A DNA stretch of 64,000 nucleotides from Sulfurospirillum cavolei (GCF_001548055.1 NZ_AP014724.1:1798001-1862000); one strand, 5' to 3'. Shown: positions 1-64,000, numbered from the stretch's first letter. The notes: generated from the letters alone by a model not told the origin. Made by a program: numbers and translations.

Positions 1-3000
1 TCGTTTCCTTCACCGCCAAAAAGCGTATCGATACCGCCGCCGCCTCTTAGAGTATCGTTTCCGGCTTCACCGTAAAGCGTTTCCGCTAAAGCACCGCCGT
101 TCACGACATCCGAACCGCCGCCGGAATAAATTTTACTCAAGACCCCTGTATCCGCACCGCTAATCGTATCGGCACCGATACCCGAACGTAAAATTTCAAT
201 CGTCGCCGTATCCACGACGTCCGAACCGTCGCCGTAGATATTCCCCGTATTTAACAGTGCCGTAATCGCAATACCGTTCGTGATATAATCGAGCGTATCG
301 ACGCCCGCTCCGCCGTAAAGCGTATCGTTTCCGGCATCGCCGCGTAAACTATCGCCTCCGTCTCCGGCATACAACGTATCGTTTCCGGCACCGCCGATGA
401 GCGTATTGTGTCCGTCCGATATGCCGTGCGAATTTAGGGCATTATCGCCGTAAAGTACGTCGGCAAGCGTTCCGCCCGTGATCGTATCGGCACCTAAATT
501 TCCGTAGATCGTTACCGAAGCCGTACCGCCGCTTAGCGTATCCGCACCGCTTCCCGAGCTAAAAACTTCAATCGTCGTCAAAATATCCGTTCCGATACCG
601 CTACTTCCGGCGTTATCCGTCACATTCGTACCGCCGATCAATGTCATATTGTTGGTATTGGAACTATAATCGATCGTATCGACTCCGGCATCGCCGTAGT
701 AAAAATCGTTCGCACCGTCTAAGGTACCGATCAACATGTCGTTATCGGCCCCGCCGTAAAGCACATCACTGCCCAATCCGCCGTCTAGGGTATCGCTTCC
801 CTCATTTCCCATCAATGTATTGGTTAAACTATCTCCGAGGATCGTATCTGCGGCTTTGGAACCGAAAATATTTTCGATATTTCGTATCAGATCGTCGTTA
901 CCGCCGCTGCTTCCTATCGTAACCGTCGTATACGTCGCGGCATTTAACGAGACGTTAATCGCATCGTAAAGTGTTCCGTAATCTAAGGTATCGACACCCG
1001 CCCCGCCGTCAAGCGTCATAGCTGCGGTATCCGTAGAGGTGCTCAAGGTAAAGCTATCGTTGTATGTGCCCGTCACGATCACTTCAGCCTCGGAATAATA
1101 ATCTTTAGCAGAGCTTGACGCGCTTTTAAAGAGTGTTTGCGTTCCTAGATCAACCGTCAAAGCAGCATTTGCCGTCGTGTAATCGAGTGTATCGCTTCCA
1201 TCTCCTCCGATGAGCGAATCACCGTCTAGATTACCGCTTAGCGTATCGTCGCCGTCGTTACCGTTTAGCGTATTGAGGGTTCCTGAAAGTCCGATTAAGG
1301 TATCGTTGCCGCTTCCGCTTAAAACGTTTTGTATCGAAACAAGCGCATCGTAGGATGAAGAGGACGTAAAATAAGCTCTTCCCGTCGTCAAGTTTGCGAC
1401 GATAGACGCTGTTTCGGAAGAGTAATCGGCAGTGTTCGTTCCGCTACCGCCGTCGAGATAATCGCCCTCAAGGTTACCGTAAAGCGTGTCGTTACCGCCA
1501 AGTCCGCTTAAGGTATTGAGGGTTCCCGAAGCACCGATCAACGTATCGGACTGTGCCGAACCTAAAACATTTTCGATACCGTAAAGTTTATCCGTTCCGA
1601 TCGTTGCTCCGGTTGCGTTACCGTTTTGCAAATCAACCGTAACGCCGTAATAAGACGTTGCACTGTAATCTGCCGTATCGATTCCGCTATCGACCGAGGT
1701 ACTCATACCTCCGATCAGCGTATCGTTTCCCTCTCCGCCGCTTAAGGTATCGTTCCCTGCTTCACCGTAGAGCGTATCGTCTCCGGCTCCACCGCTAAGC
1801 GTGTCGGCACCTACACCCGCACGAACGATATTGTCGTTGCCGTTTCCGATAATCGTATCGGCACCGCTACCTGTAGCGATATTATTAATATTGGCAAGTG
1901 TATCCGAGTTACTCGACGTCGGCATACTACCGGAAAGATATACGTTGTTGCCTGCGGACGTCAAGTTAACGACCAAATTACTACTTTGTGCCGTATAATC
2001 GGCTAAATTCGTGCCGCCTTCACCGTCGAGATAGTCGCCGTCGGTATTACCGCTCAGCGTATCGTCTCCGGCTCCTCCGTAAAACGTCTGTTGCGACCCG
2101 GCACCGCCTCTTAGCGTATCGTTTCCGTCGGTAGCGACAATCTCTTCGATTGCATAAAGCGAATCGGTCGAAATAACCGCATTGCTCGCATCTAAAATCG
2201 TGGCATTGGTTCCTACATGTGAAAGATCGACCACGATATGATCAACGGTTTTTGAATCTATCACGTCGTGGTACACATCCGCATAGCTTAAACGGTCTTT
2301 GACGTTACCGTCGCTCGAACTTCCAAAAACACCGCCGTAATAGCTATCTCCGCCGCCGCTGGCAAAAAACGTGTCGTTTCCGCCGTTGCCGATCAACGTA
2401 TCGGCATTACCGGAACCGATCATAACATCGTTATATCCGGAACCTAGGATCACTTCGATACCGGCTAGCGTATCGATACCGCCCAAACCGTCGTTGACCG
2501 TTCCGTTTGCCAAATCGGCATAAATCGAAGAAGAACCGCTGTAATCGGCGGTATCGATACCGCTATCGTGTGTGGCATCCGTTCCGCCCCAGAGCGTATC
2601 GTTGCCGGCTCCGCCGATCAGCGTATCGTCGCCGGCTCCGCCGATCAGCGTATCCGCACCGCCCATACCGCTTAGCGTATCCGCATCGGCTCGACCGTCG
2701 AGAATATTGGCGTCGCTATTACCGATCAGCGTATCTTTATCCGAAGCCCCGTAAACGTTTTCGATGTTCATCAACGTGTCGGAATTACTTCCGTCCAAGG
2801 TCACGACGATGCGTCCCTCGGCATACATGTAATCGGCGGTATCGGACCCTGAGCCGCCGTCCAATAGGTCTCCGTCTCCGTAACCGTAAAAAATATCGTT
2901 TCCCAATCCGCCCATAAGCGTATTAACGCTATTGCCCGATCCACCGGAAAGCGTGTCGGCTTTGGAAGAACCGATGACGTTTTCAATCGCAATCAACGTA

Positions 3001-5714
3001 TCGCTGTCCGTTGCCGATACGTATGCCGTTCCCGCCGTTAAATCGACGTTAACGCCCGTTGTGCCGGAAACATAGCTGTAATCCGCCCAATCTTTTCCGC
3101 CTAAGCCGTTTAGCGTATCCAATCCGTCCATACCGCTTAAAGTGTCCGCACCGCTTTTTGAGCCGATAATCGTGTTGGCAAGCGCATTACCGATCAAAGT
3201 ATCGCCCGATGCCGAGTTTGAACCTACGATATTTTCGATATTGAATAATTGATCGTAGCCTTCACCCATGGCATAATTGGACGACAAATTAACAATAACC
3301 GCCGCTGCGGAAGCACTGTAATCCACGGTGTCCCAACCGCTTCCGCCGTTGAGATAATCGTCTCCGCCGCCGCCTTTAAGCGTATCGTTACCGCCGTAAA
3401 TCGTCGCCAAAGTGCTGTCGTCGTCCGTATTGCGGATATATTCGACGCTTTGATCCGCCGCAACCTCAACTTCCGCATTGCTAAGAATCGGAGCCGAATC
3501 GCCGTAAATCGTATCGTTATCGCTCCCGCCGCCCAAAACATCGTTACCCGCATAAAGAGGCGTCGCGATCACCGTATCGATCATCATATCGCCGACGATC
3601 GTGTCCGCGCCCGAACCGCCCGTGATCGTGTCGTCGTTCGCCGTCACGGCCGTTGCGCTATGATCGTATCCACCGATGAGAAGGTTGTCCGCCGTATCGC
3701 CGGAAATACTATCTTTGTATTGCGTTCCCGCAACGTTCTCGACATTCTTAATAATCGTCGTAGCACTGGTACCGCCGATATTGCCTAAAGATCCGTTCGC
3801 CGAATCGTTAAGGGTAATAATCAGCCCGTTTGAATTATTGGAAAAATCCGCCGTATCGGTATTGTCGCCGCCGTCGATCATATAATCGTCCGTACTGCCG
3901 ATCAACCAGTCATTACCCGCACCGCCTTCAAGCCAATCTTTTCCGTCTCTACCCTCAAGCGTATCGTTACCTTCGCCGCCGCTTAATTTATTGGCGTTGG
4001 CATCACCTCGAATCGTATCGTCGTATTTGGAACCGACGACGTATTCGATGCCCGATAAATGATCGCTGATCGTGCGCGACTCTTCGCCGGTCAAAACGTC
4101 CGACGTTGCGTCGTAAACCGTTTTTCCGCTCGCCGTTCCCGCTTGCAAATCAACGATCACGCCCTTAGAATCGTTGGCATATGCCACTCCCGTTACGGGA
4201 TCGATGTGCCCGTCGTTGGCAAATAAAAAGTCGTCGCTGTATTTTGTCATAAACGAATAATCCGCCGTATCGATGCCGCTTCCGCCGATCAGCGTATTGA
4301 CCCCCGCACCTCCGCTTAAGGTATCGTTGCCGTTACTGCCTTCTAGCGTATCGTTACCGATACTCCCGTACATCGTATCGTTCGACAATCCTCCCGTCAC
4401 CGTAGAATCCAATTTGGAAGTATAAACGATGTTTTCATTCGGTGTGGTATCAAGAACAAATCCCGTCGAATGTTTGCCCGTATACGTATAATCCGATACG
4501 CTGTCGACTTCTTTGACGATAACCCCGATGTCTTTGTATGCGGTTAATTTGGTTAAATCAGGGACAATCACGTCGCCTTGTTTTTCATCCGGTACGTTTG
4601 ACATGTTAAACTCTGACGTCAAAGCAACTTGCATGAGATTATCAAAATTTAACGTTATCCCCGACGAATTAGGGTAATAGCGAATATAAAACTCTATCGT
4701 TTCACCGCCGTCGCTCAATGTTGAAGAAAAGCCCGTTCCGGCACTGAGCGTCCATCCTCCGCTGGCATTGCCCGCAGAACTAAAATCGGAATTTAAAATT
4801 TCAAAACCGCCGCTTGTCAGTCCGTTAATCGCAATACTCGTAATCGTAAAACCTATCGGCTGAGAAACGTTCAAGCGCACAAGCTTGGTGAGATACGTTT
4901 CGTTCACAAAAGCCGGATTATCTGCCGTAATCACGGTCGAATAAGCACTGTTGCGATAATCAAGCGTTTCGGGTTCAAACTGCGCCGCCGCCAGCTTGCT
5001 GACATTGCCGAGTGCGCTTCCCGTTCCGCCTAAAACGGTTGTCACGCTGTCGGCGGTCGACTCACTGCCCTTAATTTGATAAAATCCTACGTCAAACGAT
5101 AAGGCGGCCGAAACGTCGGCAACGTTGTCTTTTGTTTTTTCTTCGGACGAGCTGTACTTGTTCGTTAAATCCTCTTTTGCCGTTTCGTTGCTCGTAAATT
5201 CGGGGAGACTTTCTTGAAGGTATTTGCCGGACTCGTCTTTTGAAGCGACGTCGTCAAGGCGTTTTGGGAGTTCCGGATCGACGTAATAGGCATTATAATC
5301 GTTAACGGGAGCATCTTGCGTTTTTGCTTTTTGTTCGTGTTCAATCGGTTGTTCTTGTGTCTCCAAAGAGACGTTTCCGGAAACCAAAACCGCATCTTTC
5401 GGAGCTTGACCGACGTCCGTGATCGTATCGAGGATTTGATCTAGTGCTAAAAAAGTACCGTTAGGGAGTTTGATAACCGGAGCGTTGTTTTCAAATGCCA
5501 TCATACCCAAAGAGACGAACGTCAATTGTCCGCCGTTTGGAAGCGTTGCGATAATATCGCCGCCGACGACTTGAAATTTTGCTTTAGACAAATCGAGTGC
5601 TAAGGATAACTCGTCGCCGGGACGCAAAAAGAGATTAAGATTTTCACCTTTGGCGGGTAACGATTTTAGACTAATCGTACTTTTACTGTAGATCACTTCC
5701 GGGGCATTAGACAT
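1..5714 (-). CDS. Giant RTX-repeat secreted protein (partial, C-terminus beyond window)
   Basis: The frame is open from an ATG at 5714 to the window edge, giving about 1904 visible residues; an AGGAGA site 7 bases upstream supports the start. There is no Sec signal, as expected of a type I secretion substrate. Residues about 1-95 form a beta-rich N-terminal module; about 95-185 are highly charged (E, K, D) and could be helical. From about residue 430 to the edge there are dense RTX nonapeptides (GGxGNDTLxG), interleaved with a recurring block that ends in IENVxGS. RTX repeats bind calcium and fold after export. This N-terminus is not the LapA retention module seen in the neighbouring adhesin. 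It lies downstream of the MotAB-like/TolC genes, so it is probably their substrate, which is an SiiE-like arrangement (inference). The exporter ABC and fusion proteins may lie outside the window or be shared with the lap operon. Confidence 0.9.
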   Translation of the reverse strand, partial: MSNAPEVIYSKSTISLKSLPAKGENLNLFLRPGDELSLALDLSKAKFQVVGGDIIATLPNGGQLTFVSLGMMAFENNAPVIKLPNGTFLALDQILDTITDVGQAPKDAVLVSGNVSLETQEQPIEHEQKAKTQDAPVNDYNAYYVDPELPKRLDDVASKDESGKYLQESLPEFTSNETAKEDLTNKYSSSEEKTKDNVADVSAALSFDVGFYQIKGSESTADSVTTVLGGTGSALGNVSKLAAAQFEPETLDYRNSAYSTVITADNPAFVNETYLTKLVRLNVSQPIGFTITSIAINGLTSGGFEILNSDFSSAGNASGGWTLSAGTGFSSTLSDGGETIEFYIRYYPNSSGITLNFDNLMQVALTSEFNMSNVPDEKQGDVIVPDLTKLTAYKDIGVIVKEVDSVSDYTYTGKHSTGFVLDTTPNENIVYTSKLDSTVTGGLSNDTMYGSIGNDTLEGSNGNDTLSGGAGVNTLIGGSGIDTADYSFMTKYSDDFLFANDGHIDPVTGVAYANDSKGVIVDLQAGTASGKTVYDATSDVLTGEESRTISDHLSGIEYVVGSKYDDTIRGDANANKLSGGEGNDTLEGRDGKDWLEGGAGNDWLIGSTDDYMIDGGDNTDTADFSNNSNGLIITLNDSANGSLGNIGGTSATTIIKNVENVAGTQYKDSISGDTADNLLIGGYDHSATAVTANDDTITGGSGADTIVGDMMIDTVIATPLYAGNDVLGGGSDNDTIYGDSAPILSNAEVEVAADQSVEYIRNTDDDSTLATIYGGNDTLKGGGGDDYLNGGSGWDTVDYSASAAAVIVNLSSNYAMGEGYDQLFNIENIVGSNSASGDTLIGNALANTIIGSKSGADTLSGMDGLDTLNGLGGKDWADYSYVSGTTGVNVDLTAGTAYVSATDSDTLIAIENVIGSSKADTLSGGSGNSVNTLMGGLGNDIFYGYGDGDLLDGGSGSDTADYMYAEGRIVVTLDGSNSDTLMNIENVYGASDKDTLIGNSDANILDGRADADTLSGMGGADTLIGGAGDDTLIGGAGNDTLWGGTDATHDSGIDTADYSGSSSIYADLANGTVNDGLGGIDTLAGIEVILGSGYNDVMIGSGNADTLIGNGGNDTFFASGGGDSYYGGVFGSSSDGNVKDRLSYADVYHDVIDSKTVDHIVVDLSHVGTNATILDASNAVISTDSLYAIEEIVATDGNDTLRGGAGSQQTFYGGAGDDTLSGNTDGDYLDGEGGTNLADYTAQSSNLVVNLTSAGNNVYLSGSMPTSSNSDTLANINNIATGSGADTIIGNGNDNIVRAGVGADTLSGGAGDDTLYGEAGNDTLSGGEGNDTLIGGMSTSVDSGIDTADYSATSYYGVTVDLQNGNATGATIGTDKLYGIENVLGSAQSDTLIGASGTLNTLSGLGGNDTLYGNLEGDYLDGGSGTNTADYSSETASIVANLTTGRAYFTSSSSYDALVSIQNVLSGSGNDTLIGLSGTLNTLNGNDGDDTLSGNLDGDSLIGGDGSDTLDYTTANAALTVDLGTQTLFKSASSSAKDYYSEAEVIVTGTYNDSFTLSTSTDTAAMTLDGGAGVDTLDYGTLYDAINVSLNAATYTTVTIGSSGGNDDLIRNIENIFGSKAADTILGDSLTNTLMGNEGSDTLDGGLGSDVLYGGADNDMLIGTLDGANDFYYGDAGVDTIDYSSNTNNMTLIGGTNVTDNAGSSGIGTDILTTIEVFSSGSGADTLSGGTASVTIYGNLGADTITGGTLADVLYGDNALNSHGISDGHNTLIGGAGNDTLYAGDGGDSLRGDAGNDTLYGGAGVDTLDYITNGIAITALLNTGNIYGDGSDVVDTATIEILRSGIGADTISGADTGVLSKIYSGGGSDVVNGGALAETLYGEAGNDTLRGGGGIDTLFGGEGN

Positions 5715-6024
5715 ATCAAATCTCCTGCAAAACGTCTCTTACGAAGCAAATAGACTTCTTACAAAACACGTTTTGCAAGAAGTAAAAGCACTCAAGGCGC
5801 ACGGACACTCTGCCAAAGAGAGCCTCGTATTAACATGGTCTTCGAAGCCGTGCTTCAAAGACGTGTCAAAATTCTTGCCGTTTTGCAAGAACGCCATCAA
5901 ACACGTATAATGAATCTATTATAGTCACATATTTGTAATCTTATGCTTAAAGGAGGGTTTTCGCATTAAAAGGGAGATTTAAAGTCTTCCTTTTAATGCG
6001 ATTTTAAAGGTGTAAAACGCTTAT
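5715..6024. other. Intergenic stretch before the giant RTX gene
   Basis: No gene is visible in these 310 bases. It holds two imperfect stem-loops. One at 5752-5779 pairs CTTCTT..CAAAAC with TTTTG..AAGAAG. The word TTTTGCAAGAA of that stem recurs near 5880, next to the hairpin-rich end of the spacer. The second, at 5961-6001, lies just 3' of the upstream gene. The length suggests a long 5' leader or a separate promoter for the RTX gene, but I could not identify convincing -35/-10 boxes. Confidence 0.5.
5961..6001 (-). terminator. Long inverted repeat downstream of the Cache-like gene
   Basis: Perfect 13-bp arms TCGCATTAAAAGG / CCTTTTAATGCGA are separated by 15 bases, 23 bases after the stop codon of the gene ending at 6025. 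There is no good U-run on the minus strand, so it may be an mRNA 3'-end stabiliser or attenuator rather than a true intrinsic terminator. Confidence 0.45.
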
Positions 6025-6990
6025 TTAAATCATTAAAACGAGCAACGCAACGACTAACCCCAATGCCGCCGTCGTTAAGCCCGTAGAAATTTTTTTCGTC
6101 ATTTTCGGAAGGCTATTTTCTTTTTGCGTATTTTCACCGATAATAAAGAGACCGACGCGTTTATTGTCGGCATTCAAAATCGGTTTGGCGAGAATAAAAT
6201 AGTCGTCTTTAATGATGTATTTACCGGCGATGAGCTGTTCGAAATCAATACCGGATAACTGCTCGAGAAAATCGGCGTCGACATGTGATTGTACGCTAAT
6301 CTCAAAGTTGCCTACTTTTTGGTATTTAAACTCCTGCAATTTTTTCATATCCATCAAATCGCGTTCCATAAGGACTTGAAAAATCTTACCGCTACTTTTA
6401 TAAACGTCAAACAGAAAATCCAATGATTTCTTCACTTCCAAAACACCGTTTTGAAGAGGATAAAGAGCATGGAGGAAAACCTGCCCGTCTTGGTATTCGA
6501 TGCCGCTGAAAGGCTGATTATTGGCCAAGACTTTCTGAAGTCCGAGCGAATCGTAAGGTTGCGCATTTAAAACCGGCGTGCGCGATGAAGAGCTGATTTT
6601 AACCGCTTCTTTGGAGTAGAGCTCCAAAACAATGCCGTTTTGATCGATCTTTTTAAGGCTTCCGCTCATCGCGTTGAGCTTTGCGGCAATCGCGTTCGGA
6701 TCACCTTGGGCATTAATTGCGGCTACAAAATCGGGATTGGCTAAAAGCATATCACCGACAATCTCTAGATTCAACATTGTATCGGCAATTTTCATATCCA
6801 ATTCGTGGAAGTAACTGCTATTGGTTGCCTCGTATAAATTTTTCGTCGCCCTATTCGTCATCGAATTTAAATAATAAAGCGTGCCGATAATGCCTAATAC
6901 CGAAAGCGTAATGAGCGTACTAAACCACAACGCTTTTCGCTTCTTCAACCGTTCCATAAAGGCCTGAAATTTCAAGATCATTCCAAACAT
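6025..6990 (-). CDS. Two-TM protein with periplasmic Cache-like sensor domain and no output domain
   Basis: 321 residues. One TM segment lies at about 20-42, followed by a periplasmic region of about 245 residues with the look of a Cache-type ligand sensor (a helical start, then beta-rich blocks such as GIEYQDGQVFLHALYPL). A second TM segment sits at the extreme C-terminus (about 300-320). The protein ends right after TM2, so the HAMP/MCP/GGDEF part usual for such sensors is missing. A GAAGGTAGGT ribosome site precedes the ATG. It sits between the TPR-glycosyltransferase and the giant RTX gene on the same strand. A role in sensing or in positioning the secretion complex is possible, but function is unknown. 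Confidence 0.7.
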   Translation of the reverse strand: MFGMILKFQAFMERLKKRKALWFSTLITLSVLGIIGTLYYLNSMTNRATKNLYEATNSSYFHELDMKIADTMLNLEIVGDMLLANPDFVAAINAQGDPNAIAAKLNAMSGSLKKIDQNGIVLELYSKEAVKISSSSRTPVLNAQPYDSLGLQKVLANNQPFSGIEYQDGQVFLHALYPLQNGVLEVKKSLDFLFDVYKSSGKIFQVLMERDLMDMKKLQEFKYQKVGNFEISVQSHVDADFLEQLSGIDFEQLIAGKYIIKDDYFILAKPILNADNKRVGLFIIGENTQKENSLPKMTKKISTGLTTAALGLVVALLVLMI

Positions 6991-7072
6991 GATTTACCTA
7001 CCTTCTATCGCTTGTTAAATTATCGTTTACACACGATGCATTTTTTGATGGTCGTGGGAGAAAAAACCGCAT

Positions 7073-8857
7073 TTAGACGCTCTTTTCTGCCGTCTTTAAC
7101 ATCGTTTCCAATGCTCTAAATACCGCCGCAATCGGCACGCTCCAATCACCCGAAACCGTTTGCCTAAATACTTTAACGCTTTGATACCACGGCGTCGTAT
7201 CGCCCTCTTGCATCCATCGCCAATCGGCAGGTTTAGGCGTCAAGACCCAAACGGGTATGTTTAAAGCTCCGCACAAATGAGCCACCGCTGTATCCGTCGT
7301 AATTACAAGGTCCAAATGCATCATCACTTTCGCCGTTTCGTAAAAATCGCTTAAAACAGGGGAAATATCGACAATCGTATCACTTAATCCTTCCCCGGCA
7401 ATATCCTTTGCCTCATCGCCTACATGTAAAGAAATCCACTGTATCCCTTCCAACCCAAACCACGAGCGATACGCGTTCAAACCGATATGTTTGTTTTTAA
7501 AATCCTTATTGGTCGGACTGGAACTCCAAACAATGCCGATTTTCATACGATCGGGGCTTAACGCCACGTCGATTTTGGATTTGGGCACAAAAAGATACGG
7601 AAATTCTTGAGGAATTGTTTCCAAGGTCGTCGCAAAACGTTGTGCCGAACACAATAGCGGCAGATAAAAATCATGCGCCGGAATGGAAGAAGACTCTTCG
7701 TCGATCACTTCAAGGCGCGCATCCGCCGTTTGAAAGAGCCGCACCAGATCCGGACGCGTCCTGACGATCACATGAGCGCCTGCTTCCAAGAATTTCTGAG
7801 CATACCGAATAAACATGATATTATCGCCGAATCCTTGTTCGTTTTGCAAGACGATCGTCTTGTCTTTTAAAGGTTCGCCTTTCCATAACGGTGTCTTGTA
7901 CGCATGGGTTTTTGCCAAAAGCTCTTTCATCGCCAAACGGTATTCGTAGCGTCTCCAGCCCTCTTCGTAGTCGCCTTTGACCAAAGCAAGCAACGCCGTA
8001 TCGAAATTTGCGTTGATGTGGTTCGGTTCCATCTGCAACGCTTTTCGATAATACGGTTCGGCTTTATCGTACATTTTTTGCTCTTTAAATAAAGCCCCGA
8101 CGTTGCTGTAGGCATCCGCATACGAGGGATTGAGTTTTATGGAACGGCTTAAGGCCTCAAATGCCTGCTCAAAAGCACCCGTTTGACGGAGTAAATTGCC
8201 CAAGTTATTATAGACAGCAGAATCGTTTGGATGGAGTTCGATGACCTTTTGATATGCCGCCAAAGCTTTTTCGTTAAGCCCCAACTCTTTATAAGCAATG
8301 CCCAGATTATTCAGAGCTTGCGTTTTTTGGGGTGCTAACGAAACGGCTTTTTCATAATAAGGCAGGGCTTTATCAAACTGTTTGAGTAATGCATAAACAT
8401 TACCCAAAGCGACATGAACGTCGTATTGATCGGGGAAACGTCGTAAGAGCTCTTCGCCTAAGCCTAAAGCGTGTCGGATACGATTAGCATGGGAATAAAG
8501 CTCCATCAATTTTAACGCGTCTGCAAGTTTGACATGTAAGCGTAAAGCTTTTTCTAAATAAACGACGGCTTGGTCGGTATTGCCTTGCAGGGCGTAAATA
8601 GCACCCAAATTCGAATAAAAAGAGCCGTGCGACGCATCGAGCGTAATACCTTGCAAAAAGGTCTTTTTGGCTTCTTGCAAACGCCCCAAGCGTTTATACG
8701 TCACGCCCAAATTGTTATACAAACGTCTCATGAGCGAAGCGTTCGGAGCAAAACATTGTGCTTTCGTATAACACGCAAGTGCTGATTCAAGTTGGTTATC
8801 GCGTAAAAAAAGATCGCCCGATTCAATGAGAAAAAGGCTCGCATTTTCAGTTGGCAC
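7073..8857 (-). CDS. TPR protein with C-terminal glycosyltransferase-like domain
   Basis: 594 residues, starting at GTG with AAGGAG five bases upstream; it overlaps the end of the preceding small gene by 11 bp. Residues about 1-290 are about eight tandem tetratricopeptide repeats (motifs such as YNNLGVTYKRLG, ALNNLGIAYKELG). Residues about 310-590 are a Rossmann-like domain of the kind found in GT9/O-GlcNAc-transferase-like proteins (QNEQGFGDNIMFIRYA, DLVITTDTAVAHLCGAL, PVWVLTPKPADWRW). The TTDTAVAHL..GAL motif matches the sugar-nucleotide-binding part of heptosyltransferase-like folds. TPR-glycosyltransferases beside adhesins often modify the adhesin; that assignment here rests on position only. 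Confidence 0.8.
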   Translation of the reverse strand: MPTENASLFLIESGDLFLRDNQLESALACYTKAQCFAPNASLMRRLYNNLGVTYKRLGRLQEAKKTFLQGITLDASHGSFYSNLGAIYALQGNTDQAVVYLEKALRLHVKLADALKLMELYSHANRIRHALGLGEELLRRFPDQYDVHVALGNVYALLKQFDKALPYYEKAVSLAPQKTQALNNLGIAYKELGLNEKALAAYQKVIELHPNDSAVYNNLGNLLRQTGAFEQAFEALSRSIKLNPSYADAYSNVGALFKEQKMYDKAEPYYRKALQMEPNHINANFDTALLALVKGDYEEGWRRYEYRLAMKELLAKTHAYKTPLWKGEPLKDKTIVLQNEQGFGDNIMFIRYAQKFLEAGAHVIVRTRPDLVRLFQTADARLEVIDEESSSIPAHDFYLPLLCSAQRFATTLETIPQEFPYLFVPKSKIDVALSPDRMKIGIVWSSSPTNKDFKNKHIGLNAYRSWFGLEGIQWISLHVGDEAKDIAGEGLSDTIVDISPVLSDFYETAKVMMHLDLVITTDTAVAHLCGALNIPVWVLTPKPADWRWMQEGDTTPWYQSVKVFRQTVSGDWSVPIAAVFRALETMLKTAEKSV

Positions 8858-9122
8858 TCTTCTCCTTTTTTGTATCGTTAATCGTTTTAAACGTATCGAT
8901 CGTACCGTCTTCTTTTTTATAAATTTTTTTATCTTTGAGCGTATTTTGGTTTTTTCCCTGCTCTTCGTTTTTTTGCATCAGATGTTTTTCATAGTACTCT
9001 TTACCCTGAAACAACACCTTTTTTTTAATATCGTCCTCTTCTTGCTTTGCCAGGACGTTCATCTCTGAAGAAGCAAACGCCGCGATTCCTAAAAACAGTG
9101 CAAACGTTACGATCCGTTTCAT
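8847..9122 (-). CDS. Small exported charged protein
   Basis: 91 residues from the ATG at 9122, chosen because AAGGGAG lies eight bases upstream and a signal peptide (MKRIVTFALFLGIAAFASS) begins there; a longer frame starts upstream without such signals. After cleavage the protein is about 70 residues rich in K, E and D, probably helical and periplasmic. It begins 25 bp after the TolC-like gene and overlaps the GTG of the TPR gene, so it is translated in the same operon. No family recognised. Confidence 0.65.
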   Translation of the reverse strand: MKRIVTFALFLGIAAFASSEMNVLAKQEEDDIKKKVLFQGKEYYEKHLMQKNEEQGKNQNTLKDKKIYKKEDGTIDTFKTINDTKKEKSAN

Positions 9123-9147
9123 AGACGTACTCCCTTGAGGATATAGA

Positions 9148-10542
9148 TTATAAACCGAAATAATCAACCAACTTACCTTGTTTCATCAGAAGGTTGAAAT
9201 AGTCCGTTAAACGTGTTTTTTCGCTGGTCAGTTTCGCCAATTCGGCACTGTTGACTTGTCGTTGCGCTTGTAATAGCGTAACCAAATCCTGACTGGAAAG
9301 TCTAAACTTCTCCCAATACGCCTCTGCCATCTTTTTGCTCGCTTCGATCTCCACTTTGAGCGTATCGATGGTGCGTGAATTGGTTTGCACCGAATTAAAC
9401 AATTTTTGCGAATTCCACCTTGTGTCTTTTTTCGTGTATTCCAAGTTGTAAACAAGTCCGGAAATTTCGCTTAAAAGTTTTGCCGTTTTTGCTTCATTTT
9501 TGCCGCCGTCGTAAAGATTGTAACTAAAGATCAATTCGGCGGTAAAATCTCTGTTATGCCCATCCGTCGGAACAATACTGTAATCTTGGCGCGCCCGTTT
9601 GGAGTTACTGATGGCAAGATCGACTTTAGGACCGTTGGAGGCCTTTGTCACCGTGACGTCTTTTTGCTTACCCTCAATTTGCTTCTCGATAATGGCGAGG
9701 TCGACATTCTCTTTTTCAATCTGTGCCAAGAGTTTTTCAAGCGGCTGCAAGACGATTTCGAACTCCGTCTCAAAAGGTGCCATCTCTTCAATTTTTGATC
9801 CGATTAAAAATTCGTAATAATCTTTGGCATTGTTGTAATTGGATTCGGTATTGATCAGTGCGGTTTTGGCATTGGAAACACTTGCCAAGATAGAATTTTC
9901 ATCCCCGGCCGTCGCCGCACCCAATTCCCGTTTGGTTTTGACGATCTCTAAAATCTTTAAAAGCTTATCGTAATTATTTTGGTTGACTTCGATCGATAAA
10001 CGTCCGTATACGACGCTCAAATAAGCATCAATCACTTTAACGATCTCTTCTTCTTTAGTGCCTCTTAAACGCTCTTCTTGCTCTTTTTTCGTAATTTTCG
10101 TGCGCTCGATCGTTTCGACGTGCATCCCCGAGGAGTATAAATTATAATTAACCGCAACGTCGCCTTTGATCTGCCCGTATTGTTGCGTATCAAATCCTTT
10201 GGTCTCCTTGCCGGTTCCAGTAGCAATAAAATCGACTTGCGGTTTAAGGTCACTTTGGGCCTCGGCGGTGGAACTTTCCGCTTGCGTAATGCGCTCTTGG
10301 GCTTGTTTTACCCGAAAGTTACGCTCGATCGCAACGGCGACTGCTTGCTTGAGCGTGGCTTTATCCCCTTCGACCAAAAGCGGTTGTTCTTTTGGCTCTT
10401 CCTCTAAAAGCATGCTTTGAGATTGCGTCTTTTTTAACGATTCTTGCAGCGGTTGCGAAGTCGTTTCCAAAGGCTCCGTAGCCCATCCGTAAGTAAAAAA
10501 AATCCATCCTAATAGTAGAGCTTTGATGGCGTTAGCATTCAT
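9148..10542 (-). CDS. TolC-family outer-membrane channel protein
   Basis: 464 residues with an N-terminal signal peptide and a Q/E-rich linker (about 25-60), then the TolC/OEP fold: paired long helices (AVAIERNFRVKQAQERI, AQSDLKPQVDF) and strand motifs (VAVNYNLYSSG, AELIFSYNLYDGG) repeated in the two halves. It would be the outer-membrane exit duct of a type I system. Its ATG overlaps the stop of the MotB-like gene (ATGA), so the two are translationally coupled. This is the first of two TolC paralogues in the window (the other at 28109-29434) and presumably serves the giant RTX protein. Confidence 0.88.
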   Translation of the reverse strand: MNANAIKALLLGWIFFTYGWATEPLETTSQPLQESLKKTQSQSMLLEEEPKEQPLLVEGDKATLKQAVAVAIERNFRVKQAQERITQAESSTAEAQSDLKPQVDFIATGTGKETKGFDTQQYGQIKGDVAVNYNLYSSGMHVETIERTKITKKEQEERLRGTKEEEIVKVIDAYLSVVYGRLSIEVNQNNYDKLLKILEIVKTKRELGAATAGDENSILASVSNAKTALINTESNYNNAKDYYEFLIGSKIEEMAPFETEFEIVLQPLEKLLAQIEKENVDLAIIEKQIEGKQKDVTVTKASNGPKVDLAISNSKRARQDYSIVPTDGHNRDFTAELIFSYNLYDGGKNEAKTAKLLSEISGLVYNLEYTKKDTRWNSQKLFNSVQTNSRTIDTLKVEIEASKKMAEAYWEKFRLSSQDLVTLLQAQRQVNSAELAKLTSEKTRLTDYFNLLMKQGKLVDYFGL

Positions 10543-11162
10543 TTGACGTCAACCTTTAAATATCCGAACTCGAAGTTATTACTTTCGTTTTGTTTATAAC
10601 TGATCTTAATTTTATTTTTAAATGCCGGTGTCGCTTCTAACGTATTTTTTGTGGCAAGAACGCGTCCGAGGGAAACTTGCTTTGCCTGCGTCGCACTTAA
10701 AATCTTTTTCGAATCCCCGACCGAAAGCACAAATAAAGCGTTAGGATTGGATTTGAGGATTTTTTCCATTGTTTTGGTCAGCTTTGCAATAGCGTCTTTA
10801 GCGACGAAATAGTCATTATTTTTAAAAACAATCGTCAAATCGGACTCTTTATAATCGACGATAGCCGTTTTTTCGGTACTTTTAGTTAAAGTGTTTTCGC
10901 CCGTTTCTTGCGTGCTTTGCGTCGTCGCTTTCGTAACGTCTTGCAAAGTTACGAACGTCACTGGATTTTCTTCTTGCTTTGAAGAAGTATCGGAAGAAGC
11001 CGCGGCGGCAACCGTGACCTGTTTGGAATTAAACTGCATGTAATATCCGACGTTTACAAACATAATTAACACAAAAAGTAAAAGGACTAAAATCACCGAC
11101 GAAAAAAGATCCACGTAAGAGATAAAAGGATTCATTTCACCGTGTTCGCTACCGCCTGCCAT
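10539..11162 (-). CDS. MotB/SiiA-like inner-membrane protein of a proton channel pair
   Basis: 207 residues. A short cytoplasmic start is followed by one TM helix (about 16-40) that opens with the motif YVDLF; Asp18 falls where MotB and SiiA carry their proton-binding aspartate. A low-complexity S/T/Q linker (about 45-105) leads to a periplasmic domain (about 105-207) with alpha/beta character, comparable to the peptidoglycan-binding region of MotB/OmpA-like proteins but short. The length is close to that of Salmonella SiiA. It lies 15 bp after the MotA-like gene and is coupled to the TolC gene. Proposed role: stator-like partner in a proton channel that assists adhesin secretion. Confidence 0.75.
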   Translation of the reverse strand: MAGGSEHGEMNPFISYVDLFSSVILVLLLFVLIMFVNVGYYMQFNSKQVTVAAAASSDTSSKQEENPVTFVTLQDVTKATTQSTQETGENTLTKSTEKTAIVDYKESDLTIVFKNNDYFVAKDAIAKLTKTMEKILKSNPNALFVLSVGDSKKILSATQAKQVSLGRVLATKNTLEATPAFKNKIKISYKQNESNNFEFGYLKVDVK

Positions 11163-11177
11163 GAAAAATCACTGCTC

Positions 11178-13538
11178 CTATTTAGAATGTTTACCGAAAA
11201 AAGATGCAAAAAATCCTTTAATGTCTTCCGACAAACTCGCCGCATGTTCCATTTTACTGCTATCAAACGCAAACACTTTTTCTTCAATAGCTTTTAACGA
11301 TTGCGCCATGCTTTCTAGATGGGCTTGCGTCGACGTGATTTTAGCGTCCAATGCCGCAATGATCTTGACATGTTCATCTTCCGTATGTCTAAAATACGTC
11401 GTTTCGAACTCTTTTCGCTGTGCGGCGTGTTCCACGCTTATGTCCGTCGCTTTTGCGATACGTTCGTCCAAGTGCGTTAACGCTTGCGCTTGCGAGAGGG
11501 CATGCGTTTCATAGCGATTGGCGTAAGCTTGCGTCGTATGCAAGACCTCTTTAACGACTTGCGTCTCTTCGATAAGGGAGTCGCGAATACGTTGAAGCGT
11601 TCCATGTTCTTCTTCGTGCACTGTGCTATAAGTAGTAGCCAAGCTCTTTTGCGACTCTAAAATCGACTCTAACGCGTGTCGATGAGCTCCTAAACTGCGA
11701 TCGATACCGCCTATGGCACTATGCGTCGACGCCGCCGCCTCTTTGGCTTCGAGCATCAGCGTTTGCTCTAAACCCAATAGCGTGTTTAAGGCTTGCTCGG
11801 TTTGGTTGATCGTCGCCGAAACAACCCGCAGAATCTCAAGCCCTTCAAGAGCGTTTTTCTGATGATCGAGGTGCATCGTCTCTTCAATCGTCCTTAAATT
11901 TTCGATCGTTTGAATTTCGACATGTAAGGTTTCGTGAAGACGCTCAAAGGCTTCGTAAAGTTTTTGATTCTCTTGAAGACTGCTTGAAAAATACTCTTTT
12001 TGCGACAGTTCCTGCGCGCTTAACATCGCGGCGTTATTGGCAATGTTAGCGTTGATTGCGGAAAGTTTTTCCGACGTTTGATCCAACAACGATGTTAAAC
12101 TGAGGAAGTTTGCATCCCTAACGTTTGCCATCGACGAGAGCATATCGACCTCTTGCCCGAGCGTCTCGTGAAGAGCACCGATGGACTGCACCAAGGTTTC
12201 ATGACGGATATGCGCGTTTTGATCCTCTTGTATCGCGTGTTCTCCCATCGCTTTTAGGGTTTCGTGCTGTGCAAACACCGCTTCATGGACGCGTACGACG
12301 CCGGTATTGATCGTGCTTAAAGTTTCGCCGCTTTGGCGCGCTACATGTTCATGGTGTGTTAAAAACGCTTTTTGTCCCTCGATGATTTTACCTTCCGCAT
12401 CAACCAACGATACGAGCGTATCGCCTTGCGTATGGAGCTGTTGCGACATCTCCTCTAAAGTCTGTTTTGCGTGTTCGAGTAGCTCGTTGCCTTGGCGTAC
12501 GAATTCTCCTTGACGGTTTAACAAAGAGGTCATTTCGCTATGGTTTTCTTCCCGTCGTTTGAGTGCGTTTTCATCCCGTTGCGCCCACGCTTCCGCGATA
12601 CGATTGACCTCATTTTGATGCATACGATGCAAGGAAACGATCGTACCGAGCGTTTCGTGTTGCGATTCTATCGAGTGTTTCATGGACGTAAGCGTTTCGG
12701 ATATGCCGTGAAGCTTTTCGTTGGATTTTGAAAATTTTGAAATTTCGTGCGTAAACGTACTCATCTGCTCTAAAAAAACTTCCATAAAGCTTTTTCGATG
12801 CTCGGGAAGATTGGCACTCGAAACCGCCGATCCGTTAAACGCTTCGGGCGCAACGTCGATAATACGATCTTTTAACCAATCTTCAATACCGCTAATCAGC
12901 GTATCTTGCGAACGAAATAAAATATAGCCGTTAATACCCAAAATGACCGCACATACGACGCCGAATAACGAAGCTCCAAAACCGATCGCCATACCGGAGA
13001 GCGGACCCGAAAAATCTTGCATAATCTGCTTAATGTCGATGTCACCGTTAAGCCCTAAAATAATCTGTCCCATATGGTCGATGGCTTCGACCAATCCGAC
13101 GAACGTTCCCAAAAGACCGATAAGCATCGCGGTATTGATGAAAAAATTGATATACGATTTTTGTTGGCGAAATTTTCCTTCCAACCAATCGATAATATTT
13201 CGCGACTCCTCTTGCGTAAAAAACATCGTTTGCTTGCTTTTTCTGCTTTGAAGCATATGCGCGATATTGGCGGGTAAAAGAGAATCGATACTGCGAATGT
13301 AAAATTCATAGCCCGTTTTCTTATACGCGAGTGCGCCGAACGTTCCGCCGAGCATCATAATGTGAAAGCCGCTGACGATCTGATAGAGTGTTCCTACCGC
13401 CAATAAACCTAAAATGGCCGTACTAAAGATAACGGTCGCCATAAAAAAGATACCGAGTAACTCGGCGTTGGTATACACAACATAGAGAATGAAAAGCCAA
13501 ATGATTAAATATGCTTTTAAAACTTTGATTCGTTTCAT
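11178..13538 (-). CDS. MotA/TolQ/ExbB-like proton channel protein with giant coiled coil (SiiB-like)
   Basis: 786 residues. Four probable TM segments lie at about 8-26, 30-60, 133-160 and 180-205. The third contains GLLGTFVGLVEAI, the signature of the MotA/TolQ/ExbB family. From about residue 235 to 770 the protein is almost all charged helix with heptad-like spacing, many H, E and Q residues and no other domain, i.e. a cytoplasmic coiled coil of some 500 residues. TolQ and ExbB lack this extension; SiiB of SPI-4 also has extra length. It is the first gene of the run, preceded by a strong promoter, and is paired with the MotB-like gene. Proposed: uses the proton gradient to act on the neighbouring type I secretion apparatus. 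Confidence 0.8.
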   Translation of the reverse strand: MKRIKVLKAYLIIWLFILYVVYTNAELLGIFFMATVIFSTAILGLLAVGTLYQIVSGFHIMMLGGTFGALAYKKTGYEFYIRSIDSLLPANIAHMLQSRKSKQTMFFTQEESRNIIDWLEGKFRQQKSYINFFINTAMLIGLLGTFVGLVEAIDHMGQIILGLNGDIDIKQIMQDFSGPLSGMAIGFGASLFGVVCAVILGINGYILFRSQDTLISGIEDWLKDRIIDVAPEAFNGSAVSSANLPEHRKSFMEVFLEQMSTFTHEISKFSKSNEKLHGISETLTSMKHSIESQHETLGTIVSLHRMHQNEVNRIAEAWAQRDENALKRREENHSEMTSLLNRQGEFVRQGNELLEHAKQTLEEMSQQLHTQGDTLVSLVDAEGKIIEGQKAFLTHHEHVARQSGETLSTINTGVVRVHEAVFAQHETLKAMGEHAIQEDQNAHIRHETLVQSIGALHETLGQEVDMLSSMANVRDANFLSLTSLLDQTSEKLSAINANIANNAAMLSAQELSQKEYFSSSLQENQKLYEAFERLHETLHVEIQTIENLRTIEETMHLDHQKNALEGLEILRVVSATINQTEQALNTLLGLEQTLMLEAKEAAASTHSAIGGIDRSLGAHRHALESILESQKSLATTYSTVHEEEHGTLQRIRDSLIEETQVVKEVLHTTQAYANRYETHALSQAQALTHLDERIAKATDISVEHAAQRKEFETTYFRHTEDEHVKIIAALDAKITSTQAHLESMAQSLKAIEEKVFAFDSSKMEHAASLSEDIKGFFASFFGKHSK

Positions 13539-13569
13539 CGTGTTAAGTGTTACCCTTTTTTTTAAATTT

Positions 13570-13597
13570 ATTATAGAACCCTCGGCGATTTTATCAA
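13570..13597 (-). promoter_or_regulatory. Predicted sigma70 promoter of the channel/TolC/RTX gene run
   Basis: On the minus strand TTGATA (13592-13597) and TATAAT (13570-13575) are separated by 16 bases. The -10 box lies about 30 bases before the ATG at 13538. Both boxes are near consensus and no other promoter is visible before the RTX gene, apart from possible signals in 5715-6024. Confidence 0.7.
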
Positions 13598-13751
13598 TTC
13601 TTTCGTATAGTAATGCTTAAAGTACCTTTACAAAATGACAAAAAAATTCTTTGTAACCAATGCGTTACTTTTACGAAAATTACGTCTTTATCATCAAATT
13701 GTTTCAAAAATCAAAAAAGAATTATTATTTGTCAAAATTATCGATAGCAAT

Positions 13752-13793
13752 AAAAAGAGGAGAAGAAGCATATACGCTTTTTCTCCTCTTTTT
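13752..13793 (-). terminator. Bidirectional intrinsic terminator after the LapA-like adhesin
   Basis: Arms AAAAAGAGGAGAA (13752-13764) and TTCTCCTCTTTTT (13781-13793) form a long stem with A/T tails on both sides. It lies 14 bp past the stop codon at 13807. It separates the lap unit from the promoter of the next unit at 13570-13597. Confidence 0.85.
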
Positions 13794-13806
13794 GTATATT
13801 AAAATA

Positions 13807-16800
13807 TTATTTAAAATCCGTATGGACAATACTGTCTTGAACGTCGATTTTAATCGTGCTTCCGCCGACCGTGGCCTCATAACGCGTAAATCCGACATCT
13901 AACCCCGTCGTATCGGTACTTGCCGTCCAACCTGTACCCGAAATCGTATCATCATTACCGCCCAGCACTTTTAAAACCGTATTGGTATCATCGGTAATAT
14001 TTAGAACATCAGCCGGATTTAGCGTCATTTTAATACTGGCTTTCGTCATATCTAAAACTTCGATACTCTCGATTTTTCCGTCTGAAATACCGCTCAAATT
14101 GACTGTTGCGTTTGAAGCAAACAACAGCGTATCAAGACCCGTCCCACCATCGATAACGGTATCGGAGGCATCGTATACGAGCGTATCGTTACCGGCTCCT
14201 CCGTAGAGTTTATCGGCTCCGACACCGCCGTAGATAATATCGTTCCCGTCTCCGGCATTAATAACGTCGTTTCCGGCACCACCGTAGATAACATCGTTTC
14301 CATCGCCGGCATTAATAACATCGTCTCCGGCATAACCGCGAATCAAATCGTTTGAAGCAGTACCGTTAATTGTATCATTGCCTTCCGTTGCGGAAGAGTA
14401 GGTATTGGTTGTTTCTGTAACGACGATACTAAAGCTATCGCTCGTACTCGCATGACTACCGTTAGATTCCATGGCCGTGGCCGTGACGGTAATATTGATT
14501 GTTCCGGTATAATTGTCGGCAGGAAGCAAATAAAGATTTTTCAATTGATCCGCCGTCAAAGTCCATGTTCCGTCACTATTATGGGTCCCTGCCGTTAGTA
14601 TGGCACCGGTAGGAATTCCTGCTAACGAAACGCTCACACTTTCCGAACCGTCCAAATCGGAAGAAGCGGCATAAAGATGAAGAGCGATAGGACTACCGTA
14701 TGCCGTTGTCGATCCTGAAAGAGCAATATTAGCATTTGAGAGTGAAAGTGAAGAATCTTTATTACTATCCCCTCCGTTTAAAATAAGCCATTGAAACGTA
14801 TAGTCTCCGTTTGAAGTAGCCGTATAACTATACGAACCGCTATTGGTTAATGTCGTCGATGTTATTTCCGATGCAGAAACAATCGTTGAAGATCTATTGC
14901 CGTTAGGATCCGTGACTATCAAAACAACTAAATCATTGTAACCGTATTGTATTTCTGAAACCGTATTTTCTCCGTTTTTAAAGATATAATCCCACGAAAT
15001 CGTCATACCGGACGTTAACGAATAATGAGACTCCGATACTTTTCCATCAATGACGTCAACAGTTCCTGGATCGCTAACTTTACCGCCGGTTGGATTAAAT
15101 CCGTCGAGATAACCGGACGAAAGCCCCAATTCCGTTTCAAGGTTTGCCTGAGATACGCCGCTACTCGTATTGGTACCGGCTTGCGTAATAACAACATCGC
15201 TATTATTCGTTGAAATTACGGTTGCACCTTGGTTCGTCGCATAAATATCTGAAACGCTTAATACGGGAATATCCGCCACGGCTATAGAAACCGTTTGAGA
15301 AGTAAACGCGCTATCTCCGCCGTTTTGCTCCGTTGCGATTGCTTGAATCGTAATATCAAAATCGCTTGATACGGAAGAAGAGACGCTTAACGTTAAACCT
15401 TTAGTATAGTCTAAGCTATTCGTACTAATCATCCATGTTCCGTCCGCTTGCAATACGCCTTCACTGAGTGTCGCTCCAGCGGGCACTCCCGAAATGATAA
15501 GGCTTAATGCTTCACTAACGTCTCGATCGATAAGGTTAGAATTGATATTTAACGTATAGTGTGTAAAAGTCGTCGTCGTGAAAGCACTTTGTCCGTAAAT
15601 CGACCCGTCCGCAAATACAAACCCTTCTATGTTATTGAAAGACACCGAAGCACCGGTATCTTTGTCAATCAACGTCCCGTCCATACCGGAATTAACATTA
15701 TTGTGGTCGTTAATATTGCTAAATGTATAGTGAGATGCACCTTTGCCCAGATAAACAACGTCATACGTACCTGTTCCGTCCGCACCGTTAATACTGTGGA
15801 TTTGATTGCTGTTAATGTCACCTAAAATCGTAATAAAATCCGATGCGGTATTCGATCCATTTAAATTACCGCTATTGAATGTTTGGCTAATGACGTTTGC
15901 ATTACTAATAATCGGTGTAATCGTACCGTTATTATCGACCGTAAAGAGTTCCGTCGTTCCGTAACTTACAAGTATAGATGTTGTTACGCTAGAACCGACG
16001 GTGGCACTTAAAGACGGAGTATCGGCAACTGCCGCAATATCTATAGAGGTTGTATACGAATGAGCACTCCACGCTTTACCGTCACTGACGCTAAACGAAA
16101 AAGAACCGTCTGCATCGCTATTGTCCGTTGGGTCAAACGTTAATTTTTCGCTATTAATATCTGAAACGGAAATAATCGTATTAGCACTGACTGCCGTGCC
16201 ATTAAGATAAAGTGTTCCGTTCGTCGGTAAAGAATCGATACGAATCGAAACTAAACTATCTCCGTCGATATCACCGTAAGTTCCAAAATCGCTTGCATGA
16301 AGCGTATAAGGCGTATCCTCGGTAATCGAGATTGTATCATCGGTCGATGTCGGCGCATCATTTACCGCATTGACGTATAAGGTTACGGTGGCCGTATCGC
16401 TTCCTCCTTTGCCATCACTGATCGTATACGTAAAGGATGCTTCTCCGTGATAATTTACCTCCGGTATAAACGTAATATGACCGCTTGCAAGCGAAACCGT
16501 ACCGTGCATTGCATTGGATACGTCAATGACACTTAGCGTATCTCCGTCGTTATCACTATCGTTACCGAGTAAAGCAGAAGTAGGAATACTCAACGATGTA
16601 TCTTCATTGGTCGTTAACGTATCATTATGACATGTAAGATTATCCGTCGTACTTGAGAGGATATGATAGTTATTGCCCCCGTCGTTACTTAATTCTACTT
16701 TTAAAACGGCTGACCCGCCTTGATCCCAATAAACGATCGATATTTCATGTGTACCGCTTGTCGTAATCGAAAAGTCGCTCTTCGTCTCATTTGACGAACG

Positions 16801-17175
16801 ATTACCGTTATAAGATGATACTGCTACTCCATCTATATAAATGGTATAACCGTCGTCGGAAGTGACTTTAAAAGAGTAATTCCCTGCACTCAATTCCATA
16901 CTTCCCGTAAGTTTGATAATAGCATCCGATCCCGTATCATTTCCGATACTTAAGTGAGTAGCATTCGTACCTAAAAAGGTTGCTAAACTACCGCTACTAC
17001 CTAAATTATTACTGACGCCTCCGTAATTAAGTGCCGTTGCGGTAAATGTCGCATCCGGAGTCGTTTGGCTTGCTATAAAGTTTTCAACTTGAGTAATGCT
17101 GCTTAAATTAGGTCCATCCGAGTTTGCACCGCTATCATTATAAACATAATACTCCCCTTTTAAACCGTTCATCAA
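13807..17175 (-). CDS. LapA-like adhesin, C-terminal segment (PA14, cadherin-like, RTX, secretion signal)
   Basis: An open frame of 1122 residues that, read from a TTG, has no ribosome site of its own; upstream codons in the same frame (LDWNSIPVAKDDTYL) continue the protein, so this is the 3' part of the gene beginning at 21237. Domains in order: PA14-type carbohydrate-binding domain (about 1-180, with GNYSFKVTSDDGYTIYIDG), two cadherin-like/tandem-95 repeats (NDSDNDGDTLSV, then DIDGDSLVSI) to about 390, further beta-sandwich regions to about 960, RTX nonapeptides (GGAGNDVINAGDGND) at about 960-1030, and a C-terminal tail typical of type I secretion signals. PA14 suggests sugar binding on surfaces. 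It is in the same frame as the N-terminal segment but separated from it by an out-of-frame repeat array. Confidence 0.88.
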   Translation of the reverse strand: MMNGLKGEYYVYNDSGANSDGPNLSSITQVENFIASQTTPDATFTATALNYGGVSNNLGSSGSLATFLGTNATHLSIGNDTGSDAIIKLTGSMELSAGNYSFKVTSDDGYTIYIDGVAVSSYNGNRSSNETKSDFSITTSGTHEISIVYWDQGGSAVLKVELSNDGGNNYHILSSTTDNLTCHNDTLTTNEDTSLSIPTSALLGNDSDNDGDTLSVIDVSNAMHGTVSLASGHITFIPEVNYHGEASFTYTISDGKGGSDTATVTLYVNAVNDAPTSTDDTISITEDTPYTLHASDFGTYGDIDGDSLVSIRIDSLPTNGTLYLNGTAVSANTIISVSDINSEKLTFDPTDNSDADGSFSFSVSDGKAWSAHSYTTSIDIAAVADTPSLSATVGSSVTTSILVSYGTTELFTVDNNGTITPIISNANVISQTFNSGNLNGSNTASDFITILGDINSNQIHSINGADGTGTYDVVYLGKGASHYTFSNINDHNNVNSGMDGTLIDKDTGASVSFNNIEGFVFADGSIYGQSAFTTTTFTHYTLNINSNLIDRDVSEALSLIISGVPAGATLSEGVLQADGTWMISTNSLDYTKGLTLSVSSSVSSDFDITIQAIATEQNGGDSAFTSQTVSIAVADIPVLSVSDIYATNQGATVISTNNSDVVITQAGTNTSSGVSQANLETELGLSSGYLDGFNPTGGKVSDPGTVDVIDGKVSESHYSLTSGMTISWDYIFKNGENTVSEIQYGYNDLVVLIVTDPNGNRSSTIVSASEITSTTLTNSGSYSYTATSNGDYTFQWLILNGGDSNKDSSLSLSNANIALSGSTTAYGSPIALHLYAASSDLDGSESVSVSLAGIPTGAILTAGTHNSDGTWTLTADQLKNLYLLPADNYTGTINITVTATAMESNGSHASTSDSFSIVVTETTNTYSSATEGNDTINGTASNDLIRGYAGDDVINAGDGNDVIYGGAGNDVINAGDGNDIIYGGVGADKLYGGAGNDTLVYDASDTVIDGGTGLDTLLFASNATVNLSGISDGKIESIEVLDMTKASIKMTLNPADVLNITDDTNTVLKVLGGNDDTISGTGWTASTDTTGLDVGFTRYEATVGGSTIKIDVQDSIVHTDFK

Positions 17176-20100
17176 ATACGTATCGTCTTTTGCGACAGGA
17201 ATACTATTCCAATCAAGGTCGCACCGCTACCTTTATTACCGGCAAGATCGGTATAGCTCTCATTCGCAACACTAATGCTTGGCGTATCCGTACCGCTTTG
17301 GGTAAAGGTCGCCGTCCAGACTTTAGGATCGCTGCTGCTTTGCGTTAAGTTACTCAACGTTCCGCCCGCGACGCTAATATCGTTCGTATCGAAACCGCTT
17401 GGCGTTTCGCTAAAGTTAAAGGTAATCGTCGTGGATTCGCCGGCGGCAAGGTTGGTATCGCTCGCGCTGATCGCAAGGGTCGGAGCCACGGTATCTGCGT
17501 TCAACGGTAAGGTCGCACCGCTACCTTTATTACCGGCAAGATCGGTATAGCTCTCATTCGCAACACTAATGCTTGGCGTATCCGTACCGCTTTGGGTAAA
17601 GGTCGCCGTCCAGACTTTAGGATCGCTGCTGCTTTGCGTTAAGTTACTCAACGTTCCGCCCGCGACGCTAATATCGTTCGTATCGAAACCGCTTGGCGTT
17701 TCGCTAAAGTTAAAGGTAATCGTCGTGGATTCGCCGGCGGCAAGGTTGGTATCGCTCGCGCTGATCGCAAGGGTCGGAGCCACGGTATCTGCGTTCAACG
17801 GTAAGGTCGCACCGCTACCTTTATTACCGGCAAGATCGGTATAGCTCTCATTCGCAACACTAATGCTTGGCGTATCCGTACCGCTTTGGGTAAAGGTCGC
17901 CGTCCAGACTTTAGGATCGCTGCTGCTTTGCGTTAAGTTACTCAACGTTCCGCCCGCGACGCTAATATCGTTCGTATCGAAACCGCTTGGCGTTTCGCTA
18001 AAGTTAAAGGTAATCGTCGTGGATTCGCCGGCGGCAAGGTTGGTATCGCTCGCGCTGATCGCAAGGGTCGGAGCCACGGTATCTGCGTTCAACGGTAAGG
18101 TCGCACCGCTACCTTTATTACCGGCAAGATCGGTATAGCTCTCATTCGCAACACTAATGCTTGGCGTATCCGTACCGCTTTGGGTAAAGGTCGCCGTCCA
18201 GACTTTAGGATCGCTGCTGCTTTGCGTTAAGTTACTCAACGTTCCGCCCGCGACGCTAATATCGTTCGTATCGAAACCGCTTGGCGTTTCGCTAAAGTTA
18301 AAGGTAATCGTCGTGGATTCGCCGGCGGCAAGGTTGGTATCGCTCGCGCTGATCGCAAGGGTCGGAGCCACGGTATCTGCGTTCAACGGTAAGGTCGCAC
18401 CGCTACCTTTATTACCGGCAAGATCGGTATAGCTCTCATTCGCAACACTAATGCTTGGCGTATCCGTACCGCTTTGGGTAAAGGTCGCCGTCCAGACTTT
18501 AGGATCGCTGCTGCTTTGCGTTAAGTTACTCAACGTTCCGCCCGCGACGCTAATATCGTTCGTATCGAAACCGCTTGGCGTTTCGCTAAAGTTAAAGGTA
18601 ATCGTCGTGGATTCGCCGGCGGCAAGGTTGGTATCGCTCGCGCTGATCGCAAGGGTCGGAGCCACGGTATCTGCGTTCAACGGTAAGGTCGCACCGCTAC
18701 CTTTATTACCGGCAAGATCGGTATAGCTCTCATTCGCAACACTAATGCTTGGCGTATCCGTACCGCTTTGGGTAAAGGTCGCCGTCCAGACTTTAGGATC
18801 GCTGCTGCTTTGCGTTAAGTTACTCAACGTTCCGCCCGCGACGCTAATATCGTTCGTATCGAAACCGCTTGGCGTTTCGCTAAAGTTAAAGGTAATCGTC
18901 GTGGATTCGCCGGCGGCAAGGTTGGTATCGCTCGCGCTGATCGCAAGGGTCGGAGCCACGGTATCTGCGTTCAACGGTAAGGTCGCACCGCTACCTTTAT
19001 TACCGGCAAGATCGGTATAGCTCTCATTCGCAACACTAATGCTTGGCGTATCCGTACCGCTTTGGGTAAAGGTCGCCGTCCAGACTTTAGGATCGCTGCT
19101 GCTTTGCGTTAAGTTACTCAACGTTCCGCCCGCGACGCTAATATCGTTCGTATCGAAACCGCTTGGCGTTTCGCTAAAGTTAAAGGTAATCGTCGTGGAT
19201 TCGCCGGCGGCAAGGTTGGTATCGCTCGCGCTGATCGCAAGGGTCGGAGCCACGGTATCTGCGTTCAACGGTAAGGTCGCACCGCTACCTTTATTACCGG
19301 CAAGATCGGTATAGCTCTCATTCGCAACACTAATGCTTGGCGTATCCGTACCGCTTTGGGTAAAGGTCGCCGTCCAGACTTTAGGATCGCTGCTGCTTTG
19401 CGTTAAGTTACTCAACGTTCCGCCCGCGACGCTAATATCGTTCGTATCGAAACCGCTTGGCGTTTCGCTAAAGTTAAAGGTAATCGTCGTGGATTCGCCG
19501 GCGGCAAGGTTGGTATCGCTCGCGCTGATCGCAAGGGTCGGAGCCACGGTATCTGCGTTCAACGGTAAGGTCGCACCGCTACCTTTATTACCGGCAAGAT
19601 CGGTATAGCTCTCATTCGCAACACTAATGCTTGGCGTATCCGTACCGCTTTGGGTAAAGGTCGCCGTCCAGACTTTAGGATCGCTGCTGCTTTGCGTTAA
19701 GTTACTCAACGTTCCGCCCGCGACGCTAATATCGTTCGTATCGAAACCGCTTGGCGTTTCGCTAAAGTTAAAGGTAATCGTCGTGGATTCGCCGGCGGCA
19801 AGGTTGGTATCGCTCGCGCTGATCGCAAGGGTCGGAGCCACGGTATCTGCGTTCAACGGTAAGGTCGCACCGCTACCTTTATTACCGGCAAGATCGGTAT
19901 AGCTCTCATTCGCAACACTAATGCTTGGCGTATCCGTACCGCTTTGGGTAAAGGTCGCCGTCCAGACTTTAGGATCGCTGCTGCTTTGCGTTAAGTTACT
20001 CAACGTTCCGCCCGCGACGCTAATATCGTTCGTATCGAAACCGCTTGGCGTTTCGCTAAAGTTAAAGGTAATCGTCGTGGATTCGCCGGCGGCAAGGTTG

Positions 20101-20222
20101 GTATCGCTCGCGCTGATCGCAAGGGTCGGAGCCGGTTGTCTCGACCGTGAAAGTCTCACCGTTTGCGGTAGTACTGTTGCCCGCAGTATCAGTTGCTTTA
20201 ATGCTTGGCGTATAGGTTCCAT
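17172..20222 (-). CDS. LapA-like adhesin, central segment: ten Ig-like repeats in a shifted frame
   Basis: A 1016-residue frame. Only residues about 31-1003 look like real protein: ten 98-residue Ig-like modules of the Big_12 type (APTLAISASDTNLAAG ... VWTATFTQSGTDTPSISV ... YTDLAGNKGSG), the last lacking its final 7 residues. The first 30 and last 13 residues are out-of-frame readings of the flanking gene. The array frame differs from both the N-terminal segment (start 21237) and the C-terminal segment (end 13807), which share a frame with each other. A net one-base gain (or two-base loss) at 20132 and the opposite at 17215 would explain this. Either the adhesin gene is inactive as assembled or the repeat edges are misassembled; I favour the latter. 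It is not an independent gene. Confidence 0.75.
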   Translation of the reverse strand: MEPIRQALKQLILRATVLPQTVRLSRSRQPAPTLAISASDTNLAAGESTTITFNFSETPSGFDTNDISVAGGTLSNLTQSSSDPKVWTATFTQSGTDTPSISVANESYTDLAGNKGSGATLPLNADTVAPTLAISASDTNLAAGESTTITFNFSETPSGFDTNDISVAGGTLSNLTQSSSDPKVWTATFTQSGTDTPSISVANESYTDLAGNKGSGATLPLNADTVAPTLAISASDTNLAAGESTTITFNFSETPSGFDTNDISVAGGTLSNLTQSSSDPKVWTATFTQSGTDTPSISVANESYTDLAGNKGSGATLPLNADTVAPTLAISASDTNLAAGESTTITFNFSETPSGFDTNDISVAGGTLSNLTQSSSDPKVWTATFTQSGTDTPSISVANESYTDLAGNKGSGATLPLNADTVAPTLAISASDTNLAAGESTTITFNFSETPSGFDTNDISVAGGTLSNLTQSSSDPKVWTATFTQSGTDTPSISVANESYTDLAGNKGSGATLPLNADTVAPTLAISASDTNLAAGESTTITFNFSETPSGFDTNDISVAGGTLSNLTQSSSDPKVWTATFTQSGTDTPSISVANESYTDLAGNKGSGATLPLNADTVAPTLAISASDTNLAAGESTTITFNFSETPSGFDTNDISVAGGTLSNLTQSSSDPKVWTATFTQSGTDTPSISVANESYTDLAGNKGSGATLPLNADTVAPTLAISASDTNLAAGESTTITFNFSETPSGFDTNDISVAGGTLSNLTQSSSDPKVWTATFTQSGTDTPSISVANESYTDLAGNKGSGATLPLNADTVAPTLAISASDTNLAAGESTTITFNFSETPSGFDTNDISVAGGTLSNLTQSSSDPKVWTATFTQSGTDTPSISVANESYTDLAGNKGSGATLPLNADTVAPTLAISASDTNLAAGESTTITFNFSETPSGFDTNDISVAGGTLSNLTQSSSDPKVWTATFTQSGTDTPSISVANESYTDLAGNKGSGATLIGIVFLSQKTIRI
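17215..20132 (-). repeat. Ten-copy 294-bp perfect tandem repeat
   Basis: The period is 294 bp (98 codons): nine full units plus one of 272 bp. By eye every unit is identical base for base, including synonymous positions. Repeats this uniform imply recent homogenisation or expansion by recombination or slippage, or an assembler filling a collapsed repeat. The copy number in the cell may therefore differ from ten. Gain or loss of whole units would keep the frame. Confidence 0.95.
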
Positions 20223-21237
20223 CCGGTAAGGGATCCGCTACGGCAACGCTCCATTTGCCTGTTGCGTCTGCCGTTGTTGTATAGATATGTCCGTTGAGCG
20301 TCACATCGACGGTGCTACCCATTTCTGCTGTTCCGCTGAGAGTCGGTTTGGTATTCGCGGTGATGTTATCGCTAGTGAAAACGCCTGTATCGTTCGTACC
20401 ATCGTCTTCTGGCAATACACCCGTAGGTGCCGCCACGTGGGTATCGAGCGTAAAGCTCAGCGTTGCGGGTGCGGAAGTGTTGCCGGCGGTATCGGTTTGA
20501 CGTACCTCTATGGTATTGACTCCCTCCGCGGCCGTTGGCGGGGTGGTACTCCATGTTTTTCCACCATCACTGCTGTATTCTACCGTTGCACCGCTTTCGA
20601 TACCGGCGACGGTGTAGGTACCGGTTTTGGTGATGCCATCACTCGCAGAGCTTCCCGTATCGCTGTCTAAGGTAATGCTCGGTGCCGTCGGTATTGTGGT
20701 ATCCACCGTACCGCTAGAGGCTGCTTCGTAAGACAAGGTATTATTGCTATCTTGGTTTGCATTTAAAGAGCGTTGTTCAGAGATAACGCTACTTTCGTTT
20801 CCTCCCACGAGGTATTGTGCGGTGGCGAAGCCTGAGACAACGTTACCGCCGCTTGCACTAGCACCCGTATCTCCTCCGGCAGCCGTTGCTTCTAAAGTGG
20901 AAATATCCTCTCCGCGTAAAAGTGCCGCTTGGATATCTTCAACACTTTGGTTGGAGGAGACGGCTTCTATCGTTTTACCTTGCACGACGGATTCATCGGC
21001 GAAATTTTGAGCATGAACGTAAACGCTTTGATCCAACGTAACGTTATCGTTCCCGTTGAGAACGATTTCTCGACCGTCGTTGAGCGTCAAGACGACATGG
21101 GAACCTGCGCCGATCGTACTGATAACGTCTTCCGCATTGAGCGTATCGCCGACTTTTAAAACACGATCTTCTCCCGATGCGTTACGCGCCATTACGATGC
21201 CGCTGATTTGCTTGATTGTTCCGATAGAAAGTGCCAT
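20062..21237 (-). CDS. lapA: LapA-like adhesin, N-terminal segment with retention module
   Basis: Starts at ATG 21237 with GAGGAGAG upstream. Residues 1-115 match the LapA-type retention module (SGIVMARNASGEDRVLKVGD, then VVLTLNDGREIVLNGNDNVTLDQ). This module stays in the periplasm and blocks final release through TolC. Residues 118-121 read TAAG, the di-alanine site cut by LapG-type proteases, at nearly the same position as in Pseudomonas LapA. Two Ig-like bacterial repeats follow (about 170-370, each ending like DTAGNTSAPATLSF). The real coding sense ends near 20133; the last 20 residues to the stop at 20062 are frameshifted into the repeat array. The complete adhesin would be about 2470 residues. 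Homology to LapA is by module and context, not by the middle of the protein. Confidence 0.88.
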   Translation of the reverse strand: MALSIGTIKQISGIVMARNASGEDRVLKVGDTLNAEDVISTIGAGSHVVLTLNDGREIVLNGNDNVTLDQSVYVHAQNFADESVVQGKTIEAVSSNQSVEDIQAALLRGEDISTLEATAAGGDTGASASGGNVVSGFATAQYLVGGNESSVISEQRSLNANQDSNNTLSYEAASSGTVDTTIPTAPSITLDSDTGSSASDGITKTGTYTVAGIESGATVEYSSDGGKTWSTTPPTAAEGVNTIEVRQTDTAGNTSAPATLSFTLDTHVAAPTGVLPEDDGTNDTGVFTSDNITANTKPTLSGTAEMGSTVDVTLNGHIYTTTADATGKWSVAVADPLPDGTYTPSIKATDTAGNSTTANGETFTVETTGSDPCDQRERYQPCRRRIHDDYL

Positions 21238-21297
21238 AGCAAACTCTCCTCATGTATTTTATTTTACATGATTCTAACGCAATCGAAAATGAAATAC

Positions 21298-21317
21298 TAT
21301 TGTACTTTGGTACAATA
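21298..21317 (-). promoter_or_regulatory. 20-bp dyad upstream of the LapA-like gene, candidate LuxR-type operator
   Basis: Arms TATTGTAC and GTACAATA are perfect inverted repeats with a 4-base spacer, 61 to 80 bases upstream of the ATG at 21237 and 41 bases past the regulator's stop. A 20-bp dyad of this shape suits a dimeric LuxR/FixJ-type protein, and the gene for one ends at 21358. A second, looser dyad (CATGTA..TACATG) lies at 21251-21270, nearer the ATG. There is no U-run, so a terminator is unlikely. Confidence 0.5.
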
Positions 21318-21357
21318 ATCTTAAAGGGCTTTTTTAGGGGGAAACGAAGGGTAAAAA

Positions 21358-21978
21358 TTAGAGAATGAGCGCTAAGGCCAAACGATCTTTAGCACCCGTT
21401 TTTTCAAAGATGGAACTTAAATGTGCTTTGACCGTTCGTTCGGTAATTCCTACATGTAGAGCGATTTCTTTATTACTCAAACCTTTTTTGAGCAAAAGTG
21501 CGACTTCTTGTTCTTTTTGCGTTAAACGTTTTAAAAGAGGATGGCTCGCAGGCGACATCGTTGTTTGCGTGCTGAACGTTCGGATCATCGTTTGAATAAA
21601 CTCGGGATAGAGCCAAATATTACCCTCCAAAACGCTGCGATAAATCTCATGCAAATGAATCGGTGCCATATGCACGTTTCCGTATGCTTTAATGCCTAAC
21701 GCCAGCCATTTCGAGCCTTCTTCATACGTCGGCATGGCACTAAAAATAACAATATGTACAAAAGGATAGTGATCTCGCAAAGAAGTTAAAAGACGTTCGA
21801 TCTCGGGTATCGTACGGTTGCGCGTATCGACGAAAAGAAGCATGGAAGTATCGTTTTTTTGTAAAAAATCATCCAGCTCCGTTTCGTGCGAAAAGCTACA
21901 TGTCATTGTTTTTAGCGTATAGAACGCTTCATTCCATACGTTGATGATTACACGATCCGAAGAATAAAAAACAACCAT
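21358..21978 (-). CDS. LuxR-family transcriptional regulator with degenerate receiver domain
   Basis: 206 residues from ATG 21978 (GGGAG eight bases upstream; a start at 21999 is also open). Residues about 1-115 look like a receiver fold (MLLFVDTRNRTIPEIERLL, HIVIFSAMPTYEEG), but the acidic pocket is poor, so phosphorylation is doubtful. Residues about 140-206 are a LuxR helix-turn-helix (LTQKEQEVALLLKKGLSNKEIA, then TVKAHLSSIFEKTGAKDR). It overlaps the stop of the fusion-protein gene and lies just before the adhesin gene, so it probably controls the adhesin or the whole lap unit. In form it resembles CsgD/VpsT-like biofilm regulators. Confidence 0.82.
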   Translation of the reverse strand: MVVFYSSDRVIINVWNEAFYTLKTMTCSFSHETELDDFLQKNDTSMLLFVDTRNRTIPEIERLLTSLRDHYPFVHIVIFSAMPTYEEGSKWLALGIKAYGNVHMAPIHLHEIYRSVLEGNIWLYPEFIQTMIRTFSTQTTMSPASHPLLKRLTQKEQEVALLLKKGLSNKEIALHVGITERTVKAHLSSIFEKTGAKDRLALALIL

Positions 21979-21979
21979 G

Positions 21980-23305
21980 TTAGCGCTCCCTGAGTGCATT
22001 GTTTTTTGCCTTTAAAATAGGTTTTAAAAGGTAATCCAAAACCGTTTTTTTACCGGTTAAAATATCGACCGTCGTCGTCATACCGACCATTAATTCCAAC
22101 GGTTTTTCGCCCGTTCCCAGATGGTTTTTATCCGTCTTAATATGCACGAGATAGTAGCTTTCGCCTTTATCGTTCGTAATCGTATCGGCACTAATAAAAA
22201 CAAGTTTTCCTTTCAATCCGCCGTAAATCGAAAAATCGTAAGCGGTAAATTTGACCGTCGCATCCAAGCCCAAGCGTAAAAAAGCAACGTCGGAAGGTTT
22301 GACTTTTGCCTCGATAAGCAACGTATCCTCGGTAGGAACGATTTCTAAAATATCCATGCCCGGTTTCACGACGCCGGAGACCGTATTGACCAAAAGTTGT
22401 TTTACCGTTCCGTCCACCGGAGCTCTGACTAAAGTGCGTTGAACCCGATCTTCCAAGCTTGTTTGGAGTTCTTGAAGCCGCGACATTTCGGCAATGGCTT
22501 CGTTTAACTCTTTTTTGGCTTTATTTTGAAATTCCAACTCCGCTCCGGCAAGTTTATTGTGTGCTTCTTGAATCGCCGATTGAACTCTTGGGATCGCCAA
22601 TTTTGATGCTTGTAAATCGCCTTGAATCGTGCTTGCCTGACGTTTAAGTTGTAAAAATTCCATTTCGGAAACCAACCCTTTTTTAACCAAAGGTGCCATA
22701 ATATTCATCTCTTTTTGCACCAAATCGTAACTGTTTTGCAGTTGCGCTACTTTGGATTCCAATTCGGAAAGTTCGCTATTTTTTTGCTTCATTTGCTCTT
22801 GAAGAATTTGAAGCGTTTTACCGAGCTGTTCGTGATTGGAGTCGTATAAACTCCTTTCATACTCCATCTGTTTTCGCATCTCTTCACTGGGATTTTCAAG
22901 CGGCGTAAACGCGTTTCCGCTTGATTCGGCTTCCAAACGGATCGATTTGGCTTTGAGTTCGATATAACGAAATTTATTTTCGCCGAACGAACCGACGAAG
23001 TTTTTGTCGTCGATTTTCAATAAAACCTGTCCCTTGGTCACATGATCGCCCTCTTTGACCAAAATCTCCGAGACGATACCGCCTTCCAAATTTTGAATGA
23101 CTTGAAGTTGCTGCGAAGGGATCACTTTGCCTTCGCCGCGCGTCAATTCGTCTACTTCGGCGATACTCGCCCAAACGATCAGCCAAAAAAGTGCAATAGC
23201 GATAACCCAAAGCATTTTACGAGACGAGTTGGGAACTTTTTGTAAAACGGCTTCGCTCAGGCTCGACATAAACGCCAAATCGCGTTCATCGTATTTTTGT
23301 TTCAT
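21980..23305 (-). CDS. lapC: Type I secretion membrane fusion protein (HlyD family, LapC-like)
   Basis: 441 residues. One TM helix lies at about 28-47 (MLWVIAIALFWLIVWASIAEVDE), a lipoyl half-motif follows (GGIVSEILVKEGDHVTKGQVLLKI), then a long coiled-coil hairpin (about 130-280), the second lipoyl half (VRAPVDGTVKQLLVNT) and a beta-barrel part. This is the standard periplasmic adaptor joining the ABC exporter to TolC. Its start overlaps the end of the exporter gene by 4 bp (ATGA-type), so production is coupled. Confidence 0.93.
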   Translation of the reverse strand: MKQKYDERDLAFMSSLSEAVLQKVPNSSRKMLWVIAIALFWLIVWASIAEVDELTRGEGKVIPSQQLQVIQNLEGGIVSEILVKEGDHVTKGQVLLKIDDKNFVGSFGENKFRYIELKAKSIRLEAESSGNAFTPLENPSEEMRKQMEYERSLYDSNHEQLGKTLQILQEQMKQKNSELSELESKVAQLQNSYDLVQKEMNIMAPLVKKGLVSEMEFLQLKRQASTIQGDLQASKLAIPRVQSAIQEAHNKLAGAELEFQNKAKKELNEAIAEMSRLQELQTSLEDRVQRTLVRAPVDGTVKQLLVNTVSGVVKPGMDILEIVPTEDTLLIEAKVKPSDVAFLRLGLDATVKFTAYDFSIYGGLKGKLVFISADTITNDKGESYYLVHIKTDKNHLGTGEKPLELMVGMTTTVDILTGKKTVLDYLLKPILKAKNNALRER

Positions 23306-25458
23306 GAACGCCCTCCTTGCAATTGACGCAAGACGTCCTCTTTTTTACCGTCAAGCAATACTTTGGCGTTGTCGATGACGATTAAGCGATCGACCAAATC
23401 GAGTAGTGCCATCTTATGCGTAATGACCAATGTCGTTTTGTTTCCGATATTTTCCTGCAATAAAGCCTTCATGCGACTTTCACATGTACTGTCCAAAGAG
23501 TTGGTCGGTTCATCTAAAAGCATAATCGGCGTATCGAGCAAAAAAGCACGTGCCACGGCGATACTTTGCCTTTGCCCTCCCGAAATTCCCTCTCCTCGCT
23601 CCAAAACGGGCATATCAAATCCCAAAGGATGACTGTCTACAAACTCGTCCACGCCTCCTATTTTAGCGGCTTTTAAAATCGTTTCGTCGTCGACGTAAGG
23701 GGCTTTGTAAATAATATTATCGCGTACCGTGCCGTAAAAGAGCACGACGTCTTGCGGTACGTATCCGATGTTTTTACGCAAATCTACCGAATCGATTTGA
23801 TTGATGTCGATGCCGTCGATTAGAACGGAACCGTTATCCGGCGCATATAAACCCAAAATCAACTTTTCAATCGTCGTTTTCCCCGAACCGTTACGCCCTA
23901 AAATACCGACTCTTTCTCCCGCTTCGATTTTAAACGAAACATTTTCTAAGGCATTCTTCGTGCTTTCGGGATAAGCAAACGACACATTCTTAAACTCGAT
24001 TTTACCGTTAAATCGCTCGCGTCTAACAAATTTTTTACCGCTGGGTCGCTCGACGGGTAATTTCATAATATCGTCTAAGGCTTTATAGGCCGTCCGCGTC
24101 TGTTCAAAACTGGCGATCAACGCGGCAACTTGTCCCATAGGCGCAATCGCACGCGACGAGAGAATAACCGCGGCGATCAATCCGCCCATCGTCAATTCCA
24201 CTTCTTTGATCATGTAAACGCCCAAAACGACGACGGCAATCGTGTCGAGTTGAACCAAAAACGACGTTACGGTCGTAATGGAGTTGGACAGGAGTTTCGA
24301 TTTGAGGCTTCGTTGCGCTATTTCACCGCTGGCTTCTTCCCATTTCCACTGTGCATGCCCGCCGGCAGAGAGGGCTTTAATCGTCTCAAGCGCGTTCAAA
24401 CTCTCGATGAGAATACCGTTTTTAATCGCAGAAGCTTGGTACGTACTCTCGATGCTCTCTTGCATCGGTGTTTTAATCATGACCGTATAGCCCAAAATCA
24501 TCAACATCAAGACGATGGGAACGATGACCAAATATCCCGCTATAAAATAGGTCGTCAACAAAAAGATAAACGCAAAAGGCAAATCGATCAGTGCCATCAA
24601 AGTCGACGAAGTCAAAAAATTGCGAATCGAATCAAAATCGCGTAAATTACTCGCAAAGGCTCCTACCGATTTCGGACGAGACGCCATCTTAAGGTCCATC
24701 ACTTTTTCAAACAAAATAGAAGACATAATCACGTCGCTTTTTTTACCGGCGATTTCTAAAAAATAGGCTCGTAAAAACTTCAAAACGATGTCCAATACGT
24801 AAACGACGAAAATGCCTAACGCTAAAACCCAAAGCGTCTCTACGGCGTTATTCGGGATCACGCGATCGTAAACGTTCATCGTAAATAAGGGGCTGGCAAG
24901 CACGAAAATATTGACGACCAATGAAGCGACGACGACGTCGATATAGATCGATTTGGAACGTTTAATCGTTCCCCAAAACCAACTGTGCGAAATCGTATCT
25001 AAAATTTTATTGCGGCTTTCGTTGGCAATAAACTCTTTTTTCAACAGAAAACAAAAACCGGCATACTCTTGCGACAAGGTTTCCATATCGACCCAGTTTT
25101 CGCCTTCGGGAAGATCGGGATGAATGATTTTTGCACGTTTTCGATGGTTATCGAAACTTTCTAAAATGCATGCCGAACGGTCTTTCAGCACCAAAATACA
25201 CGGCAATACCAAAGAAGAAAGCTCGTCTAAAGGCTTTTGCGCTAAGCGACTGACAAAACCCGCACGTTTTGCGGCACGCGAAAAAAGTGATTTAGCACCG
25301 CCGTGAATCGAAAAAAGTTCAATCGAATTAATGCCTTTTTCAATCGGAAGTCCGGCAATCAACGCTTCGGCACTGTAGGGCACGTTATAGAGTTTTGTAA
25401 AAAGAACCAAACACGATAACAAAGGATCTTGCGTATACTCTGTATGTTGCGAATTCAT
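23302..25458 (-). CDS. lapB: Type I secretion ABC exporter (LapB-like)
   Basis: 718 residues. Residues about 1-145 are a C39-peptidase-like domain; I see no catalytic Cys near the start, so it is the inactive CLD form that docks RTX substrates. Six TM helices occupy about 165-440. The ATPase part has Walker A GILGRNGSGKTT, a signature ISGGQRQSIAVARAF and Walker B PIMLLDEPTNSLD, with a conserved H in the H-loop (VITHKMALL). It would export the LapA-like adhesin with the fusion protein and TolC encoded alongside. Two bases separate it from the LapD-like gene. Confidence 0.94.
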   Translation of the reverse strand: MNSQHTEYTQDPLLSCLVLFTKLYNVPYSAEALIAGLPIEKGINSIELFSIHGGAKSLFSRAAKRAGFVSRLAQKPLDELSSLVLPCILVLKDRSACILESFDNHRKRAKIIHPDLPEGENWVDMETLSQEYAGFCFLLKKEFIANESRNKILDTISHSWFWGTIKRSKSIYIDVVVASLVVNIFVLASPLFTMNVYDRVIPNNAVETLWVLALGIFVVYVLDIVLKFLRAYFLEIAGKKSDVIMSSILFEKVMDLKMASRPKSVGAFASNLRDFDSIRNFLTSSTLMALIDLPFAFIFLLTTYFIAGYLVIVPIVLMLMILGYTVMIKTPMQESIESTYQASAIKNGILIESLNALETIKALSAGGHAQWKWEEASGEIAQRSLKSKLLSNSITTVTSFLVQLDTIAVVVLGVYMIKEVELTMGGLIAAVILSSRAIAPMGQVAALIASFEQTRTAYKALDDIMKLPVERPSGKKFVRRERFNGKIEFKNVSFAYPESTKNALENVSFKIEAGERVGILGRNGSGKTTIEKLILGLYAPDNGSVLIDGIDINQIDSVDLRKNIGYVPQDVVLFYGTVRDNIIYKAPYVDDETILKAAKIGGVDEFVDSHPLGFDMPVLERGEGISGGQRQSIAVARAFLLDTPIMLLDEPTNSLDSTCESRMKALLQENIGNKTTLVITHKMALLDLVDRLIVIDNAKVLLDGKKEDVLRQLQGGRS

Positions 25459-25460
25459 CG

Positions 25461-27422
25461 TTATCCTATTAATTGAGGCTCGGCAATAAAACTGCCTTGA
25501 ATATACGCAATGCCCATTTGCGCCAATTTTTCTTTTTGTTCAACCGTTTCAACATTGGTAGCGATCACTTTAATATCCATACTGTCCGTAATAATCGTTA
25601 AAGAGCGTTTCACCGAGTCGCTTCCGTTTTCACTGAATAGATCCAATAAATACGACGTCTGCATTTTGATATACGCCGGATTGATCGATTGAATCGTCCT
25701 TAAACTCTCGTGCGTGATCGCGAAATTATCCATCCCGAATCCATATCCCATCGTTCGAACGAATTTAGAAAACTTCACCAAAATTTCCACCGGCATGTCC
25801 ACTAAACTCGGCATCTCAAAATAGAGAGAAGAAATACCGATTTGCTTGAAACGTTCTACGCTCTCTTCAAGCCACGCCCAATCGTTACTTTGTAAGAAAA
25901 TATCTTTCCCCAAATTGATACATACCGCTTTAGAGACGAATATTTTTTGCGCTAACACTTCGTAGGTTCGTTGAATCACGTAATGATCCAAACGTGCGCC
26001 TAACTTCAACTCCGTAATCATCGGCATAAAATATCCCGCATTATGCAAATGCCCGTTGTAATCTTCCAAACGTAAAAAAAGCTCACTTTGAAAAACCGTA
26101 TCGTAAGTCTGAATATCGACCACGTTTTGATACGCCAAGCGAAACCGTTTTTGCTCCATCGCGTTTTTCAGTTCTTGCGTCCATGCCTCTTTGCCCAAAA
26201 CCAACTGCTTGTCGCTCGCTTGCTCGGCAAAACAATTAATCGTAAACGCCCCTTTGGCTTTTGAGGTCGTCAACGCAAAGTCCGCTTTGGAAAAGAGCTC
26301 TTTCGCATCCGCATGCGCGTAATACCTCGCATAGCCGATATTGATGTAATGCTCTTTTTCATTGAGATCGAACCGCCTGGTCACGTCTTGTAACATAGCG
26401 CGAATTTCATCGCATAAAACCTCAAACGCTTCTTGAGAGGACGCCGGTGCTAAAACGGCAAAATCGGTTTCGTTGAGTTTTGCGCTGACATACTCTTTTT
26501 GGTTGCAAATCGCCCGTCTTATACACTCGGCCGTCTCTTTGATAAACGCTTCGCTTTTTTGATACCCTAAGGCTTGTTTGAGTCTCTCGTAATCGTTCAA
26601 CGAAATTAAAATCAGTGCACCTTGCGCGTTTTTAGCTTCTGATGAAAGATACTCCTGTAACTTGATATTGAAATACCGACGGTTGTACATCTTCGTGACG
26701 GTATCTTGGTATAAAAGTTCATGGTATTTTTTCAGCGTTTCGGACTCTTTTTCAAAAATCTCTTTGACTTTTTTAATCATGCTGTTCATCGCAAAAACGA
26801 CGTTTTTAAGCTCCGTGGTAAAAGGAATATCGTTTTGAAAGATAAAATCGCTCTCTAAAATAGCTTCGGCTTGCTCTTTGACACGTTTTAAAGGCTTTAA
26901 AATCAACGTTAAAATAATCTGTAAGGCAAAAAATCCAACACAAGTCACTCCCGCAAAGAGCATTAATACGTCTTTAAAAATCGTCCATAATTGGCGGTAA
27001 GCATGTCCGCTATTGAGCTGAACCGATAAAACACCGTAAGGCGTCCAACCGAGCATAATTTGAGAAGTCGCTACGGGCGGCTCGACTTTGACGTAGCGAA
27101 TAAACCATGCCGGCACGTCGGCAACCACGACCTCTTGTACTTTTTCAACCAAAATGCGATGATCCATACTTTCTAAAGTGATTTTTTCGTAATAGCCGCT
27201 ATCGAAAACCGAATTAATCATCGCTTCCGCCGTCGACGTATCGTCCAAACTTGCAACCGAGCTGATCGAAAGCCCTAAAGAATTCGCCGTATGAAGGGCA
27301 TCGGTGTAAGCTTGCTCTTTAACGTACTCGTTGGAGCTGAGAAAATTAAACCACATAACACCGCCGAAAATCAGCGTTTGCAAGATCGATAAAACAATAA
27401 TTATCTGTTTAAAAAGCGTCAT
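25461..27422 (-). CDS. lapD: LapD-like c-di-GMP receptor (HAMP, degenerate GGDEF and EAL)
   Basis: 653 residues: TM1 at about 5-25, a periplasmic domain with the LapD/MoxY-type hallmark (PAWFIRYVKVEPP, then GWTPYGVLSVQLNSGHAYRQLW), TM2 at about 152-178, HAMP, then GGDEF and EAL domains. The GGDEF signature is replaced by LNETDF and the EAL signature by SELFLR, so neither synthesis nor hydrolysis is expected. That is how LapD works: it binds c-di-GMP through the EAL domain and sequesters LapG in the periplasm. It sits between the LapG-like and exporter genes and overlaps lapG by 4 bp. Confidence 0.92.
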   Translation of the reverse strand: MTLFKQIIIVLSILQTLIFGGVMWFNFLSSNEYVKEQAYTDALHTANSLGLSISSVASLDDTSTAEAMINSVFDSGYYEKITLESMDHRILVEKVQEVVVADVPAWFIRYVKVEPPVATSQIMLGWTPYGVLSVQLNSGHAYRQLWTIFKDVLMLFAGVTCVGFFALQIILTLILKPLKRVKEQAEAILESDFIFQNDIPFTTELKNVVFAMNSMIKKVKEIFEKESETLKKYHELLYQDTVTKMYNRRYFNIKLQEYLSSEAKNAQGALILISLNDYERLKQALGYQKSEAFIKETAECIRRAICNQKEYVSAKLNETDFAVLAPASSQEAFEVLCDEIRAMLQDVTRRFDLNEKEHYINIGYARYYAHADAKELFSKADFALTTSKAKGAFTINCFAEQASDKQLVLGKEAWTQELKNAMEQKRFRLAYQNVVDIQTYDTVFQSELFLRLEDYNGHLHNAGYFMPMITELKLGARLDHYVIQRTYEVLAQKIFVSKAVCINLGKDIFLQSNDWAWLEESVERFKQIGISSLYFEMPSLVDMPVEILVKFSKFVRTMGYGFGMDNFAITHESLRTIQSINPAYIKMQTSYLLDLFSENGSDSVKRSLTIITDSMDIKVIATNVETVEQKEKLAQMGIAYIQGSFIAEPQLIG

Positions 27423-28060
27423 AATCCCTCTTTTCTGATTTTATCTACCAAGTCATACCATTTTTTGTTTTTTTCCATACCCGAAGGTACGATCTGTCCT
27501 AAGCCTTGCTGTTTTGCCAAATAAAGCGCATCGCCGTTAAAGCTGTAAACGGGAATCAGGTCGTTGCGCTTCGTCGCCGGTAAAATGGTTCCGTTAATAT
27601 TGTCAAGAACCAAAGGAACGGAAGTCGGCGTTTCAAAATAGGTTAAGACCATATGCGCTTGCTGGTATTTTACCGCTTTAACGTACGTAAAAAAAAGTTT
27701 GTCGCCGGAAATGCCCAGCTGTTTGAGCGTAAAATATTTGGCAATAACGAAATCCTCGCAATCGCCGGCACCCTTACCGATGAATTCCATCCGCGTCGCC
27801 CAGTAATCTTTTTGATGCCAAATCTCCTCATCGGAGGCAAAACGCATACGATTGAAAAAATCGTTGACATGTTCTAGCTTCTGCGCTTCCGGTGCTTTTT
27901 GAAGTGTTTCAAGCAATTGATTCAAAGCTTCCAAACGTTGTTTCGCTTGTCCGCCGTAGAGTCGTTCTATCTTTTGAAAAATTTCCGGTGAGAAAAATTC
28001 CGTACCCGCATAGAGTGCCAGCACGACCCAAAAGATAAAAAAGACGATTTTTCCGCGCAT
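27419..28060 (-). CDS. lapG: LapG-like periplasmic cysteine protease (transglutaminase-like)
   Basis: 213 residues with an N-terminal TM/signal helix (about 5-22). The BTLCP fold triad is visible: Cys in GAGDCEDFVIAKY (about residue 100), His in QQAHMVLTYF and Asp in LVLDNINGTI. The conserved acidic residues flanking the Cys (DCED) also form the calcium site in known LapG. Expected function: cut the adhesin retention module at its di-alanine site (TAAG at residues 118-121 of the LapA-like protein), releasing it when c-di-GMP is low. AGAGGTAAAG precedes the ATG. Confidence 0.92.
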   Translation of the reverse strand: MRGKIVFFIFWVVLALYAGTEFFSPEIFQKIERLYGGQAKQRLEALNQLLETLQKAPEAQKLEHVNDFFNRMRFASDEEIWHQKDYWATRMEFIGKGAGDCEDFVIAKYFTLKQLGISGDKLFFTYVKAVKYQQAHMVLTYFETPTSVPLVLDNINGTILPATKRNDLIPVYSFNGDALYLAKQQGLGQIVPSGMEKNKKWYDLVDKIRKEGL

Positions 28061-28108
28061 CTTTACCTCTTGGGCGTTGGATTACATGTCATATCGCCTA
28101 CTTTGATT

Positions 28109-29434
28109 TTAAAAGGAGACACTTTGTGCCGAACACACCGGAATGCGGTAATTTTGTGCAAAATCGGAATCAAAATAAGCGGTTAAAACACCCATATTGT
28201 CCAATAAGCGGTATTTAGCATACAAAAAAGCCGCTTCGGCTTCCACAAGGGCTTGACGTGCCGAATTATACTCGCCTTCCGCATCCAAAAGGTTAATCAA
28301 ATCGCGCTTACCGATCGCAAACTCTTGTTGGTACGACTCTAGCGTCGATTTACTGTAATCGCGGTGTTCTTTCAAGAAAGTGATACGCTTTTGCGTCGAC
28401 GTATAGCTTTCCCACGAAAATTTTACGCTTTCGGTTAAATCGCGTATCGTACCGGAAAGCGTTTCTTGTTCTTGCACTTTTAAAACGGCGTATTTTTCTT
28501 TCGTTAAGACGTCGCTTCCTTTATTGTAAAGGTTATAGCGTAATTTAAGTAAAGCCGATACGCTCTCGTCTCGTCCGTTATTGCCGTCAACATCGTGCCC
28601 GACGGTACCGGCAACTTCAAAGTCGAGTTTGGGGTAAAATGCCGCTTTGCTTCCCTCATACAAGGCATCGGCAAGTGCGATATTAGCTTCTTGGACTTTC
28701 ACGGAAGGGTTGCACTGCAAACTTTTTTCTTTAATTTTTTCAAAATTCGCCGGAAGTTCAAGCGTCATAACGGGTTTGACCAAGGCATCCGCTTCAACTT
28801 TTTTTCCGTAAAGCTTTTCAAACGTACTTACGGCGTCTTTGTAATTATTCTCTTGTGAAATCAAATTCGATTGTGCCAACGTATAACGACTTCCCGCTTG
28901 TTGCGTCTCGGAAATGCGACCGAATCCGCCATCGGAACGCTCTTTGATTTGTCGGTAAATCGCTTCGTGCGTCGAAACGCTCTCCTTTGCCAAATCGATC
29001 AATTCTTGTTGCTTGAGTAAAGAGATATAAGCATTAACGTATGCTAAAAGCGTTCGATCGGCTTTCTCGCTCACACCGAATGCGGCAGCTTCAAGCCTGC
29101 TTTTTTGTTGCTTGATGGCATTTTCGGTCGCAAAGCCGTTGAAAATATTTTGATTGAGAACCAAAGAAGTTTGATCCATAACGTTACCTTCACGTTCTTG
29201 TTTCGTCGCACTGTTTTTAATGCTTTGATGCCCATACGAGCTCTCGACGTCCAAAGTGGGTAAATATCCGTTTTCTGCGATATTGAGCTCTTTTAACACG
29301 CCGTTGTAAGCTTCGACGCTCTCTTTGACTTTCGGATTGGAGGATAAAATCGTTGTAACACCCTCTTCCAATGTTAAAGAAAAAGCCAAAATAGGGAAAA
29401 CAAGTGTGAAAGAGAGTACTTTTAAAACATTCAT
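28109..29434 (-). CDS. lapE: TolC-family outer-membrane protein of the lap unit (LapE-like)
   Basis: 441 residues with a signal peptide (MNVLKVLSFTLVFPILAFS) and the two-fold TolC architecture: LEEGVTTILSSNPKVKESVEAY, LVLNQNIFNGFATENAIKQQ, YKDAVSTFEKLYGK, ALLKLRYNLYNKGSD and the AIGKRDLINLLDAEGEYNSA turn of AggA/TolC-type proteins. It is first in the lap unit after a good promoter. It would form the pore in which the retention module lodges. It differs clearly from the other TolC-like protein (9148-10542), so the two systems probably use separate ducts. Confidence 0.92.
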   Translation of the reverse strand: MNVLKVLSFTLVFPILAFSLTLEEGVTTILSSNPKVKESVEAYNGVLKELNIAENGYLPTLDVESSYGHQSIKNSATKQEREGNVMDQTSLVLNQNIFNGFATENAIKQQKSRLEAAAFGVSEKADRTLLAYVNAYISLLKQQELIDLAKESVSTHEAIYRQIKERSDGGFGRISETQQAGSRYTLAQSNLISQENNYKDAVSTFEKLYGKKVEADALVKPVMTLELPANFEKIKEKSLQCNPSVKVQEANIALADALYEGSKAAFYPKLDFEVAGTVGHDVDGNNGRDESVSALLKLRYNLYNKGSDVLTKEKYAVLKVQEQETLSGTIRDLTESVKFSWESYTSTQKRITFLKEHRDYSKSTLESYQQEFAIGKRDLINLLDAEGEYNSARQALVEAEAAFLYAKYRLLDNMGVLTAYFDSDFAQNYRIPVCSAQSVSF

Positions 29435-29498
29435 CCCGTGCTCCTTTTGAGTAGTATAAGCAATTTTTGTTACGAAGTTGATACGGTTTTGACACTAA

Positions 29499-29527
29499 AT
29501 TGTAGCATATTAATAATGCGAGTGCAA
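29499..29527 (-). promoter_or_regulatory. Predicted sigma70 promoter of the lap unit
   Basis: On the minus strand TTGCAC (29522-29527) and TACAAT (29499-29504) are separated by 17 bases. Transcription would begin about 58 bases before the ATG at 29434, leaving a short leader with AAAGGAG just before the start. Confidence 0.7.
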
Positions 29528-29770
29528 GTTATAATTAGGATTATTAGTTTTTTTAACCCTAAAACATCCTGACGATTAAATGCTGAACGTTCAAATTGAA
29601 AACATCGATCGATTTTGCCTTTTAAATTAACATGTACATGTAAAACTTAAAAGATTTATCGATTGAAACGTTCTTTCCAAAGTATCGAAGACGTGTCTAA
29701 CGATACGCAAAAGCTTCTCAAAAGGATTTTACGAAAAAAGTAGTAGGCGGTTGAATTTCTTGACGGTGTT

Positions 29771-29814
29771 GCTAACCTTTTCGTACGATGATAGCGAACA
29801 CCGAAAAGGTTAGC
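29771..29814. repeat. 13-bp inverted repeat with 18-base loop downstream of the nos cluster
   Basis: GCTAACCTTTTCG (29771-29783) and CGAAAAGGTTAGC (29802-29814) pair perfectly. It lies 18 bases past the stop of the last nos gene. No U-run follows on either strand, so it may terminate with Rho help, protect the transcript end or bind a protein. Confidence 0.6.
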
Positions 29815-29831
29815 GATGAAGATATAAGGGC

Positions 29832-30302
29832 TTAGCGTAGTCTGTTGTTCAAAAGATTGATGAGAGCATCTGAAACTCCCGCAAAATCCAAAATGCGCGT
29901 TCCGCCGAATTTTTTAACGAAAGCTTCGGCTTGCTCTTTCGTACTAAATGCGGGTAAATCGTCGCCCGAGATACTGGTTTTACTCGAGCCGTAAACGAAG
30001 TAAGCCTCTTGTGCGACGATTTTTTCCATCGTATCGTAATCGGTTACGTAAATTTGCATATCTTCTTTCGTGCGAATGACGTATTCGGGCCATCGCGAAG
30101 ATTCAAAATAAAACTCAAACATCGATTTGGGGCTTGAAAAATAAAGATGCTCTTTGCTTCTTAACGTAATAGTCGAAGCCCATTCGGGGTGTTGGTAAAT
30201 CTGAACTTTACGAATCAGACACTGCGCGTCTTTCGGGATTTCTATTTTTGCGCCGAACAATGCGCTCAAAGTCACTAAAATCAAACAAAGCTTTTTCATC
30301 AT
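29832..30302 (-). CDS. nosL: NosL-like protein lacking the second metal-site Cys
   Basis: 156 residues with a signal peptide (about 1-17) but no lipobox Cys. The core has the NosL layout: an N-terminal metal-site strand, YFSSPKSMFEFYF, YVTDYDTMEKI, AYFVYGSSK, and a C-terminal helix with FSTKEQAEAFVKKFGG. In NosL the metal site is CxxCxM; here the place reads QCLIRKVQ, so only the first Cys remains. It is last in the nos cluster, after nosY, as in Wolinella. NosL delivers Cu(I) to NosZ; here binding must use other residues or be weakened. Confidence 0.8.
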   Translation of the reverse strand: MMKKLCLILVTLSALFGAKIEIPKDAQCLIRKVQIYQHPEWASTITLRSKEHLYFSSPKSMFEFYFESSRWPEYVIRTKEDMQIYVTDYDTMEKIVAQEAYFVYGSSKTSISGDDLPAFSTKEQAEAFVKKFGGTRILDFAGVSDALINLLNNRLR

Positions 30303-30311
30303 GTAAAACTC

Positions 30312-31139
30312 CTAGATAAGATCGTTTTTAGTAAAAATTTTAAAACCTAAAAAGGCGAAAAGTAATCCCAAACACACCGGATACGCAATCGAAAACAAGA
30401 GAAAATAGACCAATTTTACGTTATCGAGAATGTAAAATGCCACCGGTCCCATGACAGTGAGCTCCGGATCAAAAAGGCTAATCGCCGCAACTCTAAAAAC
30501 TTCCATCGGATTGACCAAAGCAATCGCAATGATCAGCTCTTCGCTAAAGCGATTTTGCATCATTAAACTGATGAGAATAATATCGATAAACGCTAAAAGA
30601 AAAATCCAAACGAAAAACGAAAGTCCCAACGCGACTTCCGAAGATTTAACGCTCGAAGAGATTAAAAAAGCGATACCCAAAAAAGCGGAGCTTAACGCAA
30701 ACAATAAGCCCGTATAGAAGAGAAAAAGCGACCACGGAATGCTTGCCCCTTTAAGTACGCCGATCAACAGTGCCAACACCATGGCAAAAAAGACCGGTAG
30801 AAAAACCGTCGCAAACCGCCCGAGAATCTTTCCCCAATAATAATGCGACAGCGAAAGAGGAAAGGAGAGCATGTATTCTAAAATGTGATTGTCCCTATCG
30901 CCCGAAATGGAGCGTACCGTCGTAACCAAAATAAAAATCGGCAAAATCACGATCGTGATTTGGATATACATCAACAACAACCTGCTCAAACCGCTAAATC
31001 CCATCACTTGGGACTCCGTAACGCCGGCGACGAAAAAAAGCGCGATCAAACCGCCGAACACCAACGAATAGACTAAAAACCATCGTGCGCGAAGAGACTC
31101 TTTCATATCTAAAAGAGCAATTAAGACTAAATTTTCCAT
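30312..31139 (-). CDS. nosY: NosY-like ABC permease
   Basis: 275 residues with six TM segments and no large soluble domain (VFGGLIALFFVAGV, ITIVILPIFILVTTVRS, TVFLPVFFAMVLALLIG, SSAFLGIAFLISS, and two more). RSISGDRDNHILEYMLSFPLS in the second loop is typical of NosY/ABC-2 coupling helices. It should pair with NosF (35209-35847) in the NosDFY complex that interacts with NosL for copper-site assembly in NosZ. It is unusually separated from nosF by five genes. Confidence 0.85.
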   Translation of the reverse strand: MENLVLIALLDMKESLRARWFLVYSLVFGGLIALFFVAGVTESQVMGFSGLSRLLLMYIQITIVILPIFILVTTVRSISGDRDNHILEYMLSFPLSLSHYYWGKILGRFATVFLPVFFAMVLALLIGVLKGASIPWSLFLFYTGLLFALSSAFLGIAFLISSSVKSSEVALGLSFFVWIFLLAFIDIILISLMMQNRFSEELIIAIALVNPMEVFRVAAISLFDPELTVMGPVAFYILDNVKLVYFLLFSIAYPVCLGLLFAFLGFKIFTKNDLI

Positions 31140-31140
31140 A

Positions 31141-31650
31141 CTATTTTCCTAATAATTTTTTACGAATTTTCGGGTCGCTCATCGTTTCGCCGCGAAGCAT
31201 ACGAAGGCGCATTTCATCAAACGTTATCCTATTGTCTCCTTCTTGTTCGTATGCTCCGAAACCGTAATGCATCGGAGTTTCGTCGATCACCGAATAAAAA
31301 GCGCGCAATGCATCGACGTATCGGTTCGTATCGTTGCTAAAAACCCACATGTGAACCGTTTGAGGCTCGACGTTTTGTGCTTTCATCCACAAAACGGCAC
31401 ACCCGACGTCGTCGAAAAAGTAGGTTTTCGCGTTTTGAATAATTTGCGCCGTGTGCTTCTTCCCGACAAGGTACATGTAACATGTCGGACATTGAACCGT
31501 ATTGTCTTGAAACTCTAAAGGTGCTCCTTCAGGATTTTTGCGATCCGTCGGCAATTGATTTTGGGCACGCAAATAACCGAACAACGCACCTAAACTCAAC
31601 AAAGGCGTTAGGATTAAGATCGATAAGGCTATACGGCGATTCATAACCAT
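31141..31650 (-). CDS. NosL-like Cys-rich membrane-anchored protein
   Basis: 169 residues: N-terminal TM anchor (about 8-27), then VQCPTCYMYL (the CxxCxM metal motif), YFFDDVGCAVLWMK with a third Cys, and a C-terminal region with MHYGFGAYE. It shares FFDDxGCxVLW and YGFGA with the protein at 34767-35222, so the two are paralogues of NosL type. It overlaps the upstream membrane-protein gene by 10 bp and touches nosY. Probably a periplasmic copper chaperone; no lipobox. Confidence 0.75.
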   Translation of the reverse strand: MVMNRRIALSILILTPLLSLGALFGYLRAQNQLPTDRKNPEGAPLEFQDNTVQCPTCYMYLVGKKHTAQIIQNAKTYFFDDVGCAVLWMKAQNVEPQTVHMWVFSNDTNRYVDALRAFYSVIDETPMHYGFGAYEQEGDNRITFDEMRLRMLRGETMSDPKIRKKLLGK

Positions 31651-32606
31651 ACTCCGTTTTTAAGATAGTATGCGAGCGGATACGCCGAAATCGACACGAC
31701 GTATGCGGTATTGAAAAATCCCGAAAGCCTCCAATACCGATAAGGAATCGTATGCGTGATAGACGCTAAAAGCCCTCCTCCTACGGCGCAAAACGTACCC
31801 GTAAAGAGCATGACATACAAGCCGTACCCCACATAATAATACTCCTTTTGCAAAAGGCAAAACGGACAACGATGTGTCGGTAGTTCGTAAACATACGTGC
31901 TAAAGAAGACGATCAGCGAGATTAACGCAAAGATCAAAAATAGCGTATTGCTCACAATCACGCCTGCCGTGCTCTTCAACCAAAGCGCGATCAAGCTTAC
32001 CGTGTAAACAAGATAAAAAATACCGACCCAGACACGAGCATCGACGTTAAACAAGAGCGAAAGCGACGCGCTACTGCTCGCCGCGGAAAAAAGCGTGCCG
32101 CAACAGCTAACGATTTTACTGACGTCTAAGCGCGTGAAAAAGCCGATTTCCAAAATGATTTCGGTAAAAAGAGGCACGCATAGCAAGGCGAAAAGGATTA
32201 ATTTCAACCGCGTATACGCTAAACGGACGTGCGACGCATCTTCGGCATGGAGCAGAAGCCAAAAACCGAAACCGTAAAGATTAAAGAGTTTAAAAAGCGT
32301 CAAATCCAGTCCGAAACCGATCGAATTTACCACGCCGCTTGCACACATCGCACCCGTAATCACGGCGGAAAGCTTATCGCAGGTGTAAATAAAAAAGAGA
32401 AACAACGGAAGTTTGAGCACAAAAATATACTTGATAATGACCGCAACTAAAGTGCTCTGTTTCGTCAAACGATACTGCAAAGGCGTTACAGCAGCGTAAT
32501 CCCATCGATACGCGATGCGTAGGCTAAGGATTAAAGCAAGCGTTCCCAAACCGAGGAAAATAACATCAAGCGTCAATAAAGCGATGATCTCCGGCGTTAA
32601 AGTCAT
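31641..32606 (-). CDS. Polytopic membrane protein with a CPFC motif
   Basis: 321 residues with about eight or nine TM helices. Between two late helices it has THRCPFCLLQKEYYYVG, which resembles the CxxC-then-Q/K-R loop of DsbB-type proteins, and there is a further CC pair (KIVSCCGTLFSA) in mid-protein. It overlaps the ABC ATPase gene by 4 bp and the Cys-rich NosL-like gene by 10 bp. A role in handling the thiols of the adjacent NosL-like proteins would fit the context but is unproven; no family is recognised with confidence. Confidence 0.65.
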   Translation of the reverse strand: MTLTPEIIALLTLDVIFLGLGTLALILSLRIAYRWDYAAVTPLQYRLTKQSTLVAVIIKYIFVLKLPLFLFFIYTCDKLSAVITGAMCASGVVNSIGFGLDLTLFKLFNLYGFGFWLLLHAEDASHVRLAYTRLKLILFALLCVPLFTEIILEIGFFTRLDVSKIVSCCGTLFSAASSSASLSLLFNVDARVWVGIFYLVYTVSLIALWLKSTAGVIVSNTLFLIFALISLIVFFSTYVYELPTHRCPFCLLQKEYYYVGYGLYVMLFTGTFCAVGGGLLASITHTIPYRYWRLSGFFNTAYVVSISAYPLAYYLKNGVWL

Positions 32607-33271
32607 GGACGTAGCACTCCGTGATGCAATTCGATTGTTTGATCCACGAAATCCAAATCGAAAAATAACGGATCATGGGTCGCTACGACCAAAGTGACGC
32701 CTTCGTGTTTCAACGCACGTAACTCTTCAATCAACGAGAGCGAAAGCTTACGATCCAAATTGGCGGTCGGTTCGTCGGCCAATACGATCATGGGATTGCG
32801 AACCAACGCCCTAGCGATTGCCGTGCGTTGTTGCTCTCCGCCCGAGAGTCGATGAACGTACATGTGAGCCTTGTGGGCAATACGGCATCGCTCCATCGCC
32901 CGTTTGGCTTTTGCTTCGATGACATGTAAAGGTATATTTTCCGGAACCAAGGGCGTCGTTACGTTTTCTTGAACGCTTAAATACGGAATCAAATGAAATT
33001 TTTGAAAAATAAATCCGATACGTTCGCGGCGCATTTTGGCACTTAATCGTTCGGGCATTTTTGAAATCTCTTCTCCATCAACGACGATGCTTCCGCTTGT
33101 CGGTTGCGCCAAGCCTGCGATTAAAGAAAGTAACGTACTTTTGCCGCTACCGCTGGCTCCTTTTAAGAGAACGCATTCGCCTTGCGCTACATGCAACGAG
33201 ACATGAGACAGTGCTTGCACGCACTCTTCTGCTTGCGTAAACATTTTACTTACGTTTGAGACGACGATCAT
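32603..33271 (-). CDS. ABC transporter ATPase (LolD/MacB type)
   Basis: 222 residues. Walker A LLKGASGSGKSTLLSL, Q-loop FQKFHLIPYLSVQEN, signature LSGGEQQRTAIARAL, Walker B MIVLADEPTANLD and an H-loop in VVATHDPLF. The GASGSGKST form and the HLIPYLSVQEN stretch are typical of LolD/MacB-like ATPases, which pair with FtsX-type permeases. It overlaps the permease gene by 4 bp. Together they would form a mechanotransmission exporter, inserted among the nos genes. Confidence 0.88.
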   Translation of the reverse strand: MIVVSNVSKMFTQAEECVQALSHVSLHVAQGECVLLKGASGSGKSTLLSLIAGLAQPTSGSIVVDGEEISKMPERLSAKMRRERIGFIFQKFHLIPYLSVQENVTTPLVPENIPLHVIEAKAKRAMERCRIAHKAHMYVHRLSGGEQQRTAIARALVRNPMIVLADEPTANLDRKLSLSLIEELRALKHEGVTLVVATHDPLFFDLDFVDQTIELHHGVLRP

Positions 33272-34458
33272 CGTAACACCTCATCCGCATCGACGATAGA
33301 CGTACGCCACGCCGGAATTAACGTTGCGGCGATATAGACGGGCACGCTCAGCAAAAACAGTAAAACGATCATTGACCCAGAAAGCGTATAGGGCAAGGCA
33401 AAAGGCGGTTTTAAAGTGGAATAACCCGTGAAAATAGCGCGCAACAGCGGTGCTTGCAAAGCGTAAACGTAAAACAACGCCGTAGCCAAGCCGAAAAGAA
33501 AAGCTCCAAGCGATAGGATAAAACTTTCAAAAAATTTCTCTTGAAGCACCGTATCGGTATCCCAGCCGAGTGCCTTTAAAATGCCGATCTCCTTTTTTTC
33601 TTCGGAACTTAAAGCGTTGGATTTGTCGTATACGATGATAAAAAAAGCAAACGCACACACGCAAAACAATGCAAGAAAAAAACCGCTTTTATAATCAAAG
33701 ATATTCTGATAACTCACACGAATATCGTCTCTCGTTACCACACGCAGATCGGGAAATTTTTCAATGATTTTTGCGACGATCGTCGGAATTTCACTGACGT
33801 TTGCCGAAACTTTCAACACAATATCTGTGGCATCGGAAGCATTCATTCCGAAAATTTCATATGCCGTTTGTTTCGGCAATACGATCAAATCATTCGCTTC
33901 CAAGGCAAGATCGGAGTGAAACACGCCGGCAATACCGACTTTTTTCGTTTGTCCCTCGGGTGTAATAAAATTGAAAAAATCGTTATAGTAATTCTCACGC
34001 AAAATAGTTTTGACGCCTTCTCCGACGATCATCGTCGGAGAAGGCGAACGTTGCGTCCAATCGACATCTTTAATCAAACGCGCCATCGTAGCCGAATACG
34101 GCTCTTCGTAGGCATCGAGTCCGACGACGGAAAAATTGACGCCGGCGGGTTTAAAATAGTAATATCCCCAAATACGCGGCGTCACGGAACCCACACCTTG
34201 AATTTCCAATAAAGCGTCGACGCGGCTAACGGGGATTAGCGTTTGCTTTCCCGCGACGAAACGTTGTAAGGTCATATCCGGTAGCGTTTTGAGCGTAGCG
34301 TTCAATTCCGCTTTGATCGATTCGGCGATCATTAAAACCGAAGAGAGTATAAAAATCAAAAAACTCAAAATAAAAAAGATAAAAAAGTTCTTGCCGAAGC
34401 GGCGAAACAACGAACGAACGGCATACTCTAAAAGAAGCCAGCGAAAGCTAAAAAGCAT
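33268..34458 (-). CDS. FtsX/MacB-like ABC permease
   Basis: 396 residues: TM1 at about 25-48, a periplasmic domain of about 215 residues (MacB-like core, with GVGSVTPRIWGYYYF and PTMIVGEGVKTIL), and three C-terminal TM helices with the FtsX hallmark KKEIGILKALGWDTDTVLQEKFFES before them. It partners the ATPase at 32603-33271. Such pairs move lipoproteins or act on periplasmic partners rather than on small solutes. In this context a link to NosL-like proteins is possible but unproven. Confidence 0.85.
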   Translation of the reverse strand: MLFSFRWLLLEYAVRSLFRRFGKNFFIFFILSFLIFILSSVLMIAESIKAELNATLKTLPDMTLQRFVAGKQTLIPVSRVDALLEIQGVGSVTPRIWGYYYFKPAGVNFSVVGLDAYEEPYSATMARLIKDVDWTQRSPSPTMIVGEGVKTILRENYYNDFFNFITPEGQTKKVGIAGVFHSDLALEANDLIVLPKQTAYEIFGMNASDATDIVLKVSANVSEIPTIVAKIIEKFPDLRVVTRDDIRVSYQNIFDYKSGFFLALFCVCAFAFFIIVYDKSNALSSEEKKEIGILKALGWDTDTVLQEKFFESFILSLGAFLFGLATALFYVYALQAPLLRAIFTGYSTLKPPFALPYTLSGSMIVLLFLLSVPVYIAATLIPAWRTSIVDADEVLR

Positions 34459-34765
34459 AGTCGATCCTTGAGGGTTGCGCTAAGGGCGTATAACGGTAAA
34501 CAAACGTCGAGGGAAAATACTCCAACAATTCGGGGGATTCGTTAAAGTACGCAAAAACGTCGCTGATACTTCGATGGCGTACGTAATGCGCTTCGCAAAC
34601 CAACGCCAGATCGCTCAATCCTACGAACGAACTCAGAAGTTCTTTGCGCGCCAACATTTCGTCGCTCCCTAAAAGCGTGTGTGAAAAATAGAGATTTTGC
34701 ACGAAGCAAAGCACGCCTAAACCGATCAAAAACGTTAGAATACGAGCCGTGCTTTTGCCTATCAT
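34448..34765 (-). CDS. Small membrane-anchored protein, unknown function
   Basis: 105 residues: one N-terminal TM helix (about 8-26, ILTFLIGLGVLCFVQNLYF) and a periplasmic tail with charged and aromatic residues (FAYFNESPELLEYFPSTF). It begins one base after the NosL-like gene and overlaps the permease gene by 11 bp, so it belongs to the same unit. No family recognised. Confidence 0.6.
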   Translation of the reverse strand: MIGKSTARILTFLIGLGVLCFVQNLYFSHTLLGSDEMLARKELLSSFVGLSDLALVCEAHYVRHRSISDVFAYFNESPELLEYFPSTFVYRYTPLAQPSRIDYAF

Positions 34766-34766
34766 G

Positions 34767-35222
34767 CTATTTTCCTATTTGAATGACACGCCCGGTCAAC
34801 TCCGTAAAATCAACGATTTCTTGACCTTCTTTTATCTCTTCTTTGCGTACATGTGCACCGAATCCGTAAGCCATCGGTGTGATGTTTTCCGTATCGTAGA
34901 ACGCTTTACGCGCATCGATCCATTCGCCGGTTTTCGCATCGTTCACCCAAATAACCGCCTCTTCGCTCCAGGCAATCTTGTTTTCCTTAAACCATAAAAC
35001 GACGCAACCGATGTCGTCAAAAAAATAACGCCTGCCGGTATGCGGATTGATCGCTTGGGCAGAAAATTTTCGATCGCTTAAAACCATCTTACACCGTTCG
35101 CACATGTCACGATCCCAATGAACGGGTTTGGCACTCAGATCGATTTTCGTATCGCATCCTAAAAGAAGAAGGAGACTTGCGATCATGCCCAATGCATTTA
35201 AGAGTACGCTAGCGTTTTTCAT
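34767..35222 (-). CDS. nosL: NosL-like copper-site lipoprotein
   Basis: 151 residues from ATG 35222, where a lipoprotein signal begins (LLLLLGC, Cys at about 22); a longer frame upstream lacks this. Motifs: MCERCKMVL (CxxCxM metal site), RRYFFDDIGCVVLWF, and a Y/G-rich MAYGFGAHV. NosL binds Cu(I) on the periplasmic side for NosZ assembly. The gene overlaps the end of nosF by 14 bp. This is the best-conserved of the three NosL-like genes here. Confidence 0.85.
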   Translation of the reverse strand: MKNASVLLNALGMIASLLLLLGCDTKIDLSAKPVHWDRDMCERCKMVLSDRKFSAQAINPHTGRRYFFDDIGCVVLWFKENKIAWSEEAVIWVNDAKTGEWIDARKAFYDTENITPMAYGFGAHVRKEEIKEGQEIVDFTELTGRVIQIGK

Positions 35223-35847
35223 CGCTAATGACCTTTCCAAAATCCATATACAATTCGCGATTGACGATCGACTCCATCTCGTCGATACGATGCGTGACAA
35301 AAAGCGCAATGCGCGCATGGCGTTCTTGGGTTAGGAGCCTGTAAAAATTATCCCGCGCTTTCGGATCTAAATTGGCGGTCGGCTCGTCGTAAATCATAAT
35401 GTCGCTTCGACGTGCCAAACTGAGGGCTATCAACATTTTTTGCTTCATACCGCCGCTTAATTTAAAAAACGATTTCGTCAGATTGGCTTCGATATCGAGT
35501 TCCATCTCTTGCGCATACTTCCAAATCAACGCTCGATCCGTATGCGTACTTTTGCAAACGTATTGAATCAGCTCCTCTAAATTGAGCTTGATCGGAGGCG
35601 GAAGCTGCGGAACGAAACTGATATGATTTAACACGTTCGTGCGCTCCGTGATCGGATCGAAACCGTTCACGCGAACCGCACCCTTGTCGGGATGGTAATA
35701 GCCTAAAATGAGGCGAATCAGCGTCGTTTTTCCGGCACCGTTTGGACCCATTAACGCGATACAATCGCCGTCTTTGATGGATAACGATACGGCGTCCAAA
35801 GAGAGCGTATTTCCAAAACGTTTTACAAGATTTTGAATGTCTATCAT
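35209..35847 (-). CDS. nosF: NosF-like ABC ATPase
   Basis: 212 residues from ATG 35847, whose ATGA overlaps the nosH stop; an upstream start would add an unlikely tail. Walker A MGPNGAGKTTLIRLI, signature KLSGGMKQKMLIALSL, Walker B DIMIYDEPTANLDP, H-loop FVTHRIDEME. It should pair with NosY (30312-31139) and the periplasmic NosD to support copper loading of NosZ. Confidence 0.9.
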   Translation of the reverse strand: MIDIQNLVKRFGNTLSLDAVSLSIKDGDCIALMGPNGAGKTTLIRLILGYYHPDKGAVRVNGFDPITERTNVLNHISFVPQLPPPIKLNLEELIQYVCKSTHTDRALIWKYAQEMELDIEANLTKSFFKLSGGMKQKMLIALSLARRSDIMIYDEPTANLDPKARDNFYRLLTQERHARIALFVTHRIDEMESIVNRELYMDFGKVISDEKR

Positions 35848-36749
35848 ACGAGCGACTTTAAGCGAAATGTATAATTTAAAGCGTCTTGGTGGCATACGTC
35901 GATACAACGTCCGCACAACGTACAATCGGCATTGGTAATGACTTGCTTTGTGATTCCTTTTTCGATGCGCTCTTTATCGTATTGCGGTTTGGTCAGCTCT
36001 AAGATATGGCTTTCGAAGCAAACGTCGTGACAGACCATACAATGATCGCAACGATCGTTCCACTCGACACGCGTCGCACTCACCGTTCCGATCATACCGT
36101 ACGTCGTTCCGATAGGACAAACGTACTTACACCATGCGCGTCTTGCAAAGAACACTTCGACGCTAAAGACGATCGCAACCCAAATCAAGGCTAAACTCCA
36201 CCCGTACGCGATAAAGCGGCTTAAAATGCCTACGACGTTAAAGACTTCAAACACCAAATACCCGCTTGTAAATGCTAAGAGTAAAAAAATCGCCCAAAAA
36301 GCGTATTTGATACGATGATCAAAGGTTCGCTCTTTAATGATCTTCTTTTGCACGAGCATCGTGTGTAATTTTTCGCCGATTTCACTGAGCAATCCGTAAG
36401 GGCAAACCCAAGCACAATACGTCCGTCCGCCGATCAGTAAATAAGCGATCACGATCGTCGTCGTTCCGATAATCATATTGATCGGCATATGGTACGTTGC
36501 GACAAAAACTTCCAACGTCGTAAAAACGTCGATTAGATGAAATCCTAGAAAGCGAGACCCGCTGAGCGTTCCTTCAAGCGTTTGTATATCGACTTTAAAC
36601 GATAGAAAAAACAATAAATGAATACTAATGATCGCCGCCCAACGTTTTGCACGAAGGCTCAAACGCTTTTTACCTTGATTGTCTACGGTATAAAACGTCG
36701 ATCCAAACGTCGTTTTGGCTATCGTATTACGATCTTGATATTTGTTCAT
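35844..36749 (-). CDS. nosH: NosH/NapH-type membrane ferredoxin
   Basis: 301 residues: four or five TM helices, two cytoplasmic Cys pairs typical of NapH (TYCAWVCPYGLLSEIGE and WCKYVCPIGTTYG), then two [4Fe-4S] motifs at the C-terminus (CDHCMVCHDVC, CTLCGRCIDVC). In Wolinella NosH works with NosG as a quinol-oxidising module that sends electrons through NosC1/C2 to NosZ. AAAGGAGATCCG precedes the ATG. Confidence 0.92.
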   Translation of the reverse strand: MNKYQDRNTIAKTTFGSTFYTVDNQGKKRLSLRAKRWAAIISIHLLFFLSFKVDIQTLEGTLSGSRFLGFHLIDVFTTLEVFVATYHMPINMIIGTTTIVIAYLLIGGRTYCAWVCPYGLLSEIGEKLHTMLVQKKIIKERTFDHRIKYAFWAIFLLLAFTSGYLVFEVFNVVGILSRFIAYGWSLALIWVAIVFSVEVFFARRAWCKYVCPIGTTYGMIGTVSATRVEWNDRCDHCMVCHDVCFESHILELTKPQYDKERIEKGITKQVITNADCTLCGRCIDVCHQDALNYTFRLKSLV

Positions 36750-36759
36750 CGGATCTCCT

Positions 36760-37254
36760 TTATTTGGACGCCGCTAGTTCTCTGGCTTTAAATTCGCCGA
36801 TCTCGTATGCAAGTTCCTTCAAATCGCTTTCGCTCAGATTTAAAACCGCACCTTTCATAATCGGATTCGTGCGCGTACCGTTTTTATACTCTAAAACTTT
36901 GGCGAACAGGACATCTCCGCTCTGTCCGAAAAGCGGTAATCCCACCGCGCCTTTACCGTCAATTCCGTGGCATGAAGCACATTTGCGTTTAAAATTGTCG
37001 CTGACCTTAAAGGTTGCTACGTTACCGGCTTTTTCCTTGAGAGCTTTGAGTTTTTGGGCTTCGCTCTCTTCTTGCGTCGGTTGTTTTACCCCTTGCGACG
37101 CGTCGGAATTAAACGAAACGGTATTGGTTTGCGGAGCGATATTTTCGATGATTTTGTTACTCTCGCCGCCTTGAAACGCTCGACCTTGGCTTAGGGTATA
37201 CGCCATCAATCCTACTACGATAACGGTAATGCCGCCTACGATGCTATTTTTCAT
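36760..37254 (-). CDS. nosC2: NosC2-like membrane-anchored monoheme cytochrome c
   Basis: 164 residues: N-terminal anchor (about 5-22), a Q/E linker, then a class I cytochrome c domain with heme motif CASCHGIDGKG (about residue 88) and the probable axial Met in NPIMKGAVLNLSE. It overlaps the end of nosC1 by 4 bp. Role: electron carrier between NosGH and NosZ in the periplasm. Confidence 0.9.
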   Translation of the reverse strand: MKNSIVGGITVIVVGLMAYTLSQGRAFQGGESNKIIENIAPQTNTVSFNSDASQGVKQPTQEESEAQKLKALKEKAGNVATFKVSDNFKRKCASCHGIDGKGAVGLPLFGQSGDVLFAKVLEYKNGTRTNPIMKGAVLNLSESDLKELAYEIGEFKARELAASK

Positions 37255-37829
37255 TGTCGTCTCTCTTTTATTTTTTTGATTTGTTGATTAAACGTATAAA
37301 TTTCATCCGCTAAGGCTTGAATTTGTTTATCGTCTAACTGTTTGACGAGGTCTTTCATCAAAGCATTCTCTTTTTCGCCTGTTTTATATTTTTTGATCGT
37401 CTCGGAAATATAAGCACTGTCTTTGCTCAATAACGAAGGTCCGATAATCCCGTTGGCATAATCGTCGTGACATGCGGAACATTTCACCATAAACTCTTTA
37501 CTGAGTTTGCTGACCAAAAGGCTGATTTCGACATGTTCGTACGGACTTCGTACGTTTAATGCCGCGCCCGTAGGCGTATAATTTTTTTCTTCTACGCTTT
37601 GAGCCGTTTTTTTATCTTGCTGATAATCGTAATAAAATACTTGGCTCGTATTGGCGTCATGTTGTTTCAATGCAACTTTGTTCACTTTATAGTCGGCATT
37701 TTCTTCCACTTCGATCGCTCCGCTAGCCGTGCTACGAGTGTGCTCTTTTGGCGTCTCTTCTTTTTTTTGATCGCAACCGCTCAAAACGATGAGCCCTAAA
37801 AATACCGTTAGAAATATGCGATATTTCAT
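37251..37829 (-). CDS. nosC1: NosC1-like lipoprotein cytochrome c
   Basis: 192 residues from ATG 37829, overlapping the nosG stop (ATGA) and preceded by a G-rich ribosome site; a longer frame upstream is out of character. Lipobox at LIVLSGC (Cys about 18). The monoheme motif is CSACHDDYANG and a probable distal Met lies in ENALMKDLVKQL. It is related to NosC2 in the heme domain (GIIGPSLLSKDS against GAVGLPLFGQSG). Electron donor route to NosZ. Confidence 0.9.
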   Translation of the reverse strand: MKYRIFLTVFLGLIVLSGCDQKKEETPKEHTRSTASGAIEVEENADYKVNKVALKQHDANTSQVFYYDYQQDKKTAQSVEEKNYTPTGAALNVRSPYEHVEISLLVSKLSKEFMVKCSACHDDYANGIIGPSLLSKDSAYISETIKKYKTGEKENALMKDLVKQLDDKQIQALADEIYTFNQQIKKIKERRQ

Positions 37830-38551
37830 CCGCCCTTTCCCTCCCCGTAATAAGATGCATAACTTTCCCTCGGTTTGACGACGATCGCGGGCGTTAATGC
37901 GGGGCAAAGTTCTTCGCATGCTCCGCACCCGACGCAACCGCTTTTGACGATCGGTCGTACCGTACCTTCTTTTTCAACCATCTCGATCGCGCTTAAAGGG
38001 TTGGGAAGCGGACACATGTCGGCACAAATCGTACAAGGCTTCCCTTCCAACGAGGCTAATTTTTTCAAAAGTTCTTCTTCAACGTCTCGCGTATGCGGAT
38101 GTTTGGAAATCACGCCGGCATGTCCTTGGGGAACCGGTTTTTTTTGCAAAGCCAAACACGCTTCCGGAAACGCCAATACCGCAATACCCATTTTGACGTC
38201 TTCGGGTTTTTCGGTGTGATGGTCCAACGCTCCGGTAGGACATGCCAAGACGCAAGGAAGCGGACCGCACAAATAACACGCACGGTTTCTTGCTTCGATA
38301 TAAGGCGTCCCCATACCGTATCCTTTCGCAAAATCCGCTAAATGAATCGAGTGGTACGGGCAAACTTGCAAACACTGTCCGCATTTAATGCACAGTGCCA
38401 AAAAGCGATCTTCCTCGACGGCTCCGGGCGGTCTTAATCTTGCTTCGTGCGCTCTTAAGTAAGGAGTTCCTAGTATTCCTCCGCCTAAGGCCAATCCTAA
38501 AACGCCTAAGGTCGAGTAGCTCATAAAGTCTCGTCGTGATTGTTGCGCCAT
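37826..38551 (-). CDS. nosG: NosG/NapG-type periplasmic ferredoxin
   Basis: 241 residues. Twin-arginine signal (QQSRRDFMSYSTLG), so exported folded with its clusters. Four [4Fe-4S] motifs: CIKCGQCLQVCP, CYLCGPLPCVLACP, CTICADMCP and CVGCGACEELCP. It partners NosH on the periplasmic face of the membrane. The gene lies 12 bp after nosD. Confidence 0.93.
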   Translation of the reverse strand: MAQQSRRDFMSYSTLGVLGLALGGGILGTPYLRAHEARLRPPGAVEEDRFLALCIKCGQCLQVCPYHSIHLADFAKGYGMGTPYIEARNRACYLCGPLPCVLACPTGALDHHTEKPEDVKMGIAVLAFPEACLALQKKPVPQGHAGVISKHPHTRDVEEELLKKLASLEGKPCTICADMCPLPNPLSAIEMVEKEGTVRPIVKSGCVGCGACEELCPALTPAIVVKPRESYASYYGEGKGG

Positions 38552-38563
38552 AATGTCTTTCTC

Positions 38564-39871
38564 CTAATGGTTCGTAAATTTTGGTTTTTTATCTTCCAAA
38601 AGAAAAATAGGCTCCGAAAAAGGAGCTAACTTTGATAAAAAATTGAGCAACGTTAAAACGGGCGAACCGTAAAAAAACTTCACGGAAGGGTTGTAAGTCC
38701 ATAACTTATCAGCATACTGATAAACGCGATAAGCGTTATCCCCATAACCATCCATATTCTTATCAAAACCTTCATAGTTATCCCAGTAATTCATCGAAAA
38801 TTCGTTTTTAAACTCTTGCTCGTTTCGCGAATCGTTGACGATATCTTCAATATTGCCCACAATGCTGTTTTCCGTAACCACGTTATTTTCGCACAACGAA
38901 TGAAAATGCATCGCTTCGGCGTTATACATGATCTTATTGTTGCGAATAAAATTGTGCGTATCGGGTTCAAAAGGCGACCGATCGATATACAGACCTTGCG
39001 AATTGTAAATAATCGTGTTGTTTTCAATCGTAAAATTGGTCGCATCTTTAAATCCGATACCGATACCCGTAGCACCCACTGCGCTTTTAACGACGTTACC
39101 CGTGGCAATCGTATCGTTGGAATACATAAAGAAAATCCCCACCGAATTGTATTGGTACACATTATTGTGAACGTAATTTTTACCCGCATACATAAAGTGC
39201 AACGAATAACGACCGTACTCGCCGAGGTTCTCTTCGATCGTATTGCCGTGCGAATACCACACGACCATATCCCGTGATCGATAAAGATGATTTTTACGTA
39301 CGATATTGTCGTTGCTGTACCATAACCGAATTCCGTCTCCCCGTAATCCGAGGTCGTAGTCTTTCGACGTAATATAGTTATTTTGAATCAACGAATTGTT
39401 GGCAATTTCCATATTGATGCCGAGCAACGAGTCCAAAATCGTGCAATTGCTAACCTCGCATTGCGAAACGGCACCTTTGCTCGCATCGCCGTTAATATTA
39501 ATCGCCGCGTCTAAAACGTCGGCACGTTCTCCGCTGTTTCGAAGCGTCAGATTTTTTAACGTGACGTAAGAGCTTTGAATCGTCACGATGCTTCCCGCAC
39601 CCAACCCGTCGATAATCACGCCCTCTTCGACGCCGATCAGGCTAATGGGTTTTTGAATGACGATATTGCCTTCGTAAACGCCTGCTTTTAATTTGATAAT
39701 CGAACCTTCTTTAGCATTGTCGATCGCGTCTTGAATCGGATTTCTTCGCGTCTCTTTGATCGGTCCTGTATAAACCCTCGCTTTGTCTTGCGCTTGGACG
39801 TCGTAAGAAAATGTCCCGTCCGCGGCATAAAGCGATACGATGAAGCTTACGATCAAAAAGAAATATCGCAT
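38564..39871 (-). CDS. nosD: NosD-like periplasmic beta-helix protein
   Basis: 435 residues with a signal peptide (MRYFFLIVSFIVSLYAADG) and a right-handed parallel beta-helix built of CASH/PbH1 repeats (IENNTIIYNSQGLYID, NIVRKNHLYRSR, LIQNNYITSKD). NosD receives copper or scaffolds the assembly of the CuZ site with NosFY and NosL. The ATG overlaps the nosB stop by one base (TAATG). Confidence 0.92.
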   Translation of the reverse strand: MRYFFLIVSFIVSLYAADGTFSYDVQAQDKARVYTGPIKETRRNPIQDAIDNAKEGSIIKLKAGVYEGNIVIQKPISLIGVEEGVIIDGLGAGSIVTIQSSYVTLKNLTLRNSGERADVLDAAININGDASKGAVSQCEVSNCTILDSLLGINMEIANNSLIQNNYITSKDYDLGLRGDGIRLWYSNDNIVRKNHLYRSRDMVVWYSHGNTIEENLGEYGRYSLHFMYAGKNYVHNNVYQYNSVGIFFMYSNDTIATGNVVKSAVGATGIGIGFKDATNFTIENNTIIYNSQGLYIDRSPFEPDTHNFIRNNKIMYNAEAMHFHSLCENNVVTENSIVGNIEDIVNDSRNEQEFKNEFSMNYWDNYEGFDKNMDGYGDNAYRVYQYADKLWTYNPSVKFFYGSPVLTLLNFLSKLAPFSEPIFLLEDKKPKFTNH

Positions 39872-40665
39872 TATTGTGCCGCTACGCTTTTTTGTTCTTT
39901 ATTCGCTTTATTGCGCGCGATGAACGCCAACAACGAAAAGAGACTAATAAGAACCAACAGATAAAAGCCGATCGTCGGATACGAATGCGTCGTAAATTGA
40001 GCGACCTTACCGTCTCCGAAAACCGTCGGCATAAACGGTTTAATTTTAAAAGCACCCCAATCGTGGAGGTTATGTCCGAACCAATAGAGCCAATACGAAT
40101 AATCGGCGATAAACAAAAGCGGTAAAGAGACGGGAATTAGCATCAAATAATTGAGAAATTTATGGTTATACGCTATAAAATAGACCATAATCAAGCTCAA
40201 CAATAAAAGCGCGTAAATACCGATTTCACGCTCCAACGTTCCGCCCGTCCACATCGGATCCATACCGATATAGTGGTTAATCGTATTCATTTCATGCACT
40301 TCGCCGCTAAACCCGTCAAAATGAAAATACACGGGAATCCCTTCGGGAAACGCTTCTTTAGGATAGTTGGGAGCTTCCAAAGAGACAAACCAAATCGGCA
40401 TAGAAGCGACGCCGATTTCCGAAGAGGTCGCAATCATCTGATCGAGATCGTTATGCGCCTTTTTAGGAGTCGTCGTACTTTTATAGCGTCCTTGATTGTA
40501 AAGATTCCAAATCACTTTTGAGAACGAATGAATTTCGTCTTTATGCCCTTCGTCGATTTTATTTAAAACGCCGTGAAAGCCGATCATCGGAAACGTAAAC
40601 GAGAACGTTAAAACGATGAGCGCGAGTGCGGCGAAGATCGTAGATTTTTTATAACTTGCGTGCAT
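39871..40665 (-). CDS. nosB: NosB-like membrane protein of clade II nos clusters
   Basis: 264 residues: one N-terminal TM helix (about 10-30), a periplasmic stretch (about 35-140), then four TM helices (about 145-165, 172-190, and two near the C-terminus). It lies between nosZ and nosD, the position of nosB in Wolinella, and has the size known for that gene. Its biochemical role is not established; NosB is needed for N2O respiration in related bacteria. Confidence 0.82.
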   Translation of the reverse strand: MHASYKKSTIFAALALIVLTFSFTFPMIGFHGVLNKIDEGHKDEIHSFSKVIWNLYNQGRYKSTTTPKKAHNDLDQMIATSSEIGVASMPIWFVSLEAPNYPKEAFPEGIPVYFHFDGFSGEVHEMNTINHYIGMDPMWTGGTLEREIGIYALLLLSLIMVYFIAYNHKFLNYLMLIPVSLPLLFIADYSYWLYWFGHNLHDWGAFKIKPFMPTVFGDGKVAQFTTHSYPTIGFYLLVLISLFSLLAFIARNKANKEQKSVAAQ

Positions 40666-40769
40666 ATACTACTCCTTAAATAACCTTATTTAGACGTTTG
40701 AAAACCTAACATGTAAATAAGATTATATGCTGATGTCTTCGGTTTTACCTTGATACGCGTCAACGAATC

Positions 40770-40799
40770 CGCAAGCGAAAGCTTTTACTCTCGCTTGCG
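40770..40799 (-). promoter_or_regulatory. Stem-loop between nosZ and nosB
   Basis: CGCAAGCGA (40770-40778) and TCGCTTGCG (40791-40799) pair perfectly with a 12-base loop, 18 bases past the nosZ stop. No strong U-run follows. It is likely a partial terminator or a 3'-end stabiliser that keeps nosZ message more abundant than the downstream genes. Confidence 0.6.
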
Positions 40800-40816
40800 A
40801 AACGCATTACGCGCCG

Positions 40817-43417
40817 CTAAAATAAATTAGCGTTGCTGTCAACCCATTTCAAATACTCGATGATGTTTTTCACTTCTTCATCTTTCATATTTTGATTAGG
40901 CATCCTTAAGTTAAAGAAATCGATCATCGCTTTAACGTACGGCTCGTCAAATTTCGGTTTCGGATCTTTGATAAACTCGGCAACCCATTTCTCACCGTTT
41001 TCATGGCGTCCTAAAACACCCGTTAGATCAGGACCGGAGCTTACTTTACCGATGACGTGGCAACCGGAACATCCGCCTTCATTGAAAGCCGTTTCGCCTT
41101 TTGCCGCGGCAGGGCTTTGTTTGGTTGCAACAAATTTGACTAACAAATCTTTCGCACGAATACCGACATCTGCCGTTTTAACCATATACTGCCAGATCAT
41201 GTTTTCAAACAGAACCGCTTTTTCGAGGTCGCCTTCTTTAACGGCGGCATCGGATAGTTTTTTCTGCTCGGCGATTTTGCCGTATTGATCTAAGGCATCG
41301 TTCACGAGGTTTTTAACGACGTCGTGTTTTTCATAATGGTTGTCTTTCAAGAACTTCACGACGCTTTGAATAACGTCATCCGTCGCCTTGTTGGTCGCAA
41401 CCGTTTTATCGTACTCGGCTTTCAATTGCTCTTTTGACATCGATGCCATTTTAAGCTTTTGAACGCTGTCGTATTTTTTGTTAGGGTCTTTGACCATCAA
41501 ATAACCCATCATTTCAAGGTGTAACGCCGAACAAAATTCCGTACAGTAGTAAGGGAAGACGCCCTCCATATCCGCTTTGAATTTAATGCTGGAAGTTTTA
41601 CCCGGTTCAACCGATGCGTGAACATTGTAGTTATCGATCGTAAAACCGTGCGTTTCGTCTTCGGCTCTTTCAAGGTTCGTGACGTAGAACGTTACGTTAT
41701 CGCCTTTGTTGACGGTAATTCTCTCAGGATTGATGTGCGATCGAACCAAGGTTGCATAGACTTTAACGTCACTACCGTTTCGCTCGATTCTCTCTTGTCC
41801 CGCAAGGGTTTTACCTTCATGAACCGTATTCGTTCGCGTATTGGTTCCCATCTCGTATCGTACTTCGGGATTAAGTTTGCTTGCACGGATCGCAACAGCA
41901 TCGTGCGGCTCACCCAACGGAATCGGCATATCGACGAGCATATCCATTTTACCGCCGCGAATATCGATTAACTGATGATTTTGCGGGTGTAACGGACCGA
42001 CGTTGTTAAAGCGATCGATGGAAAGTTTGTTCAACGCAATAATATAATCGCCCTGAGGATCTGCCGTATTGCTCTCCATACCGCACAAGTGACCGATATT
42101 GTAGTGGACGTTCACGCGATCCAACACTTTTAAAGTCTTAAAGTTCCATTTTACGACTTGTGAATCGACGTACAAAGAAGTATAAATCTCGCCGTCAACG
42201 TTCGAATATTGGTTATGCAAAGGTCCAAGACCCAACTCGACTTGCCCGTGTAACGCTTTTTTCATATCTAAAATAGGAATACCGTAAGGATCTTTTCCGG
42301 CATACTCTTTATTTTTGATCAAGTTTTGAATCTTGGAAAAGCTGTAAACGGAAGCATGCGTATCTAATTTACCGCAAACAACGATATATTCGCCGGTTGG
42401 ATCAACGTCAACGCCGTGCGGAGATTTAGGCTCGGGAATCAAAAACAATGCATCGTTTTTGATCGCAATATCCATAGGAACGACGCGATGATTGTTAACG
42501 ATTTTGACGTTTTTAGGGTCTTTCGCCAACTCTGCAAGTTTTTGCCAATTATAGACATGTAAGTAGTCCGTATCGTTACGGCTCATACCCGCTTCGTTCG
42601 GCGGCATACCGACTTCGATACCGCCCGTATACATTTCGGAGTTAAACGAGTTGGTAAAACCCCAACCGTGGCTCACTTTTTTACCGGCATCGCTTAAGTC
42701 TTGCATGTAAGGCGGGAGTTCGATGGTGTAAGAGTCTTTTTCTTGGATACGTCCTTTCTTAGGGTCGAATTTCCACATCGTTACACCGCCGCGGTACGTC
42801 TCTTTATAGTCTTCGATCGGGTGGTAATCGTTGTCGAAAGGAGCCGCATATTGTGCCGCTTCGATAATCCATTCGGAATCTTGCGTAAAGAAAGAACCGC
42901 CGTGCTCAGATTTAAAGACGGGATTGACAACGATTTGTTTGGTTTCAAAATCGTGCAAATCGATGACTGCAATACGAGGGTTGGCTTTGTCGTTGACGAC
43001 CAACCATTTACCGTCGACTTTAGCATCCGTTTCGGAAAGCGAAGGGTGGTGCGTGTCGCCCCATGTAATATCTTTGCCTCGGATTTTTCCTTGAGCGAGG
43101 ACTTTTTTACTCTCCTCGTCAAATCCATATCCCTGCCAAGGTTCCGGAGTAAAGACGCCGATATACTTTAAAAGTCGCATCGACGGTACGCCGTACACCA
43201 TAATTTGCCCCGATTGACCGCCGGAACTAAAGACCAAGTACTTGTCATGGACTCCGGTCGGATTGTAGGTTTTAGCCGCACGAACGACGTCCGCTTCGCT
43301 TAAACCTTTTTCTTTCATAACCTTGTCCAAGGCACTTTCGGTCGCAGCAAACGAAACTGTCGCACCGAGAGCTCCGATAAGAGCAAGCGAAGAAAGAAGT
43401 TTAAAACCTTTTTCCAT
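40817..43417 (-). CDS. nosZ: Nitrous oxide reductase, clade II cNosZ with C-terminal cytochrome c
   Basis: 866 residues. A Sec-type signal (LSSLALIGALGATVSFA) rather than a Tat signal marks clade II. The seven-bladed propeller holds His ligands of the CuZ cluster (for example DTHHPS, SEHGG, PHGVD). The cupredoxin domain carries the CuA motif CTEFCSALHLEMM. A C-terminal domain with GGCSGCHVIG (about residue 770) is the fused monoheme cytochrome c of Epsilonproteobacterial cNosZ. It reduces N2O to N2 in the periplasm. AAAGGAGGTAATTT gives a very strong ribosome site. It is the first gene of the nos run. Confidence 0.97.
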   Translation of the reverse strand: MEKGFKLLSSLALIGALGATVSFAATESALDKVMKEKGLSEADVVRAAKTYNPTGVHDKYLVFSSGGQSGQIMVYGVPSMRLLKYIGVFTPEPWQGYGFDEESKKVLAQGKIRGKDITWGDTHHPSLSETDAKVDGKWLVVNDKANPRIAVIDLHDFETKQIVVNPVFKSEHGGSFFTQDSEWIIEAAQYAAPFDNDYHPIEDYKETYRGGVTMWKFDPKKGRIQEKDSYTIELPPYMQDLSDAGKKVSHGWGFTNSFNSEMYTGGIEVGMPPNEAGMSRNDTDYLHVYNWQKLAELAKDPKNVKIVNNHRVVPMDIAIKNDALFLIPEPKSPHGVDVDPTGEYIVVCGKLDTHASVYSFSKIQNLIKNKEYAGKDPYGIPILDMKKALHGQVELGLGPLHNQYSNVDGEIYTSLYVDSQVVKWNFKTLKVLDRVNVHYNIGHLCGMESNTADPQGDYIIALNKLSIDRFNNVGPLHPQNHQLIDIRGGKMDMLVDMPIPLGEPHDAVAIRASKLNPEVRYEMGTNTRTNTVHEGKTLAGQERIERNGSDVKVYATLVRSHINPERITVNKGDNVTFYVTNLERAEDETHGFTIDNYNVHASVEPGKTSSIKFKADMEGVFPYYCTEFCSALHLEMMGYLMVKDPNKKYDSVQKLKMASMSKEQLKAEYDKTVATNKATDDVIQSVVKFLKDNHYEKHDVVKNLVNDALDQYGKIAEQKKLSDAAVKEGDLEKAVLFENMIWQYMVKTADVGIRAKDLLVKFVATKQSPAAAKGETAFNEGGCSGCHVIGKVSSGPDLTGVLGRHENGEKWVAEFIKDPKPKFDEPYVKAMIDFFNLRMPNQNMKDEEVKNIIEYLKWVDSNANLF

Positions 43418-43457
43418 AAATTACCTCCTTTGTTGATGTTCATATTAAATCCTTTAC

Positions 43458-43474
43458 AATGACGAACGGTCATT
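43458..43474 (-). promoter_or_regulatory. 17-bp dyad in the nosZ leader region
   Basis: AATGAC and GTCATT flank a 5-base spacer, about 40-57 bases upstream of the nosZ ATG. A second 10-bp palindrome, GAGTTAACTC, lies at 43494-43503. The first has the size of a CRP/FNR-type operator and could be a binding site for a nitrosative-stress or oxygen regulator. Assignment is by shape only. Confidence 0.4.
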
Positions 43475-43600
43475 TAACAAAAATTTAATACTTGAGTTAA
43501 CTCTGAAAGTTTATACTATTGTCAGTTTCTTTTCAGTCGCTAATAAAAAATATAAAAAACAATGTTAATTATTTAAATATGTGTCAATTTAAGAATTAAC

Positions 43601-45247
43601 TTATTTTTTGGGCAGTTGAATGGAGAAAGTAGCTCCGTTTTCACGGTTATACGCGTTAATCAGACCGTGAAACTGGTTTTCGATAATCAGCTTTGACATG
43701 TAAAGACCAATCCCCGTAGAAGGTTTAATCTTGTTGCTGTGGAAAGGTTTAAAGATGTCGCCGATATGGGCTTCTTGTATGCCTCCCGCATTATCCGAGA
43801 TGCTGATAAAAACGTCTTTCTCGTCACATGTAAGCGTAATGTCGATATGCGGATGTTCGATAGGAAGGTTTTTAAAGATGTCGATACTGTTTTGGATAAT
43901 AGACAAAATGACTTGCGCTAAGCTATTGGAATTGCCGTAAACAGAACTACGTTCATCTAGAAGATTCTTCGTAACGTGAATCGCATTTTGCCGAATCGAA
44001 GAGTCTAGAAGGTTGAGTGCTTGAACGATGGAAACGTTCGGCGAAAAAAGCGTACTGTCGGTGTGTTTATAAAAATTTTCAAAGTTGGTAATCGTCTCGG
44101 ACATAAATTGAATAATCTCTTCGTTCTTTGCCGTCTCCTCGATAAGATCGGGATCTTTAAGTTTGTTGCGAATGTACATACAATTAAAACTAAGCTGCGC
44201 TAAAGGCTGTCTCCATTGATGGGCGATAATGGCGATCATCTCTCCAAGAGCCGCGAATTTAGACTGTTGCATCATAATTTTATCTTTGAGCGTCTCTTTG
44301 GAAATATCTTGAATACTGATGATAATTAAAACGGCACTGTGTTGCCCGCTGGTTGCGATGGAAAGGCGAATGGGAATTAAATCGCCGTTTTTATTGACGC
44401 CCTCGATGGTTTTAACCTCTTCTTTATTTTCGATGGCGAGAATGTCGCGAAGCGTTACTTTTCGCGTATCTTTCGTTAACATGTGCATATAGCGCATCGG
44501 AATCGCTTTATCGAAAAAGAGTTGATCAAGCATCTCTTCTTTGGTGTATCCGAAGATTTTTTCTGCCATTTGGTTAAATGTTTTAACCCTGAGTTGGTAA
44601 TTGAGTGTAATAATCGCGTTACTATTGGACTCAATAACGCTATTGGCGTAATCTTGCTGCCTGAAAATTTCCTGCGTAAACTCGATGATTTTTTTATTGG
44701 CGGGTCTAAAAATGAAAAGTGCTTCAAAAAGAAGCGTAATGAGCGTGAAAATAAAAATATAAAACTCTACGTTTTTGAGCTTAATCGTCGTCTCTTCGGT
44801 CGTTTTCACGTAAACGGCGGTCGCCAAATCTAAAGCTTCTAAGAGTTTTTGCGCATTTTGTAAGATATACGTAAGGCTTCGCCCGTCTCGGTTTTCTTCA
44901 AACCGTTTGGCATGAAACAGATACGCCTGAACGTTTTTATCCAATTTATACGGTTCGTCGAAATAGATTTTTTTCAATTCGTCCGTCATCGGAAACGAAA
45001 TGAGCAGTTGATGCGCCTCTTCCATCGCGGCGATATTGGTGCGAAGATTTTCCGTTTTATAGTAAATGGCGAATAAAGCGATTTGTTGCGAAAGCATTCC
45101 TTGTTTACTGCTGAGATTAATAATCTTTCCGTCGTTGGATTGGTTGCTGATAAGATGGTTCATATTGTAATAGGCAAGAACGGATAAACAGGCGATAATC
45201 AAAAGAGCTACGATGTATCTTCGCGTAAAACTAATCGTTTGAGTCAT
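43601..45247 (-). CDS. Histidine kinase with PilJ/NarX-like sensor and PAS domain
   Basis: 548 residues from ATG 45247 (GAAGG upstream; a TTG start 45 bases earlier is also open). TM1 at about 10-28, a periplasmic helical region beginning SSKQGMLSQQIA, like the P-box of NarX/PilJ sensors, and TM2 at about 165-185. A PAS domain follows (about 215-335, NSNAIITLNYQLRVK). The kinase core has H-box AHQWRQPLAQLSF, G-box SDNAGGI and GIGLYMSKLI. It is divergent from an OmpR-type regulator and next to nosZ, so it may report nitrate, nitrite or respiratory state. Confidence 0.85.
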   Translation of the reverse strand: MTQTISFTRRYIVALLIIACLSVLAYYNMNHLISNQSNDGKIINLSSKQGMLSQQIALFAIYYKTENLRTNIAAMEEAHQLLISFPMTDELKKIYFDEPYKLDKNVQAYLFHAKRFEENRDGRSLTYILQNAQKLLEALDLATAVYVKTTEETTIKLKNVEFYIFIFTLITLLFEALFIFRPANKKIIEFTQEIFRQQDYANSVIESNSNAIITLNYQLRVKTFNQMAEKIFGYTKEEMLDQLFFDKAIPMRYMHMLTKDTRKVTLRDILAIENKEEVKTIEGVNKNGDLIPIRLSIATSGQHSAVLIIISIQDISKETLKDKIMMQQSKFAALGEMIAIIAHQWRQPLAQLSFNCMYIRNKLKDPDLIEETAKNEEIIQFMSETITNFENFYKHTDSTLFSPNVSIVQALNLLDSSIRQNAIHVTKNLLDERSSVYGNSNSLAQVILSIIQNSIDIFKNLPIEHPHIDITLTCDEKDVFISISDNAGGIQEAHIGDIFKPFHSNKIKPSTGIGLYMSKLIIENQFHGLINAYNRENGATFSIQLPKK

Positions 45248-45374
45248 ACTAAAACCTTCATTTTTGAGAAAAACCGACGGGTTGTTCGTCAAATATTATA
45301 ACTATCTTTTTGATAAAATCGTGTTACAATTAAATCAAAAGCATCGAATCGCTTCGCCATAAGGAACGTTACAC

Positions 45375-46064
45375 ATGTTAGATAAACAAAAATTGGTCTT
45401 AAAAAACAGCTCTATTTTATTAGCCGAAGATGAAGAAAATCTCCGCAACAGTTTTAAAAAAGTTTTACTGCTTTACGTGAAAGAAGTCTTCACGGCATCC
45501 AACGGCGAAGAGGCATTTGAACTTTATCAAAACCATCGTCCCGACATCATCATTACCGATGTTAAGATGCCCAAACTCAACGGGTTGGAGCTCATCAAAA
45601 AGATACGTAAAGAAAATCAAGAAACGCCGATCATCGTGACAAGTGCTTATACGGATAAAGACTTATTGTTGGAATCAATTAAACTATCGTTGGTCGATTA
45701 TCTGGTTAAACCGATCAAAGAAAAAGATTTGATCGCGTTGTTGGAAATTAGTGCGGACGTTTTACTCCAAAAGGTCAAAACCGTTGTAACCATCGACGAA
45801 CGTAACACTTACGATTACCAAAATAAACAGTTAGTTCAAGACGCCCAAAAAATTAGCTTGACGCATAAAGAAGTCGAATTTTTAGAAATTTTATTGCAAC
45901 ACAAAGGCAATCTCGTGACGCGTCAAACCTTGGAAGACAAACTCTACGTTTATGAGGAGGCACCGCCTTCGGCTTTAAAAAATCTTGTCTTTAAACTACG
46001 CAAAAAAATAGGTAACGACGTTGTTCAAACCGTCGGAAACTTAGGATATACGATTAAAGATTAA
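45375..46064 (+). CDS. OmpR-family response regulator
   Basis: 229 residues. Receiver domain (about 12-125) with acidic pair AEDEEN, phosphoacceptor Asp in IIITDVKMPKLNG, Thr/Ser in IIVTSAYTD and Lys in YLVKPIKEKD. The winged-helix DNA-binding domain (about 145-229) is LTHKEVEFLEILLQHKG, LEDKLYVYEEA and TVGNLGYTIKD. Partner of the kinase at 43601-45247; the 127-base divergent space should hold both promoters. The HQWRQP type of kinase and this regulator type are common pairs in Campylobacterota. Confidence 0.9.
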   Translation: MLDKQKLVLKNSSILLAEDEENLRNSFKKVLLLYVKEVFTASNGEEAFELYQNHRPDIIITDVKMPKLNGLELIKKIRKENQETPIIVTSAYTDKDLLLESIKLSLVDYLVKPIKEKDLIALLEISADVLLQKVKTVVTIDERNTYDYQNKQLVQDAQKISLTHKEVEFLEILLQHKGNLVTRQTLEDKLYVYEEAPPSALKNLVFKLRKKIGNDVVQTVGNLGYTIKD

Positions 46065-46172
46065 GCTTTATCCTTAGGTGCTTAGCGACTCAAAAGAAAC
46101 TCGCTATAGTATAAAATGTCACTCTATGATGAAAAAAATATAAAACAAACAATCACATGGAGGAAATTAAGG

Positions 46173-46475
46173 ATGAAAAAGTTATCGACGGTTTTTCTAC
46201 TGCTCGTAGGAACATCGCTTGCACTCAATGCCGCTGAGGGAGAAGCTATTTATAAAAGCAAATGTTTTTCCTGTCACGGCGATAAAGCTTCCAAGGCGGC
46301 TTTAAATAAATCTCAAATTATCGCGGGATGGGATGCCGCTAAAATCATCGCATCGCTTAACGGATATAAAAACGGCGAAGGCGGCCCGATGAAAGGCGTT
46401 ATGAAACCGATCGCAAGTGCGCTTAGCGATGACGAGTTGAAAGCGGTTGCTTCGACGATCGCCTCTTACAAATAA
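46173..46475 (+). CDS. Small monoheme c-type cytochrome
   Basis: 100 residues from ATG 46173, with GGAGG upstream and a signal peptide (MKKLSTVFLLLVGTSLALNA). The mature part is a class I cytochrome c of about 80 residues: heme motif CFSCHGDKASK near its start and probable axial Met in GPMKGVMKPIA. It resembles the cytochrome c553 family of Campylobacterota. It precedes the bc-type complex and is a likely soluble carrier from that complex to NosZ or an oxidase. Confidence 0.88.
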   Translation: MKKLSTVFLLLVGTSLALNAAEGEAIYKSKCFSCHGDKASKAALNKSQIIAGWDAAKIIASLNGYKNGEGGPMKGVMKPIASALSDDELKAVASTIASYK

Positions 46476-46479
46476 GAAG

Positions 46480-46503
46480 ATTCGGTACATTGCGACCGAA
46501 TCT
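46480..46503 (+). terminator. Stem-loop after the cytochrome c gene
   Basis: GATTCGGT (46480-46487) and ACCGAATC (46496-46503) flank an 8-base loop just past the stop codon. The T-tract is short (TT), so termination may be weak. Confidence 0.55.
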
Positions 46504-46672
46504 TACCGCATGGTTGAAATTTTAAACCTAGCATTCGTTTAGGTTTCTTTCAAAACCGACTTTACCCACCAAAAGCACCGTAGGCGCGCTGGCTACCAAA
46601 AAGTTCAGCGTTAACATAGCGTAAAAGCTTTGCTTTACATGTAAGTTTATTTGATCAAGAAAGGAAAACAGG

Positions 46673-47179
46673 ATGGCTGTTGAAGAGAGCAGACGAGACT
46701 TTATCGGCATGGCATTCGGCGGTTTTGCAGCGGCAGGGGGCATTGTGGCTCTGGGCGCTATGAAGAAGACTTGGGATCCGCTTCCAAGCGTACAATCCGC
46801 CGGATTCATTACCGTTGATCTCTCTCCGATGAAAGAAGGAGAGGTACAAACGATACAATGGAGAGGGAAGCCGATTTTCATTTTGAAGAAAAGTGCGGAT
46901 ATGGCAAAGAACGAGAAACGAGACGTCATCGCAGGAGGGAGTAGCTACTCGGTGATGATCGGACTTTGTACGCACTTAGGCTGTATTCCGACGTGGACAC
47001 CCTCCACCAAACAGTTTAAATGCGCATGTCACGGCGGCGAATTTGACGCCAGCGGCGTCAACACGTTCGGACCGCCTCCTCGTCCAATGGATATTCCTCC
47101 CTTTAAAATCGACGGAACGAAACTCGTTCTCGGCGAAGAGGGACCGGAATATAAAAAAATGGTAGCTAAGAAAGCGTAA
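46673..47179 (+). CDS. petA: Rieske iron-sulfur subunit of the bc-type complex
   Basis: 168 residues. Twin-arginine-like signal/anchor (ESRRDFIGMAFGGFAAAGG). The Rieske cluster motifs are CTHLGCIP and CACHGGEFD, each supplying one Cys and one His, with the bridging Cys pair. It is part of the menaquinol:cytochrome c oxidoreductase, on the periplasmic side. First gene of petABC; AGGAAAACAGG precedes the ATG. Confidence 0.95.
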   Translation: MAVEESRRDFIGMAFGGFAAAGGIVALGAMKKTWDPLPSVQSAGFITVDLSPMKEGEVQTIQWRGKPIFILKKSADMAKNEKRDVIAGGSSYSVMIGLCTHLGCIPTWTPSTKQFKCACHGGEFDASGVNTFGPPPRPMDIPPFKIDGTKLVLGEEGPEYKKMVAKKA

Positions 47180-47190
47180 AGGAGAGACAC

Positions 47191-48447
47191 GTGGCAGAAA
47201 TAAAAAAAGCAACGGGCTTGATGGACTGGTTGGATCAGCGATTGGCGGTCAACGGATTTATCAAAGTGATGATGAGCGAGTATTGGATTCCTAAGAATAT
47301 CAATTTCTTATGGGCGATGGGTGTCGTCTTAATGAGCTTGTTCATGATTTTGATCGTATCGGGTATTTTTCTTTTGATGTATTACAAACCCGATATAAAA
47401 TTGGCGTTTGATAGCGTCAACTATACGATTATGCAAGAGGTCGAATACGGCTGGTTATGGAGACATATGCACGGCGTAGCGGCATCGGTTATTTTCTTAG
47501 TCATCTACATTCACATGTTTACGGGTATCTATTACGGCTCATACAAAAAAGGCCGTGAGATGATCTGGTTAACCGGTATGGCACTCTTTGGTATCTTCTC
47601 TGCCGAAGCGTTTAGCGGGTATATGCTTCCGTGGGGACAAATGAGTTACTGGGCGGCACAGGTTATTACCAATCTTTTCGGCGGCATTCCTTTTATCGGC
47701 GAAGCGTTGGTCATTTGGATTCGAGGCGATTTCTTGGTAGCGGATGCGACGTTAACACGCTTTTTTATGTTACATGTCCTTTTACTTCCGTTAGTGATTT
47801 TACTCTTAATCGCCGTTCACTTCTATGCGTTGCGCTTTCCGCATGTCAATAACCAAGACTCCGAAGAGTTTGATTTCGACAAAGAGGCTAAGAAATATTT
47901 GGAAGGTCGCAAAAAAGAGTCTAAAGTGGTTCCTTTTTGGCCGGTCTTTTTATCCAAAGACTTTTTTGTTGTCGGTATTGCCTTAACCGTCTTTTTCTAC
48001 TTGGTCTGTTTCCACTACGATTTTGCGATGGATCCGATCAACTTTGAACCGGCCAACAATATGAAAACGCCGGCACATATTTATCCGGAGTGGTATTTCT
48101 TGTGGAGTTATGAAGTGCTTCGCGGTTTCTTCTTTGATATCGGCGGTATTGCGGCAATGGATATCGGTTTAGCGGCGTTTGGATTTGCCAACGTTATTTT
48201 TATGCTGTTACCGTTTTTAGATCGCAATACGATGCATACGGCACCGGCGCACAAACGTCCGATGTTTTTCGTCTGGTTTTGGTTATTGTTAATCGATATG
48301 ATCGTTTTAACCGTTTACGGTAAGCTTCCTCCGACGGGGGCAAACGCTTGGGTAGGCTTTGGTGCAACCATCGTTTTCCTTGTTTTATTCGTCCTCCTTC
48401 CGATTATTACCAAAATTGAAGCCAAAAACGAAGGAGCCGAGTCATGA
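47191..48447 (+). CDS. petB: Cytochrome b subunit of the bc-type complex
   Basis: 418 residues: an N-terminal b6-like part with heme-ligand His residues in WLWRHMHGVAAS, YIHMFTG, LHVLLLP and AVHFYALRF, and the Qo-site motif PEWYFLWSYEVLR (the PEWY signature), then further TM helices. About eight or nine TM helices in all. Menaquinol oxidation and transmembrane electron transfer. The stop overlaps petC by 4 bp. Confidence 0.96.
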   Translation: MAEIKKATGLMDWLDQRLAVNGFIKVMMSEYWIPKNINFLWAMGVVLMSLFMILIVSGIFLLMYYKPDIKLAFDSVNYTIMQEVEYGWLWRHMHGVAASVIFLVIYIHMFTGIYYGSYKKGREMIWLTGMALFGIFSAEAFSGYMLPWGQMSYWAAQVITNLFGGIPFIGEALVIWIRGDFLVADATLTRFFMLHVLLLPLVILLLIAVHFYALRFPHVNNQDSEEFDFDKEAKKYLEGRKKESKVVPFWPVFLSKDFFVVGIALTVFFYLVCFHYDFAMDPINFEPANNMKTPAHIYPEWYFLWSYEVLRGFFFDIGGIAAMDIGLAAFGFANVIFMLLPFLDRNTMHTAPAHKRPMFFVWFWLLLIDMIVLTVYGKLPPTGANAWVGFGATIVFLVLFVLLPIITKIEAKNEGAES

Positions 48448-49295
48448 GAGAGTTGAAAATTTTAGTGGTGGTTCTTTTCTTTACTGCCGTTGTCTATTGG
48501 GGTGTCGAACCTTTCGCCCATTCTCAGATGCACCCTCACGTCGCCCCTGCCGATTTCAGTTTTAAGGATTTAGGGCATACGGTGGGTAAAGGCGATTTTA
48601 TCAAGGGTGAAGAATTGGTGCAAGCAAACTGTGTCGCCTGCCATTCCGTTAAATCCGTCGGCATTCAATCTGCCATGAGTGAGAGCGATGCATCGTTAGC
48701 GTACGGTGTCGTACCGCCCGATTTGAGCAATGCGGGCTTACTCTACGATCCGGCTTTCTTAAGCGCGTTTCTCAAAAATCCGGCAAAAGCAATGCTTGTT
48801 GAACACAAATTTGATCAAACAAGAACCTTTCCGATGCCTTCATACGACTGGATGAGCGAAGACGAGATCTCCTCTATTCTTGCTTTTTTTCATAGTATCG
48901 TCAAGCCGGTATCCGACAAAGCTTTATATGAAGAAGCCTGCGGCAGATGCCACGATATGAAATACGATAAAACGATGAGTCATTCGGATAAAGCGGCATT
49001 AACCGCGTATATGGGAACCTTGCCTCCGGATCTTTCGATTATGATTCGTGCAAAGAGCGACGAGTACCTTTCAACGTTCATCAACAATCCTCAAAAACAG
49101 TTAGCGGGTACGTCGATGCCGCGTGTAGGTTTAACCGAAAAAGCGCAAAATCAAGTGATCTCCTATATGGAGAAAGTCGGCGATCGTAAAAAAGCCGAAC
49201 GCGAAGACCTCGGTTATAAGTTAATCGCTTATATGGTACTTTTCACGCTTCTTGCGTTTGCTTGGAAAGTCAAAATCTGGAGAGAAGTGCACTAA
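48444..49295 (+). CDS. petC: Diheme cytochrome c subunit of the bc-type complex
   Basis: 283 residues: N-terminal membrane helix (about 5-22), heme motifs CVACHSVKSV and CGRCHDMKYD in two related c domains (each followed by a region like PPDLSNAGLLYD / PPDLSIMIRAK and a Met-rich strand, MPSYDWM / MPRVGL), and a C-terminal TM anchor (about 255-275). This diheme form replaces the usual cytochrome c1 in Epsilonproteobacteria. It passes electrons to soluble cytochromes such as the one at 46173-46475. Confidence 0.95.
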   Translation: MRELKILVVVLFFTAVVYWGVEPFAHSQMHPHVAPADFSFKDLGHTVGKGDFIKGEELVQANCVACHSVKSVGIQSAMSESDASLAYGVVPPDLSNAGLLYDPAFLSAFLKNPAKAMLVEHKFDQTRTFPMPSYDWMSEDEISSILAFFHSIVKPVSDKALYEEACGRCHDMKYDKTMSHSDKAALTAYMGTLPPDLSIMIRAKSDEYLSTFINNPQKQLAGTSMPRVGLTEKAQNQVISYMEKVGDRKKAEREDLGYKLIAYMVLFTLLAFAWKVKIWREVH

Positions 49296-49308
49296 TGTCA
49301 ACCTCACA

Positions 49309-49332
49309 AAGGCACGTTTAAAAGCGTGCCTT
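49309..49332 (+). terminator. Hairpin after petC
   Basis: AAGGCACG (49309-49316) and CGTGCCTT (49325-49332) with an 8-base loop, 13 bases after the petC stop. A T-poor tail follows, and the next gene starts 22 bases later, so it may only attenuate transcription. Confidence 0.6.
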
Positions 49333-49353
49333 CCTTATAAAAGGAAAGGTCTT

Positions 49354-49812
49354 ATGTCTCACGATACGCATTTTTACCGTCTCAACATTCAACACCTTTT
49401 CAATGCCGACGTCAACTGCCGATATGCCTATCGGCGACGCTATGAAGCCAATGAAATCGTCTACCAAAAAGGCTCTCAACCGATCACTATTTTTATCTAC
49501 CTCTCTGGAAAACTCATGCTCATCGGGGAAAAAACGCAAGGCTTAGACGCGTATCCGGGAGAGTTAATCGGAGCACATGCTCATTTTGCCGGTCTTTGCT
49601 ACGCCGAAACCTTACAATTTAGCTCATCGGGAGAGATGTTCGTCATTCAGTTTGATTATTTTCAAAAGCAGATACACCGCTGTTTTGCCTATTTTGAAAA
49701 AATTTTCGACTGCTTGCTCAAACACCAAAGAATCTTAACCAACCTTACGACGATCCCGCAAGAAATCGGCAAAAACGATTCTGTGCATTTAAACCGTTAC
49801 GCCGCTCTTTAA
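49354..49812 (+). CDS. cNMP-fold sensor-like protein without DNA-binding domain
   Basis: 152 residues from ATG 49354 (AAGGAAAGG upstream; a longer frame would overlap petC). The beta-roll pattern of cyclic nucleotide/Crp-type domains is visible: YEANEIVYQKGSQPITIFIYLSG, then LMLIGE, YPGELIGAHAHFAG and FSSSGEMFVIQF. No helix-turn-helix follows, so it is a stand-alone sensor or adaptor. It sits just after petABC on the same strand; a regulatory link is plausible but unproven. Confidence 0.6.
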   Translation: MSHDTHFYRLNIQHLFNADVNCRYAYRRRYEANEIVYQKGSQPITIFIYLSGKLMLIGEKTQGLDAYPGELIGAHAHFAGLCYAETLQFSSSGEMFVIQFDYFQKQIHRCFAYFEKIFDCLLKHQRILTNLTTIPQEIGKNDSVHLNRYAAL

Positions 49813-49852
49813 ACTTTCGCACGCCAAAATGGCGCAGCGTATATCCTTTCGT

Positions 49853-50170
49853 TTAGCGTAGTCCCCAAAGGGCTAAAAGTACCCCGCAACTCGCCATCCA
49901 AACCGGAAAAGGGAAAATAAAAAAATGAAAAATCATCCCTTCATGCGGAAATGTCAACGCGTCAAAGAGTGTTTCTTTGGAAGATTTGATGCGGTAGATG
50001 AAATCATAAAGACCCAAAAGGGCGATTTCAAACCATGCTAAAAAAGACCCCAACGACTCGCCCACATAGCTTATCGCCAAAAATACGGTAATGAAAAAGA
50101 GCGGTAAAAACCACAAAGCCCATACATTTGCTATGCCAAAATAGTTCCAAAAATAAAAATAATTTTTCAT
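49853..50170 (-). CDS. Small membrane protein ending an unrecognised operon
   Basis: 105 residues with two or three hydrophobic segments (about 15-38, 42-60 and 82-103), no charged motif and no recognisable family. It starts four bases after the previous gene ends and is the last in the minus-strand unit beginning at 54363. Confidence 0.6.
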   Translation of the reverse strand: MKNYFYFWNYFGIANVWALWFLPLFFITVFLAISYVGESLGSFLAWFEIALLGLYDFIYRIKSSKETLFDALTFPHEGMIFHFFIFPFPVWMASCGVLLALWGLR

Positions 50171-50174
50171 CGTA

Positions 50175-50756
50175 TCACGCCTTATGCGTATAGGTATACA
50201 TCTGAAAGGCTTTCACGGCTTCTTCCAAGGCCTCTTTATCACATAAGGGCTCTTCGCCTCTTAAATACGCCATCGTAAAAACATGGCGATTTTCTTCACA
50301 CCACGTCGCTTCTATTTTATACCCTTTTTTGGAAACAGGGCTGTGGGAATCGACATAGCCTTCTTTGACTTCGCATCGTTGAGAGGGCGAAAAGTGAAAT
50401 ATCTCCGCATCAATGACGCGTCCGTTGACGTGCAACGTATAGCGAGCGATACCCTTGTCTGCTATAGCATAAAGGCTTACATGTAAGAATGAACGCACCA
50501 ACATAAACGTTGCGAGTAAGAAACCGCTAAAAAACAAAGCGATGATACCATGCCACACATTGTGCGTTTGCCACGTGCTGTACGCCATCACAAGTGCTAT
50601 AAAAGAGCCGAAAAGTAAAAAAACAAGCACGCCTATGCGCGTCATGATTTCTTTGAAAAATTGTTTTTTAACGTCTATGGGCTGAATATACAGAGGCTTT
50701 CCCAAATTGTGGGGTAGTTTGATGACATAACGTTTTAAAAAGTCGTGTGAGGTCAT
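50175..50756 (-). CDS. Membrane protein with cytoplasmic tail, unknown function
   Basis: 193 residues: two TM helices (about 38-60 and 68-90), then a soluble domain of about 95 residues (YAIADKGIARYTLHVNGRVIDAE..., CEVKEGYVDSHS). The last base of its start region overlaps the AAA ATPase stop. Part of the unidentified operon; no family recognised. Confidence 0.62.
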   Translation of the reverse strand: MTSHDFLKRYVIKLPHNLGKPLYIQPIDVKKQFFKEIMTRIGVLVFLLFGSFIALVMAYSTWQTHNVWHGIIALFFSGFLLATFMLVRSFLHVSLYAIADKGIARYTLHVNGRVIDAEIFHFSPSQRCEVKEGYVDSHSPVSKKGYKIEATWCEENRHVFTMAYLRGEEPLCDKEALEEAVKAFQMYTYTHKA

Positions 50757-51715
50757 TACACAAAGCCCATTTTTTTAGGTTTCTTGCCGAGCGTTTCTGA
50801 CATGTAAAGGGCTAATTCATCGTAAATGCCGTTTTCATTGGCGTATTCGACGACATTTTTCGCGGCACTAAACCACTCCAACGTCGTTGCTTTGGTACGG
50901 TGTATCTCTTCTTTGAGTGCATCTTGGTCGATGGTGAGCTCTTCGCCACTTTCTAAAATTTCCTCGATGATCGCTTCACTCACCCTATCCACCACGCCTT
51001 TGATATCTGCCCCCGAAAAATCAACGCTCATCTTGGCTAAAGCGTTATAGTCAAGTGGTTCTATCGGCAATTCTTGCAAGTAAAGTTTGAAAATAGCTTC
51101 ACGTGCTTTTTCATCGGGCGGCGGGATAAAAAAGATTCTATCAAACCGTCCGGTACGCCTAAAAGCACTGTCCACGTCCCACGGTGCATTGGTCGCGCCG
51201 ATGATGAGGATGTTTTCATTGTCGCTTTCCACTCCGTCCATTTGGGCTAAAAAAGCGTTGATGGTAGAGGTCATATTGGTATGACGAAGCAGTTCTCTCT
51301 TTCGTCCAAGCGCGTCGATCTCGTCGATGAAAATGACGCACGGGCGATGGGTACGAGCAGTCTCAAAGAGTGCTTTGATATTTTTTTCGCTGTTTCCCAC
51401 GTACATATCTAAGATTTGCTCTATTCCGATGTTGTAAAATGTGGCACCGCACTCTCCGGCGATGGCGCGCGCAAAGTAGCTTTTTCCGCATCCGGGTGCG
51501 CCGTAAAGCAAAATGCCTCCGCCCGCACTTTTTTTAAATTTCTTAAACAATTCGGGATTTTTAAAGGGTTGGATGATTTTCATAGAGGCTTGCTTTTTGA
51601 GCTCCTCCAAACCGCCGATAGCATCAAACGTGATTTTGTATTTTACATGTAAAGGCTCAAACACACTCATGCCAGCCTCTTCCTCATTGACTCTGTTTTT
51701 TAACGGTTCATCCAT
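50756..51715 (-). CDS. AAA+ ATPase (classical AAA, single domain)
   Basis: 319 residues: residues 30-45 read like the N-terminal linker of FtsH/CDC48-type AAA (FDAIGGLEELKKQA). Walker A is GAPGCGKSYFARA, Walker B is CVIFIDEIDALG, followed by sensor and arginine-finger regions (ATNAPWDVDSAFRRTGRFDR) and a C-terminal lid (SGADIKGVVDRVS). No protease domain and no TM segment. It is small and soluble, so it probably remodels a partner encoded nearby (TPR or membrane proteins). It overlaps the TPR gene by 16 bp. Confidence 0.9.
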   Translation of the reverse strand: MDEPLKNRVNEEEAGMSVFEPLHVKYKITFDAIGGLEELKKQASMKIIQPFKNPELFKKFKKSAGGGILLYGAPGCGKSYFARAIAGECGATFYNIGIEQILDMYVGNSEKNIKALFETARTHRPCVIFIDEIDALGRKRELLRHTNMTSTINAFLAQMDGVESDNENILIIGATNAPWDVDSAFRRTGRFDRIFFIPPPDEKAREAIFKLYLQELPIEPLDYNALAKMSVDFSGADIKGVVDRVSEAIIEEILESGEELTIDQDALKEEIHRTKATTLEWFSAAKNVVEYANENGIYDELALYMSETLGKKPKKMGFV

Positions 51716-52671
51716 CGTTTCCCTTTATGGATTATTTCTTCTATTTTAGCAAAAATGAGTCCTAAAATTTGCCCGCCGATACGCCCCATAACGTAGTACA
51801 TTGCCGCACCCAAAAGCGTGACGTACCATTCATGCCACGCCACATTACCCAGCAGAGCAAAACAGAGTACAAAAAACGGAAGACTTAAGCGCCAATCGCG
51901 CCAAACATACAAGGAGAGAAGAAGTAAGACGCCTGAAGTATGAGGACTCTTTTCCCACATTTCAAAGTGTTCGCCTAAGGCGTACAGCAAAAAAGCCAGC
52001 ATCAAAGCAGGGGCAAGTGCGTAATAGCGTTTGATACTCTCCAAATTCTCTTTACCCTCCCCGTCGAAAGGGTTACGCACTAAAATCTTGCGAAGAACGT
52101 TGCTTTTTTCAAAAAGATGAGACGTACCCAGCATTGAGTACAGATGCAGTGCTCCGGCATGATGCGGATCGCTCGCAAGGATAGCCGTAACGATTTCACA
52201 CGCGATGGGCGTATTGCCCAAATGATACGTAATGATGGCAAGGGTGAGCAAAAAATCAACATTGTGCGCATCCAATGCCAAAGCTTTATCGATAGCGCGT
52301 TTAGCTTCAACATAACGGGAAAGTTCTACCAAAACCTGCGCATGAAGATGATGGTACGCACCGTGGTTGGGCTCATGAAAAAGCAGTTCTTTGACACACG
52401 ACAATGCCTCTTTAAGACGGTCTTGTTTAAACAAAACAAACGCGTGAAAATAAAGAAAATGCACCTCTAAGGGAAACTGTTCCAACGCTTGGGCGATGGC
52501 TTCAAGTGCTTCATCCAAACGCTCCAACGCGATAAACGCCAAAACCGTATAGTGATACGCACTCATGCTCTCTTCATCATGGGAAGCACACAAAGGAATA
52601 CTGACATGTAAAAGTTCTTCGTAGCGTTTCAGCTCGTACAAAACGTCCAGTCGTTTGGCGATGTCACTCAC
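51700..52671 (-). CDS. TPR protein with C-terminal membrane region
   Basis: 323 residues starting at GTG 52671. Residues about 1-210 are six or so tetratricopeptide repeats (YHYTVLAFIALERLDEALEAI, HHLHAQVLVELSRYVEAKRAI, LLTLAIITYHLGNTPIACEIV). Residues about 215-300 contain three hydrophobic segments. Overlaps the upstream membrane-protein gene by 8 bp and the AAA gene by 16 bp. Likely the scaffold of the unit; function unknown. Confidence 0.75.
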   Translation of the reverse strand: MSDIAKRLDVLYELKRYEELLHVSIPLCASHDEESMSAYHYTVLAFIALERLDEALEAIAQALEQFPLEVHFLYFHAFVLFKQDRLKEALSCVKELLFHEPNHGAYHHLHAQVLVELSRYVEAKRAIDKALALDAHNVDFLLTLAIITYHLGNTPIACEIVTAILASDPHHAGALHLYSMLGTSHLFEKSNVLRKILVRNPFDGEGKENLESIKRYYALAPALMLAFLLYALGEHFEMWEKSPHTSGVLLLLSLYVWRDWRLSLPFFVLCFALLGNVAWHEWYVTLLGAAMYYVMGRIGGQILGLIFAKIEEIIHKGKRWMNR

Positions 52672-53023
52672 GGTTTATCCTTGTAAATGCGACGCAATTA
52701 GGGCATTTGTATGCGATGGAAGCTAAAAAGAATGCAAAACAAAGCGGCGAGGCAAGAGGGTATTGAACGCATCCTAAAAAGCCCAAAAGAGCGATGAGTA
52801 CGATCACGACGTATTTTTGTGTCGGCATATGGTAACGCATCTCGAAGCGATACGCGAACCACAGCGTCAATGCTACGGTCAGCATTGTAACGACATTTTT
52901 GAGCCACAAGACACTCAGACCTTTGTCTTGAAGCAAGAGCGAAAATACCATGCCGTATAGAAACCCTAACCACCCGCAATACAAAACAATGCTGAGAAAT
53001 TTTAAAACATAATGTCGTTTCAT
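52664..53023 (-). CDS. Small membrane protein with a CxxC tail
   Basis: 119 residues from ATG 53023, whose ATGA overlaps the stop of the beta-propeller gene. Three or four TM segments (about 6-25, 34-52, 64-90) and a C-terminal YKCPNCVAF motif, so a pair of Cys faces one side of the membrane. No family recognised; part of the unidentified operon. Confidence 0.65.
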   Translation of the reverse strand: MKRHYVLKFLSIVLYCGWLGFLYGMVFSLLLQDKGLSVLWLKNVVTMLTVALTLWFAYRFEMRYHMPTQKYVVIVLIALLGFLGCVQYPLASPLCFAFFLASIAYKCPNCVAFTRINRE

Positions 53024-54363
53024 TTGCCCTCTTCTTTTGGGTTCACATTCCACACATACACATGACCGTCGTCGAGCGTGTAGAGCTTTTCGTCGCTGAT
53101 CTCAAAATCCATAACCTCGTTCGCTTCTCCTTGAAAATCGTGCGTTATTTTTTTGCGTTTGAGATCATATCTATACAGATGCGGTGAATCCAGCTCTTGC
53201 GTCAACAAAACGGTATCGTTCCAGACACGTATGCGATACACCCTATTTTTTGGGATATTCGGCAACGATGCAAGCGCATGCAAAGTTTTCGTATCGTACA
53301 ACACGAGTCCGTGTCTATCGGTTCCAACCGCTAAAGTCTGCTTGTCGTACAACGCTAAAGCGAGCACGTCATAAGCATCTTGAACATTCGTATCTCGCAA
53401 GGTTGTGATAAACGAGCTTTCCTTGGGCGAAGAGCCAAGCGCATACACTTGAACTTCGCCCAAATCGTTGGCAACAAAAAGCGTGTTATCGGTGTAGAGC
53501 ACGTCAAAAATACGATCAAAGCGTTTGTCTTCCAGCGTTTCATAGCCTTTGAAACGCTGTTTTTTTGTATCGAGGCTCTTTACATGTACGTTATGGTGAT
53601 AGATTTCCACAATGCCGCCTTTGCCGAAGCGAAACAAGTACGCGCCAAAACCTCTTAAGCGATTGAGCTCTTTTGCAGACGTTGCAAGCTCTTTGGGGGC
53701 TTCTGTGAGAAGCTTTTTTGTTTCCCAAAAGAGGACTTTGCCGTTTTTTGAGGCAACGTATAAATAGCCTTGGTGCAAGAGTATATCCCTATCGAAAGAG
53801 TCTGAATCTTGAGCATTAAGAAGCATCTCATGAACGAAAGCAAGTGTTTTTTTATCGTAGATTTCTAAGTATTCCGCATCGCTTGGCTCACGCTTTTGCG
53901 TGCTGTACACTTTGGAGCGAGATTGACTCAAGACATAGATAAAACGCTCATCCGTTGCCATTTTTGAAGCGAGGCGGTGCTTGAGTTGCACGCTTTGTAA
54001 AAGTCCGTTTTGTTTGGCAAGAAGTGCTCTTTTAAGCCGGGGTTGAAGTGTGTCTTTGCTTATGCGTATCGGCTCATAGGGTTTATATTTAAACTCCCGC
54101 TCTGCGTAATACTCATGCGTCGCGTTGATCTCTTTGTATACGACCAATTTATGAAACCCAAAACCACCCGTACCGACATCCTCTTTTATGCCCAGTTTTA
54201 AAATGCCTCCTTGCGTCGTTATTCCTCGAGGTTTGTCATCGATGCTGACATGTAGTCCCTCGATGTCGCTTTGAAGATGAAGCGTACGATCGGTCGCTAC
54301 GACGCTCTCTTGCGCCCACGCCGATACGGCCAAAAAACAAATACTCCCTAACATAGCTCTCAT
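53020..54363 (-). CDS. Exported beta-propeller (WD40/PQQ-like) protein
   Basis: 447 residues with a signal peptide (MLGSICFLAVSAWAQ). An N-terminal beta region (about 20-100) is followed by repeated strands of propeller type (RFIYVLSQSRSKVY, GYLYVASKNGKVLFWETKK, DNTLFVANDLGEVQVYAL, QTLAVGTDRHGLVLYDTKT, KLYTLDDGHVYVWNV). First gene of the unit running to 49853. It should lie in the periplasm. I could not place it in a named family; NapL was considered, but length and context differ. Confidence 0.75.
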   Translation of the reverse strand: MRAMLGSICFLAVSAWAQESVVATDRTLHLQSDIEGLHVSIDDKPRGITTQGGILKLGIKEDVGTGGFGFHKLVVYKEINATHEYYAEREFKYKPYEPIRISKDTLQPRLKRALLAKQNGLLQSVQLKHRLASKMATDERFIYVLSQSRSKVYSTQKREPSDAEYLEIYDKKTLAFVHEMLLNAQDSDSFDRDILLHQGYLYVASKNGKVLFWETKKLLTEAPKELATSAKELNRLRGFGAYLFRFGKGGIVEIYHHNVHVKSLDTKKQRFKGYETLEDKRFDRIFDVLYTDNTLFVANDLGEVQVYALGSSPKESSFITTLRDTNVQDAYDVLALALYDKQTLAVGTDRHGLVLYDTKTLHALASLPNIPKNRVYRIRVWNDTVLLTQELDSPHLYRYDLKRKKITHDFQGEANEVMDFEISDEKLYTLDDGHVYVWNVNPKEEGK

Positions 54364-54550
54364 ACGCGCTCCATGCTCATAACGTCTTTCGTTTCGACAC
54401 CGTATGCGCTAAGCTTTCCCGTACCCAAACAAGCGTTGCATCCGTCGGTAGCTTAGATCAAAGGCTTTTAAAGTTTAAAGATGCCCGCGAAAATCGCCGA
54501 TGACCTCGTGCATATTTGCCTTTACATGTAAGAGGTCATCATTGCGTGTA

Positions 54551-55657
54551 TTATTTTTTATTCACTTCTTTTTTTAAAATCTCATACGCTTTGGAACTAT
54601 ACTCTTTTCCTGTCGCATCTATTAGTATTACTTTACCATTACGTTTAACTTCATATAAGCCATTTGCAATATTAGGGTAAAACTTAAAAATGTCATTGAA
54701 CTTTTCTTGTGTAACTATTTCACCTTTTGCGTTGATAAATACCCATTTATTATTCACTTCCACTTCCGCAAAACCATTAGATTTAAAATGCCCAGCATAT
54801 TTAAATGATGCTGGAATGATTACTTTACCCTGCTCATTCACATATCCATACAAATAGTCCCGTTTATCACCGTCTCCAACGGCATCAATTCCAACACATG
54901 CTAATCCATTTGATGTAAACATTTCTGCCGTATCGAATTTTGCGGGAATAACCATTTCACCTTTAGTATTAATGTAACCGTATTTTGATTCATATGTTCT
55001 GACTTGAACGGCAGCCAATCCGTTGGAACCAAAATCGGCGGCATGATCGAATTTTGCGGGAATAACCATTTCTCCTTTGCTATTGATATAACCGTATTTT
55101 GAGTCATTTGTGACGACAACGGCTAAACCGTTCGCCGCAAAAGGATATGCAAACCTAAATGTCGCAGGAATGACCATTTCCCCTTGCGCATTGATATAGC
55201 CGTACTTGTCAATTTTTTTCACTAAAGCCAAACCGTTCGGTGCAAAATCGCTTGCTTCTTCAAAATTGCTTTTCATGGCCAATTTTCCGGTAGTGAAACT
55301 ATCTTTATCGATATAACCATATCGCTCTTCGAGTTTTATTTTTGCCAAACCGTTAAGCGCGAAATCATACATGCCATACTTACCATCAAGTGTAAAAGGC
55401 GTCGCTGCTTCTCCTTTCGCATTAATAAATCCATATTTGCTGCTGAATTTTTCAACTCTTACTGCGGCTAATCCATTTTGTGAAAAATGATGCGCATAAT
55501 AAAATATTTTTCCACCAAATACGGGCTCTCCTTTTGAGTTGACATAAACACACGTACCATCCAAACAAAGCGGTTTGGGGAAAGACTCTTCGGCAACTAT
55601 CAAAGACGCACTACCGAGCAATGCTATTACTACCATTAAGTGAAACAATTTTTTCAT
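54551..55657 (-). CDS. WG-repeat protein with signal peptide
   Basis: 368 residues: signal peptide (about 1-21), then about eight WG/KWG-type repeats of the form KYGYINAQGEMVIPATFRFAxPFAANGLAVV. These repeats are very similar (for instance around residues 150-250), suggesting internal duplication. WG proteins fold as beta-solenoid-like units and often bind partners or ligands, but the function here is unknown. It stands alone, with 187 bp before the next unit. Confidence 0.85.
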   Translation of the reverse strand: MKKLFHLMVVIALLGSASLIVAEESFPKPLCLDGTCVYVNSKGEPVFGGKIFYYAHHFSQNGLAAVRVEKFSSKYGFINAKGEAATPFTLDGKYGMYDFALNGLAKIKLEERYGYIDKDSFTTGKLAMKSNFEEASDFAPNGLALVKKIDKYGYINAQGEMVIPATFRFAYPFAANGLAVVVTNDSKYGYINSKGEMVIPAKFDHAADFGSNGLAAVQVRTYESKYGYINTKGEMVIPAKFDTAEMFTSNGLACVGIDAVGDGDKRDYLYGYVNEQGKVIIPASFKYAGHFKSNGFAEVEVNNKWVFINAKGEIVTQEKFNDIFKFYPNIANGLYEVKRNGKVILIDATGKEYSSKAYEILKKEVNKK

Positions 55658-55685
55658 TCGTTTATTTCCTCTTGAGTATTTTATT

Positions 55686-56018
55686 TTACTGACTTACTGC
55701 ATACATCCACACTGCCAATACCGCCGTAACGATACCCCAGTATTGAAGCGGTATCCAAAACAAAGAGTGCGTACTTTTTAAGATATACTCTTCGTTGGTC
55801 TCTTTGTCGATGACCACCTTCCCCGGTTTACGGTTGAGTTTTTGCCCGACAAAGAAGATAATCCCCGATGCCAAAAACAATGCCAAAGGCATCGCCCAAC
55901 GTGAACTTCGATAGTACCCTGACCCAAACACGGCATCGCATAGAAGTTGCATCGCCACGGAACATACTATAGCAATCACTATAGCCAAGATACCCCAACC
56001 TTTCCAAACAATCATCAC
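55686..56018 (-). CDS. Small membrane protein, unknown function
   Basis: 110 residues with three TM segments (about 8-26, 38-58 and 85-107) and a basic loop (GQKLNRKPGKVVIDKET). It is 28 bp upstream of the WG-repeat gene and may be co-transcribed with it. No family recognised. Confidence 0.6.
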   Translation of the reverse strand: MMIVWKGWGILAIVIAIVCSVAMQLLCDAVFGSGYYRSSRWAMPLALFLASGIIFFVGQKLNRKPGKVVIDKETNEEYILKSTHSLFWIPLQYWGIVTAVLAVWMYAVSQ

Positions 56019-56149
56019 GCGCTCCTCTTGCGTTTATTTTTAAAAGTATACGTTATTTTCGTTATGTCTTGCGTTATATTTTGGACAAACACTTACCTTC
56101 GACGTGTTCTTAGTCTCATCGTATGGCACACCGCTTCTCTTGAAAATTA

Positions 56150-56174
56150 GAGTATATTTAACTATAATATACTC
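56150..56174 (+). promoter_or_regulatory. parA promoter overlapped by a dyad operator
   Basis: TTGAAA (56140-56145) and TATAAT (56163-56168) are 17 bases apart, and the inverted repeat GAGTATATT (56150-56158) / AATATACTC (56166-56174) covers the -10 box. The ATG follows at 56203. The layout suits autorepression by the ribbon-helix-helix-like protein encoded downstream. Confidence 0.65.
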
Positions 56175-56202
56175 ATTAAATAGCGTTATTAAAGGGTTAA
56201 AT

Positions 56203-56763
56203 ATGATTTTATCGGTTATCAACAAAAAAGGCGGCGTCGGCAAAACGCCGATTGCTTTTTCGCTCGCGAAAGACTTAGGGTATTATCTCCAATCCAACGA
56301 TAATTCCGTCATCGAATCCATCTATCCGGAAATGGCGAAAATATCTCCGACTCCGGAGATTATCGAGAATTGCGTTTACGATTTTGGAGGGTTCGTCACG
56401 ACCGGCGTTTTACCGATCTTAAAAGTCAGCGATGCGGTACTGATTCCGACATCGACGGATTATAATTCCATTTTACGAACCGTCGAAACGATCGAAGAGA
56501 TACAAGCCTTGAACAACCGCCTTTTCATCCTTGTGACCAAAACGGAAAAAGAGAGCGACTTTCAAGCGGTCAAAGATGCCATATCGGCTCATTTTGATAA
56601 TTTGGAGTTTTTTGAACTGCGATTGTCAAAAGCATTTAAGAACAGTATTGAAACCGGTTTGAGTCTCTCTGAGCTGTACCACGAAACGCCGCTGTCCAAA
56701 TGTGCTTATAAAACGGTTTATCAACAATACCGATCGCTTCTTGAACTCTTCAAAGGAGAATAG
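56203..56763 (+). CDS. ParA-like P-loop ATPase, short form
   Basis: 186 residues from ATG 56203. Deviant Walker A KKGGVGKTPIAFSLAKDLG: the pattern KGGxGKT is kept but the usual final T/S is P. The Walker B-like element is VYDFGGFV and a partition-type motif is VLIPTSTDYNS. It is shorter than typical ParA (about 250). It is followed at four bases by a ribbon-helix-helix-like gene, as in small plasmid or island partition cassettes. It could maintain a mobile element or a cell-positioned complex; GTP/ATP hydrolysis is not assured. Confidence 0.75.
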   Translation: MILSVINKKGGVGKTPIAFSLAKDLGYYLQSNDNSVIESIYPEMAKISPTPEIIENCVYDFGGFVTTGVLPILKVSDAVLIPTSTDYNSILRTVETIEEIQALNNRLFILVTKTEKESDFQAVKDAISAHFDNLEFFELRLSKAFKNSIETGLSLSELYHETPLSKCAYKTVYQQYRSLLELFKGE

Positions 56764-56767
56764 CGTT

Positions 56768-57025
56768 ATGGCAGAAAAAAAATCCATCGATTCTATCCTC
56801 GGAAAAGCCAAAACAACGTCCACGTCAACCTTTGCCGAAAGCGAACGCAAAAAAGGAGGACGCCCAAAAAAACCGCCGAGCGAACACGCCAAGGAAAATC
56901 GCTACGCCGTCTATTTTAGCCCGAGCGAACTCGCCATCGTCCAATCGGCGGCAGATAGCTACGGTATGAGTGTCGGGAAATTTATCAAAATGGCAGCGAT
57001 GAGAATGGGCAAATCGGAACAATGA
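56768..57025 (+). CDS. Ribbon-helix-helix-like partner of the ParA-like ATPase
   Basis: 85 residues from ATG 56768 (AAAGGAGAATAGCGTT upstream). A basic linker (ERKKGGRPKKPPSE) precedes a C-terminal segment ENRYAVYFSPSELAIVQSAAD...GKFIKMAAMRM of the CopG/RHH type. It would bind the promoter dyad at 56150-56174. The gene starts 4 bp after the ATPase and ends before a strong terminator. Confidence 0.7.
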   Translation: MAEKKSIDSILGKAKTTSTSTFAESERKKGGRPKKPPSEHAKENRYAVYFSPSELAIVQSAADSYGMSVGKFIKMAAMRMGKSEQ

Positions 57026-57033
57026 TAACCGTA

Positions 57034-57069
57034 AAAAAACGGTTTTATAACACTATTAAACCGTTTTTT
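57034..57069 (+). terminator. Bidirectional terminator between the parA unit and the convergent gene
   Basis: AAAAAACGGTTT (57034-57045) and AAACCGTTTTTT (57058-57069) form a perfect 12-bp stem with a 12-base loop and U-runs in both directions. It lies after the RHH-like gene and before the convergent gene ending at 57136. Confidence 0.9.
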
Positions 57070-57135
57070 ATCGTATAAAAAATCCGCCTTAGCGTTACAT
57101 GTCAAGTCGCGCCTCTTGACCTTTGAAGACTCTTT

Positions 57136-57465
57136 TTACTCGCAAATCTCGTAACGAATGGGGATTTTTCCTCTCGCGTCTACGCCAAAATCGATGGGCT
57201 TGATCAGCCCTCGACGCTCCAGTGCTTTGACCGTTTGAGCGTCGATCTCCCACTCCAGTTTAACCGTCCCGTCCGGCGTAGACTTCGTTTTGACGTTAGG
57301 ATACGCCCAACGTCCCATACTGCTAATCTTTTTCGTGACGGGATCATACCAAGGGTATTTTTTATACTCGATAATGCGATACTCTTTTAAAGCATTGAAT
57401 TTTTCTTGCATTAATGCGGACAATGCACTCACCATCTTAGCGTTTTCCTTCAAAGCGGATTTCAA
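57136..57465 (-). CDS. Hypothetical protein with coiled N-terminus and charged body
   Basis: 109 residues, convergent to the parA unit. An N-terminal helix (about 1-28, SALSALMQEKFNALKEY) is followed by a basic, aromatic-rich middle (YKKYPWYDPVTKKI) and KALERRGLIKPIDFG. No family recognised. A start at Met11 (57435) is also possible. Its isolation beside a partition cassette suggests a small element remnant, which is only inference. Confidence 0.55.
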   Translation of the reverse strand: MKSALKENAKMVSALSALMQEKFNALKEYRIIEYKKYPWYDPVTKKISSMGRWAYPNVKTKSTPDGTVKLEWEIDAQTVKALERRGLIKPIDFGVDARGKIPIRYEICE

Positions 57466-58046
57466 AGATCGTCAAGACCCTTGTCTATCCTTCCTCAATT
57501 TGGCATCTTCGCCCTTCTTAATGTCTGACATGTACATGGGATAAACCAACGATTGGGTTAGAAGGACGAGTGTCGGCAAATATTTTTTAAGACTATCATA
57601 AATAATCTTTAGAGATCGTAAACATTGAAGCTACGCATGCATCAAAGTGCATCATAAAACGTCTTTGGTGTGAAGACACCCGACTCTCAAAACAGGTTGA
57701 TTTTCAGGAAGTTTTACAAAGATGTTCGCAGAAGGCTAGCGCCCTCGTCTCCTTGAATGCTCGATCATTTACGCATTGCGGTCTTTTGTGTTTTCTTACA
57801 TGTAAAGCTTTTGGATTCCTTTGTAACCAATTTATTTCACTTCATTGCCCCTCTTTATTTCAGCACACGCCACCCTTTGATTCTTTACATGTAAAGGTTT
57901 TTAGTTCGAAAAAGATTGACATGTAAAGAAAGTTAAAAGGTTAGACCTGACCCCTTAGTTTTACACAAGTTTAGCCTATGATTATGGCACTATAGTGACA
58001 CTAAATATTTTAAAAGGTACAATAATACAAAAAATTAGGTTTGTAT
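57466..58046. other. Non-coding spacer with clustered TTACATGTAA words
   Basis: No gene of credible length in about 580 bases. It holds TTACATGTAA at 57796-57805 and 57885-57894, an ACATGTAAAGAAAGTTA block at 57919-57935, the left inverted repeat of the next gene (57929-57958), and an AT-rich leader directly before the diguanylate cyclase. Confidence 0.6.
57929..57958 (+). repeat. Left terminal inverted repeat of a putative cassette
   Basis: The block AAAGTTAAAAG followed by CTGACCCCTTA matches, in inverted orientation, 60006-60036 (shared AAAGTTAAAAG and CTGACCCC). The two flank the AT-rich diguanylate cyclase gene. GGGGTCAGxxC-type ends are common in small repeated sequences of bacteria. 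Confidence 0.6.
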
Positions 58047-59906
58047 ATGACAAATAAAAATTTTAAATTCATGTTTTTTACATATTTTGTAATTTTTGGT
58101 ATTTTGGTTGCATTTTTTGGTTCTTTTGTTGGTTATAACATGAATCTTATTGATATCAAAAAAAATATTGATAAAGCTTCACAAGAAGTTGGATTAATAA
58201 AAAAATTTGATTATTTAAAACCAGATATAGAAAAATTTGATGAAATAGTTAAAGCATTGTCTACTAATACCTCATTGGAAGAGTATATTACATCGCCTGA
58301 TAAGCAAAAAAGAAATAATTTAACGAATGTTTTTTATGCAATTTCTATGTCAAATAATTTTATTATGCAAGCTCGATTTATTAGTGAAGAAGGAAAAGAA
58401 ATAATTCGAGTTGATAGAAAAAATAAATATGACAAGCCTTTTATAGTTGAAGAATCAAGTTTACAAGATAAAAGTCAAAGAGATTATTTTCAAATTGTAA
58501 GTCATATGAAAGAAGCAAAAATATGGCACTCCCGTATTGATCTTAATATTGAAAATGGGAAAATAGAAGTTCCTTATAAACCAACATTTAGAGTAGCTCA
58601 ACCTATTATAAAAGATAATAAATTTGTTGGCATGGTTATTGTTAATTTACTTGCATCTGAAATGATTAGTGGCTTAAAAAAATCAACAAGTTTTGATCAT
58701 TTTATTATTGATAAAGATGGTTATTTTATTACACATCCAAATGATGAATATTCATGGTCACGGTATACAAATTCTAGTATTAGATTGTATGATGAATTCC
58801 CATTAGAAGCAGAAAAGATACTTGCAGGGGAAAATAAAGGTGAGACTTTTTATAGTTTTCAGTTAAATGATATATTAGATAATGAAGATAAAGCTATCTT
58901 GATTTTAAAACCAAAAATTGCCTATCAGAGTACATTATTTTCATCTAATATCAAAACGAGTATTTTAATAATTTTACTTAGTATTTTAGTTAGTATCCCT
59001 TTAGCATTTTTTGCTTCAATTGCTCCATCGAAACTTCAAAAATCTTTGCTTTTAGCAAATCAGGAATTAAGAAAGTTTGCGGATATTATTGACAACTATG
59101 TCATTACAGCTACAACAAAAACAAATAGTGTTATTACATCTGTCAGTACAGCGTTTGCAAAAAGATATGGTTATTCAAAAAAAGAATTAATAGGTCAAAA
59201 AATGAATATTATCCGTCATTCTGAGACTTCAAATAATTTATATTCAGAGCTTTGGGAAACAATTGAAGCTGGAAAAAACTGGCAAGGTGAATTAAAAAAT
59301 CTTAGTAAAGATGGAAATACGTATTATTTGGAACAAAACATTATTCCTATGAAAGATGAGAATAATAGAATTATTTCTTATATGGCTATTGGTAATGATA
59401 TAACAGCTAAGAAAGAAGTTGAGCGCTTATCTGAAATAGATAAACTTACGGGAATTTATAATCGAAGAAAACTTGATGAATACATGGAAAGTGAACTCAA
59501 TAGAGCAAAACGTTATCATCAACCTTTATCATTTATGATCCTTGATATTGATCATTTTAAAAATATAAATGATACATACGGTCATCCTGTTGGTGATTCT
59601 ACATTACAGACTTTAGCAAAAATATTAACTGATAATTTACGGAAAAGTGATATTCTTGGACGTTATGGTGGTGAAGAGTTTTTAATTATTTGTCCTGAGA
59701 CAGATAATAATCAAACAGCTTTACTTGCTGAAAAGTTAAGAGCTTGTGTAGAAAATACTCTCTTTAATGATATTAAAAATATGACTATCAGTATAGGTGT
59801 CGCAGAATTTGAAGGTGAAAATACAGTTAAAGAGTTATTTTCACGTGCTGATAAAGCACTTTATCAAGCAAAACATAATGGTCGAAATCGTGTAGTCGTA
59901 GGATAA
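58047..59906 (+). CDS. Diguanylate cyclase: Cache sensor, PAS and GGDEF
   Basis: 619 residues from ATG 58047 (a TTG 6 bases earlier is also open). TM1 at about 8-28, a periplasmic Cache-like domain (about 40-290, with FRVAQPIIKDNKFVGMVIVNL and FIIDKDGYFITHPN), TM2 at about 300-325, PAS (about 345-455, RHSETSNNLYSELWETI) and GGDEF (about 460-619) with the signature RYGGEEFLI and an upstream RKSD inhibitory site. It is an active-type cyclase that could raise c-di-GMP for the LapD-like receptor. Base composition is far more AT-rich than neighbours and it is flanked by inverted repeats, so recent acquisition is likely. Confidence 0.92.
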   Translation: MTNKNFKFMFFTYFVIFGILVAFFGSFVGYNMNLIDIKKNIDKASQEVGLIKKFDYLKPDIEKFDEIVKALSTNTSLEEYITSPDKQKRNNLTNVFYAISMSNNFIMQARFISEEGKEIIRVDRKNKYDKPFIVEESSLQDKSQRDYFQIVSHMKEAKIWHSRIDLNIENGKIEVPYKPTFRVAQPIIKDNKFVGMVIVNLLASEMISGLKKSTSFDHFIIDKDGYFITHPNDEYSWSRYTNSSIRLYDEFPLEAEKILAGENKGETFYSFQLNDILDNEDKAILILKPKIAYQSTLFSSNIKTSILIILLSILVSIPLAFFASIAPSKLQKSLLLANQELRKFADIIDNYVITATTKTNSVITSVSTAFAKRYGYSKKELIGQKMNIIRHSETSNNLYSELWETIEAGKNWQGELKNLSKDGNTYYLEQNIIPMKDENNRIISYMAIGNDITAKKEVERLSEIDKLTGIYNRRKLDEYMESELNRAKRYHQPLSFMILDIDHFKNINDTYGHPVGDSTLQTLAKILTDNLRKSDILGRYGGEEFLIICPETDNNQTALLAEKLRACVENTLFNDIKNMTISIGVAEFEGENTVKELFSRADKALYQAKHNGRNRVVVG

Positions 59907-60224
59907 TTTTTTTAACAATTATAGTGCTACTATCAATGGTCAAAAGAGACTATTCAAACCATCTAAAAACTTTTGACAAGTTTGAACACAATTACAGTTG
60001 AACATAAAAAGGGGTCAGAGCAAAACTTTTAACTTTTAGAGCTTTTCTGACTCTTTTCTCTTGTGATTTACCCTCTTTACCTCTTGGTTGATGCCTTACA
60101 TGTCAGGCTTATTTTAGCAAACACTCCCTTGTTTTTTGCCCACTTTTTTCCGTTTGGAGTCCATCTGATTTCTTACATGTAAGAAAGTTACCCTCTTAGC
60201 TCTCGCCTCTGGCGTTTCACGATA
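59907..60224. other. Spacer after the diguanylate cyclase
   Basis: About 320 bases without a gene. It holds the right inverted repeat (60006-60036), a TTACATGTCA word (60096-60105) and a perfect TTACATGTAA (60174-60183), followed by AAGAAAGTTA, which partly matches 57925-57935 and so forms a direct repeat around the cassette. Confidence 0.55.
60006..60036 (-). repeat. Right terminal inverted repeat of a putative cassette
   Basis: AAAAAGGGGTCAG followed by CTTTTAACTTT; inverse of the block at 57929-57958. The stretch between (GAGCAAAA) is less conserved. Confidence 0.6.
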
Positions 60225-60992
60225 TTAATCAATAAATTCCATTGGATTTTTATTCAAGCATGCAAAGCCGAGGTCTTCAAGCTTTCTGCCGTCGATTATA
60301 CGTTGTGTGGAAGCTACCTTGTCGCTAAAAGAAGGAGGTACGAACCGACATTGCTCACACTGATAGACGTAAAGTTCCTCTTTGGTAGGATGCATGGGCG
60401 CGCAGAGATTGAAAATACCTTGAATATCATGCTCCATCGCAAAGATCACCGCCCGAATCACATCGGTTCGATGAACATGATTGACGCGACTCTTTCCGTC
60501 CGTCACAAGCGTGTTCGAAACATATTTGCTAGCAATGCGATCGCCGCCCATTAATCCGGCACATCGGAAGATAACATGTACTTTTTTCTGAAGATGCTTT
60601 TCTGCTTCAAAATATACGGGATTTGATGCTGAAGTTATCTCACTCTTTTCATCATAAATACCGGAAGCTTTGGGGTAAAGAGAAGTCGAACTCACGAAAA
60701 ATATTTTTTCAACGTTTAAAAAGGAGGGATGTTCCGAGAGTTTGGTCAGAAATGGGAGAAAATCATTAAATTTGGATGGCGGATAGTTGATAAAAAGATA
60801 CTCACACGACAGTAATGCATCAAGGTTTTCATACCTATTTTCCGTTAAAACGTAAGACTCAAAACCTAAGTCCCTATGCCTATGCTTGGCTTCTTCATTT
60901 CGAGCAGCAAGCTTGATACTATAGCGATCTTTAAGTGTTTGAGCAAGTTCCAAGCCCAACCAACCGGCGCCTAAAATCGAGAGAATTTTCAT
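60225..60992 (-). CDS. NAD(P)-dependent epimerase/dehydratase-like protein
   Basis: 255 residues with a Rossmann start (LSILGAGWLGLELAQTL), a short-chain-type segment with SSTSLYPKASG and a C-terminal part RTDVIRAVIFAM and FNLCAPMHPTKEELY. The pattern matches YeeZ-like epimerases of the extended SDR type; the conserved Tyr lies in TSLYP. It may act on nucleotide sugars or a small cofactor; the substrate cannot be read from the sequence. Confidence 0.8.
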   Translation of the reverse strand: MKILSILGAGWLGLELAQTLKDRYSIKLAARNEEAKHRHRDLGFESYVLTENRYENLDALLSCEYLFINYPPSKFNDFLPFLTKLSEHPSFLNVEKIFFVSSTSLYPKASGIYDEKSEITSASNPVYFEAEKHLQKKVHVIFRCAGLMGGDRIASKYVSNTLVTDGKSRVNHVHRTDVIRAVIFAMEHDIQGIFNLCAPMHPTKEELYVYQCEQCRFVPPSFSDKVASTQRIIDGRKLEDLGFACLNKNPMEFID

Positions 60993-61260
60993 AGGTTATG
61001 ACCTTGAAGGCTCTTTCTACGCAAAAGAGCCTTACGTGATAAAAACAGATCAAATAAATGGGGTATACCCAGTATAGGGAAAATTGGTAAACCGTTGATA
61101 AATAAACGCTACAAACCATGCTTTGCGTTGAGAAGCAAGAATAGAAAAAAGTTTCTGCTAGGAATTTTTAAGCCTAACTTTCGTCACATTATTTTAACGG
61201 CGAAAGTATCAAAAACGTGATTTGGACTACTACGATAACGGATTTTAGAGTATTTGGAAG

Positions 61261-61337
61261 TGGTGTCAAGAGAGAGACTTGAACTCTCGACCTCCGGCTT
61301 ATGAGACCAGCGCTCTAACCAGCTGAGCTACCTTGAC
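61261..61337 (-). tRNA. tRNA-Met (CAT anticodon), CCA encoded
   Basis: A 77-nt cloverleaf on the minus strand: acceptor GTCAAGG/TCTTGAC with one G-T pair, D-arm GCTCAGCTGGTTAGAGC, anticodon loop CTCATAA, T-arm GAGAG-TTCAAGT-CTCTC and 3' ACCA. The acceptor is fully paired, so this is an elongator tRNA (Met, or a CAU tRNA whose C is modified to read AUA). Confidence 0.92.
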
Positions 61338-61465
61338 ACCTAATAAAGAGACGCAATTATATAGCTTAGAAACTTATATTTCGGTTAATTTTAAATAGAA
61401 AACGACCGTTCAAAAAAAACTAAAAAACATTGAGTATATAAGACTAAAGTTTTAGGGTTTTTTGC

Positions 61466-61494
61466 TTGACATTTTACGTTGTTTTGTGTAAAAT
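61466..61494 (+). promoter_or_regulatory. Sigma70 promoter of groES-groEL
   Basis: TTGACA (61466-61471) and TAAAAT (61489-61494) with a 17-base spacer, directly followed by the CIRCE-like operator, about 54 bases before the groES ATG. Confidence 0.85.
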
Positions 61495-61495
61495 T

Positions 61496-61522
61496 CTGTC
61501 ACTCTAAATAAAAGAGTGCTAA
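61496..61522 (+). promoter_or_regulatory. CIRCE-like HrcA operator of groES-groEL
   Basis: The right half GAGTGCTAA (61514-61522) is the exact CIRCE half-site. The spacer is nine bases, and the left half CTGTCACTC (61496-61504) matches 6 of 9 consensus positions (TTAGCACTC). HrcA binds CIRCE in many bacteria including Campylobacterota. Confidence 0.75.
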
Positions 61523-61547
61523 AATTTCAGTCAAAAGGACGAAAAAC

Positions 61548-61814
61548 ATGACTTTCAAACCACTTGGAAAACGCGTACTTCTCGAAAGAGTCGAAGAAGC
61601 TACGACTACAGCGACAGGTATTATCATTCCTGACAATGCCAAAGAAAAACCTCTCAGCGGTATTGTTAGAGCAGTCAGTCCAAAAATTGAAGACAAAGGA
61701 CTTGTTTCAGTCGGCGATAAAGTCGTCTTCGGAAAATATGCCGGAACGGAATTAACGCTTGATGCAAAGACCTATTTAGTGATGAATATCGACGATATTC
61801 TCGGCGTACTCTAA
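61548..61814 (+). CDS. groES: GroES co-chaperonin
   Basis: 88 residues of the GroES fold: [19 protein letters not shown], the mobile-loop region [15 protein letters not shown], and a C-terminal DDILGVL. Caps the GroEL chamber. The next gene, groEL, starts 41 bases later, under one promoter and CIRCE-like operator. Confidence 0.97.
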
Positions 61815-61822
61815 TTTATTAA

Positions 61823-63487
<1,665 letters not shown>

Positions 63488-63512
63488 TGCATTCTGCCTA
63501 TGCTTAACATGT

Positions 63513-63538
63513 AAAGCCGCTTCGGCGGCTTTGCTTTT
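63513..63538 (+). terminator. Intrinsic terminator after groEL
   Basis: AAAGCCGC (63513-63520), a TTCG tetraloop, GCGGCTTT (63525-63532), then GCTTTT. It lies 25 bases past the groEL stop. Confidence 0.92.
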
Positions 63539-63550
63539 CATTGTGATTTC

Positions 63551-64000
63551 ATGAAACATTTACTTCTTTTTCTTTTACCCTGCACTTTATTCGCGTTTGA
63601 AGCTTTAGTCGATGCTCTTTTAGACGGCAATTTGACCCATAAAATCACCGCCAATTACTATGAAAACGATGAAGAGGAGATCCCCTTTTCGAGTTCTCGA
63701 AACCAAAAAGTCTTTTTTCGGTATCAAACTGCACCGCGAGACGGCATCAAACTCGAAATGGCGACGCAATCCTTTGCACAAAAAACCTACGATAACAGTA
63801 ACGACAATACGATTTACTATACCGAAGCACGCTATCAAAACGCGACGGATTTTTTTCATTACAAATTGAGCGCGAACTACTATGCCGACACGTACCGCCA
63901 AAGTTTGTCCGAAAAAAGCGTCGAAACGACCAATGCGTTCGGTATGAAAGCGCAAGTCAATTTAGACGCATTGAGCAGTTACGTTGCCTATTCGCAAGTG
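63551..64000 (+). CDS. Outer-membrane porin-like protein (partial, 5' part only)
   Basis: An open frame from ATG 63551 to the window end gives 150 residues, with a signal peptide (MKHLLLFLLPCTLFAFE) and beta-strand pattern with alternating aromatic/polar residues (KITANYYENDEEE, HYKLSANYYADTYRQS). The VDALLDGNLTHKITANYYE start is like that of OprD-type Campylobacterota porins. The C-terminus lies beyond the window. It follows the groEL terminator, so it has its own promoter. Confidence 0.7.
   Translation, partial: MKHLLLFLLPCTLFAFEALVDALLDGNLTHKITANYYENDEEEIPFSSSRNQKVFFRYQTAPRDGIKLEMATQSFAQKTYDNSNDNTIYYTEARYQNATDFFHYKLSANYYADTYRQSLSEKSVETTNAFGMKAQVNLDALSSYVAYSQV

Follow-up and report, generated by a model that had tools for sequence, protein, structure and literature searches.

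A conserved AAA ATPase and TPR-membrane protein pair in an operon of Sulfurospirillum cavolei, a candidate membrane-tethered segregase

Introduction

The clearance and remodelling of inner-membrane proteins in bacteria is mostly discussed in terms of FtsH. An operon of Sulfurospirillum cavolei that combines a AAA ATPase with a TPR protein and several small membrane proteins raises the question of what these genes do, and of whether all of them belong together. A reading of the sequence alone had treated six genes as one operon whose products could form a membrane-spanning remodelling machine. A literature search turned up no relevant account of a named AAA/TPR system from Sulfurospirillum or of Msp1 in bacteria. 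The locus was analysed within a 64-kb stretch of DNA (the window) of the host genome, which is a single contig of 2.70 Mb.

Gene content of the operon

As the sequence-only reading had proposed, the operon consists of six consecutive ORFs with overlapping junctions; they lie on the minus strand (54363-49853) in the order g1-g2-g3-g4-g5-g6. An ATGA overlap of 4 nt joins g1 and g2, the overlaps of g2/g3 and g3/g4 are 8 nt and 16 nt, g4 and g5 share 1 nt (TAATG), and g5 and g6 are separated by 4 nt. The contents claimed by that reading were borne out by Pfam and hydropathy: g1 is propeller-like with a signal peptide, g3 combines TPRs with a membrane part, g4 carries a single AAA domain, and g2, g5 and g6 are membrane proteins. 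For g2, the ATG at 53023 (119 aa) is most likely preferable to the GTG at 53053, because relatives start there. The WG-repeat gene at 55657-54551 (g0) travels with these genes, and the operon is best redrawn to include it at the upstream end.

54551-55657, minus strand: g0, WG-repeat protein with a Sec-type signal (Pfam WG_beta_rep 9e-62, 8 stretches)
53020-54363, minus strand: g1, exported beta-propeller-like protein with an N-terminal signal peptide (weak WD40-type Pfam matches)
52664-53023, minus strand: g2, 119-aa polytopic membrane protein with YxCxxC at its end (homologue alignment)
51700-52671, minus strand: g3, core protein, TPR scaffold whose C-terminal part forms membrane helices (Pfam TPR_19 5e-15; AlphaFold2 pLDDT 89)
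52075-52665, minus strand: g3 residues 3-199, six TPR motifs (AlphaFold2 model m633826273d25; Foldseek matches to TPR superhelices)
51706-52062, minus strand: g3 residues 204-322, C-terminal membrane domain (hydrophobic helices in the model, hydropathy)
50756-51715, minus strand: g4, single-domain classical AAA ATPase of 319 aa, core (Pfam AAA 7e-42)
51479-51502, minus strand: g4 Walker A, GAPGCGKS (invariant core in the 43-member alignment)
51395-51406, minus strand: g4 pore-loop-1 position, MYVG (sequence and alignment)
51320-51337, minus strand: g4 Walker B, VIFIDE (D131 and E132 invariant in the 43-member alignment)
50816-50890, minus strand: g4 C-terminal signature of the family, [ST]T..W...A.N...yAN..G.YD (all 43 aligned members keep W281 and Y298)
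50175-50756, minus strand: g5, two membrane helices and a C-terminal beta domain, possibly PH-like, optional part (model pLDDT 81)
49853-50170, minus strand: g6, 105-aa membrane protein (no homologue in the fetched loci)

When compared with the nearest operon holder (G002), the genes gave dN/dS values of 0.18 (WG), 0.15 (g1), 0.17 (g2), 0.14 (g3), 0.06 (g4) and 0.17 (g5). Therefore, the WG gene and g1-g5 are real, functional genes under purifying selection, and the g4 AAA is the most constrained of them. Consensus scans for promoters and terminators performed no better than shuffles.

By ORF reading, the adjoining part of the window (31141-49295) looks like a nitrous-oxide reductase (nos) cluster and a bc complex. 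The host genome contains three genes that resemble the cytochrome c1 of the window, one of them 77% identical to the window copy. At 58041-59906, near a ParA-like gene, lies a 621-aa ORF which is possibly recent foreign DNA, because its GC content is 27% against about 41-47% in its surroundings.

The conserved core pair

The AlphaFold2 model of g3 (pLDDT 89) contains 12 TPR helices followed by 4 further, partly hydrophobic helices. About four membrane helices were counted in g3 by hydropathy and in a single model; the relatives of g3 have up to six. When GTDB species genomes were scanned with the AAA, relatives of g4 were found in Gammaproteobacteria, Geobacter, Verrucomicrobia, Planctomycetes, Flavobacteria, Myxococcota, Actinobacteria, Chloroflexi and Binatia, covering about ten phyla. 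A same-strand gene encoding TPRs and C-terminal membrane helices adjoins the AAA gene, upstream or downstream, in about 73 of the 80 loci, as counted by eye. Of the seven exceptions, three end at a contig edge; in the locus L067 the partner is one small ORF away.

A single-consensus TPR model was too insensitive, and a Pfam scan of the partners was used instead. TPRs were detected at E<0.01 in 53/53 proteins, window g3 and four proteins from actinobacterial plasmids included. The annotation of these plasmid pairs goes no further than 'ATP-binding protein' or 'AAA family ATPase' for the one gene and 'tetratricopeptide repeat protein' or 'hypothetical protein' for its neighbour. Evolutionary distances of the AAA and of its partner correlated with r=0.79 over 37 pairs (permuted maximum 0.16), a value to which common host ancestry contributes. 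The recurrence of a TPR-membrane neighbour across phyla and in both gene orders would not be expected by chance. The g3-g4 pair is thus the strongly conserved core of the operon.

The dyads of the relatives stand alone in varied surroundings, and several adjoin housekeeping genes. In several flavobacteria (L071, L073, L074, L082) the dyad is flanked by two genes for small polytopic membrane proteins that look rhomboid-like by eye; in L076 these two genes adjoin each other. In other loci the dyad has other neighbours, as if it were mobile. In Rubritalea (Verrucomicrobiota; L069, 100-6654), three consecutive TPR-membrane paralogues are followed by one AAA of the family and then by a second AAA protein of 552 aa.

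The AAA family and its TPR-less clade

Walker A, Walker B, the arginine-finger region and the pore-loop position are kept in all 43 aligned members of the g4 family, to which the Verrucomicrobia relatives L068, L069 and L087 also belong. A loose form of the C-terminal motif is absent from 29 paralogue loci. The closest solved relatives of g4 are Cdc48/p97, with the D2 domain as the matching part, and window g4 stays below the curated cut-off of every NCBIfam model. No protease domain was found by Pfam in g4 or in the TPR partners.

In most phyla the AAA protein carries an N-terminal TPR of its own, with a TPR_19 match in 27 of 43 members. Window g4 has about 25 residues ahead of the AAA module and falls, together with all Campylobacterota and Gammaproteobacteria members tested, into a clade of TPR-less AAA proteins (SH-aLRT 86). 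The TPR-AAA of Geobacter is the neighbour of this clade in the tree (support 97), the root of which is unsure because FtsH is its sole and distant outgroup. The simplest reading of these sequences is that the N-terminal TPR was lost once in the clade of the window. Two metagenome-assembled genome records titled Klebsiella pneumoniae and Bifidobacterium breve (L092, L097) hold AAA sequences that group with Myxococcota relatives in the tree, and are probably mislabelled.

The CxxC membrane protein

The sequence-only reading had noticed a CxxC motif in one of the small membrane proteins; this is g2, which ends in YxCxxC. Residues P67, K70, Y105, C107 and C110 are kept in 10/10 homologues from Campylobacterota and Gammaproteobacteria, and in the homologue loci g2 is found directly upstream of the TPR gene. 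Most members of the TPR-less AAA clade also carry g2. A contiguous g2-g3-g4 triad exists in Campylobacterota and in Thiomicrospira, Nitrincola and Marinospirillum. The CxxC pair probably faces the cytoplasm, as it would if g2 has an even number of helices.

The loci L061 and L177 have no g2 and encode a six-helix membrane domain; the idea that g2 is a piece split off from it was rejected, as profile comparison gave no similarity. In Nitrincola (L065, 1029-7270), four similar genes stand in a row just upstream of the triad, and a scan of one of them identified a Ser/Thr protein kinase (Pfam Pkinase 3e-29).

Distribution and accessory genes

A g4 orthologue (at least 80% identity) is present in 5 of 24 genomes of the genus, host included, and a g4 match at E<1e-55 was obtained in 5 of 397 genomes sampled across Campylobacterota. 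The gene order is WG-g1-g2-g3-g4-g5 in G002, which has no g6, and g2-g3-g4-g1-WG in G018. Three further genomes (G007, G010, G208) have only g2-g3-g4 at the locus, and G400 has g3-g4. The surroundings differ among these six genomes, and within Campylobacterota the core is found as a unit at unrelated sites. The operon was probably acquired horizontally, because it is rare (5/397) and its core stands in differing surroundings. A degraded copy was seen in G003 (L057, contig C161, 112-715), with g2 in two pieces and a g3 fragment containing a stop codon; the same contig holds a piece of cytochrome c1 resembling the neighbour gene in the window.

Conservation of all six genes as a unit, which that reading had put up for checking, did not hold: distant relatives share only the core, plus g2, and plus g5 once. 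Scattering of the genes in other genomes, which had been named as grounds for giving up the proposal, was found for g5, but neither for g3-g4 nor for g2 within its clade. The unit consists of the core pair g3-g4, a clade-specific third member g2, and variable accessories.

Among the accessories, the WG gene has a homologue next to the operon in G002 (74%) and another in G018, where it follows g1. Homologues of g1 were found only in these two genomes, in both within this operon, so that the propeller occurs in three genomes of the genus, and in all three g1 and WG accompany the core. No significant solved relative was obtained for g1; g1 and WG both carry Sec-type signals in their sequences and are taken to be periplasmic.

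The g5 model (pLDDT 81, six sequences) shows 2 long membrane helices, 6 long strands in a beta domain and a C-terminal helix. PH domains appear among its fold matches, none of them significant (E>=0.07), and g5 was not accepted as a certain PH domain. The gene is present in five genomes of the genus; in three of them it lies apart from the AAA or occurs where an AAA orthologue is absent altogether. Marinospirillum also has a g5 homologue, some 6 kb away from its core genes, in a cluster that holds a PEGA-domain protein and a 314-aa protein shared with Thiomicrospira (36%). A 236-aa gene of Thiomicrospira was rejected as a g5 homologue on comparison. For g6, no homologue was detected in any fetched locus, the nearest holder G002 included, where a convergent crp-like gene directly follows g5. 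The WG gene is an accessory part of the unit, and g6 is not part of it.

Discussion

A pair of this kind has been mentioned before. Ravi et al. (mSystems 2024, PMC11237479) describe in one sentence a bacterial 'VPS4-like' AAA+ ATPase encoded next to a gene whose product has 'TPRs and a 6TM domain', with ACB74714.1 as the one example accession cited for it. The claim that no part of the operon was recognised therefore has to be narrowed: such a pair is mentioned, while that sentence gives it neither a name nor an assigned function. The two descriptions agree in a classical AAA gene adjoining a gene for TPRs and a multi-helix membrane part in several bacterial lineages, an arrangement that g3-g4 shows. 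They differ in that the AAA of the window lacks TPRs and is accompanied by the CxxC protein g2 and by exported proteins, features on which the sentence about this pair is silent. The present analysis adds how large and coherent the family is, and describes its C-terminal signature, a TPR-less clade that carries a CxxC subunit, and the exported accessories.

Among known AAA proteins, g4 resembles the D2 domain of Cdc48/p97 most, which provides its top-scoring solved relatives and NCBIfam model and shares its Walker, sensor and pore-loop pattern. However, g4 has one AAA domain, no N domain and its own C-terminal W...YD motif, and scores 193 of 803 bits. FtsH is likewise a classical AAA of the bacterial inner membrane, whereas g4 (319 aa, AAA only) has neither a zinc metalloprotease nor a transmembrane segment and does not belong to FtsH; elsewhere the host genome has another gene for a paralogue of FtsH length (653 aa frame). 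Msp1/ATAD1, and Pex1-Pex6 with its membrane receptors, are membrane AAAs that pull membrane or membrane-associated proteins. In the present core the membrane anchor is a separate TPR protein, and the comparison concerns the way of working. By this analogy, the core would work like a membrane AAA dislocase.

With moderate confidence, we propose that the operon encodes a membrane-tethered AAA unfoldase or segregase that has no protease of its own, because an AAA with threading residues and no protease is joined to a conserved membrane TPR partner. Judged from its family, g4 would form a hexameric ring and thread protein through its pore using ATP. g3 would be its dedicated inner-membrane partner, whose cytoplasmic TPRs may bind clients or the AAA and whose C-terminal helices may hold the complex on the membrane, and g2 may be an added membrane subunit contributing its invariant CxxC pair. 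The complex would extract, unfold or disassemble inner-membrane proteins or their complexes; the client could also be soluble or polymeric rather than a membrane protein. The exported propeller, the WG-repeat protein and the two-helix g5 of Sulfurospirillum would be accessories, probably for substrate or envelope specificity. The remodelling machine suggested by the sequence-only reading thus remains the best reading in a reduced form, since the AAA and the TPR-membrane protein form a strongly conserved core pair, whereas the whole set of six does not stay together as one unit.

A doubtful but possible alternative is that only g3-g4 (and g2) act together, and that the propeller, WG, g5 and g6 have separate jobs and were carried along in a region gained by horizontal transfer. 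The restriction of g1/WG to three genomes, the occurrence of g5 alone in others and the confinement of g6 to the host genome fit this picture, which is harder to reconcile with the overlapping reading frames, with g1 and WG that are reordered after the AAA in G018 yet still accompany the core, and with the g5 homologue near the core in Marinospirillum. It concerns the accessories only and is compatible with the core of the segregase proposal. The operon is unlikely to be a bacterial Vps4-type system, in which the AAA disassembles a membrane-bound polymer and the TPR-membrane protein stands in place of archaeal ESCRT-III, as the sentence in PMC11237479 implies. The architecture does match the pair called VPS4-like there, and the CdvC model of NCBIfam matches g4 at 166 of 650 bits, below its cut-off, but the Cdc48, FtsH and PAN models outscore it. 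Moreover, an ESCRT survey (PMC10936438) defines Vps4 by an N-terminal MIT domain or by ESCRT neighbours, and holds that no ESCRT homologues can be identified in bacteria. Pfam gave no match of MIT or Vps4_C in window g4 (Vps4_C is sub-threshold in the Geobacter relative, 19.0 versus 21.3 bits), the operon contains no ESCRT genes, and no PspA_IM30 family member was found in the host genome.

An anti-phage or conflict system appears quite improbable. It would suit the patchy distribution and varying location of the operon, and the IetA profile of the IetAS defence system matches g4. However, what g4 shares with IetA is the AAA domain: the match reaches 113.6 of 510 bits, far below the cut-off, and no IetS-like protease gene is adjacent in the operon. 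Within the window set, PADLOC matches nothing but the AAA protein, by its fold, and a defence system was rejected on this ground. The solo dyads of the relatives, several beside housekeeping genes, also speak against this role. A phage origin was rejected too, as phage records give at most FtsH-level similarity to the AAA.

Returning to the segregase proposal, its wider form is put forward more tentatively: a widespread bacterial membrane-protein segregase may consist of an AAA motor and a dedicated inner-membrane TPR receptor, working without protease, ubiquitin or ESCRT-III, and one clade may have added a CxxC membrane subunit through which redox state or metal could control it, together with sensors exported to the outside. 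The AAA/TPR core is found in flavobacteria, mycobacteria, streptomycetes, verrucomicrobia and others, and a core of two or three genes in culturable hosts makes the question testable. If true, bacteria would possess a counterpart of Msp1, Pex1/6 or Cdc48 at a membrane, in the form of an AAA that acts without proteolysis and has a membrane-bound TPR receptor of its own.
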